A stretch of DNA of 64,000 nucleotides. Origin: Robertkochia marina. GTDB lineage: Bacteria; Bacteroidota; Bacteroidia; Flavobacteriales; Flavobacteriaceae. The position numbers were made by a program, and so were the translations under genes. The notes below the pieces were generated by a model that saw nothing but the letters and a program-made list of their open reading frames with translations, made no database searches and had not been told where the DNA came from. Positions 1-64,000 of this stretch are shown piece after piece. Position 1 is the stretch's first letter. Every line of letters starts with the position of its first letter. The DNA is taken from positions 558,001 to 622,000 of the forward strand of contig NZ_SSMC01000001.1 in the NCBI RefSeq assembly GCF_004799345.1, written 5' to 3'.

Positions 1-108
1 AGTATTAAGACGCAAACCCGGAAAATTGTTAAGGGTAAGTAAAGCGATGCCTTGTAAGTTTTTTCCTGGTTATTCGTATACTTGTAGAAACCTTTAAAAG
101 ATCTTATC

Positions 109-618
109 ATGAAAAAATTAGTTTTCTCTTCCCTGATCTGTTTGTTGTTTGCCACCGCAGCGATGGCGCAATATCAGCAGCATAAAACCCTCAGCATCGG
201 AGTTCGCGGTGGACTTCCCATAAGCGATCTCTATAGCGACCTCTACTCTTTTTCACTGGATGCTGATGTGAGCTATCACGTGTATGCTTATGAGAATTTT
301 ATGGTAGGTGGCGCCGTGGGCTATGGCCACGTTTTCGGGGAGACCCTAACAGAGGGCCTCATCAATATTGAGGTAGATGATTACAGTTATATTCCGCTAA
401 TGGCCTCTGCCAAGCTATATGCAGGAACCCTTCTTTACCTGGGGGTACAACCGGGCTATGCCTTCGCCCTTACAGAAGACACCGACAGCGGCTTTATCAT
501 TCGCGCTATTGCCGGATACAACGTTACCGAGAATCTGGATATCGTAGCCAACTACCAGAACATAACCCTGGGGACTGCCTTTCCGAGTGTGAATCTGGGG
601 TTGAATTTTTATCCTTAA
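109..618 (+). CDS. Exported outer-membrane beta-barrel protein (OmpX-like)
   Basis: Predicted 169-residue protein with a clear signal peptide (residues 1-20, cleavage after AMA, followed by Gln). The mature part alternates polar and hydrophobic residues, has many Gly/Tyr turns and ends in a strand finishing NLGLNFYP, as in small 8-stranded porin-like barrels. That fold is inferred from pattern; no specific function is recognised. A TATACTTG box at 77-84 with a TTG at 52-54 (22 bp apart) fits a flavobacterial promoter. It appears to stand alone, with the next gene on the other strand. Confidence 0.7.
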   Translation: MKKLVFSSLICLLFATAAMAQYQQHKTLSIGVRGGLPISDLYSDLYSFSLDADVSYHVYAYENFMVGGAVGYGHVFGETLTEGLINIEVDDYSYIPLMASAKLYAGTLLYLGVQPGYAFALTEDTDSGFIIRAIAGYNVTENLDIVANYQNITLGTAFPSVNLGLNFYP

Positions 619-663
619 CCCCTTCCCTTATAGCAGTAGAACTTAAATTTGGACGGAAGGGGT
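618..663. repeat. Inverted repeat after the outer-membrane protein gene
   Basis: ACCCCTTCC at 618-626 pairs perfectly with GGAAGGGGT at 655-663 across a 28-nt loop. It starts at the stop codon of the preceding gene. The arms are the same CCCCTTCC / GGAAGGGG sequence found in the two-hairpin elements near 7.1, 21.9 and 56.6 kb, so it is probably a reduced member of that family and may act in 3'-end processing or termination. Confidence 0.5.
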
Positions 664-730
664 AAGCTGATGCTATCTCTTAATACCTTAAAAGATAATT
701 CCAATTTATGTCCCTTCACTCTTAACTGGA

Positions 731-825
731 AGATTGCCACGGTTTGCTTTTGCCCGCGCGCCAGCTGGCTCTATCGCTAAAATGGTCCGCCGGACCATTT
801 TTTCACGCTCGGCCCCGCAAAGACG
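731..825 (+). repeat. Dispersed intergenic repeat, family I, copy A
   Basis: Starts with AGATTGCCAC, contains GCGCGCCAGCTGGCTC, then a perfect 10-bp stem with a 3-nt loop at 779-801 (AAAATGGTCC / GGACCATTTT), then TCACGCTCGGCCC and ends GCAAAGACG. The same modules in the same order recur at 7272-7385, with compensatory changes in the stem, and in part at 57867-57950. No convincing coding potential; likely a non-autonomous dispersed element. Confidence 0.65.
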
Positions 826-852
826 TCTCGAACTCAAACTCGTCCCTGAGAT

Positions 853-2655
853 CTACTGCATACGCGGCAGTAACCGTTCTTTCTTTAATCGGAATTTTTC
901 GGTTTCGCGAAGGATGGTATCTAAAAGCTTAACGGCATCGGTAATGTATGGTCCTTTATTAAGCATGACACATTCGGCCTTGAGGGAGTTGGTAACATCG
1001 GTGATCTCCGATCTTGAAGGGATTCCTTTTTTGGCCAGGTTTTCCAGTACCTGGGTAGCCCAGATCACCGGAACGTGAGCGGCACCGCACATGGCCAGGA
1101 TCTCCTCCTGTACCAGGCCCATATGCTCCCAGCCGGTCTCGACAGCCAGGTCGCCCCTGGCGATCATGACGCCCACTTTTTGCTTTTTCATAGCCGCTAA
1201 TAAGATCTCATACAGACGGTCATAACCGGCCCCTGTTTCGATCTTTAACACCACGCCCAAACGATCTAATACCCCTAATTGTTCCAAGACATGGTAAAGT
1301 TCTGTGACATCATCTTTACTGTTCACAAAAGAAAAATTAACGGCATCGGCATGCTTAGCTACGAATTCCAGGTCGCTCCTGTCTTTTTCAGTGAGTCCGC
1401 TTATCTTTAAATTTGAGTCGGGAAAATTCATCCCCTTTTCCGATTTCAACCATGAGCCCTTCTCACGGGCCCGGGTGATCTCGGTAATAAATCCGTTTTC
1501 ATCAGTCCCGGTGATCACGGCCTCGATCTTTCCGTCATCAAACAATACCCGTTCTCCCGGCTTGACATACTGAAATACCTCAGGCATCTGACAAGGGATA
1601 CTGGCAGGTGTTTTTAAACTGCCATCCCATTCCTTTTCGGCATTGCTTCCGGGGATACCCGGAGGGGTCACCATTAGGGTATCCCCGACCTTTAATAACA
1701 GTGGGCGTTCGCTCCTTGGCAATTCACCCACATCACTCACCAGGCCATCCTTTTTATGCAAGGCCGTTCCCGTACGGATGTAAGCCGTTTTATATAAGTA
1801 GGTTTTAACCATTCCCGGATTGACCTCCGCCACTTCCAACTCACGCTTCTTACGGCGTTCATCACGAAAGAATATCTTATCGCCTACAGCAATATTTTCC
1901 AAAAGATGCTGACTCACGGGAAGGGTGTTTTCCGGCGACTCCTCGGTGAGTTTTAAACGGAGGATCACCGTTGCCGGTTTCACAACATGTCCGCCTTCAT
2001 CACGCTTTGGTGAGAATTTCCGGATCCGCATGCCGGCTTTCAGTTCTCCAGTACGGATCTTAGGTCCTGCCAGATCCATAAATATACTTACCGCCTGCCC
2101 GGTAGTAACAGCCTCCGACCGGATATTACTGATCATTTTTGCCCAAACTTCACGGTGATCATGAGCACAATTAATACGGGCACAATTCATTCCTGCACTG
2201 ATCATGGCTCTCACCAGTTCGGGAAAATAAGCTGCTTCGGTAGGCAGGGTAACCATAATGCCCACCCTTCTGCCCGGTATTTCCTTTCCAACAACCCCCA
2301 CCGTATGTTCCCAAAGACATTCCCTGGATCGCTCCATGTTTATACCTTCTCCGGGGTCAAACGCCTCTGCCTGCCCAATAAGCAACTGCAGTAAATACCG
2401 GGTATGCAAAAGAGAATTCATAAGGTGTCCCTCTGCATGTGAAAAACCGGTTATCCCTAATTTCCTGAGTATCCCCTGCAATTGGGTGAGGTTAAATCTG
2501 CGAAAGGTGATGTAATGGATGAGATTAATGGCACTCTCCTTAAAAGAGGGGTGAATTTCCTGGAGCAGGTCTGCACTCTTTTCCGTCTCCACCCGGAGTC
2601 GTTCAATGATCTCATTGAGACGTGCTATGGCACCTCTGATGGTTTTCTCATCCAT
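853..2655 (-). CDS. Divergent pyruvate kinase-family protein with N-terminal extension
   Basis: A 600-residue protein whose residues about 125-590 align by eye with the pyruvate kinase barrel: AGMNCARINCAHD (canonical RLNFSHG region), DLAGPKIRTGEL (canonical DTKGPEIRT), a large inserted B-domain-like stretch, NFSFVNSKDD, KIETGAGY, MIARGDLAVETG and WATQVLENL. It differs from PykF/PykA in three ways. About 120 helical residues precede the barrel. The usual MLSGE motif after the DVANA helix reads MLNKGPY. The chain stops soon after the barrel, so the C-terminal allosteric domain is missing. Phosphoenolpyruvate-to-pyruvate activity is plausible because the catalytic Lys/metal region is present, but another phosphotransfer role cannot be excluded. 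Confidence 0.75.
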   Translation of the reverse strand: MDEKTIRGAIARLNEIIERLRVETEKSADLLQEIHPSFKESAINLIHYITFRRFNLTQLQGILRKLGITGFSHAEGHLMNSLLHTRYLLQLLIGQAEAFDPGEGINMERSRECLWEHTVGVVGKEIPGRRVGIMVTLPTEAAYFPELVRAMISAGMNCARINCAHDHREVWAKMISNIRSEAVTTGQAVSIFMDLAGPKIRTGELKAGMRIRKFSPKRDEGGHVVKPATVILRLKLTEESPENTLPVSQHLLENIAVGDKIFFRDERRKKRELEVAEVNPGMVKTYLYKTAYIRTGTALHKKDGLVSDVGELPRSERPLLLKVGDTLMVTPPGIPGSNAEKEWDGSLKTPASIPCQMPEVFQYVKPGERVLFDDGKIEAVITGTDENGFITEITRAREKGSWLKSEKGMNFPDSNLKISGLTEKDRSDLEFVAKHADAVNFSFVNSKDDVTELYHVLEQLGVLDRLGVVLKIETGAGYDRLYEILLAAMKKQKVGVMIARGDLAVETGWEHMGLVQEEILAMCGAAHVPVIWATQVLENLAKKGIPSRSEITDVTNSLKAECVMLNKGPYITDAVKLLDTILRETEKFRLKKERLLPRMQ

Positions 2656-2784
2656 ATTTAAGGTGGGTTTTTAGGTATTGAGAAGCGAGTTGAAAACTTA
2701 TTCTAAAGATAAGAAGTTCAGCGATTTTAAGGAAGGGAATTGTACTGCTTTCTGCAATCTGCTATCTGTAAACTGCAAACTACT

Positions 2785-3705
2785 TTACGAACGTATATCA
2801 AAGGTATCTAGACGGGCGAGGAGCTGTTCGGTAAAATCTCCCCTGAGCTTTCTGAGCTTTTTCAGATCTTTATTCATGGTATAAACAGCGCCAGATCGGT
2901 CTCCCGGACGTACCCCAATCAGTTCGCCGCTAAACTCGGCCAGGGGCCAAAACTCTTCTTCCTCCGACATTAGCTTCATCAAGGTGCGACTTCCGTAAAT
3001 ACGGCCGTTTTCAAAGGTCATCCCATCTGCGTATTTAAGAAATAACAGAAAGCTTTCAGGCAGCTTAGTTCCTGAGCTCCGCAACCTGTTATGAAGCCTG
3101 GAAAGACTTTTTGGACTCCGTACTTCTCTCAGTGAAGGGCTTTGCAGTAAAACTTCCAGAAATGGATATTTTATTAGCTTTCCACTGTTCTTTCCCGGTT
3201 GTGAACCGGGATTCAGATCCTCCGGATGTTGTAATATGCGGGTTTCAATAATTTCTATTTCGGCATTATTGAACTGATCTCCCGGATTAGGCCTGATATC
3301 CCAACCCGATATGACACCGCTGTTACACCGTAAGATCATCACATGATCCATCTCTCCGATCCTGAAGTTGATGCGGGCTAATTTGCCATCGCCCCCATAA
3401 GGAAAAAGCAGCTGCTCCTGCATGAGGTCCTGATCTTCTTCATATAGTTCAACATCATGATAGGCATTGTTCTCTATCCTCCAGTGCTTCCCTTTGTTCT
3501 TGAAATATTTTAATTGAGCATTGAGTTTACGTCCCAGATCGGGCTCATAAAGATCGGTGAAGATACGCAGTAGGTGGTTCTCGAGATGGTAAAATCCTCC
3601 GCGGATAAATTCAGGGGTTTTCACCAGCATTTGCTGATACAACAACCATCCGACCCCAATGCAGATCATAATTAATAAAACAAATACTATGAAAAAAAGA
3701 ACCAT
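2785..3705 (-). CDS. Membrane-anchored protein with possible SUKH (SMI1/KNR4-like) domain
   Basis: Predicted 306 residues. Residues 1-22 form one transmembrane anchor (VLFFIVFVLLIMICIGVGWLL), placing the rest on one face of the membrane. The middle is rich in charged residues and has no motif I recognise. In the last third, LPESFLLFLKYADGMTFENG followed by a stretch ending GVRPGDRSGAVY resembles the LPxxxxxFL...NG core of SUKH domains, which in other bacteria serve as immunity or scaffold proteins. The match is by pattern only and could be chance. The gene is monocistronic, downstream on the same strand as nothing closer than 250 bp. Confidence 0.5.
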   Translation of the reverse strand: MVLFFIVFVLLIMICIGVGWLLYQQMLVKTPEFIRGGFYHLENHLLRIFTDLYEPDLGRKLNAQLKYFKNKGKHWRIENNAYHDVELYEEDQDLMQEQLLFPYGGDGKLARINFRIGEMDHVMILRCNSGVISGWDIRPNPGDQFNNAEIEIIETRILQHPEDLNPGSQPGKNSGKLIKYPFLEVLLQSPSLREVRSPKSLSRLHNRLRSSGTKLPESFLLFLKYADGMTFENGRIYGSRTLMKLMSEEEEFWPLAEFSGELIGVRPGDRSGAVYTMNKDLKKLRKLRGDFTEQLLARLDTFDIRS

Positions 3706-4373
3706 GGATTACTGCAGAAGGTTGTAATTACCTACAAATTAGTGGTTTACGAATCAACAAAAGTTTAGTTACCGATAAAAATACCAAAAACACCGATGAA
3801 TAACAAGCATCTATAGACTTTAATTCTGTCTTTTTTTATAATGTGCCTCCTTTACTTTGTGAGAAAATCACTCTTTGTTTGATGATTGGATAGATCTTGA
3901 GGAACCGCAAAAAAATTGAATTTTTGTAAAGATATATGCCAGATTAAGAAGTTATATCAATAATGAGCGCCTTCCCCTGCCCATTTAGGGCCGAGCGCGA
4001 AGTAATTTGGTGACCCTGCCGGGCGGCAGCCAGGGGGAGCCTGAATACGCTGAGTATGTATCGGCTCGCGATAGGTGTCGAAGAGAAGTGCCTGCCTGCG
4101 ACAGGCACGGTCGGAAGGGGTTAAACGGGTAATGAAACTGATCAACCCTGGTAAGAGTGTTCTTTTGCTAATCCTATTCTGGTTATGACTCAAACATCGT
4201 GCAAAGGGATCAGATAGGTTTAAATAATATCAGTTATTTACTTAATAAAAAACGACCTCCTCTTTTAAAGTGATCCAAAAAAGTAAAAGTTTTCTGCCGA
4301 CAATCCATAACTGTGTTAAAAATTCGTAACTTACTGTTATTCATTGTTTTACACTTTACAAAATACAATAAAC
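3706..4373. other. Gene-poor intergenic stretch
   Basis: No supported gene. The stretch 3957-4110 is more GC-rich than its surroundings and holds short inverted repeats, such as GTGCCTG / CAGGCAC at about 4088-4109 and a GCCGGGCGGC cluster near 4017. These resemble GC-rich fragments near 8.7 kb and 58.0 kb, so it is probably another dispersed repeat remnant. The 78-codon minus-strand frame here has no start context or composition that supports it. Confidence 0.4.
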
Positions 4374-4535
4374 ATGTTACGTTGGACCATTATATTTGTC
4401 ATCCTGGCTATTGTTGCAGCCATATTCGGATTCTCCGGTATTGCAGAAAGTGCTGCCGGTATCGCTAAGATCCTCTTTTTTATTTTTCTTATTCTTTTGA
4501 TTGTTTCTGTGGTTACAGGAAAGAAACGGGTATAA
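4374..4535 (+). CDS. DUF1328 family small membrane protein (YtjA-like)
   Basis: A 53-residue protein starting MLRWTIIF, with two hydrophobic segments separated by FGFSGIAESAAGIAK. This is the recognisable layout of DUF1328: W near the start, GFSGIA...A.GIAKILF in the middle, and a short basic tail (GKKRV). An in-frame start ten codons upstream exists, but the family normally begins at MLRW, so that start is used. Function is unknown in the family; it is a two-span inner-membrane protein. It is followed 21 bp later by another tiny membrane protein and probably shares its transcript. Confidence 0.8.
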   Translation: MLRWTIIFVILAIVAAIFGFSGIAESAAGIAKILFFIFLILLIVSVVTGKKRV

Positions 4536-4556
4536 GCCCGCATAATTTTTTAGCAC

Positions 4557-4691
4557 ATGAAAAATCTTTTCAGAGCCATTTTGGCATGGATGGGAGCCAA
4601 AAAGATGAGTGGGGGTCGTTGCGGATGTATGACCATCTTCTTTTTTCTTATTCTCTATTGGTTGCTGGGGTATGTTTTCGAAATGTTCTAG
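4557..4691 (+). CDS. Tiny single-span membrane protein (44 aa)
   Basis: Frame of 44 codons reading MKNLFRAILA at the start and LGYVFEMF at the end. It has an amphipathic, basic N-terminus, a GGRCGC turn with two cysteines at residues 22 and 24, and one transmembrane helix (TIFFFLILYWLLGYVF). It lies 21 bp after the DUF1328 gene in the same direction. I do not recognise a family. Coding status rests on the clean start codon, the membrane-type composition and operon-like spacing. Confidence 0.5.
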   Translation: MKNLFRAILAWMGAKKMSGGRCGCMTIFFFLILYWLLGYVFEMF

Positions 4692-4923
4692 GTTGCCTTC
4701 GGCAGGGTTGCAAGGTTACGGAATTACAAGGTTATGAAGTCGTGACCCACTAAGTTCTGACAACCTATTTACAACCATATAAAACCTCGTTCTGCAGCCC
4801 TTTTTCCTGCATAAACCCATCATCATTTTTTAAAGTGTAGCCATGGCGAAGGTGGAGAACACCTCATCACTTGGTAACCTTATATCTGTATCCGGTCTAA
4901 AAAACCACCTGTTTTTTCTTCAC

Positions 4924-4967
4924 ATGACATATGTCATAGGTTTGCCTTGAATATGCCCCTAGTTTTA
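4924..4967 (+). promoter_or_regulatory. FNR-type operator and promoter of hemN
   Basis: Perfect palindrome ATGAC-ATAT-GTCAT at 4924-4937, then exactly 22 bp, then TAGTTTTA at 4960-4967, a 7/8 match to the Bacteroidota -7 box TAnnTTTG. If transcription starts about 4 nt past the box, the palindrome is centred near -41.5, the class II activator position. The same arrangement occurs at three other promoters in the window. Confidence 0.75.
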
Positions 4968-4986
4968 CATTCAAATATTACACCTC

Positions 4987-6354
4987 ATGTGCAACAGTCG
5001 CCTTATCCAAAAGTACAACGTACCGGGTCCCCGTTATACCAGCTACCCCACCGTTCCGTATTGGGATGCTCCCGGATTCAGCGCCGACCAGTGGAAACAA
5101 CATTCCCTGAATACCTTCAGGCAGAGTAACCTTGAGGAGGGTATCAGCTTATACATTCACCTGCCATACTGTGAAAGCATGTGCACCTTTTGCGGTTGCC
5201 ACAAGCGAATTACCACACGTCATGAAGTTGAAGCCCCCTACATAGAAACCCTCCTGGCTGAATGGAAGCTTTATTGTGATCTTTTTGAAGAGACTCCGGT
5301 GATCAAAGAGATCCACCTGGGTGGTGGTACCCCCACCTTCTTTTCCCCCGAAAACCTGAAACGTCTTATTGATGGCATTTTTGAACACGCCATTCGTGCC
5401 GCAAACTGGGAATTCAGTTTTGAAGGCCATCCCAACAACACCACCTATGACCATCTGAAAGCCTTGCGCAGTGTTGGTTTTACCAGGGTGAGTTACGGAG
5501 TACAGGACTATTCTCCCAAAGTGCAAAAGGCCATCAACAGGATCCAGCCTTACGACAGGGTTAAGAAAGCTACTGAATTGGCCAGAGAACTAGGGTATGA
5601 GTCCATCAGTCATGACCTGGTATATGGGTTGCCTTTTCAAACGGAAGCTGATATCATTGAAACCATCAATAAGACCATTCCTTTAATGCCCGACCGTATT
5701 GCCTTTTACAGTTATGCCCATGTACCATGGATCAAGGGCAACGGACAACGTGGTTTTAAGGATGAAGATCTGCCTAAGGGCGAATTAAAGCGGCAGCTTT
5801 ATGAAACCGGCAAGACCCTGTTACAGGAACTGGGGTATAAGGAGATCGGTATGGATCATTTTGCTCAAACCGATGATGCCTTGTACAAAGCAATGACGGG
5901 CGGCAGGCTGCATCGTAATTTTATGGGATATACACCCTCCAAAACCTCTTTGATGATAGGACTGGGCGCCTCCAGCATAAGCGACAGCTGGACCGCTTTT
6001 GCACAAAATGAAAAAAATATAGATACGTATATGGCTATGGTGAAGCAGGGCGAGATCCCGGTGTACCGCGGACATATACTTACCTCTGAAGACCTGGTGA
6101 TCAGAAAACATATACTTAACCTTATGTGCAGATTGCACACCTCATGGGAAAACGACGACCTTAATTTCGAAGACCTTCCAAATACCCTTGTCCGTTTATC
6201 GGAAATGGAAGAAGACGGGCTTCTGGAAATCGGAAAGCATGATATTAGAATTAGCGAAAAAGGAAGGCCTTTTATCAGAAACATCTGTATGGCCTTCGAT
6301 ATGCGGTTACGTAGGAGTAAACCCGATACTCAGTTATTTTCTATGACGATCTGA
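4987..6354 (+). CDS. hemN: Oxygen-independent coproporphyrinogen III dehydrogenase
   Basis: Radical-SAM enzyme of 455 residues that decarboxylates coproporphyrinogen III to protoporphyrinogen IX without oxygen, in the cytosol. The iron-sulfur motif reads YCESMCTFCGC with cysteines at 62, 66, 69 and 71, the numbering known for E. coli HemN. The N-terminal PGPRYTSYPT and the GGGTPTFF loop (about residue 112) are also HemN hallmarks. Length matches the family, so this is true HemN rather than a HemW paralogue. The palindromic promoter upstream and the neighbouring cbb3 genes fit induction at low oxygen. Its 3' end overlaps the convergent methyltransferase gene by 14 bp. Confidence 0.95.
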   Translation: MCNSRLIQKYNVPGPRYTSYPTVPYWDAPGFSADQWKQHSLNTFRQSNLEEGISLYIHLPYCESMCTFCGCHKRITTRHEVEAPYIETLLAEWKLYCDLFEETPVIKEIHLGGGTPTFFSPENLKRLIDGIFEHAIRAANWEFSFEGHPNNTTYDHLKALRSVGFTRVSYGVQDYSPKVQKAINRIQPYDRVKKATELARELGYESISHDLVYGLPFQTEADIIETINKTIPLMPDRIAFYSYAHVPWIKGNGQRGFKDEDLPKGELKRQLYETGKTLLQELGYKEIGMDHFAQTDDALYKAMTGGRLHRNFMGYTPSKTSLMIGLGASSISDSWTAFAQNEKNIDTYMAMVKQGEIPVYRGHILTSEDLVIRKHILNLMCRLHTSWENDDLNFEDLPNTLVRLSEMEEDGLLEIGKHDIRISEKGRPFIRNICMAFDMRLRRSKPDTQLFSMTI

Positions 6355-6982
6355 GTATCATCATGATCTCCATATTGGTTGGCTCCCCGTTCTGAGAACG
6401 GGGAGTTTTTTTATCTATACTTATTATTTGTAACCCGGCTTTGGCTATCAGTGACTCTACCGCTGCTTCCTTATAAAAATGCATATACAAGACGTCGCCT
6501 TCTGTGTTTACTGAAGCCACCGGACCGGAGCTTTCTTTTTGCCCTACCAGGAAACTCAGATAACAAACTCCCCCTGAGCTCAGCAAGTTGGCAATTTGGC
6601 TTAAGTGTAATCTGACCTGACCGGCATCCAGGTAGGGTAATACGAACCCTGAAACCACCCCGTCAAAACCGCCTTGTAAAAAACTCTCTATTTCGAGTAC
6701 ATTCCCTTCATAGAATCCGGCTTCAGGATTTAACTGTCGCGCTTCCTGCAGCATTGCAGGGGCTATATCTACCCCTGTAAGTTCAAGATCATTGCGATGA
6801 TCGAGTAAAAACCGACTGATATTTCCCGGTCCGCACCCCAGGTCTAAGATTCGCCCGCCATTGGGAATACCTTCAAGAAAATCCAATAACATCGCCCCAT
6901 AATTACCCTGGTCAAGGTACTTCTCTTTATAGGCCCTTGCGTATTTATTAAAGATGAATCGGGTGTTTTCGAGGTGGTTCAT
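6341..6982 (-). CDS. Class I SAM-dependent methyltransferase
   Basis: A 213-residue Rossmann-fold methyltransferase. Motif I is ILDLGCGPGNISR (about 45-57), the acidic ribose-binding residue lies in LTGVDIAPAMLQEAR, and FDGVVSGFVLPYL is the post-motif strand. The substrate is not identifiable; the overall look is UbiE/BioC-like but too short and divergent to assign. The last 24 codons coincide with the terminator hairpin of the convergent hemN gene, which constrains its C-terminal residues. Confidence 0.85.
   Translation of the reverse strand: MNHLENTRFIFNKYARAYKEKYLDQGNYGAMLLDFLEGIPNGGRILDLGCGPGNISRFLLDHRNDLELTGVDIAPAMLQEARQLNPEAGFYEGNVLEIESFLQGGFDGVVSGFVLPYLDAGQVRLHLSQIANLLSSGGVCYLSFLVGQKESSGPVASVNTEGDVLYMHFYKEAAVESLIAKAGLQIISIDKKTPRSQNGEPTNMEIMMILRSS
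6383..6412 (+). terminator. Rho-independent terminator of hemN, inside the convergent gene
   Basis: A perfect 10-bp stem (CTCCCCGTTC / GAACGGGGAG, loop TGA) followed by seven T. It lies 28 bp past the hemN stop and entirely within the 3' coding end of the convergent methyltransferase gene. Confidence 0.85.
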
Positions 6983-7039
6983 CTGATAAAGATATAAGAA
7001 TCAAGCGAAATCACCCCATGTGCGGCCAATGCCGCGCAC

Positions 7040-7068
7040 ACCCCTCCTTTGAAAGGAGGGGATAATTC
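7040..7068. repeat. Short hairpin repeat, family II, copy A
   Basis: ACCCCTCCTTT directly followed by GAAAGGAGGGG and then ATAATTC. Nearly the same unit recurs at 21579-21608 (ACCCCTCCTT-AC-AAAGGAGGGG then TATAATTC), again in a gap without genes. Confidence 0.6.
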
Positions 7069-7106
7069 ATTGTAATAATATATGTTGAGCTAATTAATCG
7101 TTTGAT

Positions 7107-7158
7107 CCCCTTCCCCGCACCAGGGGAAGGTGGTTTTGTAAAACAAAACCGGAAGGGG
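7107..7158. repeat. Two-hairpin intergenic element, family III, copy A
   Basis: Hairpin one is CCTTCCCC / GGGGAAGG, hairpin two is GGTTTTG / CAAAACC with a 5-nt loop, and a closing GGAAGGGG can pair with the first CCCCTTCC. The same layout with changed but still paired bases is seen at 56611-56661 and, in the opposite orientation, at 21917-21968. Confidence 0.65.
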
Positions 7159-7271
7159 TTATTAAATTCTATCTCCAAGTACATTTAAAAACCCATTCCC
7201 TTTTTAAGAAGGGGTGGCCGGAGGCGGGGGCCATTAAAACCAACGACTAAATGTTCGACAAGGTATAAGCA

Positions 7272-7385
7272 GAACGCCACAACCTGCTTTTGCAAGCGCG
7301 CCAGCGGGCTCCCCTGGCTGCCGACAGGTAAATTCGCTAAAATGGTTCACTGAACCATTTCTTCACGCTCGGCCCTGCGAAGACG
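7272..7385 (+). repeat. Dispersed intergenic repeat, family I, copy B
   Basis: Shares GCGCGCCAGC, GGCTC, TCGCTAAAATGGT, ACCATTT, TTCACGCTCGGCCC and AAGACG, in that order, with the copy at 731-825. It carries about 20 extra bases (CCCTGGCTGCCGACAGG region) before the stem. The stem at 7340-7360 is AAATGGTTCA / TGAACCATTT: bases differ from copy A, but pairing is kept. Confidence 0.65.
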
Positions 7386-7432
7386 AATAAACCATCGCTG
7401 CACCCTTCTTGAATCTTTATTCTTGATTCTAA

Positions 7433-8143
7433 CTACGGTGTAACGCAATCAGCCCCGGCCTTTACAGCCAGGTTCATATCAGATGGAGAGAGGTAGGGAA
7501 TACCGAGACCCAGACCTCGAAGCACAAACAGAACACCGATCAGGATCACCACATAGGGGATGGCTTTATTCAGTCGGTTACGCATGGTAACTGAAAGAAA
7601 ATTACCGCTGTAGGCAGCAATACTCATAAGGGGTATGGTACCCATACCGAAAAGAGCCATATATAAACTGCCTTGCCAGGCGCTCCCCATGGCTATGGCT
7701 CCAAACAGCGCCATATACACCAGGCCACAAGGTAAAAATCCGTTCAGAAAGCCTATGGTGTAAAGGGTAGCCGGCGATCTGTCTTTCAGGCGTTCACCCA
7801 GTGCATTTTTTACACGGGAAACCATCAGGTAAAAAGGTGCCAGGATCCGATTATTACCTGCCTTTCCAATTAAAGGGAATAATGCGGCCAAAACCATGAT
7901 CACGCCAAGAACCACCGAAAGACGCTGTTGCATTCCCGAAATAAACAATCCGCGACCAATGAGGCCAAACAATACTCCTATCAAAGCATAGGTAGTAATA
8001 CGCCCGGCATGGTACCCCATTAATTGCAAAAAGCGCCTTACCGCATTGGTACGATCCAGCGGCAATACAAAGGCAATGGGTCCGCACATGCCAGCGCAGT
8101 GCAAACTCCCCAAGAAACCCAGTATAAGCCCGCTGTATATCAT
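7433..8143 (-). CDS. Sulfite exporter TauE/SafE-like membrane protein of the cbb3 cluster
   Basis: A 236-residue polytopic protein with about six hydrophobic spans. The N-terminal HCAGMCGP (residues 15-22) and the later FLNGFLPCGLVYMAL are signature sequences of the SafE/UreH-type family found at the end of bacterial cco clusters, where copper or cytochrome assembly roles have been proposed. Its start shares one base with the ccoH stop (TAATG), so the two are translationally coupled. The transported substrate is unknown; copper handling is inferred from context and the Cys/His motif. Confidence 0.8.
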   Translation of the reverse strand: MIYSGLILGFLGSLHCAGMCGPIAFVLPLDRTNAVRRFLQLMGYHAGRITTYALIGVLFGLIGRGLFISGMQQRLSVVLGVIMVLAALFPLIGKAGNNRILAPFYLMVSRVKNALGERLKDRSPATLYTIGFLNGFLPCGLVYMALFGAIAMGSAWQGSLYMALFGMGTIPLMSIAAYSGNFLSVTMRNRLNKAIPYVVILIGVLFVLRGLGLGIPYLSPSDMNLAVKAGADCVTP

Positions 8144-8589
8144 TAAAATTTGATCGATTGTTTTACAAGATAGGTTTCGCCCTCATAGCTCAAGTTGGCA
8201 ATAAGGTTCCAACGGCCATCCAATAAACGGTTTTTAGGTATGAGCAAATATGGATCTGACAATGAAATAGCAACCTCAAAGTCAAATTGTTTATCAGATG
8301 GCCTGTACAGGAACACTTTTCCTTTTATATTTTCGGGGATCAGATCTTCAGGAAATTTCACCATTAATCCCTCCTCCACACGGCGTACCTCCAGGCTTAT
8401 CCCCCGGTCAGCAGCACGTTGTTCAGCATCTAATTCCGTTTGAAATTGCAATTCCTTCTTGTAGTACTCCTCCGTAACCAATTCGTGCTCGAGGCTCTCA
8501 TCGGTCAGGCTCCTCACCACAAAAAACATGATGAAGCTTATAAACAATACAAATGCTATCACAATTCCTGTACCCCAGTTAATTTTCAT
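8143..8589 (-). CDS. ccoH: FixH/CcoH cbb3 oxidase assembly protein
   Basis: Single N-terminal transmembrane helix (residues 7-27), then EELVTEEYYKKELQFQ-type sequence: the stretch LVTEEYYKKELQFQTELD is characteristic of FixH. A small beta-rich extracytoplasmic domain follows. At 148 residues it is normal for the family. CcoH acts in assembly or stability of the cbb3 oxidase. It sits between ccoG (182-bp gap) and the SafE-like gene (1-base overlap). Confidence 0.88.
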   Translation of the reverse strand: MKINWGTGIVIAFVLFISFIMFFVVRSLTDESLEHELVTEEYYKKELQFQTELDAEQRAADRGISLEVRRVEEGLMVKFPEDLIPENIKGKVFLYRPSDKQFDFEVAISLSDPYLLIPKNRLLDGRWNLIANLSYEGETYLVKQSIKF

Positions 8590-8751
8590 TTTTTCTCAGT
8601 TATGCGTTATGCGGTTATTCAGTTAATAATTATACTCATACTCAATTCTCAAACTTGTATTACCTCTCGATACAATTGCTTCGCAATCACTCGAGGTGAC
8701 GTGAACTCAAACTCAAACCTTGCCTGCCGTCCCTAAAGCTTTCGGGAGGCA

Positions 8752-8766
8752 GACTCGTCCCTCGAA
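8752..8766. repeat. Isolated copy of the ACTCGTCCCTC short repeat
   Basis: ACTCGTCCCTCGAAC lies at the downstream edge of ccoG. The core ACTCGTCCCT also occurs at about 839-848 and at 34879-34897, and it is the reverse complement of the 13-bp unit tandemly repeated at 34256-34346. It appears to be a single dispersed unit. Confidence 0.4.
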
Positions 8767-8771
8767 CTGTC

Positions 8772-10193
8772 CTATTGGTAGCTTCTCGGCCCCAAAAAGG
8801 ACGAGGTTGTCGTTTCTATAAGTTTTCCATCGCTGTAAACGCCCAGCTTTATCTTCATTTGATCATCATCTAAAAAGGCTCTGTCGATCTCAATAAACAA
8901 CGTACCTTCTGCAAGGCCCTGCTCCGGAACATTGATGCGTTCTCCGGAGACCAGTTTTACTTCTCCTTCCGGAGACATCAGCCTGATATCTACATCTTCT
9001 ATGGCATCAACCGTCTTATTAATGATCTTATAGGTATACACATTACTAATGATATGTTCTCCTTTGCGTTCATACAACTGTCCGGGCAATCGCAATACAG
9101 TAGCCTCCACATCATTTCTCAGGAAGAGCATCCCGGTAAGCACGGCAATAAGTATTCCGAGAACAGCTGTATATCCTTTCATCCTCGCGGTAAACCTAAA
9201 GGTGTCCTTCCTGGCAATATTATCTTCGCTGGCATACCTGATCAATCCCTTGGGCAGGTTCACCGATTCCATCATATGGTCACAGGCATCAATACAGGCG
9301 GTACAATTCACGCATTCGAGCTGGGTTCCGTTTCGAATATCGATCCCTGTCGGGCACACATGAACACACTGAAAACAGTCTATACAATCACCATGTCCAA
9401 GGGCCTTCCGGTCTTCCCCCTTCCTTATTTTCTTCCTTCCGTTTTCAGCCTCTCCCCGCACGTGATCATAGGCTACTACGATCGATTTATTATCCAGTAA
9501 AACTCCTTGCAACCTTCCGTAAGGACAGGCTATAATGCATACCTGTTCGCGAAACCAAGCAAAAACAAAATAGAATACCGCGGTAAATATCAGCAAGGCT
9601 ACCAGGGTACTTATATGTGCCAGGGGGCCATCAGTAATATAAGCGATCAGCTCATCACTCCCTATAAGATAGGCCAGAAACACATTGGCTATCAGGAAAG
9701 AGATCACAAAGAAGACTGACCATTTCAACAATCGCTTTCTTATCTTTTCAGCATTCCAGGCTTGCTTTTGCAACCTGATCTGCGCTCCCCGATCGCCATC
9801 GATCCAGTACTCTATTCTCCGGAAAACCATCTCCATAAAAATGGTTTGCGGGCAGATCCATCCGCAGAAAATCCGGCCGAAAACCACAGTAAACAGGGTC
9901 ACAAAGATGACCCCTATGATCATAGAGATCACAAAAAGGTGAAAATCCTGGGGCCAGAACGGAAATCCGAAAATATTGAATCTCCGCTCCATGACATTAA
10001 ACATCAGGAACTGATTGCCGTTTACTTTGATAAAAGGCGACAGAAACAAAAAGGCCAGTAAAAAGTAACTTACGTACTTCCGGTATTCATAGAATTTACC
10101 CGAGGGTTTTTTAGGGAATATCCAGCTGCGTTTCCCATCGTCGGTAACAGTACCTATCGAATCTCTGAATACTTCCTTTCCCTGGTCGGCCAT
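8772..10193 (-). CDS. ccoG: Cytochrome c oxidase accessory protein CcoG (FixG)
   Basis: A 473-residue membrane iron-sulfur protein. It has several N-terminal spans with CGWICPQTIFMEMVFRR, a CIIACPYGRLQ motif, two ferredoxin-like clusters (CIDCFQCVHVCPTG and CVNCTACIDACD), a further span near residue 340, and an Ig-like C-terminal domain typical of FixG. Family members reduce copper or carry electrons during cbb3 assembly. It lies 24 bp after ccoP, so it is probably on the main cco transcript. Confidence 0.95.
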   Translation of the reverse strand: MADQGKEVFRDSIGTVTDDGKRSWIFPKKPSGKFYEYRKYVSYFLLAFLFLSPFIKVNGNQFLMFNVMERRFNIFGFPFWPQDFHLFVISMIIGVIFVTLFTVVFGRIFCGWICPQTIFMEMVFRRIEYWIDGDRGAQIRLQKQAWNAEKIRKRLLKWSVFFVISFLIANVFLAYLIGSDELIAYITDGPLAHISTLVALLIFTAVFYFVFAWFREQVCIIACPYGRLQGVLLDNKSIVVAYDHVRGEAENGRKKIRKGEDRKALGHGDCIDCFQCVHVCPTGIDIRNGTQLECVNCTACIDACDHMMESVNLPKGLIRYASEDNIARKDTFRFTARMKGYTAVLGILIAVLTGMLFLRNDVEATVLRLPGQLYERKGEHIISNVYTYKIINKTVDAIEDVDIRLMSPEGEVKLVSGERINVPEQGLAEGTLFIEIDRAFLDDDQMKIKLGVYSDGKLIETTTSSFLGPRSYQ

Positions 10194-10217
10194 TCCTGTT
10201 GATTTATAGTTTTGGGG

Positions 10218-11189
10218 TTACTCTTCTACCACCGCTGAGGCAGCTTCCGTTTGAACCGCTTCCGGTTCTTCAACGGCAACTGTATCTGCACTCTGCTCAG
10301 CAGGTGTTGCAGCCGGGGCATCAGGATCGTTCCATACCTCCCCTTCGGCATCTTTTGGATTTGCCGGGGTGGTTCCCTGTAAAGAGAGCACATAACTCGA
10401 CACCTGGGCGATCTCTGATGGCTTCAATACTGCATTCCATGCGATCATACCCTTGCCTGAGCGTCCGCCTTCAGAAACGGTTTTGAAGACATTCTTAATA
10501 CCTCCTCCCAGGATCCAGTATTCATCGGTCAGGTTCGGACCAATACCTCCGCCTCCGTCCTGCATATGACAGGCCACACAGTTGGTTTGAAAAATGGTTT
10601 CACCCTTGCTCAGATCTCCGGCGTCGGTAAGCAACTCTACAGTATTAACATCGATCAGGTCTTTGGCGGTCTTCTTATACTCTTCGATCGCAATCCTGGC
10701 CTCTGTCATTTCCTGATCGTATTCCTGGGCTTGCGATGGCGCTCCCATTACGTGAAAACGTACCAGGTAAATTCCGGCGAATACGATGGAGATATAAAAT
10801 CCGTACAGCCACCAAGGCGGTAAACTGTTATCCAGTTCCTGTATCCCGTCGTAGTTATGATCGAGAATGATCTCACCCTCTTCCTCAATGGGTTTTGTCT
10901 TAGTCAGGTTCTTATACAGTTTCCGGTACCAGGCATTCTTCTCTGCTTCTATCCTTGCGGTTTCGGCAGCAGCCTTTTGCTCTTCGGTCATCATGGCCTC
11001 TGAAATATTATTCATGGCAGCCAGCATAACCTCGATCCCTACCAGAGTGATGGTAAACAACACCAAAAAGAGAGAGACTTCCGGGTATTCTATAAAAGCG
11101 GGTTTATCAGAATCGATCATCCATTCGGCCCCCAAAAACACCAGGGTTACAATGACGATTACTCTTAAATATGATGCAAAGTCTTTCAT
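10218..11189 (-). CDS. ccoP: cbb3-type cytochrome c oxidase subunit III (CcoP), one CXXCH visible
   Basis: Residues 1-60 carry two hydrophobic spans. HNYDGIQELDNSLPPWW (about 109-125) is the CcoP N-terminal signature, followed by another span and then a cytochrome c domain with CVACH near residue 207 and a distal KGMIAW methionine ligand. Proteobacterial CcoP has two c-type haems; only one CXXCH is present here, so this is a single-haem form. The extra N-terminal spans and the Ala/Glu-rich C-terminal tail are also seen in Bacteroidota homologues. It starts 3 bp after ccoQ. Confidence 0.93.
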   Translation of the reverse strand: MKDFASYLRVIVIVTLVFLGAEWMIDSDKPAFIEYPEVSLFLVLFTITLVGIEVMLAAMNNISEAMMTEEQKAAAETARIEAEKNAWYRKLYKNLTKTKPIEEEGEIILDHNYDGIQELDNSLPPWWLYGFYISIVFAGIYLVRFHVMGAPSQAQEYDQEMTEARIAIEEYKKTAKDLIDVNTVELLTDAGDLSKGETIFQTNCVACHMQDGGGGIGPNLTDEYWILGGGIKNVFKTVSEGGRSGKGMIAWNAVLKPSEIAQVSSYVLSLQGTTPANPKDAEGEVWNDPDAPAATPAEQSADTVAVEEPEAVQTEAASAVVEE

Positions 11190-11192
11190 GGT

Positions 11193-11372
11193 CTATTCGT
11201 TTTCTTGGTTGTCTAATGGAAAATGGCTCACCTTTTTGATATAGTCTTTCTTAGCGGTTAACACCCACCAGAATAGCAATACAAAGAACACAAAGAAGAT
11301 GCTCAAGGAAATGATCGGGTATATCTCAACACCCTCTATAGAAGACATATGGCCTTTTACAAACTTAAACAT
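11193..11372 (-). CDS. ccoQ: cbb3 oxidase small subunit CcoQ-like
   Basis: A 59-codon frame fitted exactly between ccoNO (2-bp gap) and ccoP (3-bp gap). It begins MFKFVKGHMSSIEGVEIYP, has one transmembrane helix (SIFFVFFVLLFWWVL) and a basic cytosolic tail (TAKKDYIKKV). Size, single span and the position between subunits I/II and III identify it as the CcoQ-type subunit, which stabilises the complex. Confidence 0.85.
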   Translation of the reverse strand: MFKFVKGHMSSIEGVEIYPIISLSIFFVFFVLLFWWVLTAKKDYIKKVSHFPLDNQENE

Positions 11373-11374
11373 AC

Positions 11375-13582
11375 CTATTCGTTTTTAGCGGTTAATTCGT
11401 CGTTAGGATCTTTCACCTTAATATCCGTACCCAATCGCTGCAGGTAGGCAATAAGAGCGGTGATCTCGCGGTCTTTCATCTCAATAAAATCTTCCCCCCT
11501 GGCTGCCGCATCCCGTTTATCCTGCTCATAGTTCTCCTTGAACTCCGGATCGGCATACAGGTTTTGTTCTATTTGAGCTGCCTGTGCATCCATATGTTTC
11601 TGGGCATTGGCAATATCTTCATCGGTATAAGGTACCCCAAGGGTCACCATGGCTTCCATTTTATCCTCCGTTTGCGAACGGTCAAGCTCGGCGCGGAACA
11701 ACCATTTATAGGCCGGCATGATACTTCCTGCTGAAGTTGTTTGCGGATCGTACATATGGTTCAGGTGCCAGTTATCAGAGTACTTTCCACCTACCCTCAT
11801 CAGGTCCGGTCCGGTACGTTTACTTCCCCACAAGAAAGGATGATCGTATACATATTCTCCGGCTTTGGAGTATTCGCCATTATAGCGTTCGGTCTCACTT
11901 CTGAACGGACGAACCAGTTGGGAGTGACAGCTCACACAACCTTCACGAATGTATATATCTCGCCCTTCCAGCTCCAAAGGTGTGTAGGGTTTTACGCTGG
12001 TGATGGTCGGGATATTCGATTTTACCAAAAGGGTTGGTACGATCTGAATAATACCTCCGATAAGAATTGCGATGGTAGCCAATACAGTCAGTTGCACAGG
12101 GCGTCTTTCCAGCCAGGTGTGGAAGGCTTCTCCCGCAACACGACCTTTTCTTACCTTGGTAAGGGCAGGCGCTTCTGCCAACTCATCCTCTACCTGGGCG
12201 CCTCGACGGATGGTCATGACAGCATTGTAAATACCAACCAGAACCCCTATCAGGTAAAGTGAACCTCCAATGGCACGCATCCAATACATCGGAATGATCT
12301 GGGTAACGGTTTCCAAAAAGTTACCGTATACCAGGGTGCCGTCAGGATTAAATTGTTTCCACATAGAAGCCTGGGTAAATCCGGCTACATACATGGGTAA
12401 GGCATAGATAATAATACCAAGGGTGCCGATCCAGAAATGGAAATTAGCAAGTCCTACAGAATGTAGTTTTGTTTTGAACATTCTGGGTACCAGATAGTAC
12501 ATCATACCGAAGGTCAGGAATCCGTTCCAGGCCAGGGCCCCAACGTGTACGTGAGCAATAACCCAGTCGGTAAAGTGGGCCATGGCATTGAAGGTTTTCA
12601 GTGACAACATGGGGCCTTCAAAAGTAGCCATACCGTAACCGGTAATAGCAACCACCATGAATTTAAGAACAGGATCGGTACGTACCTTATCCCATGCTCC
12701 TCTCAGCGTCAGCAATCCATTGATCATACCCCCCCATGACGGAGCGATGAGCATGATAGAGAATACCACCCCAAGATTTTGCGCCCAGTCCGGCAGGGCT
12801 GAATACAACAGGTGGTGCGGACCGGCCCAGATATAAATAAAGATCAGTGACCAGAAGTGAACAATAGAAAGACGGTAAGAATACACCGGTCTGTTGGCGG
12901 CCTTAGGCACGAAATAGTACATAAGCCCCAGGAAGGGAGTGGTCAAAAAGAAGGCCACCGCGTTGTGACCGTACCACCATTGAACCAGGGCATCCTGTAC
13001 CCCTGCATATACCGAATAACTTTTCAGGGCAGATACCGGAAGTTCCAGTGAATTGAAGATGTGAAGTACCGCAACAGTAACGAAGGTAGCGAGGTAAAAC
13101 CACACCGCCACATAAAGGTGGCGTTGTCTTCGCTTCATAATGGTCCCTATCATATTAACCCCAAAAGCCACCCAAACCAAAGCAATCGCTATATCAATTG
13201 GCCACTCCAGTTCTGCGTACTCCTTAGAGGTGGTGAACCCCAGCGGGAGTGAAATTGCGGCAGCGACAATAATTAACTGCCAGCCCCAGAAGTTAAAATT
13301 CGACAGAAAATCACTATACATCCGCGCCTTAAGCAGTCGTTGCAGCGAATAGTAAACTCCGGCATAAAGGGCATTCCCCACAAAGGCGAAGATCACTGCG
13401 TTGGTGTGCAGCGGACGCAAGCGCCCGAAACTCAACCAGGAGATCCCATCGGTCATATTAGGGAAAACGAACATAAAGGCCAGTAAAAGGCCCACCAGCA
13501 TCCCCACTGCCCCCCAGAGCATGGTTGCATAGAGAAACTTTTTAACGATCTTGTTATCGTAATAAAATTGCTGTACTTCCAT
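11375..13582 (-). CDS. ccoNO: Fused cbb3 oxidase subunits I and II (CcoN-CcoO)
   Basis: A 735-residue fusion. Residues about 1-470 are the catalytic 12-helix haem-copper subunit CcoN: RLRPLHTNAVIFAF, WWYGHNAVAFFLTTPFLGLMYYFVPK, the HHLLYSALPDW loop and HVHVGALAWNG carry the haem and copper histidines. After a linker rich in charged residues, about 485-735 form CcoO: one membrane anchor, GCVSCHSQLVRPF (haem c at about 548) and a distal Met. Proteobacteria encode these as two genes; the fusion is common in Bacteroidota. The complex reduces oxygen to water with high affinity and pumps protons at the inner membrane. Confidence 0.96.
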   Translation of the reverse strand: MEVQQFYYDNKIVKKFLYATMLWGAVGMLVGLLLAFMFVFPNMTDGISWLSFGRLRPLHTNAVIFAFVGNALYAGVYYSLQRLLKARMYSDFLSNFNFWGWQLIIVAAAISLPLGFTTSKEYAELEWPIDIAIALVWVAFGVNMIGTIMKRRQRHLYVAVWFYLATFVTVAVLHIFNSLELPVSALKSYSVYAGVQDALVQWWYGHNAVAFFLTTPFLGLMYYFVPKAANRPVYSYRLSIVHFWSLIFIYIWAGPHHLLYSALPDWAQNLGVVFSIMLIAPSWGGMINGLLTLRGAWDKVRTDPVLKFMVVAITGYGMATFEGPMLSLKTFNAMAHFTDWVIAHVHVGALAWNGFLTFGMMYYLVPRMFKTKLHSVGLANFHFWIGTLGIIIYALPMYVAGFTQASMWKQFNPDGTLVYGNFLETVTQIIPMYWMRAIGGSLYLIGVLVGIYNAVMTIRRGAQVEDELAEAPALTKVRKGRVAGEAFHTWLERRPVQLTVLATIAILIGGIIQIVPTLLVKSNIPTITSVKPYTPLELEGRDIYIREGCVSCHSQLVRPFRSETERYNGEYSKAGEYVYDHPFLWGSKRTGPDLMRVGGKYSDNWHLNHMYDPQTTSAGSIMPAYKWLFRAELDRSQTEDKMEAMVTLGVPYTDEDIANAQKHMDAQAAQIEQNLYADPEFKENYEQDKRDAAARGEDFIEMKDREITALIAYLQRLGTDIKVKDPNDELTAKNE

Positions 13583-13594
13583 AGTAATTTCTAA

Positions 13595-13783
13595 TTATTT
13601 GCTTGGTTCAGATTTTTCATTTTCAGAAGCATCCTTTTCTACAAGTTCATCTTCAAAAAGCATACGCACGCTGGGCGTGTAGCTGTCGTCAAACTGCCCG
13701 CTCTTTACGGCTGTAACGAAGGCAATAAAGAATACCACCGCCACGACCAAACTTACCGTGATCAGAATATAGATTACACTCAT
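13595..13783 (-). CDS. ccoS: cbb3 oxidase assembly protein CcoS
   Basis: A 62-residue protein with one N-terminal helix (MSVIYILITVSLVVAVVFFIAF) followed by AVKSGQFDD, the conserved CcoS signature, and an acidic tail. CcoS is needed to insert cofactors into the cbb3 oxidase. It begins the ccoS-NO-Q-P-G run, starts about 16 nt after the predicted transcription start of the palindrome-bearing promoter, and is 12 bp from ccoNO. Confidence 0.92.
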   Translation of the reverse strand: MSVIYILITVSLVVAVVFFIAFVTAVKSGQFDDSYTPSVRMLFEDELVEKDASENEKSEPSK

Positions 13784-13803
13784 ACCTATTAAGAATGCTT
13801 TAA

Positions 13804-13847
13804 CAAAAGTATTTTTCTACCGAAAAGAAAAACATGACAATTGTCAT
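13804..13847 (-). promoter_or_regulatory. FNR-type operator and promoter of ccoS-NO-Q-P-G
   Basis: Palindrome ATGAC-AATT-GTCAT at 13834-13847, a 22-bp spacer, then TACTTTTG (read on the minus strand, 13811-13804), a perfect TAnnTTTG box. It sits between ccoI and ccoS, giving the oxidase structural genes their own oxygen-responsive promoter. Confidence 0.8.
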
Positions 13848-13854
13848 GTAGGTC

Positions 13855-16224
13855 TTATTTTAATCGCTTTCCTACCCATCCTGTTGCCAGGGTGGTGAAT
13901 CCTACCACAGTTAATGAGCTAATGGGCATCAGAATAGCTGCCACCACGGGAGATAATTGGCCCGTAACCGCAAAGAATAAACCAATTATATTGTAAAGGA
14001 AAGACAGGATAAAGCTGTATTTGATAATGGTTACTGCCTTAAGTGAAGCCCATAAATAACGATCGAGTTCCTGTATTTTAGAGGCGTCAAGAATAGCATC
14101 ACAGGCCGGAGAGAATACATTGACATTCTCTGCGATAGCAACCCCAACATCACTTTGCTGAAGGGCTCCGGCATCATTCAGACCATCGCCCACCATCATA
14201 ACCCCGGCGCCTTCCTGCTGGTGAAAACGCACATATTCCAGCTTATCATCAGGCTTTTGATTAAAGAACATTCCTGTACCTGCCGGTAGTAATTTTTCCA
14301 GGTTACCCTTTTCGCTGTCATTGTCGCCAGAAAGGATCACGAGCTCGTAGTTTCTTTTCAAACGCTTGAACAGGGAAGCAATTCCCTTGCGGTATTTATT
14401 ATAAAATGTATACGCACCCTTATAGGTATTGTTCACCCCGACGTGTACCACAGTCTTTAATGAAAGTGCGTCTTGTTCTACCCCCACAAAGGAAGACGAC
14501 CCTGCTCTGACCAATGCTCCGTCTGATTGTGCCTCCACTCCTTTCCCGGCATACTCTTTAAAGCTTTCAAGTGGCTTAATGTCATAAGCATCCAACAATT
14601 CATAGAGCTGGCGGCTCAGCGGATGATTGGAATTACGGAGTGCTGATCGCAAAAGCCCCCCTTCTTCCTCGCCCAGATCCTCTCCGGAGTAGGTGATCTC
14701 ATTGCCCAGCCCTGAGGTGATCGTTCCTGTTTTATCAAATACCACCGTGTTAAGTCCGGCCATTCTCTCAATAACCTGGGCATCTTTCAGGTAAAACTTA
14801 TTACGCCCGAATATTCTGAGCATATTACCCAGGGTAAAAGGCGCCGATAGTGCCAATGCACAAGGACAGGCTACGATCAAAATGGCAGTGATAACCGGGA
14901 TGGCTTTTGAGGCATCGAGCATAAACCACACAACACCCGAGATCAGTGCGATCAATAAAATGATGATGGTAAAATACTTGCTGACGGAATTGGTCAGGTC
15001 GCGAAACCTGGTAGACTTATCGTTTTGAAACACCTCATTGCTCCAAAGTTGGGTCAGATAACTCTGGGAAACATTTTTCACCGCTTGCACTTCTATGGCC
15101 TCCCCGAGCTGTTTCCCTCCTGCAAACAAGGAGTCTCCTGAGATCTTGGTCACCGGATCCGATTCTCCGGTAACAAAACTGTAATCTATTCTGGCCTTGC
15201 CACGAAGCAGTATCGCATCTGCCGGAATGATCTCTTCGTTTCTTATCAACAGGCGATCACCCTCTTTGATCTTGTAAATATCAACCGGTTCTTCTTTACC
15301 CGATGTATTAATGCGGGTAATCCCTATGGGGAAATAGCTCTTATAATCTCTTTCAAAAGAGAGAAAGTCGTAGGTGCGCTGTTGAAAATACCTCCCCAGC
15401 AACAGGAAGAACAACAACCCGGTCAGGCTGTCAAAAAAACCCTGCCCGGTATCCGTCATGATCTCCCAGGTACTTCTTAAAAACAGAACTGCGATACCCA
15501 GGGCAATAGGCACATCAATATTGAGTATGCCCGCCCGAAGGCCCTTCCAGGCCGACCGAAAATAATCGGATGCCGCATAGAAAACCACCGGCAATGACAT
15601 GACGAACATGATAAGGCGAAAGAAGGGTTTGTACTGATTGAGCCAGTATTCGTCCATTTCGAAATATTCGGGAAATGAAAGTAACATGACATTGCCAAAG
15701 GCAAAACCGGCTACCCCGAGTTTATAGATCAGGCTGCGATTTACTGCACCTTCTTTTTTGTCGTAATCCTCTAGACTGATATGCGGGGCATACCCTATGG
15801 TCGCCATAAGAAGCACGAGAGCTTTTAACCCCAGTGCCGAACGAAATGTAATACGGGCGGTTTTCCTGGGAAAATTTACCTGGGAGCTTCGTACACGATC
15901 ATCCAGTTTATGCAGGTTTTCTAAGACCCAGATACAGGAGCTGCAATGCATTTGCGGAATATAAAGATTGACAACAGCCCATTCGCCATCGTCAAACTCC
16001 AATAATCGTTGCTGCAAATCGGCATTGTCAAGAAAGTCGTATTTCCCGGCTTTTTGCTCAGGACTGATCCCGGGCGTCTTTTCTAATTTGTAATACCCCT
16101 CCAGCCCATTTCCTGACAGGATCTCATAAACGGTTTTGCACCCTGCACAGCAAAATACCTTTTCTTGAAAAACAATACGATCTGCATCGCAGTCTAAACC
16201 ACAATGGTAACAGGATTGACCCAT
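13855..16224 (-). CDS. ccoI: Copper-transporting P-type ATPase CcoI (FixI)
   Basis: A P1B-type ATPase of 789 residues that exports copper for cbb3 assembly. An N-terminal cysteine-rich segment (CYHCGLDC at 5-12, FCCAGC at 24-29) precedes a heavy-metal domain with MHCSSC (92-97). Then follow the transmembrane CPCALAL metal site (near 450), phosphorylation loop DKTGTIT (near 496), HPL of the nucleotide-binding domain (NSNHPLSRQL) and the GDGLNDAGAL hinge. All catalytic motifs are intact. Gene order next to ccoS and the cysteine-rich extension distinguish it from CopA. It has its own palindrome-bearing promoter shared with the divergent regulator gene. Confidence 0.95.
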   Translation of the reverse strand: MGQSCYHCGLDCDADRIVFQEKVFCCAGCKTVYEILSGNGLEGYYKLEKTPGISPEQKAGKYDFLDNADLQQRLLEFDDGEWAVVNLYIPQMHCSSCIWVLENLHKLDDRVRSSQVNFPRKTARITFRSALGLKALVLLMATIGYAPHISLEDYDKKEGAVNRSLIYKLGVAGFAFGNVMLLSFPEYFEMDEYWLNQYKPFFRLIMFVMSLPVVFYAASDYFRSAWKGLRAGILNIDVPIALGIAVLFLRSTWEIMTDTGQGFFDSLTGLLFFLLLGRYFQQRTYDFLSFERDYKSYFPIGITRINTSGKEEPVDIYKIKEGDRLLIRNEEIIPADAILLRGKARIDYSFVTGESDPVTKISGDSLFAGGKQLGEAIEVQAVKNVSQSYLTQLWSNEVFQNDKSTRFRDLTNSVSKYFTIIILLIALISGVVWFMLDASKAIPVITAILIVACPCALALSAPFTLGNMLRIFGRNKFYLKDAQVIERMAGLNTVVFDKTGTITSGLGNEITYSGEDLGEEEGGLLRSALRNSNHPLSRQLYELLDAYDIKPLESFKEYAGKGVEAQSDGALVRAGSSSFVGVEQDALSLKTVVHVGVNNTYKGAYTFYNKYRKGIASLFKRLKRNYELVILSGDNDSEKGNLEKLLPAGTGMFFNQKPDDKLEYVRFHQQEGAGVMMVGDGLNDAGALQQSDVGVAIAENVNVFSPACDAILDASKIQELDRYLWASLKAVTIIKYSFILSFLYNIIGLFFAVTGQLSPVVAAILMPISSLTVVGFTTLATGWVGKRLK

Positions 16225-16242
16225 ATTTGCTCATTTTCAGGA

Positions 16243-16286
16243 CAAAAATCCTGATCTCCAATAGCAATTTATATGATTTTTGTCAT
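16243..16286 (-). promoter_or_regulatory. FNR-type operator and promoter of ccoI (divergent to the regulator gene)
   Basis: Near-perfect palindrome ATGAT-TTTT-GTCAT at 16273-16286. On the minus strand a GATTTTTG box (7/8 to TAnnTTTG) lies at 16250-16243, again with a 22-bp spacer. No equally placed box is seen towards the plus-strand regulator gene, so the site should activate ccoI and may repress or not affect the regulator. Confidence 0.7.
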
Positions 16287-16330
16287 GATATTTGTATTTT
16301 AGAATACGAAATAGCAACCTAAGCATTATT

Positions 16331-17017
16331 ATGAGTAAATGTGAACAATGTATTGTTCGTCAGTTCAGCTCGCTCAAGGCCCTAAACAAAACAGAACTAA
16401 TACGGATCTCGGACTGCAAGGAATCTATTGTTATCAAAAGGGGTGAGACCATCTTTGAAGAGGGTCAGCACCTTGATGGCGTTTACTGTGTACGTTCTGG
16501 TATCTGTAAGCTCACTAAACTTAGTGACAACGGGCGACAACAGATCATTAAATTCGTAAAAAGCGGAGACCTCCTGGGCCAACGCACCGTGATTTCAAAC
16601 GATACGGTAAACCTGTCGGCCATAGCGGTGCAGGACATGGAAGTCTGCTTTATCCCTAAAAGAGAGATTAATCAGGCTTTCCAGGAAAACCCTCGTTTTT
16701 CGGGAGAGGTGATCAATGTACTCTGTAACGATCTGAAAGATGCGGACAATTCTATAGTAAACATGGCCCAGAAGCCTGTTAAAGAACGTCTGGCTTATTA
16801 CCTGATGCATTTTCATGATGACTTCGGATTAGACCAGGAAGGATACCTTTCTGTTCAGTTATCCAGAGAAGAAATTGCAGGTATGGTAGGCACGGCAACC
16901 GAATCACTGATCAGAATGTTGTCTGAGTTCAACAAAAAAGGACTCATCGAAACCAAAGGGAAACGGATCAAGATTAAAGATACCGTTCAAATGGAACGAA
17001 TGGCAGAAGGATTCTAA
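16331..17017 (+). CDS. CRP/FNR family regulator, FNR-like
   Basis: A 228-residue regulator starting MSKCEQC; an upstream in-frame start lies in the operator region and is not used. A cyclic-nucleotide-type beta roll spans about 15-125 and a winged helix spans about 160-215, with recognition helix TATESLIRMLSEF (E191 and R195 match the FNR/CRP Glu and Arg that read the TGA core). Aligned from memory to E. coli FNR, C4, C7 and C106 fall on C20, C23 and C122, but the C29 position is Ser13. An extra Cys29 and other cysteines exist. An iron-sulfur oxygen sensor is therefore likely but not certain. It is divergent from ccoI and is the natural candidate to bind ATGAC-N4-GTCAT. Confidence 0.88.
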   Translation: MSKCEQCIVRQFSSLKALNKTELIRISDCKESIVIKRGETIFEEGQHLDGVYCVRSGICKLTKLSDNGRQQIIKFVKSGDLLGQRTVISNDTVNLSAIAVQDMEVCFIPKREINQAFQENPRFSGEVINVLCNDLKDADNSIVNMAQKPVKERLAYYLMHFHDDFGLDQEGYLSVQLSREEIAGMVGTATESLIRMLSEFNKKGLIETKGKRIKIKDTVQMERMAEGF

Positions 17018-17319
17018 TCAGTAAATGGTTTAGAGTTTACTGTTGGCAGTGATGGATCTCATGATATCATTGCAGCATCCTCCTTTTTCCTATTGTTATT
17101 TACTCCATATATAAATTCTACAATTACCTCCGTAAGAAGTAATATTTCGCGCAGTTCGGGAAAATCATTTTTCTACACTCTAAAGCGGGATAACTATGCG
17201 CCATAAGTCATAACAATATTGCGGTATTCATTCATAACCACGTACCTACCTAACCGCAGGCAGAACCGCATAACCGTATAACATCATACCCCTCCCCCGT
17301 TAGCAAATCATTACTGTTT

Positions 17320-17345
17320 AATGAAGAAAAAAATTTTTCTTCATT
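17320..17345. terminator. AT-rich 12-bp inverted repeat, possible terminator
   Basis: AATGAAGAAAAA and TTTTTCTTCATT are separated by two bases. In RNA this gives a long A/U stem with a U run on either side. It lies 300 bp after the regulator gene and 75 bp before the next operator, so it could insulate the two transcripts; its low GC makes strong termination uncertain. Confidence 0.35.
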
Positions 17346-17414
17346 TTAATCTTCATTCATCACGCTGATTCATGGTGCATTAGCCTCCGGGCCCCATTTT
17401 ACGGTAAAAACCGC

Positions 17415-17458
17415 ATGACAAAAGTCATGTTTTCCATAGGAGATAATCCACATCTTTG
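17415..17458 (+). promoter_or_regulatory. FNR-type operator and promoter of the yceI-porin cluster
   Basis: Palindrome ATGAC-AAAA-GTCAT at 17415-17428, a 22-bp spacer, then CATCTTTG at 17451-17458 (7/8 to TAnnTTTG). The expected start would be about 25 nt before the first yceI gene. Confidence 0.75.
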
Positions 17459-17488
17459 TGATAGAATTAATTATAAATCCAATCAATA

Positions 17489-18073
17489 ATGAGAATTCTA
17501 ATCATAAATAGTAAAGCCTTAGCCGCCACGATATCTCTTTTCTTTTTGGGATTTCTTTCTATGACGGCTCAGACCTATACCTTAGATAACAGCAATTCGG
17601 AGGTTACCATTTTTGGTACTTCTAATATTCACGATTGGGAGATCGTGGTAGAAGAGCAAAAGGGAAGTCTCACCCTGAAACAGAATAGTCCTGTCACGTT
17701 AACGGCGATGAAAATTAGCATCCCGGTAAAGGGCCTGAAAAGCGGAAAGTCAGGGATGGACAAAAACACTTATAAAGCCATGAATGCTGACGATTACGCA
17801 GAGGTGACCTTTACACTTACCTCGCCTGCAACTTTGAGCGAGGCCGGAAGTGGAATCTACAAAGTAAAGGCCACAGGAAACCTGACCATCTCAGGGGTTA
17901 CCAAGGCCACCGACCTTGTTTTCACCCTTAAAAAGACTGCTTCAGGGGTAATATTATCCGGAGAAAAAACACTTGATATGACCACATTTGACATTGAACC
18001 GCCATCAGCTTTGATGGGTACCATAAAAACCGGTAAGGAGGTAACTCTAAAATTCAACACCACCTTACAATAA
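17489..18073 (+). CDS. YceI family periplasmic protein
   Basis: A 194-residue exported protein with a hydrophobic signal segment ending MTAQ (about residue 28). The body shows the YceI lipocalin-like pattern: a YTLDNSNSEVTIFGTSNIHDWE opening, AMNADDYAEVTFTLT in the middle, GNLTISGVTKATDLVFTL and a FDIEPPSALMGTIKTGKEVTLKF ending. YceI proteins bind isoprenoid lipids such as polyprenyl or quinone-like molecules in the periplasm. It is first in a cluster with a porin and two more YceI members and is led by an FNR-type promoter, suggesting a role in respiration or envelope change at low oxygen (inference). Confidence 0.9.
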   Translation: MRILIINSKALAATISLFFLGFLSMTAQTYTLDNSNSEVTIFGTSNIHDWEIVVEEQKGSLTLKQNSPVTLTAMKISIPVKGLKSGKSGMDKNTYKAMNADDYAEVTFTLTSPATLSEAGSGIYKVKATGNLTISGVTKATDLVFTLKKTASGVILSGEKTLDMTTFDIEPPSALMGTIKTGKEVTLKFNTTLQ

Positions 18074-18119
18074 CAATTCTAAACAATAATTAACAATCCT
18101 TTTTATTAATACTACAACC

Positions 18120-19460
18120 ATGAGAACACTTTTATCAAAAATTCTGGTAGTGGCGATGCTCTTCGCCGGAATGAGCATATATGCCCAAAAACGTGACCTT
18201 TCTAATTTCAGACCACCGGACCAACGAGGACTCCATATGTTCGAAGCTCCTAAAGATTCCGTACAATTATTTGACGGTATCAAGGTTCGTGTAGGTGGAT
18301 CTTCTACCCTTCAGTTCCAAGGATTAAGTCATGAAAATGCTTATGACAATGCTGCTGTAGGAGATGTTGGAATTCCTGATCAGGATGCCCTTGATCAATT
18401 ACAATTGATCGGGATCGAAAGCAACTTTAACCTGGCTACTGCTAACCTCGACCTGGATGTACAGTTGGCCAAGGGGGTAAGAATGCACTTAAGAACTTAC
18501 CTGTCTTCAAGACACCACCCCGAGCCTTATGTAAAAGGTGGTTACTTCCTGATCGACGACCTAAGCTTTATCAGCGAAGGGTTTATGGAAAACTTCATGA
18601 AGTATGTAACCGTAAAAGTTGGTCACATGGAGAACAACTACGGGGATGCCCACTTCAGAAGATCTGATAACTCTATGGCTCTTTACAATCCATTTGTTGG
18701 GAACCTGATCATGGATGCCTTTACAACCGAAGTAGGTGCTGAGGTATATTACCGAAATGGCGGGTTCATCGGAATGCTTGGTGTAAGTAACGGAAAGCTT
18801 AACCAGTCTGTTGCAGAATCTGACACCAAACCTTCTTTCCTTGCCAAGTTAGGTTATGACAACTACGCCCAGGGTGATGACCTCAGATTCCGTTTAACAG
18901 GGTCTGTGTACACCACTTCGGAGTCTTCCAGAACCTACCTGTATGCTGCCGACCGTGCCGGATCAAGATACTACCTGGTACTGGAGTCTGTTCAAACAAG
19001 AGGAAGAGGAGGTCTTGCGGCAACCAGCCCTGTTAGTCAGTTCAGATCAGGACGTTTTGACCCCGGATTCAGCAACGAACTCACTGCATTCATGTTCAAC
19101 CCATTCGTTAAGTTTGGCGGACTTGAGTTCTTCGGAACCGCAGAATTCTCAAGTGGTAAGAGCAATAATGAAGCCGATACCCGTAATGCCACTCAATTGG
19201 CCGGAGAACTGATCTACCGATTCGGAGGCAATGATGACCTTTACGTAGGAACACGTTATAACACCGTAAATGCCGAACTCGGTTCAGGAGATGTAGATAT
19301 CAACAGATTTAACCTCTCTGCAGGATACTTCCTGACTAAGAACATCCTCGCCAAACTGGAGTATGTAAACCAAAACCACGATGGAGCAGGATATGACGGA
19401 ACCAAATTCCAGGACGGTTCATTCAACGGAATAATGGTTGAGGCAGTGATCAGCTTCTAA
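18120..19460 (+). CDS. Outer-membrane porin-like beta-barrel protein
   Basis: A 446-residue protein with a signal peptide (MRTLLSKILVVAMLFAGMSIYAQ, 1-22), a KVRVGGSSTLQFQGL first strand and a terminal strand EAVISF ending in Phe, the outer-membrane insertion signal. Repeated Gly/aromatic strands through its length fit a 14- to 18-strand porin. Substrate is unknown. The 46-bp gap after the first yceI gene, without a terminator, indicates co-transcription; a strong terminator follows its stop. Confidence 0.85.
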   Translation: MRTLLSKILVVAMLFAGMSIYAQKRDLSNFRPPDQRGLHMFEAPKDSVQLFDGIKVRVGGSSTLQFQGLSHENAYDNAAVGDVGIPDQDALDQLQLIGIESNFNLATANLDLDVQLAKGVRMHLRTYLSSRHHPEPYVKGGYFLIDDLSFISEGFMENFMKYVTVKVGHMENNYGDAHFRRSDNSMALYNPFVGNLIMDAFTTEVGAEVYYRNGGFIGMLGVSNGKLNQSVAESDTKPSFLAKLGYDNYAQGDDLRFRLTGSVYTTSESSRTYLYAADRAGSRYYLVLESVQTRGRGGLAATSPVSQFRSGRFDPGFSNELTAFMFNPFVKFGGLEFFGTAEFSSGKSNNEADTRNATQLAGELIYRFGGNDDLYVGTRYNTVNAELGSGDVDINRFNLSAGYFLTKNILAKLEYVNQNHDGAGYDGTKFQDGSFNGIMVEAVISF

Positions 19461-19489
19461 AGAGTCCCTGATCTTACCCATCCATACAC

Positions 19490-19531
19490 AAGGCAAGCCG
19501 TCGATAATAACTTCGAGGCTTGCCTTTTTCT
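19490..19531 (+). terminator. Rho-independent terminator after the porin gene
   Basis: AAGGCAAGCC (19490-19499) and GGCTTGCCTT (19517-19526) form a 10-bp stem with a 17-nt loop, followed by TTTCTTTT. It separates the yceI-porin pair from the two downstream yceI genes, at least partly. Confidence 0.8.
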
Positions 19532-19562
19532 TTTAAGTTTATTATTTTCAACCACATTGAAT

Positions 19563-20147
19563 ATGAGAGCGTTAATTATTTTCTTGGTAATTACCGGCCT
19601 TTTATCTTTCCGGTCTTCAACCTCGGCCACTGCCGATAAACTGGTCTATATTAAAAACAGTAGTTCCTTAAGTATCATCGGGAAAACCAATGTGAACACC
19701 TTTAAATGCCGTTATGATATTGAGGAGATCTCAGACCCACTGCAAGTGGGCTACACTCAAATAGATGAGACCCTGACCTTCAATTCGGCAGTGCTGCATT
19801 TACAAAATGAATATTTTGACTGCGGAGGAAAAATGATCAACAGTGACCTGCATAAGTTACTTGACACCCCCAGGCATCCGGAAGTAACCATTGACCTCCA
19901 GAGGGTATATCCGCATCCCCGGATCAAGAACAATTATATCGCAGCAGTGAGTATCACCATAGCCGGAGTAAGTAAACAATACGATATGTTTTTGAAAGTA
20001 ACCCCGGAAGATGACCTGTCTGTAAAAGGTGTTCTCGAGATCATGCTTCCAGATTTCAACCTTGAACCGCCGCAAAAAGCTTTAGGGATGATACGGGTAA
20101 AAGATGACCTGGTTATTGAATTTCTGCTTGATCTGGTAGAAGCATGA
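19563..20147 (+). CDS. YceI-like family protein, divergent
   Basis: A 194-residue protein with a short N-terminal hydrophobic export segment. The opening SSSLSIIGKTNVNTFKCRYD, the central HPEVTIDLQRVYPHP and closing NLEPPQKALGMIRVKDDLVIEFLL follow the YceI scheme, but less closely than its two neighbours. A TTG start two codons upstream is possible; the ATG is preferred. It carries internal cysteines at KCRY and FDCGG, absent from the other two copies. It lies 100 bp after the porin stop, past a terminator, so it may have its own weak promoter. Confidence 0.8.
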   Translation: MRALIIFLVITGLLSFRSSTSATADKLVYIKNSSSLSIIGKTNVNTFKCRYDIEEISDPLQVGYTQIDETLTFNSAVLHLQNEYFDCGGKMINSDLHKLLDTPRHPEVTIDLQRVYPHPRIKNNYIAAVSITIAGVSKQYDMFLKVTPEDDLSVKGVLEIMLPDFNLEPPQKALGMIRVKDDLVIEFLLDLVEA

Positions 20148-20367
20148 GGTTGCGAACCACATCTTCCTGTTTCTAAAGAGTGCTATTCAAACTGGGCAAA
20201 GAGGCAAACCTGCCATCCCTTCCGGAAGAATTCCTGCAGCCAGGCTTGGGAGCGTAAAGAAGTAAAGAATTCGGATATCGCTCTGCTTTTAATAGCCAAA
20301 TCTCAAATCCTACATGTGACCCATGCATATTGGTTGGTTTGTAGTAGCTTTATATAAACACTAAAGC

Positions 20368-20955
20368 ATGAGAAGCAACATCTCTTTTTATCAGTTAACC
20401 GGGTTAGTATTTCTACTATTTCTTTCCGGCCTTCTTAAAAGCGTGGCCCAGCAGTATACCCTTGACAATATCAGGTCAGTGACCATTCTTACAGGAACCA
20501 CTAATCATAAAGACTGGCAGCTAAATGTAAAAGAGCACAAAGGGAGCCTCTTATTGGAAAATAACGGAACCCGGGTGTTAAGCTCCTTATACGTTGAAAT
20601 CCCGGTAATGAGCCTGAAAGGTAACAAAAAGGGAATGGAAAAAGACGCTTACAAGGCTATGAAAGCCGAAACTCACCCCAACGTCAGCTTTAGTTTAACT
20701 GCACCTGTAGCGCTGGAACCTTCTGTAGACAATACCTACAATATAATTGCCCGTGGCGATCTCAGTATTTCCGGCATAACCAAACCCATCGAGCTTCGGT
20801 TTACCCTGACAAGAACCACCAACGGCGTGGATCTGGAAGGAGAAAAAAGCATTGACATGACCGAATTCGGTATTGAGCCCCCCAAGGCCTTTTGGGGATT
20901 ACTGAAAGTAAATAAGGAAGTTACAGTTAAATTCACCACTACCTTTCTAAAATAG
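20368..20955 (+). CDS. YceI family periplasmic protein (third copy)
   Basis: A 195-residue exported protein: a signal peptide ends near VAQQ, followed by YTLDNIRSVTILTGTTNHKDWQ, KGMEKDAYKAMKAETHPNVSFSL and FGIEPPKAFWGLLKVNKEVTVKF. It is clearly a paralogue of the first YceI gene in this cluster, with the same motifs at the same spacing. A TAGCTTTA box at 20345-20352 may be its promoter; no ATGAC-N4-GTCAT site is placed upstream of it. The next gene, a GNAT enzyme, starts 6 bp after the stop. Confidence 0.9.
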   Translation: MRSNISFYQLTGLVFLLFLSGLLKSVAQQYTLDNIRSVTILTGTTNHKDWQLNVKEHKGSLLLENNGTRVLSSLYVEIPVMSLKGNKKGMEKDAYKAMKAETHPNVSFSLTAPVALEPSVDNTYNIIARGDLSISGITKPIELRFTLTRTTNGVDLEGEKSIDMTEFGIEPPKAFWGLLKVNKEVTVKFTTTFLK

Positions 20956-20960
20956 CCCAG

Positions 20961-21488
20961 ATGTACCTCTTCACCTCACAACGATTAGGATTCCGGCCAT
21001 GGATACCCGAGGATGTTGAAAAGATGCACAGGCTCAACATCAACGAAAAGGTAATGCGATATTTTCCAAAGACGCTTAGTAAAACTGAAACAAAGGCTTT
21101 CGTTGATCGTATGGACCTGCTGTACAAACAGCACGGGTATTGCTATTTTGCCGTTGATCTTCTTGAAACCACCTCTTTCATCGGATTTATCGGCTTGGAC
21201 ATCAAAACATTTAAAGCCGATTTCACCCCGATACAGGATATCGGATGGCGCCTTGCTCCGGAATACTGGGGCAGGGGTCACGCTACCGAAGGCGCTAAAC
21301 GCTGTATGAAATTTGCTCGTGAAGACCTGGGCTGGAAAGAAATTTATGCCATTGCCCCTGAGGTGAATACTCCTTCTATTGCCGTCATGAAGAAGCTGGG
21401 CATGGAGAAAGTGAAAGCTTTTATCCATCCTCAACTTGAAGAGGCGTCACCCCTTCAGCCGTGTGTATTGTATAAAGCGACGCTTTAG
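20961..21488 (+). CDS. GNAT acetyltransferase (RimJ/RimL-like)
   Basis: A 175-residue acyl-CoA N-acyltransferase. It starts with the family's TSQRLGFRPWIPEDVEKM, has IGWRLAPEYWGRGHATEGAKRCMKFA (the acetyl-CoA pyrophosphate loop), then VNTPSIAVMKKLGMEKV, all in the order of the RimJ/RimL type that modify small molecules or protein N-termini. Substrate unknown. Its 6-bp distance to the third yceI gene suggests one transcript. Confidence 0.88.
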   Translation: MYLFTSQRLGFRPWIPEDVEKMHRLNINEKVMRYFPKTLSKTETKAFVDRMDLLYKQHGYCYFAVDLLETTSFIGFIGLDIKTFKADFTPIQDIGWRLAPEYWGRGHATEGAKRCMKFAREDLGWKEIYAIAPEVNTPSIAVMKKLGMEKVKAFIHPQLEEASPLQPCVLYKATL

Positions 21489-21578
21489 CTGAGTGCAACG
21501 ACACCTGTAGCGCGATCACCGTAAACGAAATATCTATTCAGACGTTAAGGAACTTACTAACCACCCCGGCCTTCGGCC

Positions 21579-21608
21579 ACCCCTCCTTACAAAGGAGGGG
21601 GTATAATT
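21579..21608. repeat. Short hairpin repeat, family II, copy B
   Basis: ACCCCTCCTT-AC-AAAGGAGGGG followed by TATAATTC. It matches the unit at 7040-7068 apart from the loop and one inserted G. Confidence 0.6.
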
Positions 21609-21703
21609 CGATTCCAAAACAATCTACAGTACAAGAATGGATCGAGGAAGATCTGGGAGATCACGAACCATCCATAATTAACTATTTGGTTACATACTGA
21701 CCC

Positions 21704-21733
21704 TTTGCTCCTTTGCTGCTTTGCTGCTTTGCC
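21704..21733. repeat. Tandem 8-bp repeat TTTGCTGC
   Basis: Units TTTGCTCC, TTTGCTGC, TTTGCTGC and a partial TTTGCC follow head to tail. It is a simple-sequence stretch in non-coding DNA, prone to slippage. Confidence 0.6.
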
Positions 21734-21916
21734 TTTACCGTCATCCCTCTCCACAACAGGGAGATTGCCACACCACGCTCTGCGTAATTACCACTGACGG
21801 ATTTAGATATTCTGTTGAAAAAGTATATAAATTGTGGCTCCCCACCCTGGACAGGGAGGGGTGGCAGCGATAAAATCGTTGACGGGGCGGGTTGATTAAA
21901 TTGACCTCTCTTGCAA

Positions 21917-21968
21917 CCCCTTCCGACCCCGCTTCTAGCGGCGCCACCTTCCCCTCACCAGGGGAAGG
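21917..21968. repeat. Two-hairpin intergenic element, family III, copy B (reverse orientation)
   Basis: Read on the minus strand: CCTTCCCC / GGGGAAGG hairpin, then a second hairpin of different sequence (GCCGC / GCGGG with loop TAGAA), then GGAAGGGG. The outer parts match the copies at 7107 and 56611 while the inner hairpin has been replaced. Confidence 0.6.
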
Positions 21969-22001
21969 AGCCTGTTTTTGTTTTATTTTAAAAACGTCAT
22001 C

Positions 22002-22041
22002 CCACTCCACAAGAAATCAAATTTCAGCGGTCCCGCAATGA
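22002..22041. repeat. Partial family I repeat tail
   Basis: CTCCACAAGAAATC followed by ATTTCAGCGGTC and CGCAATGAC. The same 40-base module (with TCCAA and CGCAAAGACG) ends the copy at 57867-57950. Confidence 0.55.
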
Positions 22042-22056
22042 CAAATAGTTGCATTA

Positions 22057-22082
22057 AAAAAGCGACCCGAAGGCCGCTTTTT
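22057..22082 (-). terminator. Rho-independent terminator of sodA
   Basis: On the minus strand AAAAAGCG and CGCTTTTT enclose a GCC-TTCG-GGT hairpin tip, a stable UUCG tetraloop, with a U run at the end. It lies 20 bp past the sodA stop. Confidence 0.85.
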
Positions 22083-22102
22083 AACTATAGTGAAATAACT
22101 TC

Positions 22103-22711
22103 TTATTTATTCGCTGCGTAGTACTCAGCTACCTTATCCCAATTGATCACATTAAAGAAGTGTTCAATATAATCAGGACGACGGTTCTGATAGTTCAGGT
22201 AATACGCATGCTCCCAAACATCGATCCCAAGGATTGGATGTCCGCCACACCCTACTCCGGGCATCAACGGGTTATCCTGGTTTGGGGTTCCACATACATC
22301 CACTTTACCTCCTTTGTGCACACACAACCAAGCCCATCCAGAACCGAATTGTGAAGCCGCTGCTGATGAAAATTTCTCTTTAAATCCATCAAAAGAGCCA
22401 AATGCAGCATTGATCGCATCGGCCAGCTCACCTGAAGGCTTCCCGCCTCCGTCGGGAGACATTACTTCCCAGAACAGGCAGTGATTATAGAAACCACCTC
22501 CATTGTTACGAACTGCCATATTCGACATATCCAGGTTAGCCAGGATATCTTCAATAGACTTTCCTTCCAGATCAGTACCCTCTGCGGCAGCATTCAACTT
22601 GGTAGTGTACCCATTGTGATGCTTGGTATGGTGAATTTCCATGGTTCTTGCATCTATATTAGGTTCTAATGCATCATATGCATAAGGTAATTTTGGTAAT
22701 TCAAATGCCAT
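22103..22711 (-). CDS. sodA: Superoxide dismutase, Fe/Mn family (Mn-like)
   Basis: A 202-residue cytosolic enzyme converting superoxide to oxygen and peroxide. Metal ligands are visible: His27 in [11 protein letters not shown], His in NHCLFWEVM (about 82), and Asp and His in [15 protein letters not shown] (about 168 and 172). NHCLFW and QDNPLMP fit the Mn or cambialistic branch better than the Fe branch; metal choice cannot be settled from sequence. A TAAATTTG box (minus strand, 22755-22748) is a perfect -7 element about 37 bp before the start codon. No signal peptide. Monocistronic with its own terminator. Confidence 0.95.
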
Positions 22712-22814
22712 ATTTTCAGTGATTTAATTGTTAGTGATTTTGTTGATCAAATTTAAGGAAATCTAAGACATTATACTCTAAGAAATTGTTAAGAACTCCA
22801 GCCGATTTACTATT

Positions 22815-25800
22815 TTGCACCAAAACCATCATCTCGTGCAGGAAGCCAAATTTCAGATCTATAATGCCTCAGCGGGCTCCGGTAAAACATTCACCCTGGT
22901 TAAAGAATACCTTTGTACCATCTTACAGTCGGGCAGTAAGGACCTCTTTAAAAACGTGCTGGCCATTACCTTTACCAATAAGGCTGTAAATGAGATGAAG
23001 GAACGTATTCTGGAAAGCCTTTCTGAATTTTCAGATCCTGAAATAATACAGCATCCTTCCCCATTATTTTTGGCCGTTAATGATGAATTAGGGCTGCCGC
23101 CGCAGCAATTACAGCAAAGGGCCCAAAAACTGATTCATTACATTCTTCACAACTACGCCTTTTTCGACATCGTTACCATCGACAAGTTTACCCATCGGGT
23201 TATTCGCACATTTGCCAGAGACCTGGAACTCCCACAAAACTTTGAGGTGGTTATGGATACCGAAACCTTGTTAAAAGAAGCAATTGATAATCTTTTATAC
23301 CAGGCTGGTGAGAATAAAACCCTGACAGAAACCCTGATACAATTTGCCCTGGAGAAAGCAGATGACGACAAGCACTGGGACCTTAGCCGCGATCTGTTTA
23401 ACACCAGTAAACTTTTACTTAATGAAAATCATAAGCCCTACCTTGACAAACTCAAGGATAAAAGCACCGAAGATTTTCTGAAGATCTTAGATGAAATTCG
23501 TTCCGAATTTTCCTCCCTGCAATCACAGGTAAAAGATCTTGCCAGGGTCACCCTTGACGAGATCAGGGATTCGGGTATAGAACATACCGATTTTAAAGGC
23601 GGAAAAAAAGCTCCGATCCCCTCATTCTTGATACGATCTGCCGAAGGCGATCTGGGGTATGATTTTGCCGGGAAAGTCTGGGTTGACAACCTTGAAACCC
23701 AACCCCTGTACAGCGGCACATTTAAAGGCAACAGGGACGCCATGGATGCGCTTCAACCCGTTCTGGCAGAACGCATCACCCTTATCAGATCGGCATCTGA
23801 ACGCTACCAGTTCCTGAGAGCCATCTACAGAAACCTTGCCCCAATGTCTCTGATCAATGCCATTCAGAAAGAGTTTGATCGTATAAAAAAAGAACAGCAG
23901 CTGCTCCCCATATCAGAATTCAATGATAAGATCGCAGGAGCCATCAGGGCACAGCCTGCCCCTTTCATATATGAGAGATTAGGCGAACGCTACCGCAATT
24001 ATTTCATTGACGAGTTCCAGGACACCTCAGAAATGCAATGGAACAACCTGAAACCCCTGGTGGCCAATGCTCTTTCAGGAGAAAGCCTCTCCGGTAAAAG
24101 GGGAAGTCTGATGATCGTAGGTGATGCCAAACAATCAATCTACCGATGGCGGGGAGGTAAGGCCGAACAATTCATAGACCTGTATGGCAAGAAGGAGCAC
24201 AATCCCTTCCCCATCGAGAAACACGTTGTAAATCTTCCCAGAAACTATCGAAGCTTTGATGAGATCATCAGGTTTAATAACGACTTCTTTAAATATGTTT
24301 CCCGCTTTTTAACCAATGCATCGTATCGGGAACTATTTGAACATCACAGTTCGCAGGAATATAATAATAAAACCGGGGGCTATGTTGAATTCGGGTTTGT
24401 TGATAAGGAAGAGGAAGACAAAGAAACCAGGCAGCTGGAACACTGTTCCCGCACCATCCAAAAACTTTTAGAACAGGGCTATCAATATGGCGATATCGCC
24501 ATCCTTAACCGGGGAAATAAACACGCCCTGCTGGTGGCACAACACCTTACAGACCACAACATCCCGGTGATCTCTTCTGAGTCGTTGTTACTACAGAACG
24601 ACCCTAAAGTAAAATTCCTCGTCAGCATGATACGCTACGCCTATCGGGAGGAAGACCGGGAAAACCTGCTGGAGATGTTATGGTACCTGGCCGAAACAGA
24701 AAAAGAGGATGACATACACTCCTTCCTGTCTGCGGCCCTGCAACAGCCTGAGAATATTCTCAATGCCTATGATTTCAGCCTGAATCTGTTCAAACAACTC
24801 CCCTTTTACAATGCTATTGAATATACCATCGAACGATTCAGCCTCTACCAGGGCGATGAGGCATATCTGCAGGCATTTCTTGATGTAGTACTGGAATTCA
24901 CCCAGAAAGAAGCAGGAAGCATTGGTGCCTTTATTGAATTTTGGGAGGCAAAAAAGAGCAAATTAAGCCTTTCGGCTCCCGATGAGGCCAATGCCGTTCA
25001 AATAATGACCATTCATAAATCAAAAGGACTCGAATTCCCTGTGGTGATCTATCCGTTCGCCAATGCCGACATCTATCATGAGGTAGACCCAAAGCTATGG
25101 TTAAAAATACCCGGCAATCCCTGGAATCTCTCCTATGCCTTACTCAACAAGAACAACCAATTGGAGCAATTCGGAGAAGACGCCAGTCAAGCCCTTATGC
25201 AGTATAAGGAACAACAGGAGCTCGACACCTTTAACGTGCTATATGTAGCCTTTACGCGTGCGGTAGAACAACTTTATATTTTCTGCGAAGAAAAAACAGA
25301 TCGCAACGGAATAGAACAGGTAAAATACCTGCCCGGAATATTTATAAGTTATCTTAAAGAAAAAGGACTGTGGCGGGATCAATCCAGAACCTATAGCCTG
25401 GGTTCTCCCGTAAAACAACACAAGGCAGGAAAACAAAACCAGGTTAAAAATGAAGGCATCCCCTTTCAAACCAATAAAGGACTCCTGAATCATTACAATG
25501 TCATTACCCGCTCGGGAAGTCTTTGGGGTACCGGAGCCGAGGTTTCCATAGAAAAAGGAACCCTCTACCATGATCTTCTTTCTGAAATCCGGGATGTTAA
25601 AGACCTGGACCATGTACTTAACGATGCTCTTGACAGTGGCAGCCTGACCTCGGAAACCCTTCCTGAAGCAAAACATTATCTTTTAAAGGTGGTCAACCAC
25701 CCTGACCTGAAAGCCTTCTTTACAAGCCATTATCAGGTGATCTCTGAAAAAGAACTGATCACCTCCAACGGGCAACTTATGCGTCCTGACAGGGTTATGA

Positions 25801-25970
25801 TCAGAGAAGGGCAGGCCTGGATCATTGATTACAAGACAGGAAGTCAGGATCTGAAACACGAACAACAGCTTCATCAATATGCAAAGGCCCTTACCGAGAT
25901 GGGCTATAAGGTGATTCAAAAGCTTTTAGTGTACATAGACGAAGAGATCTTTGTGAAAAAGGTTTCTTAG
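22815..25970 (+). CDS. UvrD/RecB-type helicase-nuclease (AddA-like)
   Basis: A 1051-residue SF1 helicase with C-terminal nuclease. Walker A is NASAGSGKT (17-25), Walker B is DEFQDTSEMQW (about 398), motif III is VGDAKQSIYRWRGG, motif V is MTIHKSKGLEFPVV, motif VI is VLYVAFTRAVEQLY (about 805), and IDYKTG (about 1004) is the PD-(D/E)XK nuclease core. Together with the partner at 28738 it should resect double-strand breaks as AddAB/RecBCD does. The start is uncertain: TTG at 22815 or GTG at 22836, the latter giving a protein that begins VQEAKFQIYN like many relatives. Confidence 0.92.
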   Translation: MHQNHHLVQEAKFQIYNASAGSGKTFTLVKEYLCTILQSGSKDLFKNVLAITFTNKAVNEMKERILESLSEFSDPEIIQHPSPLFLAVNDELGLPPQQLQQRAQKLIHYILHNYAFFDIVTIDKFTHRVIRTFARDLELPQNFEVVMDTETLLKEAIDNLLYQAGENKTLTETLIQFALEKADDDKHWDLSRDLFNTSKLLLNENHKPYLDKLKDKSTEDFLKILDEIRSEFSSLQSQVKDLARVTLDEIRDSGIEHTDFKGGKKAPIPSFLIRSAEGDLGYDFAGKVWVDNLETQPLYSGTFKGNRDAMDALQPVLAERITLIRSASERYQFLRAIYRNLAPMSLINAIQKEFDRIKKEQQLLPISEFNDKIAGAIRAQPAPFIYERLGERYRNYFIDEFQDTSEMQWNNLKPLVANALSGESLSGKRGSLMIVGDAKQSIYRWRGGKAEQFIDLYGKKEHNPFPIEKHVVNLPRNYRSFDEIIRFNNDFFKYVSRFLTNASYRELFEHHSSQEYNNKTGGYVEFGFVDKEEEDKETRQLEHCSRTIQKLLEQGYQYGDIAILNRGNKHALLVAQHLTDHNIPVISSESLLLQNDPKVKFLVSMIRYAYREEDRENLLEMLWYLAETEKEDDIHSFLSAALQQPENILNAYDFSLNLFKQLPFYNAIEYTIERFSLYQGDEAYLQAFLDVVLEFTQKEAGSIGAFIEFWEAKKSKLSLSAPDEANAVQIMTIHKSKGLEFPVVIYPFANADIYHEVDPKLWLKIPGNPWNLSYALLNKNNQLEQFGEDASQALMQYKEQQELDTFNVLYVAFTRAVEQLYIFCEEKTDRNGIEQVKYLPGIFISYLKEKGLWRDQSRTYSLGSPVKQHKAGKQNQVKNEGIPFQTNKGLLNHYNVITRSGSLWGTGAEVSIEKGTLYHDLLSEIRDVKDLDHVLNDALDSGSLTSETLPEAKHYLLKVVNHPDLKAFFTSHYQVISEKELITSNGQLMRPDRVMIREGQAWIIDYKTGSQDLKHEQQLHQYAKALTEMGYKVIQKLLVYIDEEIFVKKVS

Positions 25971-26002
25971 GACGAGTTTTATAACTTTGTCAAAAAAACT
26001 TT

Positions 26003-27196
26003 ATGTACGGTAAAATCAAAGAACATCTGCAGCAAGAGCTGGAAGAGATCAAAGAAGCAGGACTCTATAAAAAAGAACGCATCATCACCTCTGCCCAGGG
26101 CGCTGAGATCACTATTTCAACCGGGGAAACCGTCATCAATTTTTGCGCAAACAACTACCTGGGGCTCTCCAACCATCCTGAGGTAGTTCAGGCAGCAAAG
26201 GACACCCTTGACTCGCATGGTTTCGGTATGTCGTCGGTACGATTCATCTGCGGAACACAGGATATTCACAAAGAACTGGAAGAAAAGATCGCCTCCTTTT
26301 ACGGCACAGAAGACACCATTCTCTACGCAGCGGCTTTTGATGCTAACGGAGGAGTTTTCGAACCCTTACTGGGGCCTGAAGATGCCATTATTTCTGATTC
26401 CCTGAACCATGCCTCTATTATAGACGGGGTTCGCCTTTGTAAAGCAGCCCGTTACCGGTACCAGAACAATGACATGGCAGATCTTGAGAACAAACTAAAA
26501 GAGGCCAATGACAATGGCGCCCGATTCAAGATCATCGTTACCGACGGGGTGTTTTCTATGGATGGCCTGGTGGCTCCCCTCGATCAGATATGCGATCTGG
26601 CAGACAAATACGACGCCATGGTCATGATCGATGAATGTCATGCAGCAGGATTCATAGGAGAGACTGGTAGAGGAACCCTTGAAGAAAAAAATGTGATGGG
26701 TCGTATTGACATCATCACCGGAACCCTCGGAAAGGCACTTGGGGGAGCCATGGGTGGATACACCACCGGAAAAAAGGAGATCATTGAAATTCTTCGCCAA
26801 CGTTCACGACCGTATCTGTTCTCTAACTCCCTGGCACCTAATATCGTGGGTGCCTCCATCAAGGTGTTTGACATGCTTTCAGAAAATACCGAACTGCGTG
26901 ACCGCCTGGAAGAAAACACTAATTACTTCAAAAAGGGTATGAAGGCAGCAGGATTTGATATAATTGATGGCGATTCTGCCATAGTACCTGTTATGCTTTA
27001 TGACGCCAAACTCTCACAGGTAATGGCAGACAAATTATTAGAAAAAGGCATCTATGTAATAGGATTTTTCTACCCGGTTGTTCCGAAAAATATGGCGCGT
27101 ATCAGGGTACAATTGTCGGCTGCTCATACTCGTAAACATTTGGATGATGCCATAAGTGCCTTTACTTCAGTTGGTAAGGAATTAGGTGTCATTTAA
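26003..27196 (+). CDS. kbl: Glycine C-acetyltransferase (2-amino-3-ketobutyrate CoA ligase)
   Basis: A 397-residue PLP enzyme of the alpha-oxoamine synthase family that splits 2-amino-3-ketobutyrate into glycine and acetyl-CoA, the second step of threonine breakdown. Diagnostic stretches are [39 protein letters not shown] and [14 protein letters not shown] (PLP lysine near 243), matching Kbl rather than BioF or HemA. Threonine dehydrogenase is not nearby. It lies 32 bp after the AddA-like gene and is followed by a hairpin TATTCTT-ACA-AAGAATA. Confidence 0.93.
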
Positions 27197-27238
27197 CGTA
27201 TTCTTACAAAGAATATCTTAAAAATTTCTATATTTATT

Positions 27239-27269
27239 TTTGTTAATATGTAGTAACAACTTACATTTG
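27239..27269 (+). promoter_or_regulatory. Consensus promoter of the OmpA/TSP3 gene
   Basis: TTTG at 27239-27242, a 19-bp spacer and TACATTTG at 27262-27269: a full match to the Bacteroidota -33/-7 consensus. It predicts a leader of about 30 nt, consistent with strong expression of an abundant envelope protein. Confidence 0.8.
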
Positions 27270-27304
27270 TTAAGGAAATAACACTTAAAATTAAATAACT
27301 GAAC

Positions 27305-28660
27305 ATGAAAAATCTTGGCAAAATCTTAGTTGTTTTCCTATTGTTTATAGGAGTAAACAACGCAAATGCTCAAGACCACAACAACCCATGGCAGGTTAGT
27401 TTTGGTATAAACGCGATCGACGTTTTCCCAACTAATTCAGATAAGCCTTATTCGGGAGATTGGTTTGCAGAGTATTTTAACGTGACAGATCACTACAACA
27501 TCCTGCCTTCAATTTCTACGATTTCTGTTTCCCGCCATGTCGGAGACGGATTCTCAGTAGGCGTTCGAGGATCATTAAACCGTATCGACAAATTAGGAGA
27601 TACTGAGGTTGACGATCTGTCTCACTACGCTGTTGATGGTACTATCAAGTACAATCTTGTTAAAGAATCCTGGTTCCAGCCTTATATCGAAGTAGGGGGT
27701 GGTTATACCTGGATCGACGAGATCGGTGCCGGTACCCTTAATGGTGGCCTTGGTTTAAACTTCTGGTTTACCGACAACATCGGTATCAATGTTCAATCAT
27801 CTTATAAGCACGTATTCGAAGATTACGGTGTTGAGCATTTCCAGCATTTACTGGGACTTAACATCAAGTTCGGAGGAACTGATACTGATGGTGATGGCAT
27901 CTATGACAAAGATGATGCTTGTCCTGAAGTTGCAGGTTTGGAGCAATTCAACGGATGTCCTGACAGTGACGGTGACGGAATCGAAGATTCTAAAGATGCC
28001 TGTCCTAACGAAGCCGGTTCTCTTGATATGAACGGTTGTCCTGACAGCGACGGTGACGGTATTGCTGATAACGTTGACGAATGTCCTGAAGTAGCCGGTC
28101 TGGCTGAATTCAACGGATGTCCTGACAGTGACGGTGATGGAATCTCTGACAACAAAGATGAGTGTCCTAACGAAGCTGGTCCGGCTGAAAACAACGGATG
28201 CCCATGGCCTGATACTGACGGTGATGGTGTTCCGGATAAAGATGACCTTTGCCCAGAGAAAGTTGGTACAGTAGCTAACCAGGGTTGTCCTGAGGTTACT
28301 GAAGAAGTTCAGGCTGCTCTAAACAGCTATGCTAAGACCATCCTTTTCGATACAGGAAAATCAACTATCAAGGCTGAGTCTGAGCAAGTACTGAAAGATA
28401 TTATTGCAATTCTTCAACAGTACCCTAACTCACGATTCATGATCGAAGGTCACACTGACTCTACCGGTAGTGATGCGATCAATGAAAAGATCTCTAAAGA
28501 AAGAGCCGGTGCAGTTGAGGCGTACCTTGAAAATGCAGGTATCCCAAGTGACCGTTTAGAGTCTGAAGGTTACGGTGAGTCTAAACCAATTGCTTCTAAC
28601 CGTACTGCCGACGGAAGACGTCAGAACAGAAGGGTTGAGATCAACCTGATCAAAGAGTAG
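27305..28660 (+). CDS. OmpA-family outer-membrane protein with thrombospondin type 3 repeats
   Basis: A 451-residue protein with a signal peptide (1-23), an N-terminal beta-barrel of about 170 residues, a run of five calcium-binding TSP3 repeats ([60 protein letters not shown], each with CPE/CPN and GCP), and a C-terminal OmpA peptidoglycan-binding domain ([35 protein letters not shown]). It anchors the outer membrane to the cell wall. A consensus promoter precedes it and a strong terminator follows. Confidence 0.95.
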
Positions 28661-28681
28661 ATAACTAATACCTCTTTATAT

Positions 28682-28716
28682 AAAAAGCGCTCCGGAATTT
28701 CCGGGGCGTTTTTTTT
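28682..28716 (+). terminator. Rho-independent terminator after the OmpA gene
   Basis: A 14-bp stem with two G-U pairs (AAAAAGCGCTCCGG against CCGGGGCGTTTTTT), a short AATTT-type loop, and a continuing U run. Confidence 0.88.
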
Positions 28717-28737
28717 ATTTTTATGCTTCTCTAAAGC

Positions 28738-31521
28738 ATGTCCATGAAAAGTTTCCTTGCAGAAGTCATCTCAGAAATATATTCCCGTCACCCGAATAAC
28801 CTACAAGACCTCATTCTGGTATTGCCCAGTAAACGAGCAGGGGCATTTCTCAAAAAAGAATTGAAAGGACTCATTGTAAAAACCACCTTTCTTCCCACCA
28901 TTTACAGTATTGAAGAGTTTGTACAGGAAATTGCCAATCTAAAGCAGGCCAATAATCTGGAGCTCCTTTTTGAACTTTACCAAATTTATTGTCGCTTAAC
29001 TCCAGACGAACACAGGGATACCCTATATGAATTTACAAGCTGGGGAACCACTGCTATCCAGGATTTTAATGAGATCGACCGATACCTCATCGATCCGGAC
29101 AAGGTTTTCGATCATCTTTTTAACATCAAGGAACTCGATCATTGGACCCATGCGGAGGAAAAAACAACCCTACAGGAGAATTACCTGAATTTCTGGAAGG
29201 AGCTTAAAACCCTCTATCACGACTATACGGCAGCGCTGACCGCCAAAGGACTTGGTTATCAGGGCATGATCTACCGCGAAGCCAGTGAGCAGGTAGAATA
29301 TTATTTACAGGCCAACCAGGAACGACCACATTATTTCATAGGTTTCAATGCCCTGAACAAGGCTGAAAGTGCCATCCTACAAGAAATACTGGCTAATTGT
29401 GAGGGAGAGATCTACTGGGATATCGATCGGGAATTTATGGAGGATGCCGACCATGATGCCTCACTTTTTTTAAGAAACATTAAAAACGAGTGGCCGCATA
29501 TTCAAAAAAACGGCTTTAAATATATTGCAGACCATTACCACAAACCCAAAGAAATAGATCTTGTGGGCATACCGGGTAATATACAGCAAGCCAAATACAT
29601 CGGAAACCTTCTGACCTCTATTCAACATGAAGAAGCTTCAATAGAAAATACTGCTGTGGTACTGGGGCAGGAAGCCTTATTGCCCGCCATCCTTAATGCC
29701 ATACCCGGGGAGATAGAAAATATTAATATCACCAGTGGTTTCCCATTACAACACACTCCTTTTGCCAGTCTTTTTGATACCCTGATACAAAGCTGGCACA
29801 AGAGCCAAAATAATAAGTGGTATTACCGGGACCTTGACAGTATCTTAACACATCCCGCAGCTCAGGGTATACTACCCCAGTCACTCATCAACAAGGGACT
29901 GGAAGCCATTAGTAAGGAAAATATTATTTATGTAACCACCACCCGAATCCACGAGCTGTTTAGTAACGCTGTAAATTCAAATATAACCCTGCTTTTTCCC
30001 GATCTGCGCCAGGCCAACATCAACGACCTCATTAAAAATTGCAGTGATCTCACGCTGACATTAAGAGATCATTATAACGAACAGGAACATCACAACCCTG
30101 TTTACCTGCAGTATTTATACAGGTTTTTCCAGGTATTTAATCAATTGGACACTATACAGTCAAAATACCACACAGTAAATGACCTGCGTGCTTTATTACA
30201 GGTGTATCGCGATCTGCTGGTAAAAGAAACCATCGATTTTCAGGGAGAACCCTTATCAGGACTACAGGTAATGGGTATGCTTGAGAGCAGAAACCTCGAC
30301 TTTGACAGGGTCATCATCAGCTCTGTGAACGAGGGAGTATTACCCGGTGGAAAAAGCCAGAATTCCTTCCTCCCTTTCGACCTGAAGATCCATTACGGTC
30401 TCCCTACCTATAAAGAAAAAGACGCTGTTTACACCTATCACTTTTACAGGCTCTTACAACGGGCCAAAAAAGTACACCTTTTATACAATACAGCCACTGA
30501 CTCCCTGGACGGTGGTGAAAAAAGCAGGTTCATTCAGCAACTGCTGTTAAGCAACAATCCAAAACACAGGATACGAGAAATCCTGGCAAGCCCAACCCTT
30601 GCCACCACTCCTAAAGAGCTGGTGACTCTTGCCAAATCTGAAGGACTTCTCAACAGGTTAAAACAGGTTGCCGGCGAAGGATTTTCACCTTCCTCCCTTA
30701 CCAATTATATCCGCAACCCCATAGATTTTTACAAACAAAGGGTGTTGGGTATTAAAGAAATGGACATGGTAGAAGAAACAGTTGCTGCAAATACCATGGG
30801 TACCATTGTTCACGATAGCCTGGAGGAACTCTTTACTCCTTATATCGGCAAAGAACTTTTACCGAATGACATCGCTGTAATTCGCAAAAATCTGGTAGAT
30901 GTAGTCACCAAGAATTTCACGTTGAGCTATTCTGCTCCTGAGACGGCCCGGGGACAAAACCTGATCAGCTTTCATGTCGCAAAAAAATATGTTGAAAAAT
31001 ATCTTGACTACGAAGCCGCCCGTCTTAAAGAAGGCAAAAAGATCAGGATCCTGGCACTGGAGAACGATGTTCCCGTTCAACTCGATATTCCGGGCCTTGA
31101 TTTCCCGGTAAAGATCAAGGGAAAGGTTGACCGCATAGAAGAAGTTGACGGGGTATGGACCGTTGTCGACTACAAGACCGGAGCGGTACAACCCGGAGAC
31201 CTGAAGATCTATGATTGGGATCTTATGCTTGAAGATTACAAATACAGTAAAGCCTTCCAGGTATTATGCTATGTATATATGATGCGTAATAGTATACCGG
31301 AGCATTGCGAGGTACAAGCCGGAATTATAAGCCTGAAAAGTATTGGCAATGAATTCATGCCGTTTGCCAAGGCCGATGCCCCAAGAGCCCGAAATGCCAT
31401 AAATAAGGTAACTCCGGAGATCCTCGATGAATTTGAGAGTAAATTATTCAAACTCATTCGGGAGATCTGCGACCCCGGTATCCCCTTTACAGAAAAAGAA
31501 ATTAAAAGTTATGACTATTAA
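28738..31521 (+). CDS. PD-(D/E)XK nuclease family protein (AddB-like)
   Basis: A 927-residue protein. LILVLPSKRAGAFLKKEL at the start corresponds to the degenerate helicase motif I of AddB-type subunits. The middle holds the inactive helicase fold (IISSVNEGVLPGGKSQNSFLP near 525). The C-terminus carries the nuclease: SPSSLTNYIRNPIDFY (about 655), HDSLEELF, and VVDYKTGAVQPGD (about 808). I see no four-cysteine iron-sulfur staple of Firmicutes AddB. It should pair with the helicase at 22815, although kbl and an OmpA gene lie between them. An ATG two codons later is an alternative start. It overlaps the next gene by 11 bp. Confidence 0.88.
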   Translation: MSMKSFLAEVISEIYSRHPNNLQDLILVLPSKRAGAFLKKELKGLIVKTTFLPTIYSIEEFVQEIANLKQANNLELLFELYQIYCRLTPDEHRDTLYEFTSWGTTAIQDFNEIDRYLIDPDKVFDHLFNIKELDHWTHAEEKTTLQENYLNFWKELKTLYHDYTAALTAKGLGYQGMIYREASEQVEYYLQANQERPHYFIGFNALNKAESAILQEILANCEGEIYWDIDREFMEDADHDASLFLRNIKNEWPHIQKNGFKYIADHYHKPKEIDLVGIPGNIQQAKYIGNLLTSIQHEEASIENTAVVLGQEALLPAILNAIPGEIENINITSGFPLQHTPFASLFDTLIQSWHKSQNNKWYYRDLDSILTHPAAQGILPQSLINKGLEAISKENIIYVTTTRIHELFSNAVNSNITLLFPDLRQANINDLIKNCSDLTLTLRDHYNEQEHHNPVYLQYLYRFFQVFNQLDTIQSKYHTVNDLRALLQVYRDLLVKETIDFQGEPLSGLQVMGMLESRNLDFDRVIISSVNEGVLPGGKSQNSFLPFDLKIHYGLPTYKEKDAVYTYHFYRLLQRAKKVHLLYNTATDSLDGGEKSRFIQQLLLSNNPKHRIREILASPTLATTPKELVTLAKSEGLLNRLKQVAGEGFSPSSLTNYIRNPIDFYKQRVLGIKEMDMVEETVAANTMGTIVHDSLEELFTPYIGKELLPNDIAVIRKNLVDVVTKNFTLSYSAPETARGQNLISFHVAKKYVEKYLDYEAARLKEGKKIRILALENDVPVQLDIPGLDFPVKIKGKVDRIEEVDGVWTVVDYKTGAVQPGDLKIYDWDLMLEDYKYSKAFQVLCYVYMMRNSIPEHCEVQAGIISLKSIGNEFMPFAKADAPRARNAINKVTPEILDEFESKLFKLIREICDPGIPFTEKEIKSYDY

Positions 31522-32335
31522 ACAACAACACATTCTTGACGGAATTCACGGACGCCCTATTCCTGTTGACCTCCACATACCCGAAAACCATAATGGCCGG
31601 ACCGTGATCTTTTGTCACGGCTACAAAGGATTTAAAGACTGGGGTTGCTGGGATTTGGTTGCTGAACGGTTTACCGCTGCCAATTTTATCTTTTTAAAGT
31701 TTAATTTCTCTCATAACGGAGGTACCATTTCGCAACCCATAGATTTTCCCGACCCCGAAGCTTTTGCGCTGAATAACTTTACGAAAGAGCTGGACGATCT
31801 GAACACCGTTATAGATTTTACAACATCGGCAGCCAGCATCAACCCCAAAGACCTTCACTTGGTTGGGCATTCAAGGGGAGGCGGTATCGTTACCATTAAG
31901 ACCGCAGAAGATAAGCGGGTAAGCTCTGTAAGCAGTTGGGCCGGCGTTAGTGATTTTAAGGCACGGTTCGCCGATGAAAAGACTCTTGCCTACTGGAAAG
32001 AAAAAGGCGTGATCTATATTGAAAACAGTCGTACAAAACAACAGCTGCCCCATTACTATCAATTCTACGAGGACTTTATAGCCAATGAAGATCGATTCAA
32101 TATCAGAAGAGCAACAGAGAATCTCAATGTGCCCCACCTGATCGTTCATGGAACAGAAGATCCTACTGTAAACGTAAAAGAAGCAAAGGCCTTGCGCTCC
32201 TGGAACCCTGAGGCACAATTACAACTCATCGATGGAGCCGACCACGTATTCGGAGGTGCCCATCCGTGGAATAGTCAACATTTACCACAGCACCTTAACG
32301 AGGTGGTCGATGTTACTCTGAGGTTTTTAAAGTAA
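31511..32335 (+). CDS. Alpha/beta hydrolase
   Basis: A 274-residue serine hydrolase; the start at 31511 (MTIKQQHILDGIHG) overlaps the AddB stop by 11 bp. Motifs: FCHGYKGFKDWG (oxyanion region), LVGHSRGGGI nucleophile elbow with Ser near 129, VHGTEDPTV acid, and GADHVFGG catalytic His. No signal peptide, so cytosolic. Similar proteins are called dienelactone hydrolase-like or acyl-peptidase-like; the substrate is unknown. Coupled translation with the AddB-like gene is implied by the overlap. Confidence 0.88.
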   Translation: MTIKQQHILDGIHGRPIPVDLHIPENHNGRTVIFCHGYKGFKDWGCWDLVAERFTAANFIFLKFNFSHNGGTISQPIDFPDPEAFALNNFTKELDDLNTVIDFTTSAASINPKDLHLVGHSRGGGIVTIKTAEDKRVSSVSSWAGVSDFKARFADEKTLAYWKEKGVIYIENSRTKQQLPHYYQFYEDFIANEDRFNIRRATENLNVPHLIVHGTEDPTVNVKEAKALRSWNPEAQLQLIDGADHVFGGAHPWNSQHLPQHLNEVVDVTLRFLK

Positions 32336-32442
32336 CCCTAAGACATTCAAAGTATAAAATCTTTACCCCGGGTGTTTTTAGAAGGTTACTGCATTGGTTA
32401 TTTTGATAATTTAGCACTATTCATTATACCAAGAATCAACCC

Positions 32443-33435
32443 GTGCAATACACTAAGATCTCTACCGACAAATATTTTGATCTCTCCAGGTTTCCAAAGG
32501 GAGAGATCTCGAAATTCTGGCTTCATATCATCAATAATGGCCTGGGCGAACCCATACGTGTACCTATTTTGGTAGCCCGCGGCAAGAAGGATGGTCCGAT
32601 ACTTGGATTAAATGCAGCCTTGCACGGTAATGAACTAAACGGTATCAATGTGATACAACGTCTATTTGACCGACTGAATAATAGCGAAGATATTCATGGC
32701 ACCGTTATAGGGATCCTCGTAGCCAACGTTCCGGGTGTGCTCCTGGGGCAGCGACGATTTAATGATGACTTTGACCTGAACCGTCAGGCACCCGGATCTG
32801 AAAACGGTATTGCCAGCAGCCTGTATATCAACCGGCTTATAGAAAGAGTGATCAAAAATTTCGATTACTTTTTAGACCTCCACACCACAGGTTACGGTAA
32901 ACAAAATTGCTGGCATATCAGGGCAGACCTTAAGGATAAGGAAACGAAGAACCTGGCCCTTTTACAAAATCCCGAAGCGGTTCTACACAGTACTCCCGAT
33001 GAACAAACTCTCAGGGGTTATGCCTCCTCCCTGGGTATAAAATCGCTTACCCTGGAATTAAAAGATCCCTCCATTTTTCAACCCGATGTAGTAAACGATG
33101 CCATTGTGGGTATCTGGAACGTCATGCATTACCTGAAAATGGTTCCTACCCCCATATCTTGTACCCTGGAAGACACGTGGCTTGTTGAACGCTCCTCCTG
33201 GCTGCGCTCAAATGCAGGAGGCATCTTGACCGTCTTCCCTGAAATCCTAACCCATGTCGAAGAAGGCGAGAAGATCGCAGAGGTTCGCAATATTTTCGGG
33301 GAGCTCAACCGGGAATTCTTTGCACCCAATGCGGGCCTGGTGCTGGCAAAGAATGTAAACCCCATTGCGCAATCCGGGAGTGCCATTTTAAACCTTGCAC
33401 ACCAGATCGAAAAGATCGATTGCAGCATCACTTAA
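32443..33435 (+). CDS. Succinylglutamate desuccinylase/aspartoacylase family protein
   Basis: A 330-residue zinc carboxypeptidase-fold enzyme with a GTG start. Zinc and catalytic motifs are LHGNELNGI (about 65), RRFNDDFDLNR (the substrate-binding Asn-Arg segment) and DLHTTGYG with the third zinc His (about 147). The C-terminal VLAKNVNPIAQSGSAI belongs to the AstE/AspA-like clade. It probably hydrolyses an N-acyl amino acid amide; exact substrate unknown. It lies 108 bp after the hydrolase and converges on the SDR gene with 9 bp between stops. Confidence 0.88.
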   Translation: MQYTKISTDKYFDLSRFPKGEISKFWLHIINNGLGEPIRVPILVARGKKDGPILGLNAALHGNELNGINVIQRLFDRLNNSEDIHGTVIGILVANVPGVLLGQRRFNDDFDLNRQAPGSENGIASSLYINRLIERVIKNFDYFLDLHTTGYGKQNCWHIRADLKDKETKNLALLQNPEAVLHSTPDEQTLRGYASSLGIKSLTLELKDPSIFQPDVVNDAIVGIWNVMHYLKMVPTPISCTLEDTWLVERSSWLRSNAGGILTVFPEILTHVEEGEKIAEVRNIFGELNREFFAPNAGLVLAKNVNPIAQSGSAILNLAHQIEKIDCSIT

Positions 33436-33444
33436 CTCCGGAAC

Positions 33445-34161
33445 CTATTTCTTGTCAGGACGTGTTGGCCTGACCTCTACCTTACTTGGCAGGGTACGGG
33501 GATGCATCTTGAGCAGGTCCACTACAAGCTCTCCAAGGTCTTCCGGCTGAATCTTCCAGGCATCAGCCTCTGAATCGGGTGTATGACCATTAAAATGCGA
33601 GGCTACAGAACCCGGCATGATCGTGGTTACTTTGATATCATACTGCCTGAGATCAAGCATGGCCGCCTGGGTAAATCCGACAACCCCAAATTTAGAAGCA
33701 TTGTAGCCTGCAGCCGTTGGGAAAAAATTAGTGCCGGCAAGGCTGGCAAGAGTCATATAATATCCTTTGGAGCTTTTCAATGCTTCTACCGAAGCTTTCA
33801 GGGTATAGAATGCACCGGTAAGATTGGTTTCAATCATCTGAACCCAATGCTCAGGATCCATTTCATCTACAGGGGCAAAATGCCCCAATCCTGCATTGGC
33901 AAGAACAAGATCCAATTGTCCGAATTTCTCCAGGATAGCTGTAACCGCTTTTTGCTCTGATTTCAGCTCTCGTACATCAGACCCAAGTCCGAGCACCCGT
34001 TCCGCATCATTACTCAAATTGGCAGCGGCTTTCACCGCATCCGCCTCATTACGACCACTAATAGCTACTCTCATACCTGCATCGAGCAATACCTTTGCGA
34101 TACCATAACCAATTCCCTTTGTACCTCCTGTAATGTAAGCTACCTTGTCTTTGATCTCCAT
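33445..34161 (-). CDS. Short-chain dehydrogenase/reductase (classical SDR)
   Basis: A 238-residue NAD(P)-dependent oxidoreductase. ITGGTKGIGYG (TGxxxGxG cofactor motif) is at the start, NAGLG follows, then Ser in LASLAG and YNASKFG with the catalytic Tyr and Lys. ISGRN after the second strand favours NADP(H). Substrate is unknown; it resembles FabG-like and sepiapterin-reductase-like SDRs. Its promoter contains a perfect palindrome that could be an operator. Confidence 0.9.
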   Translation of the reverse strand: MEIKDKVAYITGGTKGIGYGIAKVLLDAGMRVAISGRNEADAVKAAANLSNDAERVLGLGSDVRELKSEQKAVTAILEKFGQLDLVLANAGLGHFAPVDEMDPEHWVQMIETNLTGAFYTLKASVEALKSSKGYYMTLASLAGTNFFPTAAGYNASKFGVVGFTQAAMLDLRQYDIKVTTIMPGSVASHFNGHTPDSEADAWKIQPEDLGELVVDLLKMHPRTLPSKVEVRPTRPDKK

Positions 34162-34179
34162 AAGTCTTGTTTTTTACCT

Positions 34180-34209
34180 TAAAGATACAGCTTTGAAAGG
34201 GCTTTCAAA
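34180..34209 (-). promoter_or_regulatory. SDR promoter with an internal palindrome
   Basis: On the minus strand TTTG (ending 34206) and TATCTTTA (34187-34180) are spaced 18 bp. The palindrome TTTGAAAG-GG-CTTTCAAA covers 34192-34209, that is the -33 element and the upstream half of the spacer. A repressor bound there would block the promoter. Confidence 0.45.
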
Positions 34210-34255
34210 AAATCATCTAAAAACCATTCCCTTTAAAGATTCTCATCTTTAGTTT

Positions 34256-34346
34256 GAGGAACGAGTTTGAGGGACGAGTTTGAGGAACGAGTTTGAGGAA
34301 CGAGTTTGAGGAACGAGTTTGAGGAACGAGTTTGAGGAACGAGTTT
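34256..34346. repeat. Seven tandem 13-bp repeats (GAGGAACGAGTTT)
   Basis: Seven direct copies follow head to tail with a single substitution (GAGGGACGAGTTT in unit two), plus partial units at both ends. They lie 60 bp upstream of the four-helix-bundle gene. The 19 bases GAGTTTGAGGGACGAGTTT at 34263-34281 reappear as an exact inverted copy at 34879-34897 on the other side of that gene. Confidence 0.9.
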
Positions 34347-34408
34347 GAGGAATTGTTTATTGATAAAATTCTATATAGAAAATTTACTATATTTATAATA
34401 AAAATACA

Positions 34409-34792
34409 ATGTTTATTTTCGAAAAATTAGAGGTGTACAACAAGGCAAAGTCATTTAATTTAAGCCTAAGAAAATACTCCAAGAGACTGTCAAACGATCC
34501 CTTTATTTTAGACCAACTTAACCGTGGATCCTTCAGCATATTACTTAACATTTCTGAAGGTTCAGGTAGAATTACTCCCAGGTATCAGGCACATTTTTAT
34601 ACAATTGCAAGAGGATCAACACTGGAATGCGCTTCCATTTTGGACTATTTAAAAGATGCCGACACCATTGAAGACTCATTTTTAAACAGTCGTTTTAAGG
34701 AACTTGATGAAATCTCCAGAATGTTGTTCGCTATGATTCGAACAAATCGAATAAAACATAAAGACGGGAGTCATAAAGCCGAATGGGGCTAA
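34409..34792 (+). CDS. Four-helix-bundle protein, 23S rRNA IVS family
   Basis: A 127-residue all-helical protein. FEKLEVYNKAKSFNLSLRK at the start, LDQLNRGSFSILLNISEGSGR in the middle and YTIARGSTLECASILDYL after it are the signature of the family first seen in intervening sequences of 23S rRNA genes (TIGR02436-type). The molecular role is not established. Here it is away from rRNA, between 13-bp repeats on the left and a 19-base inverted copy on the right, so it may be a small mobile cassette. AT content is higher than that of neighbouring genes. Confidence 0.88.
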   Translation: MFIFEKLEVYNKAKSFNLSLRKYSKRLSNDPFILDQLNRGSFSILLNISEGSGRITPRYQAHFYTIARGSTLECASILDYLKDADTIEDSFLNSRFKELDEISRMLFAMIRTNRIKHKDGSHKAEWG

Positions 34793-34878
34793 TTTCACAA
34801 TACTCCTTTTAACCGCAAGCACTTCTACTAATTGTCTAAATGTTAATGATGCTACAGTGCGTCCTCCCCACCAAACTG

Positions 34879-34897
34879 AAACTCGTCCCTCAAACTC
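34879..34897. repeat. Inverted copy of the 13-bp repeat
   Basis: AAACTCGTCCCTCAAACTC is the exact reverse complement of part of the tandem array at 34256-34346. Its last two bases overlap the stop codon of the O-methyltransferase gene. Confidence 0.8.
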
Positions 34898-35906
34898 ACT
34901 TCCTCACGGCTTCCACCACGCTCACCTCAGGCGTCACAGGAACAACCCTTTCTAACTTCAGGCATGACCTGTCAAATAGTTCCTCAAATTCTTCCTTGGT
35001 ACGTTCTTTACCACCTATGAGCAGCATGGTCAGGTCCAGCCATTTAAACGGATGAGGGTCGTTTCCGGGAGGGATAACCGCTTCTACTACCAGTACCTTA
35101 CCTTTTGGATTCATGGCTTTACAGCAATTACTTAAAATCTTGACGGCGTCTTCATCATTCCAGTCATGTAAAATATGCCTGAGTATATAGGCATCACCAT
35201 CGGCCGGCACTTCATTAAAGAAATTACCTCCTACACAGTCTGCCCGGTCTTTCATGCCCCAGCTTTTCATATTCTCTGCAGATCTTTTTACCACATGGGG
35301 CAGGTCGAACAAAATACCCTTTAAATGAGCATGCTTTCTGAATAACTGGTATAAAACCTCCCCGTTACCCCCGCCAACATCAACGATGGTCTTAAAGCCC
35401 GAAAAATCATAGGTGTCAATCATGGGGCGGGTTTCTCCTCCATGGATGTCGGTCATCATACGATCAAAGATCTTTGCTTCATCCTGATGCACATTAAAAT
35501 ATTCAAAGACGGGCATTCCGTGATGCACCTCAAAGCCTCCCTTTCCGGTTTTCACACTATACAAAAGTTCCTGGAAAGCCGGATACATTACCTTACCTAT
35601 TCCCAGGGCCATCGCCTTTACACTTTGCGGATGAGCATACCGCAAACACTCAGCCATTGGGGTCATCAAAAATTGTCCTTCCTCGTTCTCCCTGAACACC
35701 CCTACAGAGGCCAGGGCTCTTAACAGGCGGTACAAGGCCTTCGGCTGGGCACCCGCCTTAGCAGCTAGGTCTTCCACCGACATATTTTGATGGGAGGCTA
35801 TCAACTCGGCGAGATCAAGCTTTGCTGCCGTATACAGTGCCTGGTTGATGGCATATCCGGAGATCATTTGAACAAGTTGTTGATGAGGAGTGGGTTGATT
35901 ATTCAT
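34896..35906 (-). CDS. SAM-dependent O-methyltransferase (COMT/CrtF-like)
   Basis: A 336-residue enzyme of the plant-COMT-like family. An N-terminal winged-helix dimerisation domain (residues 10-100: ALYTAAKLDLAELIA, KALYRLLRALASVGVF) precedes a Rossmann methyltransferase domain with TIVDVGGGNGEVLYQL, GILFDLPHVV and the catalytic ILHDWNDEDAVKIL. Relatives methylate phenolics, carotenoids or polyketides; the substrate is not evident, and no carotenoid or polyketide genes adjoin. Its stop codon overlaps a short repeat copy. Confidence 0.87.
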   Translation of the reverse strand: MNNQPTPHQQLVQMISGYAINQALYTAAKLDLAELIASHQNMSVEDLAAKAGAQPKALYRLLRALASVGVFRENEEGQFLMTPMAECLRYAHPQSVKAMALGIGKVMYPAFQELLYSVKTGKGGFEVHHGMPVFEYFNVHQDEAKIFDRMMTDIHGGETRPMIDTYDFSGFKTIVDVGGGNGEVLYQLFRKHAHLKGILFDLPHVVKRSAENMKSWGMKDRADCVGGNFFNEVPADGDAYILRHILHDWNDEDAVKILSNCCKAMNPKGKVLVVEAVIPPGNDPHPFKWLDLTMLLIGGKERTKEEFEELFDRSCLKLERVVPVTPEVSVVEAVRK

Positions 35907-36047
35907 GAGATAGAACTTTTTAACTGCCTTATTATCATAAAGTTACGGCTTTTAAAAAGGAATCTTACCCCTTGACACACAGGAAAATAGCATAATAAAT
36001 TGCCGAGGTATTACTACCTGGAAAAGCGTTCTGATAAAGGAGTTCAT

Positions 36048-36085
36048 TTTGATATTTAACAAAATCTACTATATTTGTAGTAGAT
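36048..36085 (+). promoter_or_regulatory. BlaI-type operator overlapping the blaI promoter
   Basis: ATCTACTA-N6-TAGTAGAT at 36064-36085 is a perfect dyad resembling known BlaI/MecI boxes (TACTA...TAGTA type). The six bases between the arms, with the last arm bases, form TATATTTG (36070-36077), a perfect -7 element; TTTG at 36048-36051 is the -33, 18 bp upstream. Repressor binding would cover the -7 box directly. Confidence 0.75.
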
Positions 36086-36130
36086 ATAAAATAATTATAG
36101 TACTTTTACTTTAAGCAATTACCACCTAAT

Positions 36131-36511
36131 ATGCAGTTACAGGAAATAACAAGAGCGCAGGAAGACATCCTGAAAGTGATCTGGGAGATCGGAGAAGGAG
36201 CCATCAGTGATGTTCTGCATCAATTACCGGAGCCAAAACCTGCCTATACAACAGTGGCAACCGTGATCAAGGTACTGGAAAGAAAGGGGTACCTTTCACA
36301 TAAGACCTTTGGAAAAACCAATGTTTACTATCCCGTGATCTCAAAAAAAGAATACAGCCGCAATGTTTTAAGGGCTACCGTAACCGGACTCTTTAACGGG
36401 TCTGTAAACCAATTGGTGTCTCATTTTGTCAAAGACAAAGATGTTGATCTGAGTGAATTGGAGGCCATTAAGAATATGTTGGAAGAAGAGATTAAAAATC
36501 AAAAGAAGTAA
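36131..36511 (+). CDS. BlaI/MecI/CopY family transcriptional repressor
   Basis: A 126-residue winged-helix repressor. LTRAQEDILKVIWEIGEGAISDVLHQL-type sequence here reads ITRAQEDILKVIWEIGEGAI..., and YTTVATVIKVLERKGYLSHK is the recognition helix and wing. The C-terminal dimerisation part ends with a lysine-rich tail. Members dissociate from DNA after cleavage by the partner M56 protease. The dyad at 36064-36085 is its likely autoregulatory site. It is followed 1 bp later by the protease gene. Confidence 0.93.
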   Translation: MQLQEITRAQEDILKVIWEIGEGAISDVLHQLPEPKPAYTTVATVIKVLERKGYLSHKTFGKTNVYYPVISKKEYSRNVLRATVTGLFNGSVNQLVSHFVKDKDVDLSELEAIKNMLEEEIKNQKK

Positions 36512-36512
36512 G

Positions 36513-37802
36513 ATGGAACCAATGTATTACATAATATGGACATCCATAAGTTTAACCCTCTTTTACGGGGTGTATAAGCTGGCTTTTAATGAAGCCATTC
36601 CCGCATGGGCACACCGGGTTTATTTGATCTTTACCCTATGCGGCTCCCTCCTGCTGCCTTTTCAGCCCTTTGCCCTTTCGTTAGGGCTTGAAAATAATGC
36701 TGTTACTGAAAACTTTAGTGATCTGGAAAGCCTTGAGATCCTGACTTCTTCGCAAGTAACCTCAACAGAGAAAAGCATAGACCTATGGACTGTTTTAGGT
36801 ACTGTATATACCATTGTGCTAGCTCTCATGTTACTGCGGTTCTTATGGCAATTCATAAAAATGTATAAAATATACAGAAGGGCCGGCATTGAACGCAGCT
36901 CAGAGCTGGTACTCATTAAGCACCCTTCGATCATGGCACCATTCTCCTTTTTTAACTATGTTTTTATCAACGAAAAACTGGTAGAAGAAGAACGTTATGA
37001 GCAGGTACTCACCCATGAACAGGTTCATGCCAGACAATTCCATTCTATCGATATCATCCTTGCCGAACTATTCATTGCCTTTTTCTGGTTTCATCCTTTG
37101 GCATGGACCATAAAGAACAAGATCGTCCTGATACACGAATATTTAGCAGATGACGGAGTCCTGCAAACCGGCGTAGATAAAACCACCTACCAGGTACTGT
37201 TGCTAAATCAAATCGCAGAAGGAAGACTCATCTGCCTTTCTTCTAACTTCAATCATTCATTAATCAAAAAACGAATTCTTATGATGAGTAAATCAAATGT
37301 TAACCCAGGATCCGGCCTGAGGCTGTTGGTATTACTTCCAATTACCATGTTGTTATGCTTAGCTATAGCCTGCACCAATGCTGAGGAGCCAGAAGCGGCA
37401 AAAGAGGAAATGAATATTCCGCCACCGCCACCCCCGTTATCTATGGAAGACATGAATTTCGATGACGCAACCTTCGTAGTAGATGGAAAAGAGGTCAGCA
37501 AGGCCGAGGTGAACAAAATTGGCGCCAAAAATATTCAGACCGTTAATATTGTAAAAGGCGAGCATGGAGACCAATTTGAAATTGTTACCAAACCTCAGGT
37601 AGTTCAGGTGGCTAAAAAGATCAATTATGAAGATGCCAGAAAGCTATTCGTAGTTGATGGTGAAATACAAAAAGATGACTTCGAAGTTTCGTCTATCGGA
37701 AAAGAAAACATAAAATCTGTGAATATAATCGGCTTGCAGGAAGAGATCAAAAAGTATACCGATGGTGACTATGACCGGGTGGTGATCATAGAGACCAAAT
37801 GA
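36513..37802 (+). CDS. M56 (BlaR1-like) membrane metalloprotease with periplasmic plug-like repeats
   Basis: A 429-residue protein from the ATG that follows the repressor stop by one base. Three helices near the start (YIIWTSISLTLFYGVY, VYLIFTLCGSLLLPF, VLGTVYTIVLALMLLRFLW) are followed by the zinc site HEQVH (about 168-172) with EYLADDGVL as the distal ligand helix, and a fourth helix at about 272-290. Instead of a penicillin-binding sensor, the exported C-terminus has a proline run and two copies of a unit containing FVVDGxxx...IxxxNIxxVNI and ending in I-T-K or I-E-T-K, resembling the plug of TonB-dependent receptors. The signal sensed is unknown. Confidence 0.88.
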   Translation: MEPMYYIIWTSISLTLFYGVYKLAFNEAIPAWAHRVYLIFTLCGSLLLPFQPFALSLGLENNAVTENFSDLESLEILTSSQVTSTEKSIDLWTVLGTVYTIVLALMLLRFLWQFIKMYKIYRRAGIERSSELVLIKHPSIMAPFSFFNYVFINEKLVEEERYEQVLTHEQVHARQFHSIDIILAELFIAFFWFHPLAWTIKNKIVLIHEYLADDGVLQTGVDKTTYQVLLLNQIAEGRLICLSSNFNHSLIKKRILMMSKSNVNPGSGLRLLVLLPITMLLCLAIACTNAEEPEAAKEEMNIPPPPPPLSMEDMNFDDATFVVDGKEVSKAEVNKIGAKNIQTVNIVKGEHGDQFEIVTKPQVVQVAKKINYEDARKLFVVDGEIQKDDFEVSSIGKENIKSVNIIGLQEEIKKYTDGDYDRVVIIETK

Positions 37803-37826
37803 TCGTCATGACACAACCTAAATTGC

Positions 37827-37865
37827 ACTCCCTGTTTCCATTCGGTAAACAGGGAGTTTTATTTT
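37827..37865 (+). terminator. Rho-independent terminator after the M56 gene
   Basis: An 11-bp stem (ACTCCCTGTTT / AAACAGGGAGT) with a CCATTCGGT loop, followed by TTTATTTTA. The AT tail also serves as the 3' flank of the convergent gene. Confidence 0.85.
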
Positions 37866-37868
37866 AAA

Positions 37869-39359
37869 TCAATAGACCTCAGTCTTCCCATAGGTCCTGA
37901 TCGCTTCAATGGGAGCAATGATATTATACCCTTCCCAGATAGAGGCATCGTACGCTTCGATCTCAACTGGTTCAAAATTCTCCTGGGTTTCAAACGACTT
38001 ATAATCATCTGCGGTAATTTCTCTGCTCTCTACAATATAGATCTCTGAAGACGACACATTGTCGATCTCAAAGGTGAAATCCATTTTAAACACCTGTCGG
38101 TCACTAGAAGCTTCTGTCCGGTTCTTGATAAATTTGAGGGGCCTGCTTATATAGGCGTACATACCGGAGCTCTTTCTTCCAAATTTCAGGTAATACTTTC
38201 CTTCCTTGTTCTTCCGGTATTCCGAAGTCACTTTTACCCGATCTTCCCTGTATTTAATGCCCAGGAGAAACTTCAGGTTGATATTTTGAAGGCGCTCTCC
38301 TTCCAGCATTTCATATTCGAGCCGCATCAGGGCAAAATCAAAGACGTTGATGTACATTTTACCTCTGAATTGGGCACTGCCCCGATCAGGGGTAAAGCTG
38401 ATCACATACACCGACTCCCCTCCGATGTTGGAATACCCTTCTAGGGTATACTCATAGCGGTTCTGTTTCCGGAAGAAATCAAGATCATCATCCTTATAAA
38501 ATTCGTTATGCCCTTTTAACCGCCACCTCAGGCTGCTTTTCACATACCTGGTTTTGCCTTTAACCGAATCGATATCCTCCTCGAACATCTCATCTGTTTT
38601 AAGAGAATCTTCAATCTTTATAATCCCGGTTTTGACCTTATAGGTGGCGTCATTCTCCAAATAAGGTCTTACCGTATTGATGAGTTTTTTGGTAATTTCC
38701 TCGGCAGACATGTCTCTGTCCTTGTCTTTCAGGATAACAGCCTTCTCCACCTTAAGCTTGGACGAATCTTCCCATTTGATATAATCGCCGTAATACTCGG
38801 TAAAAAACCTGAACCTGGAACCTACAATGCTTTCGGTAAGCTCCCCGATCTCCTGGTTGATCGTTTTCAGGTCGGCCCTTGACGATTTACTGGCTTTATC
38901 GATCTCGAAGGTAAAGTCAATAAGTCGCTGGTTCTCCTGGTTTCTCATAAAAAAGACCTGGGAGCGATCGTCCCCGGCATAGAGCTGAGGAGCTGCGTCC
39001 AACATTTTGGCTATGATCTCTTCAGGGGAGAGCTGTTTATTACTAACCAACACCTCATCCAACTCGGTTACCTGCTCTTTCAGCACATAGGTCTTTTCTG
39101 TGAATTGGACTGCGGGAATCTTCAGCGACTCGAAACCGAGGTACGATATGATCACCGTATCTGTTTCAGCCGGCTCACGTACCACCAGGGTAAATTCTCC
39201 ATCGATGTTGGAGATCACCCCATAACGGTCGCCCATTTGAATGGTCGCATAGGGTACCGGGTTTTGCGCCTCATCAACGATCTTACCCGACACCGATTGC
39301 GCCTTGGTAAACAAAGAAGTGCCAAGAACTAAACCGAGAAGGAGGACTAATTTTTTCAA
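37869..39359 (-). CDS. Exported carboxypeptidase-regulatory-like domain protein
   Basis: A 496-residue protein with a signal peptide (MKKLVLLLGLVLGTSLFTKAQ). Residues about 22-95 are a CarboxypepD_reg-like beta sandwich (SGKIVDEAQNPVPYATIQMG, GEFTLVV, VIISYLGFES), which in Bacteroidota often precedes a beta-barrel. The following 400 residues, with many short charged beta strands, resemble DUF5686-like proteins but lack an obvious full barrel and a terminal aromatic strand. It is probably periplasmic or outer-membrane associated, with unknown role. Monocistronic. Confidence 0.75.
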   Translation of the reverse strand: MKKLVLLLGLVLGTSLFTKAQSVSGKIVDEAQNPVPYATIQMGDRYGVISNIDGEFTLVVREPAETDTVIISYLGFESLKIPAVQFTEKTYVLKEQVTELDEVLVSNKQLSPEEIIAKMLDAAPQLYAGDDRSQVFFMRNQENQRLIDFTFEIDKASKSSRADLKTINQEIGELTESIVGSRFRFFTEYYGDYIKWEDSSKLKVEKAVILKDKDRDMSAEEITKKLINTVRPYLENDATYKVKTGIIKIEDSLKTDEMFEEDIDSVKGKTRYVKSSLRWRLKGHNEFYKDDDLDFFRKQNRYEYTLEGYSNIGGESVYVISFTPDRGSAQFRGKMYINVFDFALMRLEYEMLEGERLQNINLKFLLGIKYREDRVKVTSEYRKNKEGKYYLKFGRKSSGMYAYISRPLKFIKNRTEASSDRQVFKMDFTFEIDNVSSSEIYIVESREITADDYKSFETQENFEPVEIEAYDASIWEGYNIIAPIEAIRTYGKTEVY

Positions 39360-39582
39360 GATCAGGAATTTGAAATGTCTTCCTGTAAATATAACCCTAC
39401 CTTTTTAAATGCTCATGCGCTATTAAAAATTTAAGATTAGAATAACATCCTGGGCGTATCATTGCTTACATGGCCAGCTAACTCCAAATACCCAAGAAGC
39501 TACCGCGGAGGTCCTCCTACGTGGTCAAAATCAAACAAGTATTCTAAATTAAATTTTGATGGTACTTATCACGGATTATTAC

Positions 39583-41130
39583 TTAAAACCCTCCCTTTCT
39601 GGTAGGTCCCTTCATTTCCGGCCATTCCAACTGCTCCCCGGTTCGTTTACTCACTGGTAAAACGATTCTTTCCCGAGAAGTTCTTTCAGGATCTTCAGAA
39701 GCCATATAGGTCAGAATAGCGGTCAGGATCGCGTTATTTCTAACGTCATCAAAAATAATTTTGTCGTAGGTATCGCGGTTGGTATGCCAGGTGTAGTTCC
39801 AATACGACCAGCTCAGAGAGCTCAGACCGAAAGCAGGGGCTCCGGCAGCTACAAAGGAGGCATAGTCAGAACCTCCACGCCCCGGGGTGCCGGGAAAAGT
39901 GGTTTCAATATGCCTGGTGATGTCTTCGGGTACCGCATGCAGCCATCTTCCCAAATAATCATAGGCATGCAAAAAGCCCTGACCTGAGATACGTACCACG
40001 CGTCCGGTTCCGTTGTCCTGGTTAAATAATGCCTGAACATTTTCTACGATCTCAGGATGATCTTCAACAAAGGCCCTTGAACCGTTTAGCCCCTGTTCTT
40101 CACTTCCCCAGTGCCCTACCAGGATGGTTCTTTTAGGGTTGGGATAAACCTTTTTAAGGATACGCATAGCCTCCATCATCACCAGCGTTCCGGTACCATT
40201 GTCTGTTGCCCCGGTTCCGCCATCCCATGAATCAAAGTGGGCAGAAAGGATCACATATTCGTCCGGTTTTTCACTTCCTTTGATCTCAGCAATGGTATTA
40301 AAGGTGGGCACTTCTCCCAATTCTTCAGATTGCGCAACGATAGTCAGTTTGGGGGTTTCTCCTCTGGCTGCCAGACGGTACACCAGGGAATAATCTTCCA
40401 TTTCCAGGTCAACCACAGGGATTTCTTTCGTTCTGGCGCTAAAAATTTTACTTACCCCAAATCCTTTAGACCAATAAGAACTCACAATACCGACAGCCCC
40501 GGCCTTTTCTAAAGGTTCATGAATGGATCTCGAGGTATAACCTGTATTGCGCATATTTTGTCCCCAGGCTTCATCCGCTTTCTCCCGTTCTGCTTTCATC
40601 TTTTCAAACGACTCTTCCGTAGCAAATTCTTCCCAGTTATAATCAGGTCTCCCGGTAGTTTCCAGTTTTGACACCATTACCAGCTTTCCTTTTACATTAG
40701 GCAGCCATTGGGCAAACTCAGCAGAGTCTTTCACCATCGGAAGTAATATTACTTCGGCAGTCACCCCCTTTTTAGAGGTAGACGGACTCCAGGCCAATTG
40801 GGTACCTTTCAGGCTTTGTACCCTTGGATGGATCATATCGATATGGGTAATACCTCTTTCCCATCCTCTCCAGGTGCCATAGGCTTCATTACGCGCAGGA
40901 ATTCCCCAGGAGGCATAGGTATCTACGGCCCAGTCATGGGCTTGTTTCATTTGTGGAGAACCCACCAGTCGTGGTCCGATCCCGTCCATCAATTCCTGTC
41001 CTAATCGCTCCAATTGCGAATTTTCATTGGCTTCCTTAACGATCTGATCAATGACCGCCTGGTCTTGTGCAGTAAGGCTGAGGCTTAGAAGGAATACTAA
41101 GGCAGATAGGTAACGTGCTGTTTTGTTCAT
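39583..41130 (-). CDS. Exported M28-family zinc peptidase (carboxypeptidase Q-like)
   Basis: A 515-residue protein from MNKTARYL with a signal peptide to about residue 22; a longer upstream frame is not needed. A protease-associated domain in the middle (KGKLVMVSK...AGAVGIVSSYWSKG) is followed by the catalytic domain: LSAHFDSWDGGTGATDNGTG (first zinc ligands), GSEEQGLNGSRAFVEDH (catalytic Glu pair), FNQDNGTG and a late YTWHTNRDTYD with the last His. This is the PGCP/CPQ pattern, cleaving dipeptides or N-terminal residues outside the cytoplasm. It stands alone, reading away from the GIY-YIG gene. Confidence 0.9.
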   Translation of the reverse strand: MNKTARYLSALVFLLSLSLTAQDQAVIDQIVKEANENSQLERLGQELMDGIGPRLVGSPQMKQAHDWAVDTYASWGIPARNEAYGTWRGWERGITHIDMIHPRVQSLKGTQLAWSPSTSKKGVTAEVILLPMVKDSAEFAQWLPNVKGKLVMVSKLETTGRPDYNWEEFATEESFEKMKAEREKADEAWGQNMRNTGYTSRSIHEPLEKAGAVGIVSSYWSKGFGVSKIFSARTKEIPVVDLEMEDYSLVYRLAARGETPKLTIVAQSEELGEVPTFNTIAEIKGSEKPDEYVILSAHFDSWDGGTGATDNGTGTLVMMEAMRILKKVYPNPKRTILVGHWGSEEQGLNGSRAFVEDHPEIVENVQALFNQDNGTGRVVRISGQGFLHAYDYLGRWLHAVPEDITRHIETTFPGTPGRGGSDYASFVAAGAPAFGLSSLSWSYWNYTWHTNRDTYDKIIFDDVRNNAILTAILTYMASEDPERTSRERIVLPVSKRTGEQLEWPEMKGPTRKGGF

Positions 41131-41444
41131 GGTTGTATTAATTTGGCGCCTAAATATAGACAAATCTCGCAATTGCTGTGTTATGTTACCTCAACTATCA
41201 GTTAAAACTTACGTGTAGTAATTCCGTGAATGACACGATCTCCTTCTCCCTAAGGGGGAGGGCCGAGCGTTAGTGCGAGATGTAGTGAACCTTAAACAGT
41301 GAGAGCCAGATGGTGCGAAGGATAACGCCAAGGGCATAGACTGAAGGGGTGGATAAGTTATAGTACTCATGCTATTAAAAGACATGTCGGATTGCCCATT
41401 TTTATACGCTCGGTCTTGATTTACCCGATATGAAAAATATCATT
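41131..41444. other. Intergenic stretch downstream of the GIY-YIG gene
   Basis: Contains CTCCCTAAGGGGGAG at about 41249-41263, a short hairpin followed by GGCCGAGCG, a phrase shared with 3984-3998 and with the family I repeats (CTCGGCC). No gene is supported. Confidence 0.4.
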
Positions 41445-41699
41445 TCACAATAACCTTTTACGAGCAAAAGCTGCTCCAGACCCTGTCTTCAAATACCGCT
41501 CAAATTGGAAAGCTTTGTATTTATCTTGAAAGACGAGGTAGGTTATAAGTTCTACAGGTAGCCTAGTTCTTGTGTACTTTACTTCTCCCTTTTGATGTCT
41601 TTGTAGACGCTCTGACAAATCTGCTGTACACCCCTTGTAAACAGACCCATCCTCACACCTCAATAGATATACCGTCCAAAATTTTGAAGTCAATGTCAT
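41445..41699 (-). CDS. Small GIY-YIG nuclease-superfamily protein
   Basis: An 84-residue protein: FWTVYLLRCEDGSVYKGCTADLSERLQRHQKGEVKYTRTRLP gives the GIY-YIG core (VYL ... VYKG; the usual YIG is YKG), the catalytic Arg in LSERLQRH, and the C-terminal Glu in FQFERYLKTGSG. It is the size of the YhbQ/UPF0213 type. Function of these small members is not well established. It is co-oriented with tRNA-Ala and lies past the repeat array; an AT-rich hairpin (41707-41727) ends seven bases before the start codon. Substitution of YIG may affect catalysis. Confidence 0.85.
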   Translation of the reverse strand: MTLTSKFWTVYLLRCEDGSVYKGCTADLSERLQRHQKGEVKYTRTRLPVELITYLVFQDKYKAFQFERYLKTGSGAAFARKRLL

Positions 41700-41706
41700 A
41701 GAATAA

Positions 41707-41727
41707 AAATAATCATTTCGATTATTT
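41707..41727 (-). terminator. Leader hairpin in front of the GIY-YIG gene
   Basis: On the minus strand AAATAATC and GATTATTT are separated by GAAAT and followed by TTTATT. The 8-bp stem ends seven bases before the ATG, in the place of a ribosome-binding site, so it could act as a weak terminator or mask translation. Confidence 0.45.
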
Positions 41728-41819
41728 TCTACAATATGACAAGCCGAATATTATGGAGTGGACAGCGTCCACCGAAGCCCGACTAGCTAAAAATTCGAAA
41801 AACAAAAGGATTAGAAATG

Positions 41820-41860
41820 AAAAACCCTCCGTCGCTTTTCTGACGAAAAGCTATGGAGGG
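41820..41860 (-). terminator. Duplicated tRNA-type terminator (unit A1)
   Basis: On the minus strand CCCTCC / GGAGGG enclose an inner GCTTTTC / GAAAAGC stem, then TTTTT. Identical to the hairpins in A2 and A3. Confidence 0.8.
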
Positions 41861-42016
41861 CGAAGCCCTCGCATTGATCTCAAATTTTAGATCTTTGTAA
41901 TAGCCAACCTTATAGCCCAATTTAAACCCACGCTAAACTCAGATGCACTGCCTAGTGGACCGCGTCCACCGAAGCCCGACTAGCTAAAAATTCAAAAAAC
42001 AAAAGGATTAGAAATG

Positions 42017-42057
42017 AAAAACCCTCCGTCGCTTTTCTGACGAAAAGCTATGGAGGG
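42017..42057 (-). terminator. Duplicated tRNA-type terminator (unit A2)
   Basis: Same nested hairpin and T5 run as in A1 and A3. Confidence 0.8.
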
Positions 42058-42322
42058 CGAAGCCCGAGCATTGATCTCAAATTTTAGATCTTTGTAATAG
42101 CCAACCTTATAGCCCAATTTAAACCCACGCTAAACTCAGATGCACTGCCTAGTGGACCGCGTCCACCGAAGCCCGAGCATTGATCTCAAATTTTAGATCT
42201 TTGTAATAGCCAACCTTATAGCCCAATTTAAACCCACGCTAAACTCAGATGCACTGCCTAGTGGACCGCGTCCACCGAAGCCCGACTAGCTAAAAATTCA
42301 AAAAACAAAAGGATTAGAAATG

Positions 42323-42363
42323 AAAAACCCTCCGTCGCTTTTCTGACGAAAAGCTATGGAGGG
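42323..42363 (-). terminator. Terminator of tRNA-Ala (unit A3)
   Basis: Nested hairpin (CCCTCC / GGAGGG outside, GCTTTTC / GAAAAGC inside) and five T, beginning seven bases after the mature tRNA 3' end. Confidence 0.85.
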
Positions 42364-42369
42364 CGAAGG

Positions 42370-42443
42370 TGGAGAAGATCGGATTCGAACCGACGACCTC
42401 TTGACTGCCAGTCAAGCGCTCTAGCCAACTGAGCTACATCCCC
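42370..42443 (-). tRNA. tRNA-Ala (anticodon GGC)
   Basis: A 74-base cloverleaf on the minus strand. Acceptor GGGGATG pairs with CTTCTCC with one mismatch; the G3-U70 pair that defines alanine tRNAs is present, with A73. The D arm is GCTC / GAGC, the anticodon stem CTTGA / TCAAG with loop CTGGCAG (anticodon GGC, reading GCC and GCU), and the T arm GTCGG-TTCGAAT-CCGAT. After A73 the genome reads CCT, so CCA is not fully encoded. Its 3' flank is the first unit of the repeat array. Confidence 0.97.
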
Positions 42444-42567
42444 ATTGGATTCGGCTGCGAATATAGATATTTTTTTTCAATATATCGCCAACAAAATTTT
42501 CAGACTTTCACGGTGCAGGAAAATAGCTACCTTTAGGCCCCGCGAATCGAACCAACCTTTACTATTT

Positions 42568-43080
42568 ATGCATACCATCAGAAAGGCAACCCTTAAAGAC
42601 ATTGACAATATCCTCCAGATCACCAAAGCCTGTGCCCAGAAAATGCGCTTGCAAGGCATCTACCAATGGAACGGGTATTACCCTTCCCGGGAAGCCTTTG
42701 AACACGACGTAGAACGGCAGGAACTTTATGTGCTTGAAAAGGGCAGAAAGCTTATCGGATGTATTGTGATCTCTACCCTGGCCGACGAGTTTTACAAAGA
42801 CATAGAATGGCTCACTGAAGACGGAGAGCAATACTACATCCATCGCCTGGCCGTACATCCTGATCAGCAGGGGAAAGGTTTTGCCCAAACGCTAATGGAC
42901 TACGCAGAAAACATGGCCCGTGAGAATAACATCACCTCTGTCAGGCTCGATACCTTTAGCAAGAATGAGCGCAACCAGCGGTTTTACGAACAAAGAGGTT
43001 ATCAGAGATTGGGAGAGATCTTTTTCCCAAAGCAGAGTAAATTTCCGTTTTATTGTTATGAGTTACCTTTGGGGTCATAA
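42568..43080 (+). CDS. GNAT family N-acetyltransferase
   Basis: A 170-residue enzyme; the start MHTIRKATLKDIDNI is chosen because the longer frame runs back to the edge of the tRNA gene. The acetyl-CoA site is LAVHPDQQGKGFAQTLMDYAE (about 92-112), preceded by the beta-4 strand and followed by VRLDTFSKNERNQRFYEQRGYQRLG, a normal single-domain GNAT. The substrate is unknown. It starts 124 bp from the tRNA, read in the other direction, and its stop is 11 bp before the MATE gene. Confidence 0.88.
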   Translation: MHTIRKATLKDIDNILQITKACAQKMRLQGIYQWNGYYPSREAFEHDVERQELYVLEKGRKLIGCIVISTLADEFYKDIEWLTEDGEQYYIHRLAVHPDQQGKGFAQTLMDYAENMARENNITSVRLDTFSKNERNQRFYEQRGYQRLGEIFFPKQSKFPFYCYELPLGS

Positions 43081-43091
43081 CTACAGCTACT

Positions 43092-44417
43092 ATGTCGAGG
43101 GTTAGTTTTAAAGAGATCAATCGCCTGGCCATTCCGGCCATTATCGCGGGTATTGCCGAACCCCTGATCTCCCTGACCGACATTGCCGTGATCGGGAATG
43201 TAGATGATAACGCAGTAGAGGCGCTGGCCGCTGCCGGTATTGTAGGCTCTTTTCTCTCGGCCATTATCTGGATCGTAGCCCAGACCAAGACTGCCATTTC
43301 GGCCATCGTTTCCCGGCATTTGGGGGCTAATCGGTTAAATGCTGTAAAAACCCTGGTGCCCCAGGCCCTGGCATTCAATTTTATGTTCAGCCTGGTCATC
43401 TATTTTACCACGGCCTTTGCCGCCGAGGCCATCTTTCGGCTTTACAATGCTGAAGGACTTATCCTCGATTATACCGCTTCTTATTATCGTATCAGGGCAC
43501 TCGGGTATCCGCTTACCCTGGTTACCTTTGCGATATTCGGGGTATTCCGCGGCATGCAAAACACCTCCTGGGCCATGCGTTGCAGTCTTACCGGGGCTGT
43601 TGTGAATGTGATCCTCGATTATTTGCTGGTGTACGGATGGAACGATCTTATTCCCGCCATGCACCTGGAGGGTGCTGCCTGGGCCAGTGTAGCCGCCCAA
43701 TTCGTCATGTTATGTATGGCCTTCTGGTTCTATTTTAAAAAGACCCCATTTTCGCTGAAGATCAGCCTGAACATCAACCCTCGCATGCGCGACCTGTTGG
43801 TCATGAGCGCGAATTTATTTGTGCGTACCGCAGCCCTTAATTTTGCCATCTACCTTGCCAATGCCTATGCCACCGACTACGGCAAGAACTATATAGCTGC
43901 TCAAAGTATCCTGATGAATATCTGGTTGTTCTTCTCCTTTTTTATTGACGGGTATGCCAGTGCAGGGAACGCCATTTCGGGAAAATTACTGGGCGCAAAA
44001 GACTACACCCGACTTTGGAACCTCAGCAAAGATATCAGCAAATACGCCATTGTCGTCGCTATCATACTCATGACCATTTGCGGTATTTTCTACCGGGATA
44101 TAGGAATGATCTTCAACAAAGATCCCGAGGTACTGGCCCTGTTTGCCACCGTATTCTGGATCGTCCTGATCATGCAGCCGGTCAATGCTATTGCCTTTAT
44201 GTTCGACGGTATCTTCAAAGGACTCGGGGAGGCAGCCTATTTGAGGAATGTACTGCTGGCCGCCACCTTTCTGGGCTTTACCCCCACCCTTCTTTTTGGC
44301 GATCATATGGGATGGAAACTTCACGCTATCTGGATGGCGTTTTTTGTGTGGATGCTCATTCGTTCGGGCGCCCTGGTTATCAAGTTCCGTAAGAAGTACC
44401 TTCACGGGAAGGGTTAG
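43092..44417 (+). CDS. MATE family efflux transporter
   Basis: A 441-residue protein with about 12 membrane spans in two homologous halves. The N-terminus INRLAIPAIIAGIAEPLISLTDIAVIG and the corresponding second-half MRDLLVMSANLFVRTAALNFAIYL are MATE hallmarks; the DinF-like branch fits best. It is expected to export cationic compounds using a sodium or proton gradient at the inner membrane. It lies between the GNAT and enoyl-CoA hydratase-like genes, 11 and 29 bp apart, suggesting one transcript of unrelated functions. Confidence 0.92.
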   Translation: MSRVSFKEINRLAIPAIIAGIAEPLISLTDIAVIGNVDDNAVEALAAAGIVGSFLSAIIWIVAQTKTAISAIVSRHLGANRLNAVKTLVPQALAFNFMFSLVIYFTTAFAAEAIFRLYNAEGLILDYTASYYRIRALGYPLTLVTFAIFGVFRGMQNTSWAMRCSLTGAVVNVILDYLLVYGWNDLIPAMHLEGAAWASVAAQFVMLCMAFWFYFKKTPFSLKISLNINPRMRDLLVMSANLFVRTAALNFAIYLANAYATDYGKNYIAAQSILMNIWLFFSFFIDGYASAGNAISGKLLGAKDYTRLWNLSKDISKYAIVVAIILMTICGIFYRDIGMIFNKDPEVLALFATVFWIVLIMQPVNAIAFMFDGIFKGLGEAAYLRNVLLAATFLGFTPTLLFGDHMGWKLHAIWMAFFVWMLIRSGALVIKFRKKYLHGKG

Positions 44418-44446
44418 AAATTGTATTTTTGAGAAAAAGATTACCG

Positions 44447-45217
44447 ATGAACACCAACAGAACCGATGGAAGTTTGTATCAACACGTTCAGAACGGCATA
44501 GCCACCATTGAATTCGGGCACCCTGCCAGCAACTCTTTTCCCGGGGTTCTTCTTGACCGCCTGGTAAAGGCCCTGGACAGCGTTTCTGATAATCCCGAAG
44601 CCAGGGTTGTTATTTTAAAGAGTGAAGGAGAAAAGGCCTTTTGCGCAGGCGCCTCTTTTGATGAGCTCCTGGCAGTAACCAATGATGTTACGGGCAAGGA
44701 ATTCTTCAGCGGATTCGCCCGGGTTTTACTTGCCATGAGACGTTGCAAAAAACCCATTATTGGCCGTGTTCAGGGAAAAACTGTAGGTGGAGGAGTTGGC
44801 ATCATCGCTGCCTGCGACTACGTCATGGCTACAGAAGCCGCGAGTATCAAGCTCTCTGAGCTAAGCATCGGTATCGGTCCTTTTGTGATCGCCCCCGCCA
44901 TTGAGCGCAAGGCAGGAGTAGCTGCCTTAGCCGAACTCAGTCTCTCTCCCACCGAATGGAAAACCGCCTATTGGGCCCAGGAAAAAGGACTGTTTGCGAA
45001 AGTACTCCCTACCATAGGAGAGCTTGACAAAGAGGTTGACCTGCTTAGCAGTAATTTGGCTTCCTATAATCCTGATGCCCTTATCGAAATGAAATCGGCA
45101 CTTTGGGAAGACACTCCGTCATGGGACGGCCTTCTGTTTGACAGAGCCGCCATTTCCGGACGACTGGTCCTGTCTGATTTCACCACAAATGCCCTGGCTA
45201 AATTTCGTAAAGGCTGA
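44447..45217 (+). CDS. Enoyl-CoA hydratase/isomerase family protein
   Basis: A 256-residue crotonase-fold protein from ATG MNTNRTDGS. IATIEFGHPASNSFPGVLLDRL is the opening strand, EKAFCAGASFDEL forms the first oxyanion-hole element, and GRVQGKTVGGGVGIIAACDYVMA the second. At the position where hydratases carry the catalytic Glu in the LPExxxGxxP region, the sequence reads LSIGIGPFVIAPAIER without the usual Glu, so it may be an isomerase-like, hydrolase-like or altered member. Substrate unknown. Its stop is one base from the stop of the convergent oxygenase gene. Confidence 0.87.
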   Translation: MNTNRTDGSLYQHVQNGIATIEFGHPASNSFPGVLLDRLVKALDSVSDNPEARVVILKSEGEKAFCAGASFDELLAVTNDVTGKEFFSGFARVLLAMRRCKKPIIGRVQGKTVGGGVGIIAACDYVMATEAASIKLSELSIGIGPFVIAPAIERKAGVAALAELSLSPTEWKTAYWAQEKGLFAKVLPTIGELDKEVDLLSSNLASYNPDALIEMKSALWEDTPSWDGLLFDRAAISGRLVLSDFTTNALAKFRKG

Positions 45218-45218
45218 T

Positions 45219-45914
45219 CTATCTCGTCTTTAACCAGCCGGTGATACTCAGCCGTTCTCCCAACTTTACAGGCTTTACCTCGTGCTCCAGTACCTGGCTT
45301 TCAAATATCACCATGCGCCCGGGCATCGGTAAGATATCCAGCACCTCTTCCCTCTCATCTTTCGGCAAATAGAGGGTTAATTCTCCTCCGTTTTCCGAGT
45401 TCCAATGTTCGTCGTTCAGGTAACACACGACCGAAAGCTTTCGACGGTCATCATTTCTGAAGGTATCGAGATGACGCACGTAAAACGTTCCTTTCGGGTA
45501 CACAGCATAGTGAAATTCCCGCTCTGCGATGCCCATAAAACAGGTTCGGTTCAGGTAGGTGATCAACTCCTGTATCCGGCTTAAGAACAATCGCTCTGCA
45601 GGCCCGGTTTCTGACTCCTGTATCCAATGAATAAAATCACCGCGAATACCACTTCGTATCAATTCGTTAAAATGATCTCCAATGGCCGACTTTCGAAACT
45701 GATCTTCTTCATACCGTGCCAACAGGGTAGAGCGCAGCAGGGCAACTTCATCGGGGTTAAAAAAATTTTCAACTATACTGTATCTCTGAACACTAAGGTC
45801 TTCGATGATCCTCTCGAACAGCGGCTCCTCCCGAAGCCCGGCCTGCTCTGTTAACACATCGGGTGTCATTTCTGTTTGAAAAGTGGCGCCAAGATAGTTC
45901 AAAAAAGCATTCAT
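45219..45914 (-). CDS. 2-oxoglutarate/Fe(II)-dependent oxygenase (prolyl-4-hydroxylase-like)
   Basis: A 231-residue double-stranded beta-helix protein. Iron ligands are visible as RHLDTF (His and Asp, about 155) and HEVKPVKLGERLSITGWLK (distal His and the Arg that binds the 2-oxoglutarate carboxylate). GGELTLYLP is the strand between. In bacteria such proteins hydroxylate proteins (for example ribosomal proteins or EF-Tu) or small molecules; no partner is evident. It is divergent from queD with 56 bp between starts. Confidence 0.88.
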   Translation of the reverse strand: MNAFLNYLGATFQTEMTPDVLTEQAGLREEPLFERIIEDLSVQRYSIVENFFNPDEVALLRSTLLARYEEDQFRKSAIGDHFNELIRSGIRGDFIHWIQESETGPAERLFLSRIQELITYLNRTCFMGIAEREFHYAVYPKGTFYVRHLDTFRNDDRRKLSVVCYLNDEHWNSENGGELTLYLPKDEREEVLDILPMPGRMVIFESQVLEHEVKPVKLGERLSITGWLKTR

Positions 45915-45970
45915 CGATCAAAAAAAATTCCACCGTGAAAACCCGTATCTTTGCACAAATTCTCAGCAAA

Positions 45971-46423
45971 ATGTCAAAGATCCGTATCACCAAAATGTTC
46001 AATTTCGAAACCGGTCACGCCCTTTATGGTTATGACGGAAAGTGCCGTAATGTACATGGTCACAGCTATAAGTTATCGGTAACGGTTATAGGCACCCCAA
46101 TTGCCGACACCTCCCATGTAAAATATGGAATGGTGATCGATTTTGGCGACCTTAAAAAGATCGTGAAGGAAGAGATCGTTGATAAATTCGACCACGCGAC
46201 TGTTTTCAATAAAAACACCCCCCATATTGAACTGGCCAAAGAACTTGAAGAACGTGGTCACAACGTGATACTGGTTAACTACCAACCCACCAGCGAAGAG
46301 ATGATCATTGATTTTGCCGCCAAGATCAAAGCCCGGCTTCCTGAAAATATCACCCTGCATTCCCTGAAGCTGCAGGAAACTGAGACCTCATTTGCTGAGT
46401 GGCATGCGGCCGACCAGGTCTAG
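45971..46423 (+). CDS. queD: 6-carboxytetrahydropterin synthase (QueD/PTPS family)
   Basis: A 150-residue enzyme from MSKIRITKMFNFETGHAL. Zinc histidines are in FETGHALYG and CRNVHGHSYKL, the latter with the catalytic Cys of QueD (GKCRNVHGH). GMVIDFGDLKK and FDHATVFN complete the pterin-binding site, and LQETETSFAEW carries the distal Glu. It converts dihydroneopterin triphosphate to 6-carboxytetrahydropterin in queuosine synthesis. Other que genes are not in the window. An in-frame upstream ATG overlaps the divergent gene and is not used. Confidence 0.92.
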   Translation: MSKIRITKMFNFETGHALYGYDGKCRNVHGHSYKLSVTVIGTPIADTSHVKYGMVIDFGDLKKIVKEEIVDKFDHATVFNKNTPHIELAKELEERGHNVILVNYQPTSEEMIIDFAAKIKARLPENITLHSLKLQETETSFAEWHAADQV

Positions 46424-46472
46424 TTACTGACCGCCTGCATTAATTTTCTATATTTATACCTCAATCATCTCT

Positions 46473-47243
46473 ATGGAAATACCCCACGGAAAAAAGATCT
46501 ATTTTGCCTCCGACAACCATTTAGGTGCCCCCAACCGGGAGGAGAGCGCAAAACGAGAACTGAAATTCGTTGCCTGGCTGGAGGAAGCTAAAAAGGATGC
46601 CGCTGCTATCTTTTTACTGGGTGATCTTTTCGATTTCTGGTTTGAATATAAAAGCGTGGTCCCCAAAGGTTTTATCCGCACCCTGGGAAAACTGGCCGAG
46701 ATCACCGATGCCGGTATTCCGGTCTATTATTTTGTAGGGAATCACGATCTGTGGATGGACGGGTATTTTGAAGAAGAGCTGAACATTCCTGTTTACCATG
46801 AACCTCAAACTTTCGAATTTAACGGCAAGAAATTCCTGATCGGTCACGGCGACGGACTCGGCCCGGGAGATCTTGGTTACAAGAGAATGAAAAAGGTGTT
46901 CACGAATCCTGTGGCAAAATGGTTTTTCAGATGGCTACATCCGGATCTGGGAGTACGCCTGGCACAATACCTATCTGTAAAGAACAAGCTTATTTCAGGG
47001 GATGAGGATGTGACCTTTCTCGGAGAGGACAACGAATGGCTTGTGCAATACAGTAAACGCAAACTGGCAGAAGAGCATTGTGATTACTTTGTTTTTGGTC
47101 ACCGCCACCTGCCTATGGAGATCGATCTTGGACAAGGGGCTACATACATCAACCTGGGCGATTGGATCGGCTTTTACACCTATGGTGAGTTTGATGGCAC
47201 CTCCATGCACCTGAAAACCTATCAAAAAGAAAAAGAGGCCTGA
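46473..47243 (+). CDS. lpxH: UDP-2,3-diacylglucosamine diphosphatase
   Basis: A 256-residue calcineurin-like phosphoesterase acting in lipid A synthesis (UDP-2,3-diacylglucosamine to lipid X) at the inner-membrane face. Metal ligands appear in order: SDNHLG (usually DxH; here D-N-H), GDLFDFWFEYKSV, VGNHDLWM, GHGDGLGP and FGHRHLP. It starts 49 bp after queD. Its stop codon TGA forms the loop of a perfect hairpin that should terminate transcription in both directions. Confidence 0.9.
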   Translation: MEIPHGKKIYFASDNHLGAPNREESAKRELKFVAWLEEAKKDAAAIFLLGDLFDFWFEYKSVVPKGFIRTLGKLAEITDAGIPVYYFVGNHDLWMDGYFEEELNIPVYHEPQTFEFNGKKFLIGHGDGLGPGDLGYKRMKKVFTNPVAKWFFRWLHPDLGVRLAQYLSVKNKLISGDEDVTFLGEDNEWLVQYSKRKLAEEHCDYFVFGHRHLPMEIDLGQGATYINLGDWIGFYTYGEFDGTSMHLKTYQKEKEA

Positions 47244-47252
47244 GGCCTCTTT
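47232..47252. terminator. Bidirectional hairpin with the lpxH stop codon as loop
   Basis: AAAGAGGCC-TGA-GGCCTCTTT is a perfect 9-bp stem whose 3-nt loop is the lpxH stop codon. Short T runs flank it on both strands, and the GH97 stop lies three bases beyond. Confidence 0.7.
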
Positions 47253-47254
47253 CC

Positions 47255-49393
47255 TTATTCTGCTTTTTTAATGCTGATGGCGGCACCACCTCCGGGAGCC
47301 AGCTTCAACTGTAATACGGTTTCATGGGTTACCTCCCGGGTGCTGATGTCAATAGCCTCAGGGTTCAGATCCCAATGTGCATCAGGGGCATCTTTATAGA
47401 TAACCGCCTCATAAGAAATTCCCGGCTCCAGGAAATCAAGTGCGATATTCATCCCACGTGACTCCTCATCGGTAATACTTCCCACAAACCAATCTCCGGT
47501 TTCCCTTTCCTGTCGGGCAATGGTTACAAAATCTCCCGGCTCCCCATTGATCACCTCGGTACGCTGCCAATCTACTCCAACATCCCGAATGAACTGGAAA
47601 GCCGGATTCCCTTCATAATTTTCGATCAGGTCGGCAGCCATTTGTATCGGACTGTATATAACCACGTAGAGTGCCAGCTGCTGCGCAAGGGTGGTATTCA
47701 CCTGGCTTTCCGGTTTCCAGGGGTCCAGTTTAATATTAAAGATCCCGGGGGTATAATCTATGGGGCCTGATAACATTCTTGTAAAAGCCACAATAGGCAA
47801 ATGCTCCGGCGGATTCCCTTTTTCTATAGACCAGGCATTAAACTCCTGTCCGCGAAGACCTTCCCTGGAGATCATATTGGGGTAGGTGCGTCGTAATCCT
47901 GTGGCCTTAATGGGTTCATGGGCATTTACCGCTATCTCATACTCAGCGGCCTTGATCACGGCATTATTAAAGTGATTTACCATCCATTGACCGTGATGGT
48001 ATTCTCCTTTTGGGATCAACTTCCCCACGTATCCGGATTTCACCGAATGGATCCCGTGGTGTTGCATAAGGGCGTAGGCGGTATCCATTTGTTGCTCATA
48101 AGTTCGCGGGGCCGCAGAGGTTTCGTGATGCATGATGATCTCTACTCCCTTCTCTTTCCCGTAGCGAACCACCTCTTCCAGATCGTAATCAGGATAAGGC
48201 GTTATAAAATCAAAAACGCCTTCCCGGTCTTCAAAGCCTATCCAGTGTTCCCACCCGGTATTCCAGCCTTCCACCAGTACCCCTCCGATATTGTTCTCAG
48301 CTGAGAAGTCAATAAAGGCTTTGGTGTTCTCTGTGGTAGCACCGTGAGTACCTTTGGCATCTTCAAGGGTCAGGGTTTCCCCACCTCGCTGGGTATTGGC
48401 AAAATCCCAGGATGATTTGCCCAGGTGCATCTCCCACCAGATACCGGTATATTTCATGGGGGTAAACCAGGAAACATCTCCGATCTTATTGGGCTCGTTC
48501 AGATTCAGGATCAGCTGAGAAGCGATCAGGTCTTTAGCCTCATCAGCCACCTGTATCGTGCGCCAGGGCGTATGAAAAGGAAGGCTTCGCTTTACCTTAT
48601 ACCCCAGTCGGTCACTCCCTACCAACCCACTACTCAGTTTCAGGTTGGTGGTATCTACCCTCAGAGTCATCCCGGCGTAGTCTACCAGGGCTGCTTCATG
48701 AAAACTCAGGTAGTATTTTTGTTCTCCTTCAGCTCGCATGGTTACCGGAGTATTCACAGAGTTTTCCGGAATATGGGTAGCTGCCAGGTTGGGATGATCC
48801 CGTTTGGCAATGGCATTGATCTCTGAAACTTTGGTGGTATTATACAGATGCTCATAAATATCCCAATCACCCGGGATCCACCATGCCGTATGATCGGCAG
48901 TAAGCTGAAACTCGGTATGCTCATCGGTTATAATCACCTCCTTTACACCTTCCATCTCGGGAAATTCGTAACGAAACCCGATGCCATCGTCATAAACCCT
49001 GAAACGCAGCGAAAGAGATCTTGCATTTTCATTCGCCTCCGTCAGGTCTACCGTTAATTCGTTATAGTGGTTATCAACCTCCAATTGTTCGCCCCACGGC
49101 ATTCCCCAGGTTTCGTCCAAAGAATCCTTTTGAACTCCTGTAACTTCGAAATCGGTCTTCATTACAGGCATATCTTTAAATTCAAATCCGAAACCGGAGG
49201 TATCGATCACCATTTGACCCCGATGACTCAGGGTATAGGCGGGACTTCCATCCTCTCTCAGGAAAAAATCAAGGGTATTTACCCCGGATGGGGAGGTGAT
49301 ACTTGCTGATTGCGGAACAGGAGCTTCAGTGCTACAGGAGGCGATCATGAACAGCACTCCCATGGCCAGGCAAAAAGATGTCAGGCGATTCAT
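47255..49393 (-). CDS. Glycoside hydrolase family 97 (alpha-glucosidase-like) lipoprotein
   Basis: A 712-residue protein with a lipoprotein signal ending MIASC (Cys20). The N-terminal beta-sandwich is followed by a (beta/alpha)8 barrel containing GIWWEMHLGKSSW, VLVEGWNTGWEHW, EIIMHHETSAAPRTYEQQMD and VNAHEPIKATGLRRTYPNMISREGLRGQE, which carry the glutamates that define retaining versus inverting GH97 members; the HEP and REG motifs match the inverting alpha-glucosidase type. A C-terminal beta domain follows. It probably acts on alpha-glucans in the periplasm; no sus genes adjoin. Confidence 0.93.
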   Translation of the reverse strand: MNRLTSFCLAMGVLFMIASCSTEAPVPQSASITSPSGVNTLDFFLREDGSPAYTLSHRGQMVIDTSGFGFEFKDMPVMKTDFEVTGVQKDSLDETWGMPWGEQLEVDNHYNELTVDLTEANENARSLSLRFRVYDDGIGFRYEFPEMEGVKEVIITDEHTEFQLTADHTAWWIPGDWDIYEHLYNTTKVSEINAIAKRDHPNLAATHIPENSVNTPVTMRAEGEQKYYLSFHEAALVDYAGMTLRVDTTNLKLSSGLVGSDRLGYKVKRSLPFHTPWRTIQVADEAKDLIASQLILNLNEPNKIGDVSWFTPMKYTGIWWEMHLGKSSWDFANTQRGGETLTLEDAKGTHGATTENTKAFIDFSAENNIGGVLVEGWNTGWEHWIGFEDREGVFDFITPYPDYDLEEVVRYGKEKGVEIIMHHETSAAPRTYEQQMDTAYALMQHHGIHSVKSGYVGKLIPKGEYHHGQWMVNHFNNAVIKAAEYEIAVNAHEPIKATGLRRTYPNMISREGLRGQEFNAWSIEKGNPPEHLPIVAFTRMLSGPIDYTPGIFNIKLDPWKPESQVNTTLAQQLALYVVIYSPIQMAADLIENYEGNPAFQFIRDVGVDWQRTEVINGEPGDFVTIARQERETGDWFVGSITDEESRGMNIALDFLEPGISYEAVIYKDAPDAHWDLNPEAIDISTREVTHETVLQLKLAPGGGAAISIKKAE

Positions 49394-49416
49394 TGCTATG
49401 GTAATTTAGTTTTTCC

Positions 49417-51102
49417 TTATTTCAGGTCCTTCACCTTCAATTGCAGGTTTACCCTGCCTTGCCATTCGTTTTCATCAATGGCATATACGGCTGCGAAGGA
49501 TCTCTTATTCTTAATGATCTCCAGCTTTTCTCCTAAAGAGAACCCTATACCGTCTATGGCAGGACTTCCGTTCTGGGTCACACTCACTTTCAGGTGACTT
49601 CCATCCTGCCCCACCTGCCGGGAGCGTCCGGTATCTCTCAGGTCTTCACTCATAAATACAGGAGACAGGTTTCCCGGGCCAAAAGGTGCAAACTGTTTAA
49701 GAATACGATAAAATTTAGGAGTAATATCCTCAAGATCCATCCGGGCGTCTACCTGTATTTCAGGGGTAAGCAAGTCAGGATCGATGGTTTGTGTTACCAC
49801 CTCTTCAAATCGTTGCTTGAAGGCTTCATATTGCTGCTCTAAAAGTGTAAGTCCGGCTGCGTATTTATGTCCTCCGAATTGCTCTATATGGTCACTGCAT
49901 GCCTCGAGGGCATTGTATACATCAAACCCTTTTACAGAACGGGCAGAAGCAGCAAGTTTATCCCCGCTTTTTGTAAAGACCAGGGTAGGGCGGTAATAGG
50001 TTTCGGTAAGGCGTGATGCAACGATCCCGATCACCCCTTTATGCCACATTTCGTTGTAAACCACGGTTGTTTTACGTTCTTCTTCCCGGTTCTCCCTGAT
50101 CTGTTCCAGGGCGTTTTTGGTGATCTCTTCATCAAGGGCTCGCCGATCGGTATTATAGGCATCGATATCTTCTGCCAGCGCAAAAGCAATATTCTGATCG
50201 GTTTCAGTGAGCAGGTTCACCGCATGTTGCCCATGCTTCATTCTCCCGGCAGCATTAATTCGGGGGGCTATGGTAAAAACGGCATCGGTAAGGGTGAGTT
50301 CTCCTTTCTTTTGGGCGGTAAAGGCCTTGAATCCGGCCCGGGGAGCACTGTTAAGCACCTTCATTCCGTGGTAGGCAAGTATTCTGTTCTCTCCCGTAAC
50401 CGGTACGATATCTGCCGCAATAGCCACGGCCACCAGGTCGAGGTAGCGCATAAAATGTGAAAGGGTTTGACCTTTACGTGAGCCTAAAGCCTGTATCAGT
50501 TTAAAACCAACCCCACAGCCACAAAGTTCCTTGTACGGATAATTACAATCCTCCTGTTTAGGATCAAGCACGGCCACTGCATCAGGTACCTGCGCCCCGG
50601 GCCGGTGATGGTCGCAGATCACAAAATCAATCCCTTTCTCCCTGGCGTAGGCCACCTTATCGATCGCCTTGATACCGCAGTCAAGTGCGATGATCAGGCT
50701 GATGTCGTTATCTTCGGCAAAATCAATGCCCTGATATGACACCCCGTAACCTTCATTATAACGATCGGGAATATAGGTAGCTACCTGTTGGTAATCTTCC
50801 ATCAGGTAAGAAGAAACCAGGGAAACCGCTGTGGTACCGTCAACATCATAGTCACCGTACACCAGGATATTTTCACCGGCTTCGATGGCCTTTTCAATGC
50901 GAATCACTGCCTTCTCCATGTCTTTCATCAACCACGGATCATGAAGTTCATCCAGGGACGGACGGAAAAAAGCACGCGCTTCTTCAAAGGTGGTTATTCC
51001 ACGTTGCACCAGCAGTTTTGCGATAATTTCCTCAACGCCCAATTGGGCGGCAAGACTTGCCACCTGCCCGGAATCAGGTTCTGCTTTGAGGGTCCATCGC
51101 AT
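49417..51102 (-). CDS. recJ: Single-stranded-DNA-specific exonuclease RecJ
   Basis: A 561-residue DHH-family 5'-3' exonuclease in recombination and mismatch repair. Motifs: VYGDYDVDGTTAVSLV (I), ALDCGIKAID (II), FVICDHHRPG (III, DHH), and the DHHA1 region with GIVASRLTETYYRPTLVF and GGHKYAAGLT. The C-terminal OB-like part ends VNLQLKVKDL. Length and domain order are normal. It is 24 bp upstream of the GH97 gene in the same direction and could share transcription, though functions differ. Confidence 0.95.
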   Translation of the reverse strand: MRWTLKAEPDSGQVASLAAQLGVEEIIAKLLVQRGITTFEEARAFFRPSLDELHDPWLMKDMEKAVIRIEKAIEAGENILVYGDYDVDGTTAVSLVSSYLMEDYQQVATYIPDRYNEGYGVSYQGIDFAEDNDISLIIALDCGIKAIDKVAYAREKGIDFVICDHHRPGAQVPDAVAVLDPKQEDCNYPYKELCGCGVGFKLIQALGSRKGQTLSHFMRYLDLVAVAIAADIVPVTGENRILAYHGMKVLNSAPRAGFKAFTAQKKGELTLTDAVFTIAPRINAAGRMKHGQHAVNLLTETDQNIAFALAEDIDAYNTDRRALDEEITKNALEQIRENREEERKTTVVYNEMWHKGVIGIVASRLTETYYRPTLVFTKSGDKLAASARSVKGFDVYNALEACSDHIEQFGGHKYAAGLTLLEQQYEAFKQRFEEVVTQTIDPDLLTPEIQVDARMDLEDITPKFYRILKQFAPFGPGNLSPVFMSEDLRDTGRSRQVGQDGSHLKVSVTQNGSPAIDGIGFSLGEKLEIIKNKRSFAAVYAIDENEWQGRVNLQLKVKDLK

Positions 51103-51158
51103 ATCAGAAGGTCGGTTTATTGACTATTTAAATTTAAGGCTTTTAACCATAGGGAAGC

Positions 51159-51581
51159 CTATGAATGATGAAAGATCGTTTCGACCTTTACATCGGCAAA
51201 TTTTTTGAACATGGCCATCACCCCGCAGTAGGTCTCTATTGAAAGATCAACCGCTCTTTGAAGTTTTTTCTCGCTTAATTCAGGACCGTAAAAATGAAAC
51301 TCCATAGTCACCTTATCGTAATACCTTGGATGCTCTTCTGTTAACTGTGCCTTGATGTCGATCTTAAAATCATCAACAGCAAGCTTCATCTTTTTGATCA
51401 TCATGGCCACGTCAATTCCTGAACACCCTGCCAAAGAAGAAAGCATCAGGGCTTTAGGGCGTACGCCATCTCCATCTCCTCCATCCTCAGGACCTGCATC
51501 AATATGGAATTCTCCGGCAGGATTAGTGGTGTGAAAGCGCATATTCTTTTTCCAGGTAGTTACTACGTGATCTGTCTTCAT
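51159..51581 (-). CDS. OsmC family protein
   Basis: A 140-residue protein. SLAGCSGIDVAMMIKKM carries one conserved Cys (about 54) and the second peroxidatic Cys is at YCGVMAMFKK (about 118). Two-cysteine OsmC/YhfA-type proteins reduce organic hydroperoxides. The lack of a long N-terminus and the RFHTTNPAGEFHIDAGPEDGGDGDG-like start place it with the YhfA-like branch. It lies 57 bp upstream of recJ in the same direction and is divergent from the carboxymuconolactone-decarboxylase-like gene. Confidence 0.9.
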   Translation of the reverse strand: MKTDHVVTTWKKNMRFHTTNPAGEFHIDAGPEDGGDGDGVRPKALMLSSLAGCSGIDVAMMIKKMKLAVDDFKIDIKAQLTEEHPRYYDKVTMEFHFYGPELSEKKLQRAVDLSIETYCGVMAMFKKFADVKVETIFHHS

Positions 51582-51715
51582 AGATTGTTTTTTTTAGAGC
51601 TTCAAAATTACCAATAAATTCAAAGAATGGAAGATCTCTGAAGGATTATCGACCCGGAAAATTCCGGTGAATCTTTTAAATATCGTATTTTCAGGCGGAA
51701 TCAAAAAACCAACAT

Positions 51716-52306
51716 ATGCCATTAGTACAACCACTATCACCGGATCATGATAAGAAAACCAAAGAACTCGCAGAATTCTTTAACGAGACCCTTGGCTTTT
51801 GTCCGAATTCGGTACTTACCATGCAAATACGTCCGGAGATCGCCCGTTCTTTCATCAACCTGAACAAGGCGGTAATGGCCAATCACGGCAGGGTAACCTC
51901 GGCTTTGAAAAGGCTCATAGCCTGGGTGAGCAGCAATGCCACCGGCTGTCGTTACTGTCAGGCCCACGCCATCAGGGCGGCAGAACGTTACGGAGCTTCG
52001 AATGAGCAATTAGAACATATTTGGGACTACAAAACCCATCCGGCTTTTAGTGAGGCTGAAAGAGCTGCCCTTGATTTTGCACTGGCTGCCTCGGTTATCC
52101 CCAACCAGGTGAATGACACCATTCAGAAACACCTTCATGAGCACTGGAATGAAGGCGAGATCGTGGAAATGCTGGGCGTCATTTCCCTGTTCGGCTACCT
52201 CAATCGCTGGAACGATTCTATGGGGACTACCCTGGAAGAAGGTGCTATTGAAAGCGGCGAAGAACATCTGGCCAAAGGCGGCTGGGAGGTTGGGAAGCAT
52301 GTTTGA
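51716..52306 (+). CDS. Carboxymuconolactone decarboxylase/AhpD-family protein
   Basis: A 196-residue helical protein. TGCRYCQAHAIRAAERYGAS has the C-x-x-C plus His arrangement of AhpD-like peroxidase partners (about residues 80-86), and HWNEGEIVEMLGVISLFGYLNRWND is the second helix pair. The uncharacterised-peroxidase-related subgroup fits best. It is divergent from an OsmC hydroperoxide reductase gene 134 bp away, so both may serve peroxide defence. Confidence 0.88.
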   Translation: MPLVQPLSPDHDKKTKELAEFFNETLGFCPNSVLTMQIRPEIARSFINLNKAVMANHGRVTSALKRLIAWVSSNATGCRYCQAHAIRAAERYGASNEQLEHIWDYKTHPAFSEAERAALDFALAASVIPNQVNDTIQKHLHEHWNEGEIVEMLGVISLFGYLNRWNDSMGTTLEEGAIESGEEHLAKGGWEVGKHV

Positions 52307-52394
52307 AAGGGAGTAGAGAGTCGAGAGTCGGGAGTAGTATTTTCTATGGTTACGAAGGTACAGAGTAATTGTAGTTAGTAGATGGTAGATGGTA

Positions 52395-52427
52395 GATTAT
52401 AGATGAATTTGGATGCCATCTATAATC
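52395..52427. repeat. Inverted repeat in simple-sequence DNA
   Basis: GATTATAGATG and CATCTATAATC are perfect 11-bp arms around an 11-nt loop, embedded in tandem GATGGTA and TATAAT runs (52375-52455). Such low-complexity gaps appear to arise by slippage. Confidence 0.6.
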
Positions 52428-52455
52428 TATAATTCATCATTTATAATCAATAATT

Positions 52456-52474
52456 GATCCCGTGCTGCGGGATC
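52456..52474. terminator. Bidirectional hairpin after rsmI
   Basis: GATCCCG and CGGGATC enclose TGCTG, followed on the plus strand by GATTATTTTTT. It lies three bases past the rsmI stop and also closes the opposite-strand transcript. Confidence 0.65.
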
Positions 52475-52476
52475 GA

Positions 52477-53154
52477 TTATTTTTTCGGCTTCCCGCCTAC
52501 AACGAGGACGATCTCGCCTTTGGGTGGTTTCTTTTCATAGTGGGCCAACACTTCTTCGGCCGTGCCTCTGAAAGTTTCTTCGTGCAACTTGGTCAGTTCC
52601 CGGGAAAGGCTCACCGGGCGATCGGCTCCAAAATACTCCACCAGGTCGCGGAGGGTTTTCAGGATCTTATGGGGAGATTCGTAAAACACCATGGTGCGTG
52701 TTTCCTCAGCCAGTTGTTTCAATCGGGTTTGACGCCCTTTTTTAACCGGAAGAAATCCTTCAAAAACGAAGCGATCATTAGGTAAACCGCTATTGACCAG
52801 GGCAGGTACAAAGGCTGTAGGTCCGGGAAGGCATTCCACCTCGATCCCCGCCTCCACACAGGCACGGGTAAGCAAAAAACCGGGATCGGAAATAGCGGGT
52901 GTCCCGGCATCACTGATCAGGGCCACCGCCTCCCCGGCGGCAATGCGTTTTACCACCCCCTCTACAGTTTGATGCTCGTTGTGCATATGATGACTCTGCA
53001 TGGGGGTATTTACCCCCAAATGCTGGAGTAACTTTAAACTGGTGCGGGTGTCTTCTGCAAGGATCAGGTCTGCTTCCTTCAACACCCGGATAGCCCGGAG
53101 CGTAATATCTTCAAGATTCCCTATGGGAGTGGGTACTATATATAATTTAGACAT
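52477..53154 (-). CDS. rsmI: 16S rRNA (cytidine1402-2'-O)-methyltransferase
   Basis: A 225-residue tetrapyrrole-methylase-fold enzyme that methylates C1402 of 16S rRNA. MSKLYIVPTPIGNLEDITLRAIRVL, AEDTRTSLKLLQHL, ALISDAGTPAISDPG and CLPGPTAFVPALVNSGLP are the RsmI hallmarks in order. It lacks the C-terminal extension of E. coli RsmI, as is usual for shorter homologues, and ends GKPKK. It lies 63 bp downstream of a flavobacterial conserved gene, beyond that gene's terminator. Confidence 0.95.
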   Translation of the reverse strand: MSKLYIVPTPIGNLEDITLRAIRVLKEADLILAEDTRTSLKLLQHLGVNTPMQSHHMHNEHQTVEGVVKRIAAGEAVALISDAGTPAISDPGFLLTRACVEAGIEVECLPGPTAFVPALVNSGLPNDRFVFEGFLPVKKGRQTRLKQLAEETRTMVFYESPHKILKTLRDLVEYFGADRPVSLSRELTKLHEETFRGTAEEVLAHYEKKPPKGEIVLVVGGKPKK

Positions 53155-53165
53155 ATCCTAAAATT

Positions 53166-53192
53166 AAAAAAGCCGCAGTAAATAACCGCGGC
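53166..53192 (-). terminator. Rho-independent terminator of the 235-residue gene
   Basis: On the minus strand GCCGC and GCGGC enclose GGTTATTTACT, followed by six T. It separates this gene from rsmI. Confidence 0.7.
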
Positions 53193-53217
53193 GCTTTCTA
53201 TAAATTCATTTACAGGC

Positions 53218-53925
53218 TCAGGCAAAACGGGCTTCCAGGATCTTGATAAGGCGGGCCTCATAGATCTCCTGTCCTTCCCAGTTATTATAATCCGGCTTGA
53301 CCATCTCGTTCAAAAAGCTATAGGCTTCTTCAAACGAACCCTTGGTGTTCAACTGAGAAATGACCCTGGCGTAATCCTCGTCGCTTCCGTTAAACAAATA
53401 CTTTATAAAGGAGATCTTATCGTTCAAACCGATACTGAGTCCGCCTTTACTTTTACTCCTGGTTTCCACAGCAGGAGCAGGCATTTTGGTCTGCACCTTT
53501 TCTTTTACGTCAAGATCGGCTGTAATGATCTCCTTATCGCGCTTTACAAAATCGGGCTCTACCCCAAATCCTGCCAGGATATCTTCCAGCGATTCCGGAT
53601 CCGGCATCTCTTTGACCATATCCCTGATGGTCTGCATCCCGGGAGTCATCAGATCATCTTCATGTTCATGCGGGTTGGTCTCCGGCACATTAGAATTGCC
53701 GCGAAGCACACTTCCGGCCAGCGTCTCAAAACGTTCAGCGATCTCATTTCGGATCTCCACCTGTTTACTTGGCTGTATATGTGTTTCCAGGAAACTCAAT
53801 AAGGTAAGATTCTCATAGGCCAGGCGGGCCTCCCGTTTAAGGTCTTCGATATCTTCCTTACCCTGCATATTAAGAATGCGATGGGCGATCTTTACCAGTT
53901 CGCTTTCGATTTTCTTTTTCATCAA
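53218..53925 (-). CDS. Conserved protein of unknown function
   Basis: A 235-residue acidic soluble protein with no signal peptide or membrane span. It has an N-terminal helical part (KIESELVKIAHRILNMQGKEDIEDLKREARLAYENLT), a linker of low complexity with several Pro/Glu/Asp, and a C-terminal domain (LNDKISFIKYLFNGSDEDYARVISQLNTKGSFEEAYSF is its core, here abbreviated) that looks the best conserved. I do not recognise a family and offer no function. It is single-gene, with its own terminator, divergent from tdk. Confidence 0.6.
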   Translation of the reverse strand: MMKKKIESELVKIAHRILNMQGKEDIEDLKREARLAYENLTLLSFLETHIQPSKQVEIRNEIAERFETLAGSVLRGNSNVPETNPHEHEDDLMTPGMQTIRDMVKEMPDPESLEDILAGFGVEPDFVKRDKEIITADLDVKEKVQTKMPAPAVETRSKSKGGLSIGLNDKISFIKYLFNGSDEDYARVISQLNTKGSFEEAYSFLNEMVKPDYNNWEGQEIYEARLIKILEARFA

Positions 53926-54187
53926 TATTGCTTTTTGATCAGCCCGGGAGGGCCTTTCTAATTATGGTTTTCAAAACTATTGGAAAAGGTAAAAAATATT
54001 TTCATAAAACCATTTTATTTCGGTTAAGCTTCCTGTTAAATCTTTACCAACTTACTACCAACTACTCATGCCGTTACAGGTCTCCTAAAATTTAAATGAT
54101 ACCCGATCTCTCAGCAAATAATTCATTAAGTTTGCTCCTAATAGGAGAACGTATTATTTCTCTGAATCTTATAAGGCTTACACTACC

Positions 54188-54838
54188 ATGTTTCTCGAGA
54201 ATACTGTTAACCATAAAGAACAATTTGGATGGATCGAAGTGATATGCGGGTCTATGTTCTCAGGCAAGACCGAAGAGCTAATTCGTCGGTTGAAAAGGGC
54301 GCAGTTCGCAAAACAGCGGGTCGAGATCTTTAAACCTGCTATCGATGTGCGCTATGACGATGACCTGGTCGTATCACATGATGCCAACGAGATACGTTCC
54401 ACCCCGGTACCGGCAGCCACTAATATCAGGCTCCTGGCCGATGGGTGCGATGTGATCGGTATTGATGAAGCCCAGTTCTTTGACGATGAGATCGTTTCTG
54501 TGTGTAACGACCTGGCTAATAAAGGGGTTCGGGTGATCGTTGCAGGACTCGACATGGACTTTAAAGGAAATCCTTTCGGGCCTATGCCTGCCCTGATGGC
54601 CACTGCCGAATATGTGACCAAGGTGCATGCCGTGTGTACCCGCACCGGAAATCTTGCCAATTACAGCTTTAGAAAATCAAACGACGACCAACTGGTTATG
54701 CTGGGAGAAACTGCAGAGTACGAACCTCTGAGCCGTGCCGCCTATTACAAGGCCATGCTCGAGGAGAAGGTCAAAAAAATGGAGGTAGCATCTCCCGAAA
54801 GCCTTTCTGATAAATCTTCAGGCAAGACCCATGAGTAA
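54188..54838 (+). CDS. tdk: Thymidine kinase (type II), zinc cysteines partly missing
   Basis: A 216-residue cytosolic enzyme phosphorylating thymidine for salvage. The P-loop is [14 protein letters not shown] (21-34), the metal-binding Asp sits in [11 protein letters not shown], and [17 protein letters not shown] matches the lasso loop region, but its usual CxxCG has only one Cys and the second Cys pair near the C-terminus is absent, so the structural zinc site appears lost. A TAAGTTTG -7 box lies at 54127-54134. It overlaps alr by 8 bp (ATGAGTAA). Confidence 0.93.
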
Positions 54839-55940
54839 AGTTAGAGAAACCGTCCTGGAGATCAACCTGGAGGCGTTGGAGGCTAATTACCGCTACCTGA
54901 GATCAAAACTCAGGAACAACACCAAATTCCTGGCCGTTGTAAAAGCCTATGCCTATGGCAGCGACCCTTGTGAGGTAGCCTTAAAACTGGAGCAAATCGG
55001 AGCTGATTACTTTGCCGTAGCCTACACCACCGAAGGTATGGCACTGCGTAAAGCCGGGGTAACAAAACCCATCCTGGTGCTCCACCCCCTTCCCGTACAT
55101 TTTGAAGAACTGATAGAATATTGCCTGGAACCCGCCTTATACAATTTGAAGGTGTTAAAGGAATTCCTGGAAGCCGCAGAAAACAAAAAGGTTAAAGATT
55201 ACCCGGTACACCTGAAGTTTAACACCGGACTTAACAGACTCGGGTTTTGGGAAAATGATACCGACAGTATACTTAACGTTATCAGATCGTCTGAAGCGTT
55301 AAAGATCACCTCCATGTTCTCACACCTGGCTGCATCTGAAGATCACAACGAAAAAGAATTCAGTCTTGAGCAGATAGCTCGTTTTGAAAAAATTGCCGGG
55401 GTCATGGCAAGCGGCCTGGGGTATCAACCAATGAGGCACATGCTCAACACCTCAGGTATTTTAAATTATGCAGACCGTGCCCAGTTTGAAATGGTGAGAA
55501 GCGGGATCGGACTCTACGGTTTCGGGAATGAAGAAAAGTACGATAAGCAACTTCAGCCGGTAGTCGCCTTAAAGAGTGTCATCTCCCAGATCCATATGAT
55601 CGAACCGGGAGAGTCGGTGGGCTATAACCGGAAATTTACAGCCGATGGCTATACCAAAACCGCTACCATTCCCTTGGGGCATGCCGATGGCATCGGACGC
55701 ATCTATGGGAACAAAAAAGGATTCCTGACCGTTAACGGACAAAAAGCACCAATTATTGGGAATGTCTGCATGGATATGCTGATGATCGATATTACCGGGA
55801 TCGAATGCAAGGAAGGAGACGAAGTGGTGGTTTTTGGCAAGAACCCGACTGCTGCAACCTTCGCGGCTACCGGGGGCACCATTTCCTATGAACTGATCAC
55901 CGCCATTTCACAGCGAGTAAAACGCACCTTCATAAAGTGA
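54831..55940 (+). CDS. alr: Alanine racemase
   Basis: A 369-residue PLP enzyme making D-alanine for peptidoglycan. The PLP lysine is Lys38 in [13 protein letters not shown]; the catalytic tyrosine lies in [11 protein letters not shown] (about 264); [10 protein letters not shown] and [13 protein letters not shown] complete the fold. In many Bacteroidota Alr is fused to MurF; here it is a free domain of normal length. It starts within the last codons of tdk, so translation of the pair is coupled. Confidence 0.95.
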
Positions 55941-56003
55941 TCGTTCACAGTGATTTAGTTGGGAATTTTTCTTACATTAGAAATATCAACTAAACACTAT
56001 ACT

Positions 56004-56420
56004 ATGGGATTCCTTTCAGATTTTAAAAAGTTTCTCCTCAAAGGAGATATCATCAACCTGGCTACGGCAGTGATCGTGGGCGGGGCTTTCGGAAAGATCG
56101 TTGCTTCTTTTACCAACGACATTCTTATGCCTCCAATAGGGCTTTTGCTGGGGGGCGTGGATTTCGCAGAACTGAAGCTCATCCTGAAAGAAGCGGTACT
56201 CGAAAACGGAGAGGTGGTAGCAGAGGCTGTATCCATCAATTATGGAAACTTTATCCAAATGGTGATCGATTTTATCATCATTGGATTCTGTATCTTTGCA
56301 GTATTAAAGGCGTATGAGCGGACTAAGAAAAAGGAGGTTGCTCCTGCAGCACCAAAAGGTCCGACCCAGGAAGAATTGCTTATGGAGATACGCGACGAAT
56401 TGAAAAAACAGAATTCATAA
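56004..56420 (+). CDS. mscL: Large-conductance mechanosensitive channel
   Basis: A 138-residue inner-membrane channel that opens under osmotic downshock. MGFLSDFKKFLLKGDIINLATAVIVGGAFGKIVASFTNDILMPPIGLLLGGVDF follows the family almost position by position: N-terminal amphipathic helix, pore helix TM1 with GGAFGK, MPPIGLLLGG loop. TM2 is FIQMVIDFIIIGFCIFAVLKA and the C-terminal bundle ends IRDELKKQ. The ATG at 56004 is the family start. It is 63 bp after alr and closed by a terminator. Confidence 0.95.
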   Translation: MGFLSDFKKFLLKGDIINLATAVIVGGAFGKIVASFTNDILMPPIGLLLGGVDFAELKLILKEAVLENGEVVAEAVSINYGNFIQMVIDFIIIGFCIFAVLKAYERTKKKEVAPAAPKGPTQEELLMEIRDELKKQNS

Positions 56421-56468
56421 TACATCCCGACAGATCGGGACAGACCGCTGCACAAGCATGTTTAATTA

Positions 56469-56497
56469 AACCACCTCGAGAGAGGTGGTTCTTTTTT
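56469..56497 (+). terminator. Rho-independent terminator of mscL
   Basis: AACCACCTC / GAGGTGGTT with GAGA loop, then CTTTTTT. Confidence 0.88.
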
Positions 56498-56610
56498 GTT
56501 ATGCGGTTATGCGGTTATGGAAATAAGTAAGATTAAGCTGAAAAGCTAATTTTGAAATTAAAATATACCCCCTCCTTTTGTCACGAACATTAATTTGAAA
56601 CTCGTAATAT

Positions 56611-56661
56611 CCCTCCCCTTATTTAAAGGGGAGGTGGTTTTGCAGAGCAAAACCGGAGGGG
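56611..56661. repeat. Two-hairpin intergenic element, family III, copy C
   Basis: CCTCCCC / GGGGAGG hairpin, then GGTTTTG-CAGAG-CAAAACC, then GGAGGGG. Relative to the copy at 7107 the outer stem has lost one T/A pair on both sides, so pairing is kept. A further hairpin GTCTCCCGC / GCGGGAGAC follows at 56675-56697. Confidence 0.65.
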
Positions 56662-56706
56662 TCTAAGGAGGGGTGTCTCCCGCTTTCAGCGGGAGACAGG
56701 GTGGTT

Positions 56707-57693
56707 TTAAACTAAGTTATTCTCTACCAAATACTCTGCGATCTGAACGGCGTTGGTGGCGGCTCCTTTTCGCAGGTTATCAGCCACGATCCACATGTTC
56801 AGGGTATTCGGGCGGGATTCATCTCTTCTGATGCGTCCTACGAAAACCTCGTTCTTCCCTTCGGCAAAGGCCGGCATCGGGTAGGTATTGGTATCCGGGT
56901 TGTCCTGTACCGTAATTCCGGGGGTCTCATTAAGAATGCCGCGAACCTCGTTTAACTTAAAGTCGTTGGCAAATTCAATATTCACCGACTCACTGTGTCC
57001 ACCCACCACAGGGATACGCACTGCGGTAGCTGTTACAGCTATATTCTTATCTACGATCTTCTGGGTCTCACGAACCAGTTTCATCTCTTCTTTGGTATAC
57101 CCGTTCTCTTCGAAAACATCGCAATGCGGAAGGGCATTTCGGTGGATAGGGTACGGATAGGCCATCTCTTCCTTTACACCGGCATATTCATTTTCAAGCT
57201 GCCTTACCGCCTTCACTCCCGTCCCGGTAATACTTTGATAGGTAGATACAATAACTCTGTTCACCCCGTATTTTTTGTGCAGGGGGGCCAGGGCCATGAC
57301 CATTTGTATGGTAGAGCAGTTCGGATTGGCAATGATCTTATCGTTGGCGGTTAACTGATCGGCATTGATCTCCGGCACGACCAGCTTTTTGGTCGGATCC
57401 ATTCTCCATGCAGATGAATTATCGATCACCGTGGTACCTGCCTCGGCAAATCGCGGAGCCCACTCCAGAGAGGTGTCTCCTCCTGCAGAGAATAACGCAA
57501 TATCCGGACGGGCGGCAACAGCATCTTCCAGGCCGATCACCTTATATGCCTTACCATTAAATTCGATCTCTTTTCCAACAGATCGCTCTGAAGCGACCGG
57601 GATCAGTTCGCTCACAGGAAAACGGCGTTCTGCCAATACCTTAAGCATTACCTGGCCAACCATTCCGGTGGCACCAACAACTGCTACTTTCAT
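56707..57693 (-). CDS. asd: Aspartate-semialdehyde dehydrogenase
   Basis: A 328-residue NADP enzyme of the lysine/threonine/methionine branch. MKVAVVGATGMVGQVML is the cofactor loop, IANPNCSTIQMVMAL carries the catalytic Cys (about 129), and VVGGHSESVNIE the catalytic His; SITGTGVKAVRQLENE is typical of the Gram-positive/Bacteroidota clade. It has a consensus promoter (57746-57717) and an inverted repeat covering the transcription start region. Confidence 0.96.
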   Translation of the reverse strand: MKVAVVGATGMVGQVMLKVLAERRFPVSELIPVASERSVGKEIEFNGKAYKVIGLEDAVAARPDIALFSAGGDTSLEWAPRFAEAGTTVIDNSSAWRMDPTKKLVVPEINADQLTANDKIIANPNCSTIQMVMALAPLHKKYGVNRVIVSTYQSITGTGVKAVRQLENEYAGVKEEMAYPYPIHRNALPHCDVFEENGYTKEEMKLVRETQKIVDKNIAVTATAVRIPVVGGHSESVNIEFANDFKLNEVRGILNETPGITVQDNPDTNTYPMPAFAEGKNEVFVGRIRRDESRPNTLNMWIVADNLRKGAATNAVQIAEYLVENNLV

Positions 57694-57699
57694 AATTTG

Positions 57700-57715
57700 G
57701 GTTCAAAATTGAACC
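57700..57715. promoter_or_regulatory. Inverted repeat at the asd start site
   Basis: GGTTCAA-AA-TTGAACC lies between the -7 box and the asd start codon, at the expected transcription start. It could be an operator or a short leader hairpin. Confidence 0.45.
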
Positions 57716-57716
57716 G

Positions 57717-57746
57717 CAAATGTAGGATATTCCCCTTTGATAACAA
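57717..57746 (-). promoter_or_regulatory. Consensus promoter of asd
   Basis: Minus strand TTG at 57746-57744, 19-bp spacer, TACATTTG at 57724-57717: a perfect flavobacterial promoter, predicting a leader of about 20 nt. Confidence 0.8.
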
Positions 57747-57866
57747 GCACCCAATTAGATATTTATAAAATAATAACAAATTGTTTGTTTTGTAACTCCG
57801 GAGGTGTTGTTTTTATGACTTTCTTAAAAGAAGACGCCTTCCGATCACGCTTACAGCGTGACTCCC

Positions 57867-57950
57867 TCGCGCCGGCTGGCTCCATTACTCCTTCGCAAAA
57901 ACTTCATCCCTCTCCACAAGAAATCCAATTTCAGCGGTCTCGCAAAGACG
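57867..57950 (+). repeat. Dispersed intergenic repeat, family I, copy C
   Basis: Starts CGCGCCGGCTGGCTC as in copy A (one base different), then differs inside, and ends with the CTCCACAAGAAATC...CGCAAAGACG module that also occurs at 22002-22041. Confidence 0.55.
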
Positions 57951-58119
57951 ACTCAATCCATAATTAATGCCCCCCTCCTCGTAACTTCGTAACCCTGCCT
58001 GGCGGCAGGCAGGCTCGTACCTCCGTAACTCCACATCCCTATATCCCCACATCCCTATATCCCTCAATTAACTCTTTCCTAACATACTTTTCTTTATTTT
58101 TAGTCAAAAATTGAAACAC

Positions 58120-60279
58120 ATGACCCAACGCATCAGCATTTTTGCCGGAGCTTTACTAGCTTTGGCCTCCTGTAAACAAGAATCAAACACCGACATGGCT
58201 TTGAACTACCCTGAAACCAAAAAGGTAGATACGCTCAACACCTACTTTGGCACTGAAGTAAAAGACCCCTACCGATGGCTGGAAGATGATATGTCTGAAG
58301 AAACAGCCCAATGGGTAAAAGCCCAGAATAAGGTAACCTTCGGGTACCTGGAAAACATTCCTTACAGACAACAATTGGAAACCCGATTAAAAGATCTTTG
58401 GAATTACGAAAAGGTAGGCGCTCCGTTTATCGAAGGAGATTACACCTATTACAGCAAGAACAACGGACTGCAGAATCAATACGTGTATTACCGCAAGAAA
58501 ACAGGTGAAGACAAGGAAGAAGTCTTCCTGGACCCCAACACTTTTTCTGAAGACGGTACTACAACCCTTTCTGCTCTCAGCTTTTCGAAAAGCGGAAAGA
58601 AAGCGGCCTATGCCATCTCTGAAGGCGGTAGTGACTGGCGTAAGGTCATCGTGATCGATGCAGAATCCCGCGAGGTCGTTGAAGACACCTTAAATGACAT
58701 CAAGTTTAGTGGTATTTCATGGAAGGGCGATGAAGGTTTCTTCTATTCCAGCTATGACAAACCTGAAGGAAGTGAACTTTCTGCCAAGACCGATCAACAC
58801 AAGCTTTACTACCATAAATTAGGAACCCCACAGCAAGAAGACGAACTCATCTTTGGTGGTAAAGAAGAAGAAAAGCATCGTTATGTAGGTGGCCGTGTAA
58901 CCGAAGATAACAATTACCTGCTCATCTCAGCATCGGTATCTACCAACGGGAACAAGCTTTTCTTAATAGACCTTAATAACAAAGAAGGTGGGCTAAAGAC
59001 GATCATTGGAAATACCGACACCAATACCTATGTTCTCACCAATGAAGGAAGCACCCTTTACCTGGTAACCGATATGGATGCCCCTAACCAAAAAGTGGTG
59101 AAAACAGATGCTTCTGACCCTTCTCCTGCAACCTGGGAAGATTTTATTGCTGAAACCGACCATGTTTTGTCTGCAAGCACAGGAGGCGGATATTTCTTTG
59201 CAGAGTATATGGTTGACGCCATTTCAAAGGTAACCCAATATGACTACGATGGTAAAGAAGTAAGAACCGTTGAACTTCCCGGCATAGGAAGCATAGGCCG
59301 TATCGGAGGAAAGAAAGAAGCTAAAGAGCTTTATTACTCCTTCACCAATTACAAAACACCCGGTAGCATCTATAAGTTCAACCCTGAAGACGGCACATCT
59401 GAAGTGTACTTCAGTCCTGAGATCAGCTTTAATCCTGATGATTACGAATCAGAGCAGGTCTTTTACGAATCAAAAGACGGCACCAAGGTTCCGATGATCA
59501 TCACCTATAAAAAAGGCATCGAGAAAAACGGAAAGAATCCGACCATGTTGTACGGGTACGGAGGATTTAACGTCAGCCTGACACCTTCTTTCAGCATCGC
59601 TATGGCCGTTTGGCTGGAGCAAGGAGGTATCTATGCTGTTCCCAACCTTCGTGGAGGTGGAGAGTATGGAAAAGAGTGGCATGATGCCGGCACCAAAATG
59701 CAAAAACAAAATGTATTTGACGATTTCATCGCAGCGGGAGAATACCTGATCGATCAAGGTTACACTTCGCCGGAGCACCTGGCGCTGAGAGGTGGATCTA
59801 ACGGTGGATTGCTGGTAGGTGCAGTGATGACCCAACGTCCGGACCTTATGAAGGTAGCTTTACCTGCTGTAGGTGTTATGGATATGTTGCGTTACCATAC
59901 ATTCACTGCCGGTGCAGGTTGGGCCTATGATTATGGTACAGCCGAAGACAACAAGGAGATGTTCGAATACCTGAAAGGCTATTCGCCTGTACACAATGTA
60001 AAAGATGGCATTATGTACCCGGCCACCCTGGTAACTACCGGCGACCATGACGATCGGGTGGTACCGGCCCACAGTTTTAAATTTGCAGCTGAACTGCAGG
60101 AAAAACAGGCCGGAAATAATCCGACGCTGATCCGCATCGAAACCAAAGCGGGTCATGGCTCAGGAGGTACCGACAAGACCATAGAGTTGTATGCTGATAT
60201 CTTCAGTTTCTCCTTCTATAATATGGGCTTTGAGGAGCTGCCCAATCAAGCGGCTCTTAAAGACCCGATCAAAGGATAA
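58120..60279 (+). CDS. Prolyl oligopeptidase (S9A) lipoprotein
   Basis: A 719-residue protein from MTQRISIF with a lipoprotein signal ending LALASC. A seven-bladed propeller ([27 protein letters not shown] at its start) precedes an alpha/beta hydrolase domain: [13 protein letters not shown] holds the nucleophile Ser (about 561), [11 protein letters not shown] the Asp (about 643) and KAGHGSGG the His (about 678). It cleaves short proline-containing peptides; the lipobox puts it in the periplasm or outer membrane rather than the cytosol. Confidence 0.94.
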
Positions 60280-60300
60280 TATCTGAGAACCATCTCACCT

Positions 60301-60333
60301 AAGACCCCGGGCTGCAGTCCCGGGGTCTTTTTG
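60301..60333 (+). terminator. Rho-independent terminator after the prolyl oligopeptidase gene
   Basis: AAGACCCCGGG / CCCGGGGTCTT, an 11-bp GC-rich stem with a 7-nt loop, then TTTTTGTTTT. Confidence 0.9.
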
Positions 60334-60374
60334 TTTTGTAGTATCTTAGCGCACGACAACAAGATCTATCTACA

Positions 60375-61343
60375 ATGCTGCTGGTTAAGAATCTATCATT
60401 CGCCTACAAGGAGAAAAAGGTGCTCCATAACATAAACTTCACCCTGGAACCCGGCGAGCAACTCTCTGTTATCGGAGAAAGCGGCTCCGGAAAAAGTACC
60501 TTATTAAAGACTGTTTACGGACTTTTACAACCGGCAACCGGCACCATCTTCTGGAAAGGCAAGAAATTACTGGGTCCTGATTACAACCTGGTACCGGGGG
60601 AGGATTTTATAAAATACCAGGCCCAGGATTACGACCTGATGGCACCCCTGACAGTGGCTGAAAATGTCGGGAAATTTCTATCCAACTTCTACCCCCGAAA
60701 AAAACAACAACGCATTGCCGAATTACTGGAGCTGGTAGGTATGAGCGACTTTGCCCAACGCAGGCCTGATGAACTCAGCGGGGGGCAGCAACAGCGCGTA
60801 GCCCTTGCGAGGGTATTGGCAAGAGAACCTGAGCTGCTGCTCCTTGACGAGCCCTTCAGCAATATTGATAATTTTAAGAAAAGTGCTTTACGCAGAGAGT
60901 TGTTTAAATACCTGAAGCAGCAAGGTATTGCCTCAATAGTAGCCACTCACGAAAATGCAGACAGTCTTTCCTTTTCAGACCACACCCTGGTCATGAAAAA
61001 TGGAAAGATCGTTCACCGGGGTCACCCTTCCATCTTATACCAAAAGCCAAAAACCAAATATGTAGCCCGTTTATTCGGGGAGGTTAATCAACTGCCCCTC
61101 TCCTGGTTTGAAGAAGACAAAAAGGGGCTTGTGCTCGTATATCCACACGAGCTGATACCCGACGCTGACGGCCATATCATTGCCATTGTTTCAGACAGTT
61201 ATTTTGAAGGACATTCCTATTTGAATAAGGCAAGGGTGGGAAGACGTAATATCTTTTTCAGGAGCGAGAAAGGTATTCCTAATGAATTTGCCGTAAACCT
61301 TCGCTTAAAGAACGGCGTGCTGGAAACCCGGCTCAACGAATAG
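60375..61343 (+). CDS. Orphan ABC transporter ATP-binding protein
   Basis: A 322-residue ATPase. Walker A is GESGSGKST (34-42), the Q-loop lies in KYQAQDYDLM, the signature is LSGGQQQRVALARVLA, Walker B LLLLDEPFSN and the H-loop VATHE. After residue 225 comes a 95-residue extension (YVARLFGEVNQLP..., strand-rich) like the TOBE region of importer ATPases such as those for iron, sulfate or polyamines. No permease or binding protein gene is adjacent, so the partner is elsewhere. It converges with the next gene with an 11-bp overlap. Confidence 0.88.
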   Translation: MLLVKNLSFAYKEKKVLHNINFTLEPGEQLSVIGESGSGKSTLLKTVYGLLQPATGTIFWKGKKLLGPDYNLVPGEDFIKYQAQDYDLMAPLTVAENVGKFLSNFYPRKKQQRIAELLELVGMSDFAQRRPDELSGGQQQRVALARVLAREPELLLLDEPFSNIDNFKKSALRRELFKYLKQQGIASIVATHENADSLSFSDHTLVMKNGKIVHRGHPSILYQKPKTKYVARLFGEVNQLPLSWFEEDKKGLVLVYPHELIPDADGHIIAIVSDSYFEGHSYLNKARVGRRNIFFRSEKGIPNEFAVNLRLKNGVLETRLNE

Positions 61344-61803
61344 CTTTTATGGTTTGTGCAACACCATTAAAAAGGATCTGCTCACCTGCAGCTTTTCCTT
61401 TTAAAACACCCCCTATCGGAGAAGCTGACGACACCACTGCCACAGGGGTTTCGCCTACCTTAACCATCCCAAGGGAAACTGCCAGAAAATAGAGCCCCTT
61501 GTCGGTCTCAACAAGAGTCCCGGGGGTTACCGTACCCCTGTTTTTTGCATCGTTAAAGGCCAACCTCCTGAAACTGTTTAATTCGTCTTCGGCAATTTTA
61601 AGACGAGCAGACAGGCGTTCCATTTCCAGCTGCACCATGGCCCTTCCGGTCTCGTGCTTATCGCCGGCTGAACTCTTCGATTCACTTTCCAATGAGATCT
61701 TCAACGCCGCCAGCTGGGTGCGGTAATTGGCACATGAACTTTCGAGTTTTTCCCCGCAAAGGGTTATCACTCGCTCCTTTATGTTAGTGAGGTAGGTAGT
61801 CAT
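61333..61803 (-). CDS. GreA/GreB C-terminal-like protein
   Basis: A 156-residue protein from MTTYLTNIKERV. An N-terminal coiled-coil (residues 20-75, LAALKISLESESKSSAGDKHETGRAM...) is followed by a GreA/B C-terminal-like domain: GTLVETDKGLYFLAVSLG, and VVSSASPIGGVLKGKAAGE matches the SPIGxALLGK motif of Gre factors. The Gre acidic tip at the coiled-coil end is replaced by KSSAGDKHE, so it may bind RNA polymerase without transcript-cleavage activity. Homologues are often misnamed 3-oxoacyl-ACP synthase. Confidence 0.8.
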   Translation of the reverse strand: MTTYLTNIKERVITLCGEKLESSCANYRTQLAALKISLESESKSSAGDKHETGRAMVQLEMERLSARLKIAEDELNSFRRLAFNDAKNRGTVTPGTLVETDKGLYFLAVSLGMVKVGETPVAVVSSASPIGGVLKGKAAGEQILFNGVAQTIKAIR

Positions 61804-61810
61804 AGTACTA

Positions 61811-61840
61811 AAATAAAAAAAGCCATCAAATGATGGCTTT
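61811..61840 (-). terminator. Rho-independent terminator of the lipocalin-like lipoprotein gene
   Basis: Minus strand AAAGCCATCA / TGATGGCTTT with a TT loop followed by a T-rich run (TTTTTTATTT). Confidence 0.82.
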
Positions 61841-61861
61841 ATAAGTTTCAGGCAGCAAAAT

Positions 61862-62380
61862 CTATTCAACCACCTTCGTATAGGTTTCCGTGATCTCCAA
61901 CTGAACTCCCTGACCCAGGGCGTCGAATACAGTGCGAGCCTCAGTAAAGGAAAAGCTCACTCCTTCTTCAGCGAACTCAACAGGTGGGAAGTACAGCGCC
62001 CGACATCCGGTAACTACCCCGATCGAACTCCCTGAAAGAGCCCAGGTCCCTTCGAGAAGCACTTGCTCCTGGCAGGTTTCCCCGTTTAAGAGTCCGCCCG
62101 AATATTTAATGTTACGATCTGTACCGAATTGATATATTGCCACCTGGCTACAGGCGTCAAGCTGAGATAAGAGATCGGTTGACGGATTATCTACATTGTC
62201 ATCAGTAAGGTCGATCTCTTCAGAAGCCGTCAAAGCGGTTAATTCCCAGGTGCCGGCAAGGGTTGCTTCATCTTCTGTAAGGGATCCTGAAAAAGGTTGA
62301 GGACAAGGCATCTCTTCATCTGTGGTACAGCCTGTCAAAAGAAAAAAGGCGCATACCAACCACATCATAGGTTTAGTCAT
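61862..62380 (-). CDS. Lipocalin-like lipoprotein
   Basis: A 172-residue protein from MTKPMMWLVCAFFLLTGC (lipobox, Cys18). The mature part reads as one small beta-barrel with GTWELTAL near the start, several cysteines (ACSQ, ETCQ, GCRA) and alternating strand pattern, as in the short lipocalin-like lipoproteins of Bacteroidota. Ligand unknown. The longer frame upstream overlaps the FAD oxidoreductase gene and is rejected. It is 89 bp downstream of that gene on the same strand. Confidence 0.75.
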   Translation of the reverse strand: MTKPMMWLVCAFFLLTGCTTDEEMPCPQPFSGSLTEDEATLAGTWELTALTASEEIDLTDDNVDNPSTDLLSQLDACSQVAIYQFGTDRNIKYSGGLLNGETCQEQVLLEGTWALSGSSIGVVTGCRALYFPPVEFAEEGVSFSFTEARTVFDALGQGVQLEITETYTKVVE

Positions 62381-62469
62381 CGTATTTGGTTTTATGCTAT
62401 TATTTGAAAGCTGCAAAAGTACTAAAAACTGTTGCAGGGAAGGACTAAAATGAACTTGAATCAAGGAAA

Positions 62470-63642
62470 TTAAAGCAATCCGCTGAGTTCCCGACCGGTC
62501 TGACTGCCTATGGCCACACCCATACCCCCAAGACGTACCCCGCAAGCTACATTATCAGAGAGCGATTTCAGTACCGGCTCCTTAGAGCTGCCCACTCCCA
62601 TGATACCACTCCAACGGGTATCGATCTCAAAAGGAGTATCGGGTAAGATCACATTTTCAAGCAGTTCGATCAACCTGTTTTGTATAAGGGGTGTCATCCC
62701 GAAGTCCTCGGTCTGCTCCCCGGAAGGATCCAGGTTTCTCCCCCCACCGAAAAGAATACGGTCATCTATATTTCTGAAGTAATAGTACCCACGGTCCATA
62801 TGAAAACTGCCTTTAATACGGAGTTTTTTAATCGGCTTGGTAATCAACACCTGGGCCCGGGCCGGGTACACCTCTTCTCCGGTAATAGCGCCTGCAAAGC
62901 CATTGGTGGCCAACATTAATTTTCGGCAATTAAAATCGGTGATACTGGTATTCAGGGCCACTTTACCGTTCAGGTCCTGGAAACCTCTCAGGGTGACCCC
63001 ATAGAGAATGCGCACATCCATTTTGGCACATTTTGCGTACAATGCCTGCATCATTTTACCGGTATTCAATTGACCTTCACAGCGATTAAACAGTAAATGA
63101 GCCTGTACACCTTTAAACCCAAAGTTATTGGGAACTACATCGAACACTCGTTTTCTGAACAGTGGTTTCAATAATTTATTGACACGCTCTCTATGCTCCA
63201 GGCAGGCCGTAAAAAAATCAGAATCTCCTTTTGGAAATAACTCGTATCCGCCGTACTCCTTATAATCTATCGCTCTGTCTCCAAGGGTTTTTCGCAATAA
63301 CTTCACTCCGCGATACCGCTTCTCTACGAGCTCCAACACCTCCTTTTCTGTTCGGGTATTCATGTCGTCAAGCAGTTCTGACAAACTCCCGAAACAGGCA
63401 AACCCGGCATTCTTGGTACTTGCTCCCTGGGGCAACAGACCCCGTTCTAAGACCACCACTCTGGCTTTCGGATGTTTCTCCTTGAGCGATAATGCACAGC
63501 TCAGCCCTACAATACCTGCACCTACAACTACGAAATCAGGGGTGTTAAAATACTCCTGAAACTCCCAATAAGAAAATCCTGAAGCGGGCGTACCGTTCAT
63601 TGAAACCCAGGGGCCGTTTGCTGTGGCTGTTTTCACTTTCAT
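62470..63642 (-). CDS. FAD-dependent oxidoreductase (DAO/glycine-oxidase-like)
   Basis: A 390-residue flavoprotein. DFVVVGAGIVGLSCALSL (FAD Rossmann loop, 36-53) and VVLERGLLPQGASTKNAGFACFG are the DAO-family opening, GAITGEEVYPARAQVLITKP lies mid-chain, and GVRLGGMGVAIGSQTG near the end closes the FAD site. These enzymes oxidise amino acids or amines such as glycine, sarcosine or D-amino acids; the substrate cannot be told. No signal peptide. Confidence 0.88.
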   Translation of the reverse strand: MKVKTATANGPWVSMNGTPASGFSYWEFQEYFNTPDFVVVGAGIVGLSCALSLKEKHPKARVVVLERGLLPQGASTKNAGFACFGSLSELLDDMNTRTEKEVLELVEKRYRGVKLLRKTLGDRAIDYKEYGGYELFPKGDSDFFTACLEHRERVNKLLKPLFRKRVFDVVPNNFGFKGVQAHLLFNRCEGQLNTGKMMQALYAKCAKMDVRILYGVTLRGFQDLNGKVALNTSITDFNCRKLMLATNGFAGAITGEEVYPARAQVLITKPIKKLRIKGSFHMDRGYYYFRNIDDRILFGGGRNLDPSGEQTEDFGMTPLIQNRLIELLENVILPDTPFEIDTRWSGIMGVGSSKEPVLKSLSDNVACGVRLGGMGVAIGSQTGRELSGLL

Positions 63643-63851
63643 ATTCTAAAGATATATAAATCAGGAAAATGGCAAGGGGTTCTTTTAAAATTTTTTCTGA
63701 GTAATTCCTTGATTTACAGCTATTTGCATATTCACATAAAGCGGAGGCGTTTTCAAAAGGAAAATAGCTACGAGGTGAAGCAGATCCCTTCGGCTGCACC
63801 CCTCCTCTTGGAAGTTGGAGGTGAAAGTTCGATATCAAAGATATTTGTGTG

Positions 63852-64000
63852 TTATTCCAACCAGATCCTGTCGAGCTTTAAAGCAAAAGATTCCGCCTTT
63901 TTATTTCCGATAAGAATAGCGATCTCTGCAAGGGATTCTCCCGGAAAATCAGGCATATCCAATCGGTTCCCCCTAAAGGTGGGTACCATCTCCCGAAGGT
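63852..64000 (-). CDS. CIA30-family protein, 3' end only
   Basis: The last 48 codons of a gene that continues beyond the window. VPTFRGNRLDMPDFPGESLAEIAILIGNKKAESFALKLDRIWLE (shown here in abbreviated parts: VPTFRGNRL, IAILIGNKKAESFAL, LDRIWL) fits the C-terminal strand set of the complex I intermediate-associated protein 30 family, a carbohydrate-binding-like beta sandwich. Bacterial members have unknown roles; complex I assembly is established only in mitochondria. Confidence 0.75.
   Translation of the reverse strand, partial: LREMVPTFRGNRLDMPDFPGESLAEIAILIGNKKAESFALKLDRIWLE

Follow-up and report, generated by a model that had tools for sequence, protein, structure and literature searches.

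A fixed-spacing CRP/FNR-type operator marks a probable low-oxygen regulon in Flavobacteriaceae

Four promoters, mostly of genes related to respiration, in a 64-kb stretch of the Robertkochia marina genome (positions 558,001 to 622,000 of NZ_SSMC01000001.1, hereafter the window) each carry a CRP/FNR-type dyad that a constant 22 bp separates from a -7-like box, and the same composite recurs across 199 Flavobacteriaceae genomes sampled at one per genus. The best reading, to which we assign a probability of about 0.78, is that of a low-oxygen regulon under class II (-41.5) activation by CRP/FNR-type proteins. In this model, a CRP/FNR-type dimer would occupy ATGAY-N4-RTCAT with its center at -41.5 and activate a promoter bearing the Bacteroidota -7 box, and the four sites would be operators in a family-wide regulon. 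Two candidate regulators with closely related recognition helices could fill this role, namely, type A, an FNR-like protein encoded at 16331 of the window, and type B, a REC-CRP/FNR protein encoded beside a FixL-like kinase.

Composites were defined in the window as a dyad with at most one mismatch combined with a box matching at least 5/6 specified bases. The window scan placed a first dyad (ATGACATATGTCAT, 4924..4937, + strand) 5' of hemN (4987..6354, + strand), which encodes an oxygen-independent coproporphyrinogen III oxidase (TIGR00538 above cut-off), with the -7-like box TAGTTTTA (4960..4967, + strand, 5/6 specified bases) 22 bp past the dyad. The second dyad in the scan (ATGACAATTGTCAT, 13834..13847, - strand), 5' of ccoS-ccoN, falls in the interval from the end of ccoI to a 62-aa ORF immediately 5' of ccoN (13595..13783, - strand), which we take to be ccoS, and is followed after 22 bp by a full 6/6 box, TACTTTTG (13804..13811, - strand); the listed 735-aa ORF further on (11375..13582, - strand) presumably encodes a ccoN/O-type cbb3 oxidase. 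The third dyad (ATGACAAAAATCAT when read toward ccoI, 16273..16286, - strand) occupies the interval that separates ccoI from the type A gene (16331..17017, + strand) and has its box GATTTTTG 22 bp away in the direction of ccoI (16243..16250, - strand, 5/6). The gene at 13855..16224 (- strand), presumably ccoI and thus for a heavy-metal P-type ATPase, matched P-type ATPase models, with the copper and heavy-metal models scoring below their cut-offs. The scan placed the fourth dyad (ATGACAAAAGTCAT, 17415..17428, + strand) 5' of yceI, 22 bp ahead of the box CATCTTTG (17451..17458, + strand, 5/6); the gene itself (17489..18073, + strand) encodes a YceI-like protein (weak YceI match, E 7e-4, below cut-off), and the listed 446-aa ORF at 18120..19460 (+ strand), named a porin in the earlier note, found no match in the family-model scan. 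All four dyads that the earlier note had set at exactly 22 bp from a match to the Bacteroidota -7 element were present with their boxes; the shared ATGAC-N4-GTCAT palindrome was exact at hemN, ccoS, and yceI but carried one mismatch at ccoI.

Whereas four composites occurred in the window at spacing 22, all other spacings from 10 to 35 yielded one in total, and dinucleotide shuffles gave a mean of 0.033 at spacing 22 (60 shuffles), which bears out the claim that the fixed spacing is unlikely to have arisen by chance. The dyad alone (at most two mismatches) was only mildly enriched, with 37 occurrences versus a shuffle mean of 25.2 (3 of 100 shuffles reached 37), and the signal thus resides in the combination of dyad and box. 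The enrichment scan called for in the earlier note was run with the reversed pattern as control. The refined pattern ATGAY-N4-RTCAT-N22-TAnnTTTG, with one mismatch tolerated, gave 14 sites versus 0 controls in the R. marina genome, all 14 outside frames of at least 120 codons and 18-108 bp ahead of an ORF, and the 199 family genomes contained 820 composite sites versus 24 controls. With the spacing left free in these genomes, it was exactly 22 in 102 of 150 among the matches listed.

When only TGA...TCA was fixed, position 5 was T in 48 and C in 32 cases, and the strict consensus ATGAC was rejected in favor of ATGAY-N4-RTCAT; the outer pair was A...T in 74 of 80 spacing-22 matches, mostly from two homologous promoters. 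The proposal of a non-FNR consensus thus stands insofar as the outer A...T pair, T...A in FNR, sets the site apart from the FNR box. Eighteen matches at spacing 20 were also seen with this setting. Exact composites of the FNR operator, TTGAT-N4-ATCAA, numbered 16 in the 199 genomes versus 2 controls, so that some of them may be genuine, and hand counts in 29 genomes listed gave at least 33 exact ATGAC-N4-GTCAT composites versus 2 of TTGAT type. The motif also departs from the operator of delta-proteobacterial HcpR1 (TTGAC-N4-GTCAA, within wyTTGACnnnnGTCAArw), with which it shares the TGAC-N4-GTCA core; the regulators, too, have in common a residue other than Arg at position 180 of CRP, followed by Glu at 181 (PMC1274295). 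Counted by hand, the base at position 14 of the listed spacing-22 sites (n=102) was T in 73, C in 15, the HcpR-like A in 8, and G in 6.

An F. psychrophilum study places the -7 box at -12 to -5 (PMC9723704), so that the dyad center would fall at -41.5; the 22-bp spacing and the box position agree with the class II geometry previously proposed. The same study reports cbb3 oxidase and heme biosynthesis genes up under oxygen limitation, and its main text holds no word beginning "crp" or "palindrom" (PMC9723704). Furthermore, the arrangement is conserved in 80 named relatives, for which footprints were counted without a shuffle control. In the gap before type A, all 80 had a dyad with at most two mismatches no more than 220 bp from the regulator, and 71/80 had a box of at least 5/6 at 22 in the ccoI direction. 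The ccoS region, where some loci were short, retained a dyad with at most one mismatch in 50/80, with the box at 22 in 50/50. At divergent type A loci, the dyad (at most two mismatches) was present in 15/20 and the box (at least 5/6) at 22 in 6 of 19 scorable cases. A CRP/FNR gene does sit among these genes, as the earlier note had said, and the dyad 5' of it is conserved. The 16273 dyad probably covers the regulator's own promoter as well, which predicts negative autoregulation; one dyad would then both activate ccoI and repress type A. Our target survey comprised 30 loci and 60 further sites, the latter chosen before their genes were known; 4 of these 90 sites, having no ORF of at least 90 aa within 450 bp, were dropped, leaving 86 downstream genes with one site entered twice (L147 and L263). 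The commonest groups, in agreement with the coherent low-oxygen target set put forward earlier, were those we take to be ccoN-like (13), Usp-like (13), and hemN-like (10), names assigned with help from hemN and Usp model matches.

Type A carries PF00027, PF13545, and PF00325 above cut-off and thus belongs to the CRP/FNR superfamily, while scoring 97.8 bits against a cut-off of 228 for the NCBIfam Fnr model. Its best fold match was the P. gingivalis Crp/Fnr-family protein 2gau, which, like cAMP-type regulators, ranked above FNR (5e44, TM 0.79, rank 21); pLDDT in the type A model was below 50 at residues 1-5. Four cysteines, C4, C7, C53, and C106, were kept in 81/81 close and 20/20 divergent type A proteins, whereas C29 and C59 (81/81 close; 3/20 and 9/20 divergent, respectively) and C132 (80/81; 4/20) were not invariant. 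Compared with the residues that we take to be the FNR cluster ligands, three N-terminal cysteines and one that closes the beta-roll, three of the invariant cysteines align, the third N-terminal cysteine of FNR aligns with Ser13, and the fourth invariant cysteine, C53, is an extra one on the beta-roll. The recognition helix read TATES-x-IR in 81/81 close homologues; in the divergent proteins (n=20), only E191, I194, and R195 of the helix were invariant, together with G187 and A189. Type A resembles FNR of E. coli and A. fischeri (TTGAT-N4-ATCAA, class II -41.5) in its CRP/FNR fold, 5-4-5 dyad, TGA core, predicted -41.5 geometry, low-oxygen targets, and three aligned cysteines, but presents T-E-x-x-I-R where FNR presumably has V-E-x-x-S-R. 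Most probably, type A senses directly, by means of a cluster that C4, C7, C53, and C106 would ligate; O2 would be the signal, and binding of the protein to DNA is predicted.

The earlier note had put this regulator behind the sites. As a CRP/FNR-type protein it remains a candidate, but not the only one, because the R. marina genome also encodes type B (G000:C2:296252-297292), which tracks the motif in relatives without type A and replaces it there. The type B gene adjoins one for a FixL-like PAS histidine kinase, and the one type B protein scanned combined REC, cNMP_binding, and HTH_Crp_2 domains, in place of the FixJ/LuxR-type output domain of FixJ. Among solved structures, the FixL PAS was the best match of the kinase PAS domain (E 3.9e-10), and a His of the kinase aligns with the region of the FixL His; the PAS His was judged by eye in 31 type B kinases, as a regular expression matched 0/31. 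At 30 loci, the type B helix matched GIATESLIR 26 times and GIATETLIR twice. The motif is statistically linked to both regulators, with at least one composite in 49/49 genomes encoding A and B, 61/69 with A only, and 35/37 with B only, versus 10/44 with neither (rank tests against the last group, with phylogeny ignored: p 4e-11, 9e-11, and 1e-14, respectively). Genomes with neither were small (mean 2.25 Mb), and the contrast persisted among genomes of at least 2.5 Mb (0.134/Mb in 13 such genomes versus 0.94-2.1/Mb). The composite (at most one mismatch) was absent from 8 of 118 genomes with type A, and 6 of 7 inspected kept a dyad at up to two mismatches before A. Two genomes with neither regulator, both incomplete assemblies, held 11 and 6 composites; a lower-stringency search for a type B relative in both, and a search for a type A relative in one, found none.

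These distributions also bear on the possibility that type B mainly serves the four window sites and that the 16331 regulator has another role. The presence of B in R. marina, the motif's retention in B-only genomes, and a composite (at most two mismatches) reading away from the 3' end of 25/30 type B genes within 1.5 kb are compatible with it; the motif's persistence in A-only genomes, the dyad ahead of A in every named relative, and the deviating R. marina type B helix (GIAPESFIR, Pro for Thr) make it unlikely. Somewhat less likely still is that type A senses NO or thiol redox rather than O2 via a [4Fe-4S] cluster and governs an NO/denitrification-like regulon as DNR/HcpR do. One R. marina site does precede an Rrf2 regulator gene beside a cytochrome c gene and one presumed to be NosZ-like, and sites in relatives precede two genes that we take to be NorC-like; the core shared with HcpR1 (PMC1274295) also fits this view. 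Against this, the main targets here are ccoN, hemN, and Usp genes, and all but one of the four invariant cysteines line up with cysteines of FNR. Chance or base composition, that is, a palindrome recurring in AT-rich promoters, could account for the barely enriched dyad alone and for the loss of signal in R. marina at up to three mismatches (55 composites versus 45 controls) but is ruled out by the shuffles, the sharp spacing peak, and the family and own-genome controls at stricter settings.

Under the preferred reading of a low-oxygen regulon, two kinds of sensor appear to use the same site to switch genes on when oxygen is scarce. We give even odds to the fuller proposal of a distinct Flavobacteriaceae O2 response, in which an FNR-like [4Fe-4S] protein with rearranged ligands (C4-x2-C7, C53, C106) and a FixL-like kinase with a fused REC-CRP/FNR regulator would share one operator at -41.5. 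To our knowledge, low-oxygen sensing in Bacteroidota is poorly described. A close parallel is the rhizobial FixL-FixJ-FixK or hFixL-FxkR-FixK system with FnrN, in which FixL-type two-component and FNR-type sensor inputs also meet at one operator box and fnrN autoregulates (PMC7888657). The flavobacterial arrangement differs in that the receiver and CRP/FNR DNA-binding parts are fused in one protein and the box is ATGAY-N4-RTCAT at a promoter of the Bacteroidota -7 type. In one metatranscriptome study, a CRP/FNR homologue from Flavobacteriales was given a role in carbon sensing on account of its likeness to MalR (PMC8510549). A search of titles and abstract openings did not find this operator described in Bacteroidota; an earlier prediction may nevertheless exist.

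Taken together, comparative evidence from 199 genomes ties two candidate regulators and a set of targets to one operator and its promoter geometry. Oxygen control of the cbb3 oxidase, of heme synthesis, and of related genes thereby becomes directly testable in a family of major standing in marine and soil habitats. If both regulators read one operator, lineages could exchange one sensor for the other, or carry both, while the regulon stayed as it was, and such sensor exchange over a conserved operator would be a clear-cut example of how regulatory wiring evolves.

All four dyads that the earlier note had placed 22 bp ahead of -7-like boxes, at 4924 (hemN), 13834 (ccoS-ccoN), 16273 (gap between ccoI and the regulator gene) and 17415 (yceI), are present in the window sequence with that gap and those boxes. 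Scoring a composite as a dyad with at most one mismatch plus at least 5 of the 6 specified bases of TAnnTTTG gave 4 composites in the window versus 0.033 per shuffle (60 dinucleotide shuffles), which bears out the claim that the fixed spacing exceeds chance. Spacing 22 returned exactly the four named composites, and all other spacings from 10 to 35 together returned one. The signal is the combination of dyad and box; the dyad by itself is unremarkable in the window. Three ORFs judged YceI-like by eye cluster there (17489-18073, 19557-20147 and 20368-20955), with a composite only at the first.

The enrichment anticipated across the 3.58-Mb Robertkochia marina genome was also found, as the refined pattern (ATGAY-N4-RTCAT-N22-TAnnTTTG, one mismatch permitted) gave 14 sites versus 0 reversed-pattern controls. 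None of the 14 lies within a frame of at least 120 codons, and at every one an ORF starts 18-108 bp past the box. Loosening the strict pattern to three mismatches lost the signal (55 sites versus 45 controls). According to a Pfam scan of the targets outside the window, in which the 14th site (locus L103) was left out, refined-pattern sites precede genes for an Rrf2 regulator, an acetyl-CoA hydrolase/transferase, a Usp protein, an S30AE ribosome-associated protein, a FadL/TodX-type outer membrane protein, a YtxH protein, a WG-repeat protein, a DUF1254/DUF1214 protein and a 139-aa protein matching no Pfam family. The composite near the Rrf2 gene (L203:630-4348) occupies the gap between it and two opposing genes, presumably for a cytochrome c and a NosZ-like protein. 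A weaker, two-mismatch composite lies upstream of the small-subunit gene in a [NiFe] hydrogenase gene cluster (L202:3792-7969).

Relatives showed the same enrichment: 199 Flavobacteriaceae genomes, one per genus and R. marina included, held 820 composites at up to one mismatch versus 24 controls. When the gap between TGACN4GTCA and TAnnTTTG was left free, these genomes gave at least 150 matches; among the 150 listed, spacing 22 accounted for 102, spacing 23 for 8 and spacing 21 for 4. Spacing-23 sites are nearly identical between two genera (G036 and G122), with two copies inside G036. In a phylum sample of 296 genomes (group totals added by hand), composites versus controls numbered 113 versus 5 in the family (30 genomes), 16 versus 1 in the rest of the order (6 genomes), 34 versus 4 in the rest of the class (37 genomes) and 33 versus 17 in other classes (223 genomes), where 24 of the 33 were confined to six genomes of two families. 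By these counts, the system is densest in Flavobacteriaceae, weaker elsewhere in the class and at background level in most other classes sampled. One genome of another class (G459) has 12 composites and also encodes a CRP/FNR protein (L290) with the four-cysteine pattern of the window's regulator (type A, below).

The operator consensus was drawn from 80 named relatives (1.54 Mb) with TGA, TCA and the full box fixed. Spacing 22 gave 80 matches, mutually related since they come mostly from two cco (cbb3 oxidase) promoters; the runner-up, spacing 20, gave 18, perhaps one homologous site. The outer pair was A...T in 74 of the 80, position 5 was T or C, and position 10 was A or G. Set against the TTGAT half-site of FNR, the ATGAC given in the earlier note stands at the outer pair but is not strictly C at position 5, so the contrast is chiefly one of the outer pair. 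Family-wide, with the outer base free, position 14 was T in 73 of the 102 listed spacing-22 matches. Composites built from an exact FNR box and this promoter numbered 16 in the 199 genomes, versus 2 controls; hand counts in 29 genomes listed gave 2 such composites versus at least 33 with exact ATGAC-N4-GTCAT.

Two candidate regulators emerged. Type A, the CRP/FNR-family protein at 16331..17017 (+), was found in 118 of the 199 family genomes (E <= 1e-40); the nearest named regulators are 84% identical to it. A dyad (up to two mismatches, within 220 bp upstream of type A) was present in all 80 named relatives, with a box exactly 22 bp away on the ccoI side in 71; a ccoS-region dyad with up to one mismatch turned up in 50 of the 80 (certain loci are short), always with a box at 22. 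On the type-A side of the gap, a box-like element follows the dyad at 8 bp in 34 loci and at 9 bp in 29; the dyad would thus overlap type A's own promoter, and negative autoregulation is predicted. Twenty-eight genomes lack type A yet hold at least three composites. A lower-stringency search of 15 genomes without type A found a relative in 14, and 18 of 22 matches sit in frames of 350-397 aa; six of seven loci read encode a REC-cNMP-HTH response regulator adjoining a PAS histidine kinase (type B), five with an adjacent Usp gene, and Pfam confirmed both sets of domains in the one pair scanned. The closest solved structure to the kinase PAS domain is FixL. At E <= 1e-60, with up to 10 candidates scored per genome, type B was detected in 86 of the 199, including R. 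marina, where the kinase precedes the regulator (L201:2997-5296; G000:C2, about 295.0-297.3 kb). At least one composite was present in 49/49 genomes with both regulators (2.1/Mb), 61/69 with A only (0.95/Mb), 35/37 with B only (1.40/Mb) and 10/44 with neither (0.26/Mb). Two incomplete assemblies (82% and 73%) supply 17 of the 26 composites in the last group, and a lower-stringency type-B search there returned receiver-domain matches only. A composite (up to two mismatches) points away from the type-B gene in 25 of 30 cases, mostly right past the stop and toward a Usp gene.

The type-A recognition helix, GTATESxIR, is kept in 81/81 close homologues and varies among 20 divergent ones (42-57% identical); its type-B counterpart, GIATE[S/T]LIR, matched 28 times in 30 loci and reads GIAPESFIR in R. 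marina. According to PMC1274295, HcpR1 proteins in which Glu 181 follows a Ser or Pro at position 180 are associated with TTGAC-N4-GTCAA, and by this analogy both helices would be compatible with a TGA-type half-site. Six cysteines are invariant in the 81 close type-A sequences and a seventh is found in 80, while only C4, C7, C53 and C106 persist in all 20 divergent ones; these are also the sole cysteines among 21 columns invariant across 27 sequences. The ligands of E. coli FNR are C20, C23, C29 and C122. Aligned with Aliivibrio fischeri FNR, C4, C7 and C106 fall opposite FNR cysteines and Ser13 falls opposite its third N-terminal cysteine; in the predicted type-A model, C53 lies on strand 50-56 and C106 on strand 103-109. 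The natural reading is that type A would hold a four-cysteine cluster with one ligand relocated. Read by eye, four proteins outside the family share the pattern, and two CRP/FNR proteins from another family of the order (L292 and L293) keep the helix (GTATESAIR) and lack the four cysteines. A fold search with type A ranked 2gau and cAMP-type regulators best, whereas FNR came in at rank 15 or lower.

Ninety target sites were fetched from relatives, 86 with a downstream ORF (one hemN-like site counted twice). By presumed identity, the leading groups of targets are ccoN-like (13), Usp-like (13), hemN-like (10), thioredoxin-like (7), an unnamed family (6) and cytochrome-c-like (5); another 17 targets are singletons. 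This set fits the oxygen-limitation response of Flavobacterium psychrophilum, in which cbb3 oxidase and heme synthesis rise (PMC9723704). Each element is individually of a known kind. In rhizobia, one anaerobox is common to FixK and FnrN, likewise two regulators over one operator box (PMC7888657); in type B, however, receiver and FixK-like part are fused, and box and promoter also differ. The open-access literature searched yielded no match for the operator variant, the cysteine set or two regulators replacing one another at a single operator. That this variant form of CRP/FNR low-oxygen control is real is well supported; its mechanism is inferred.
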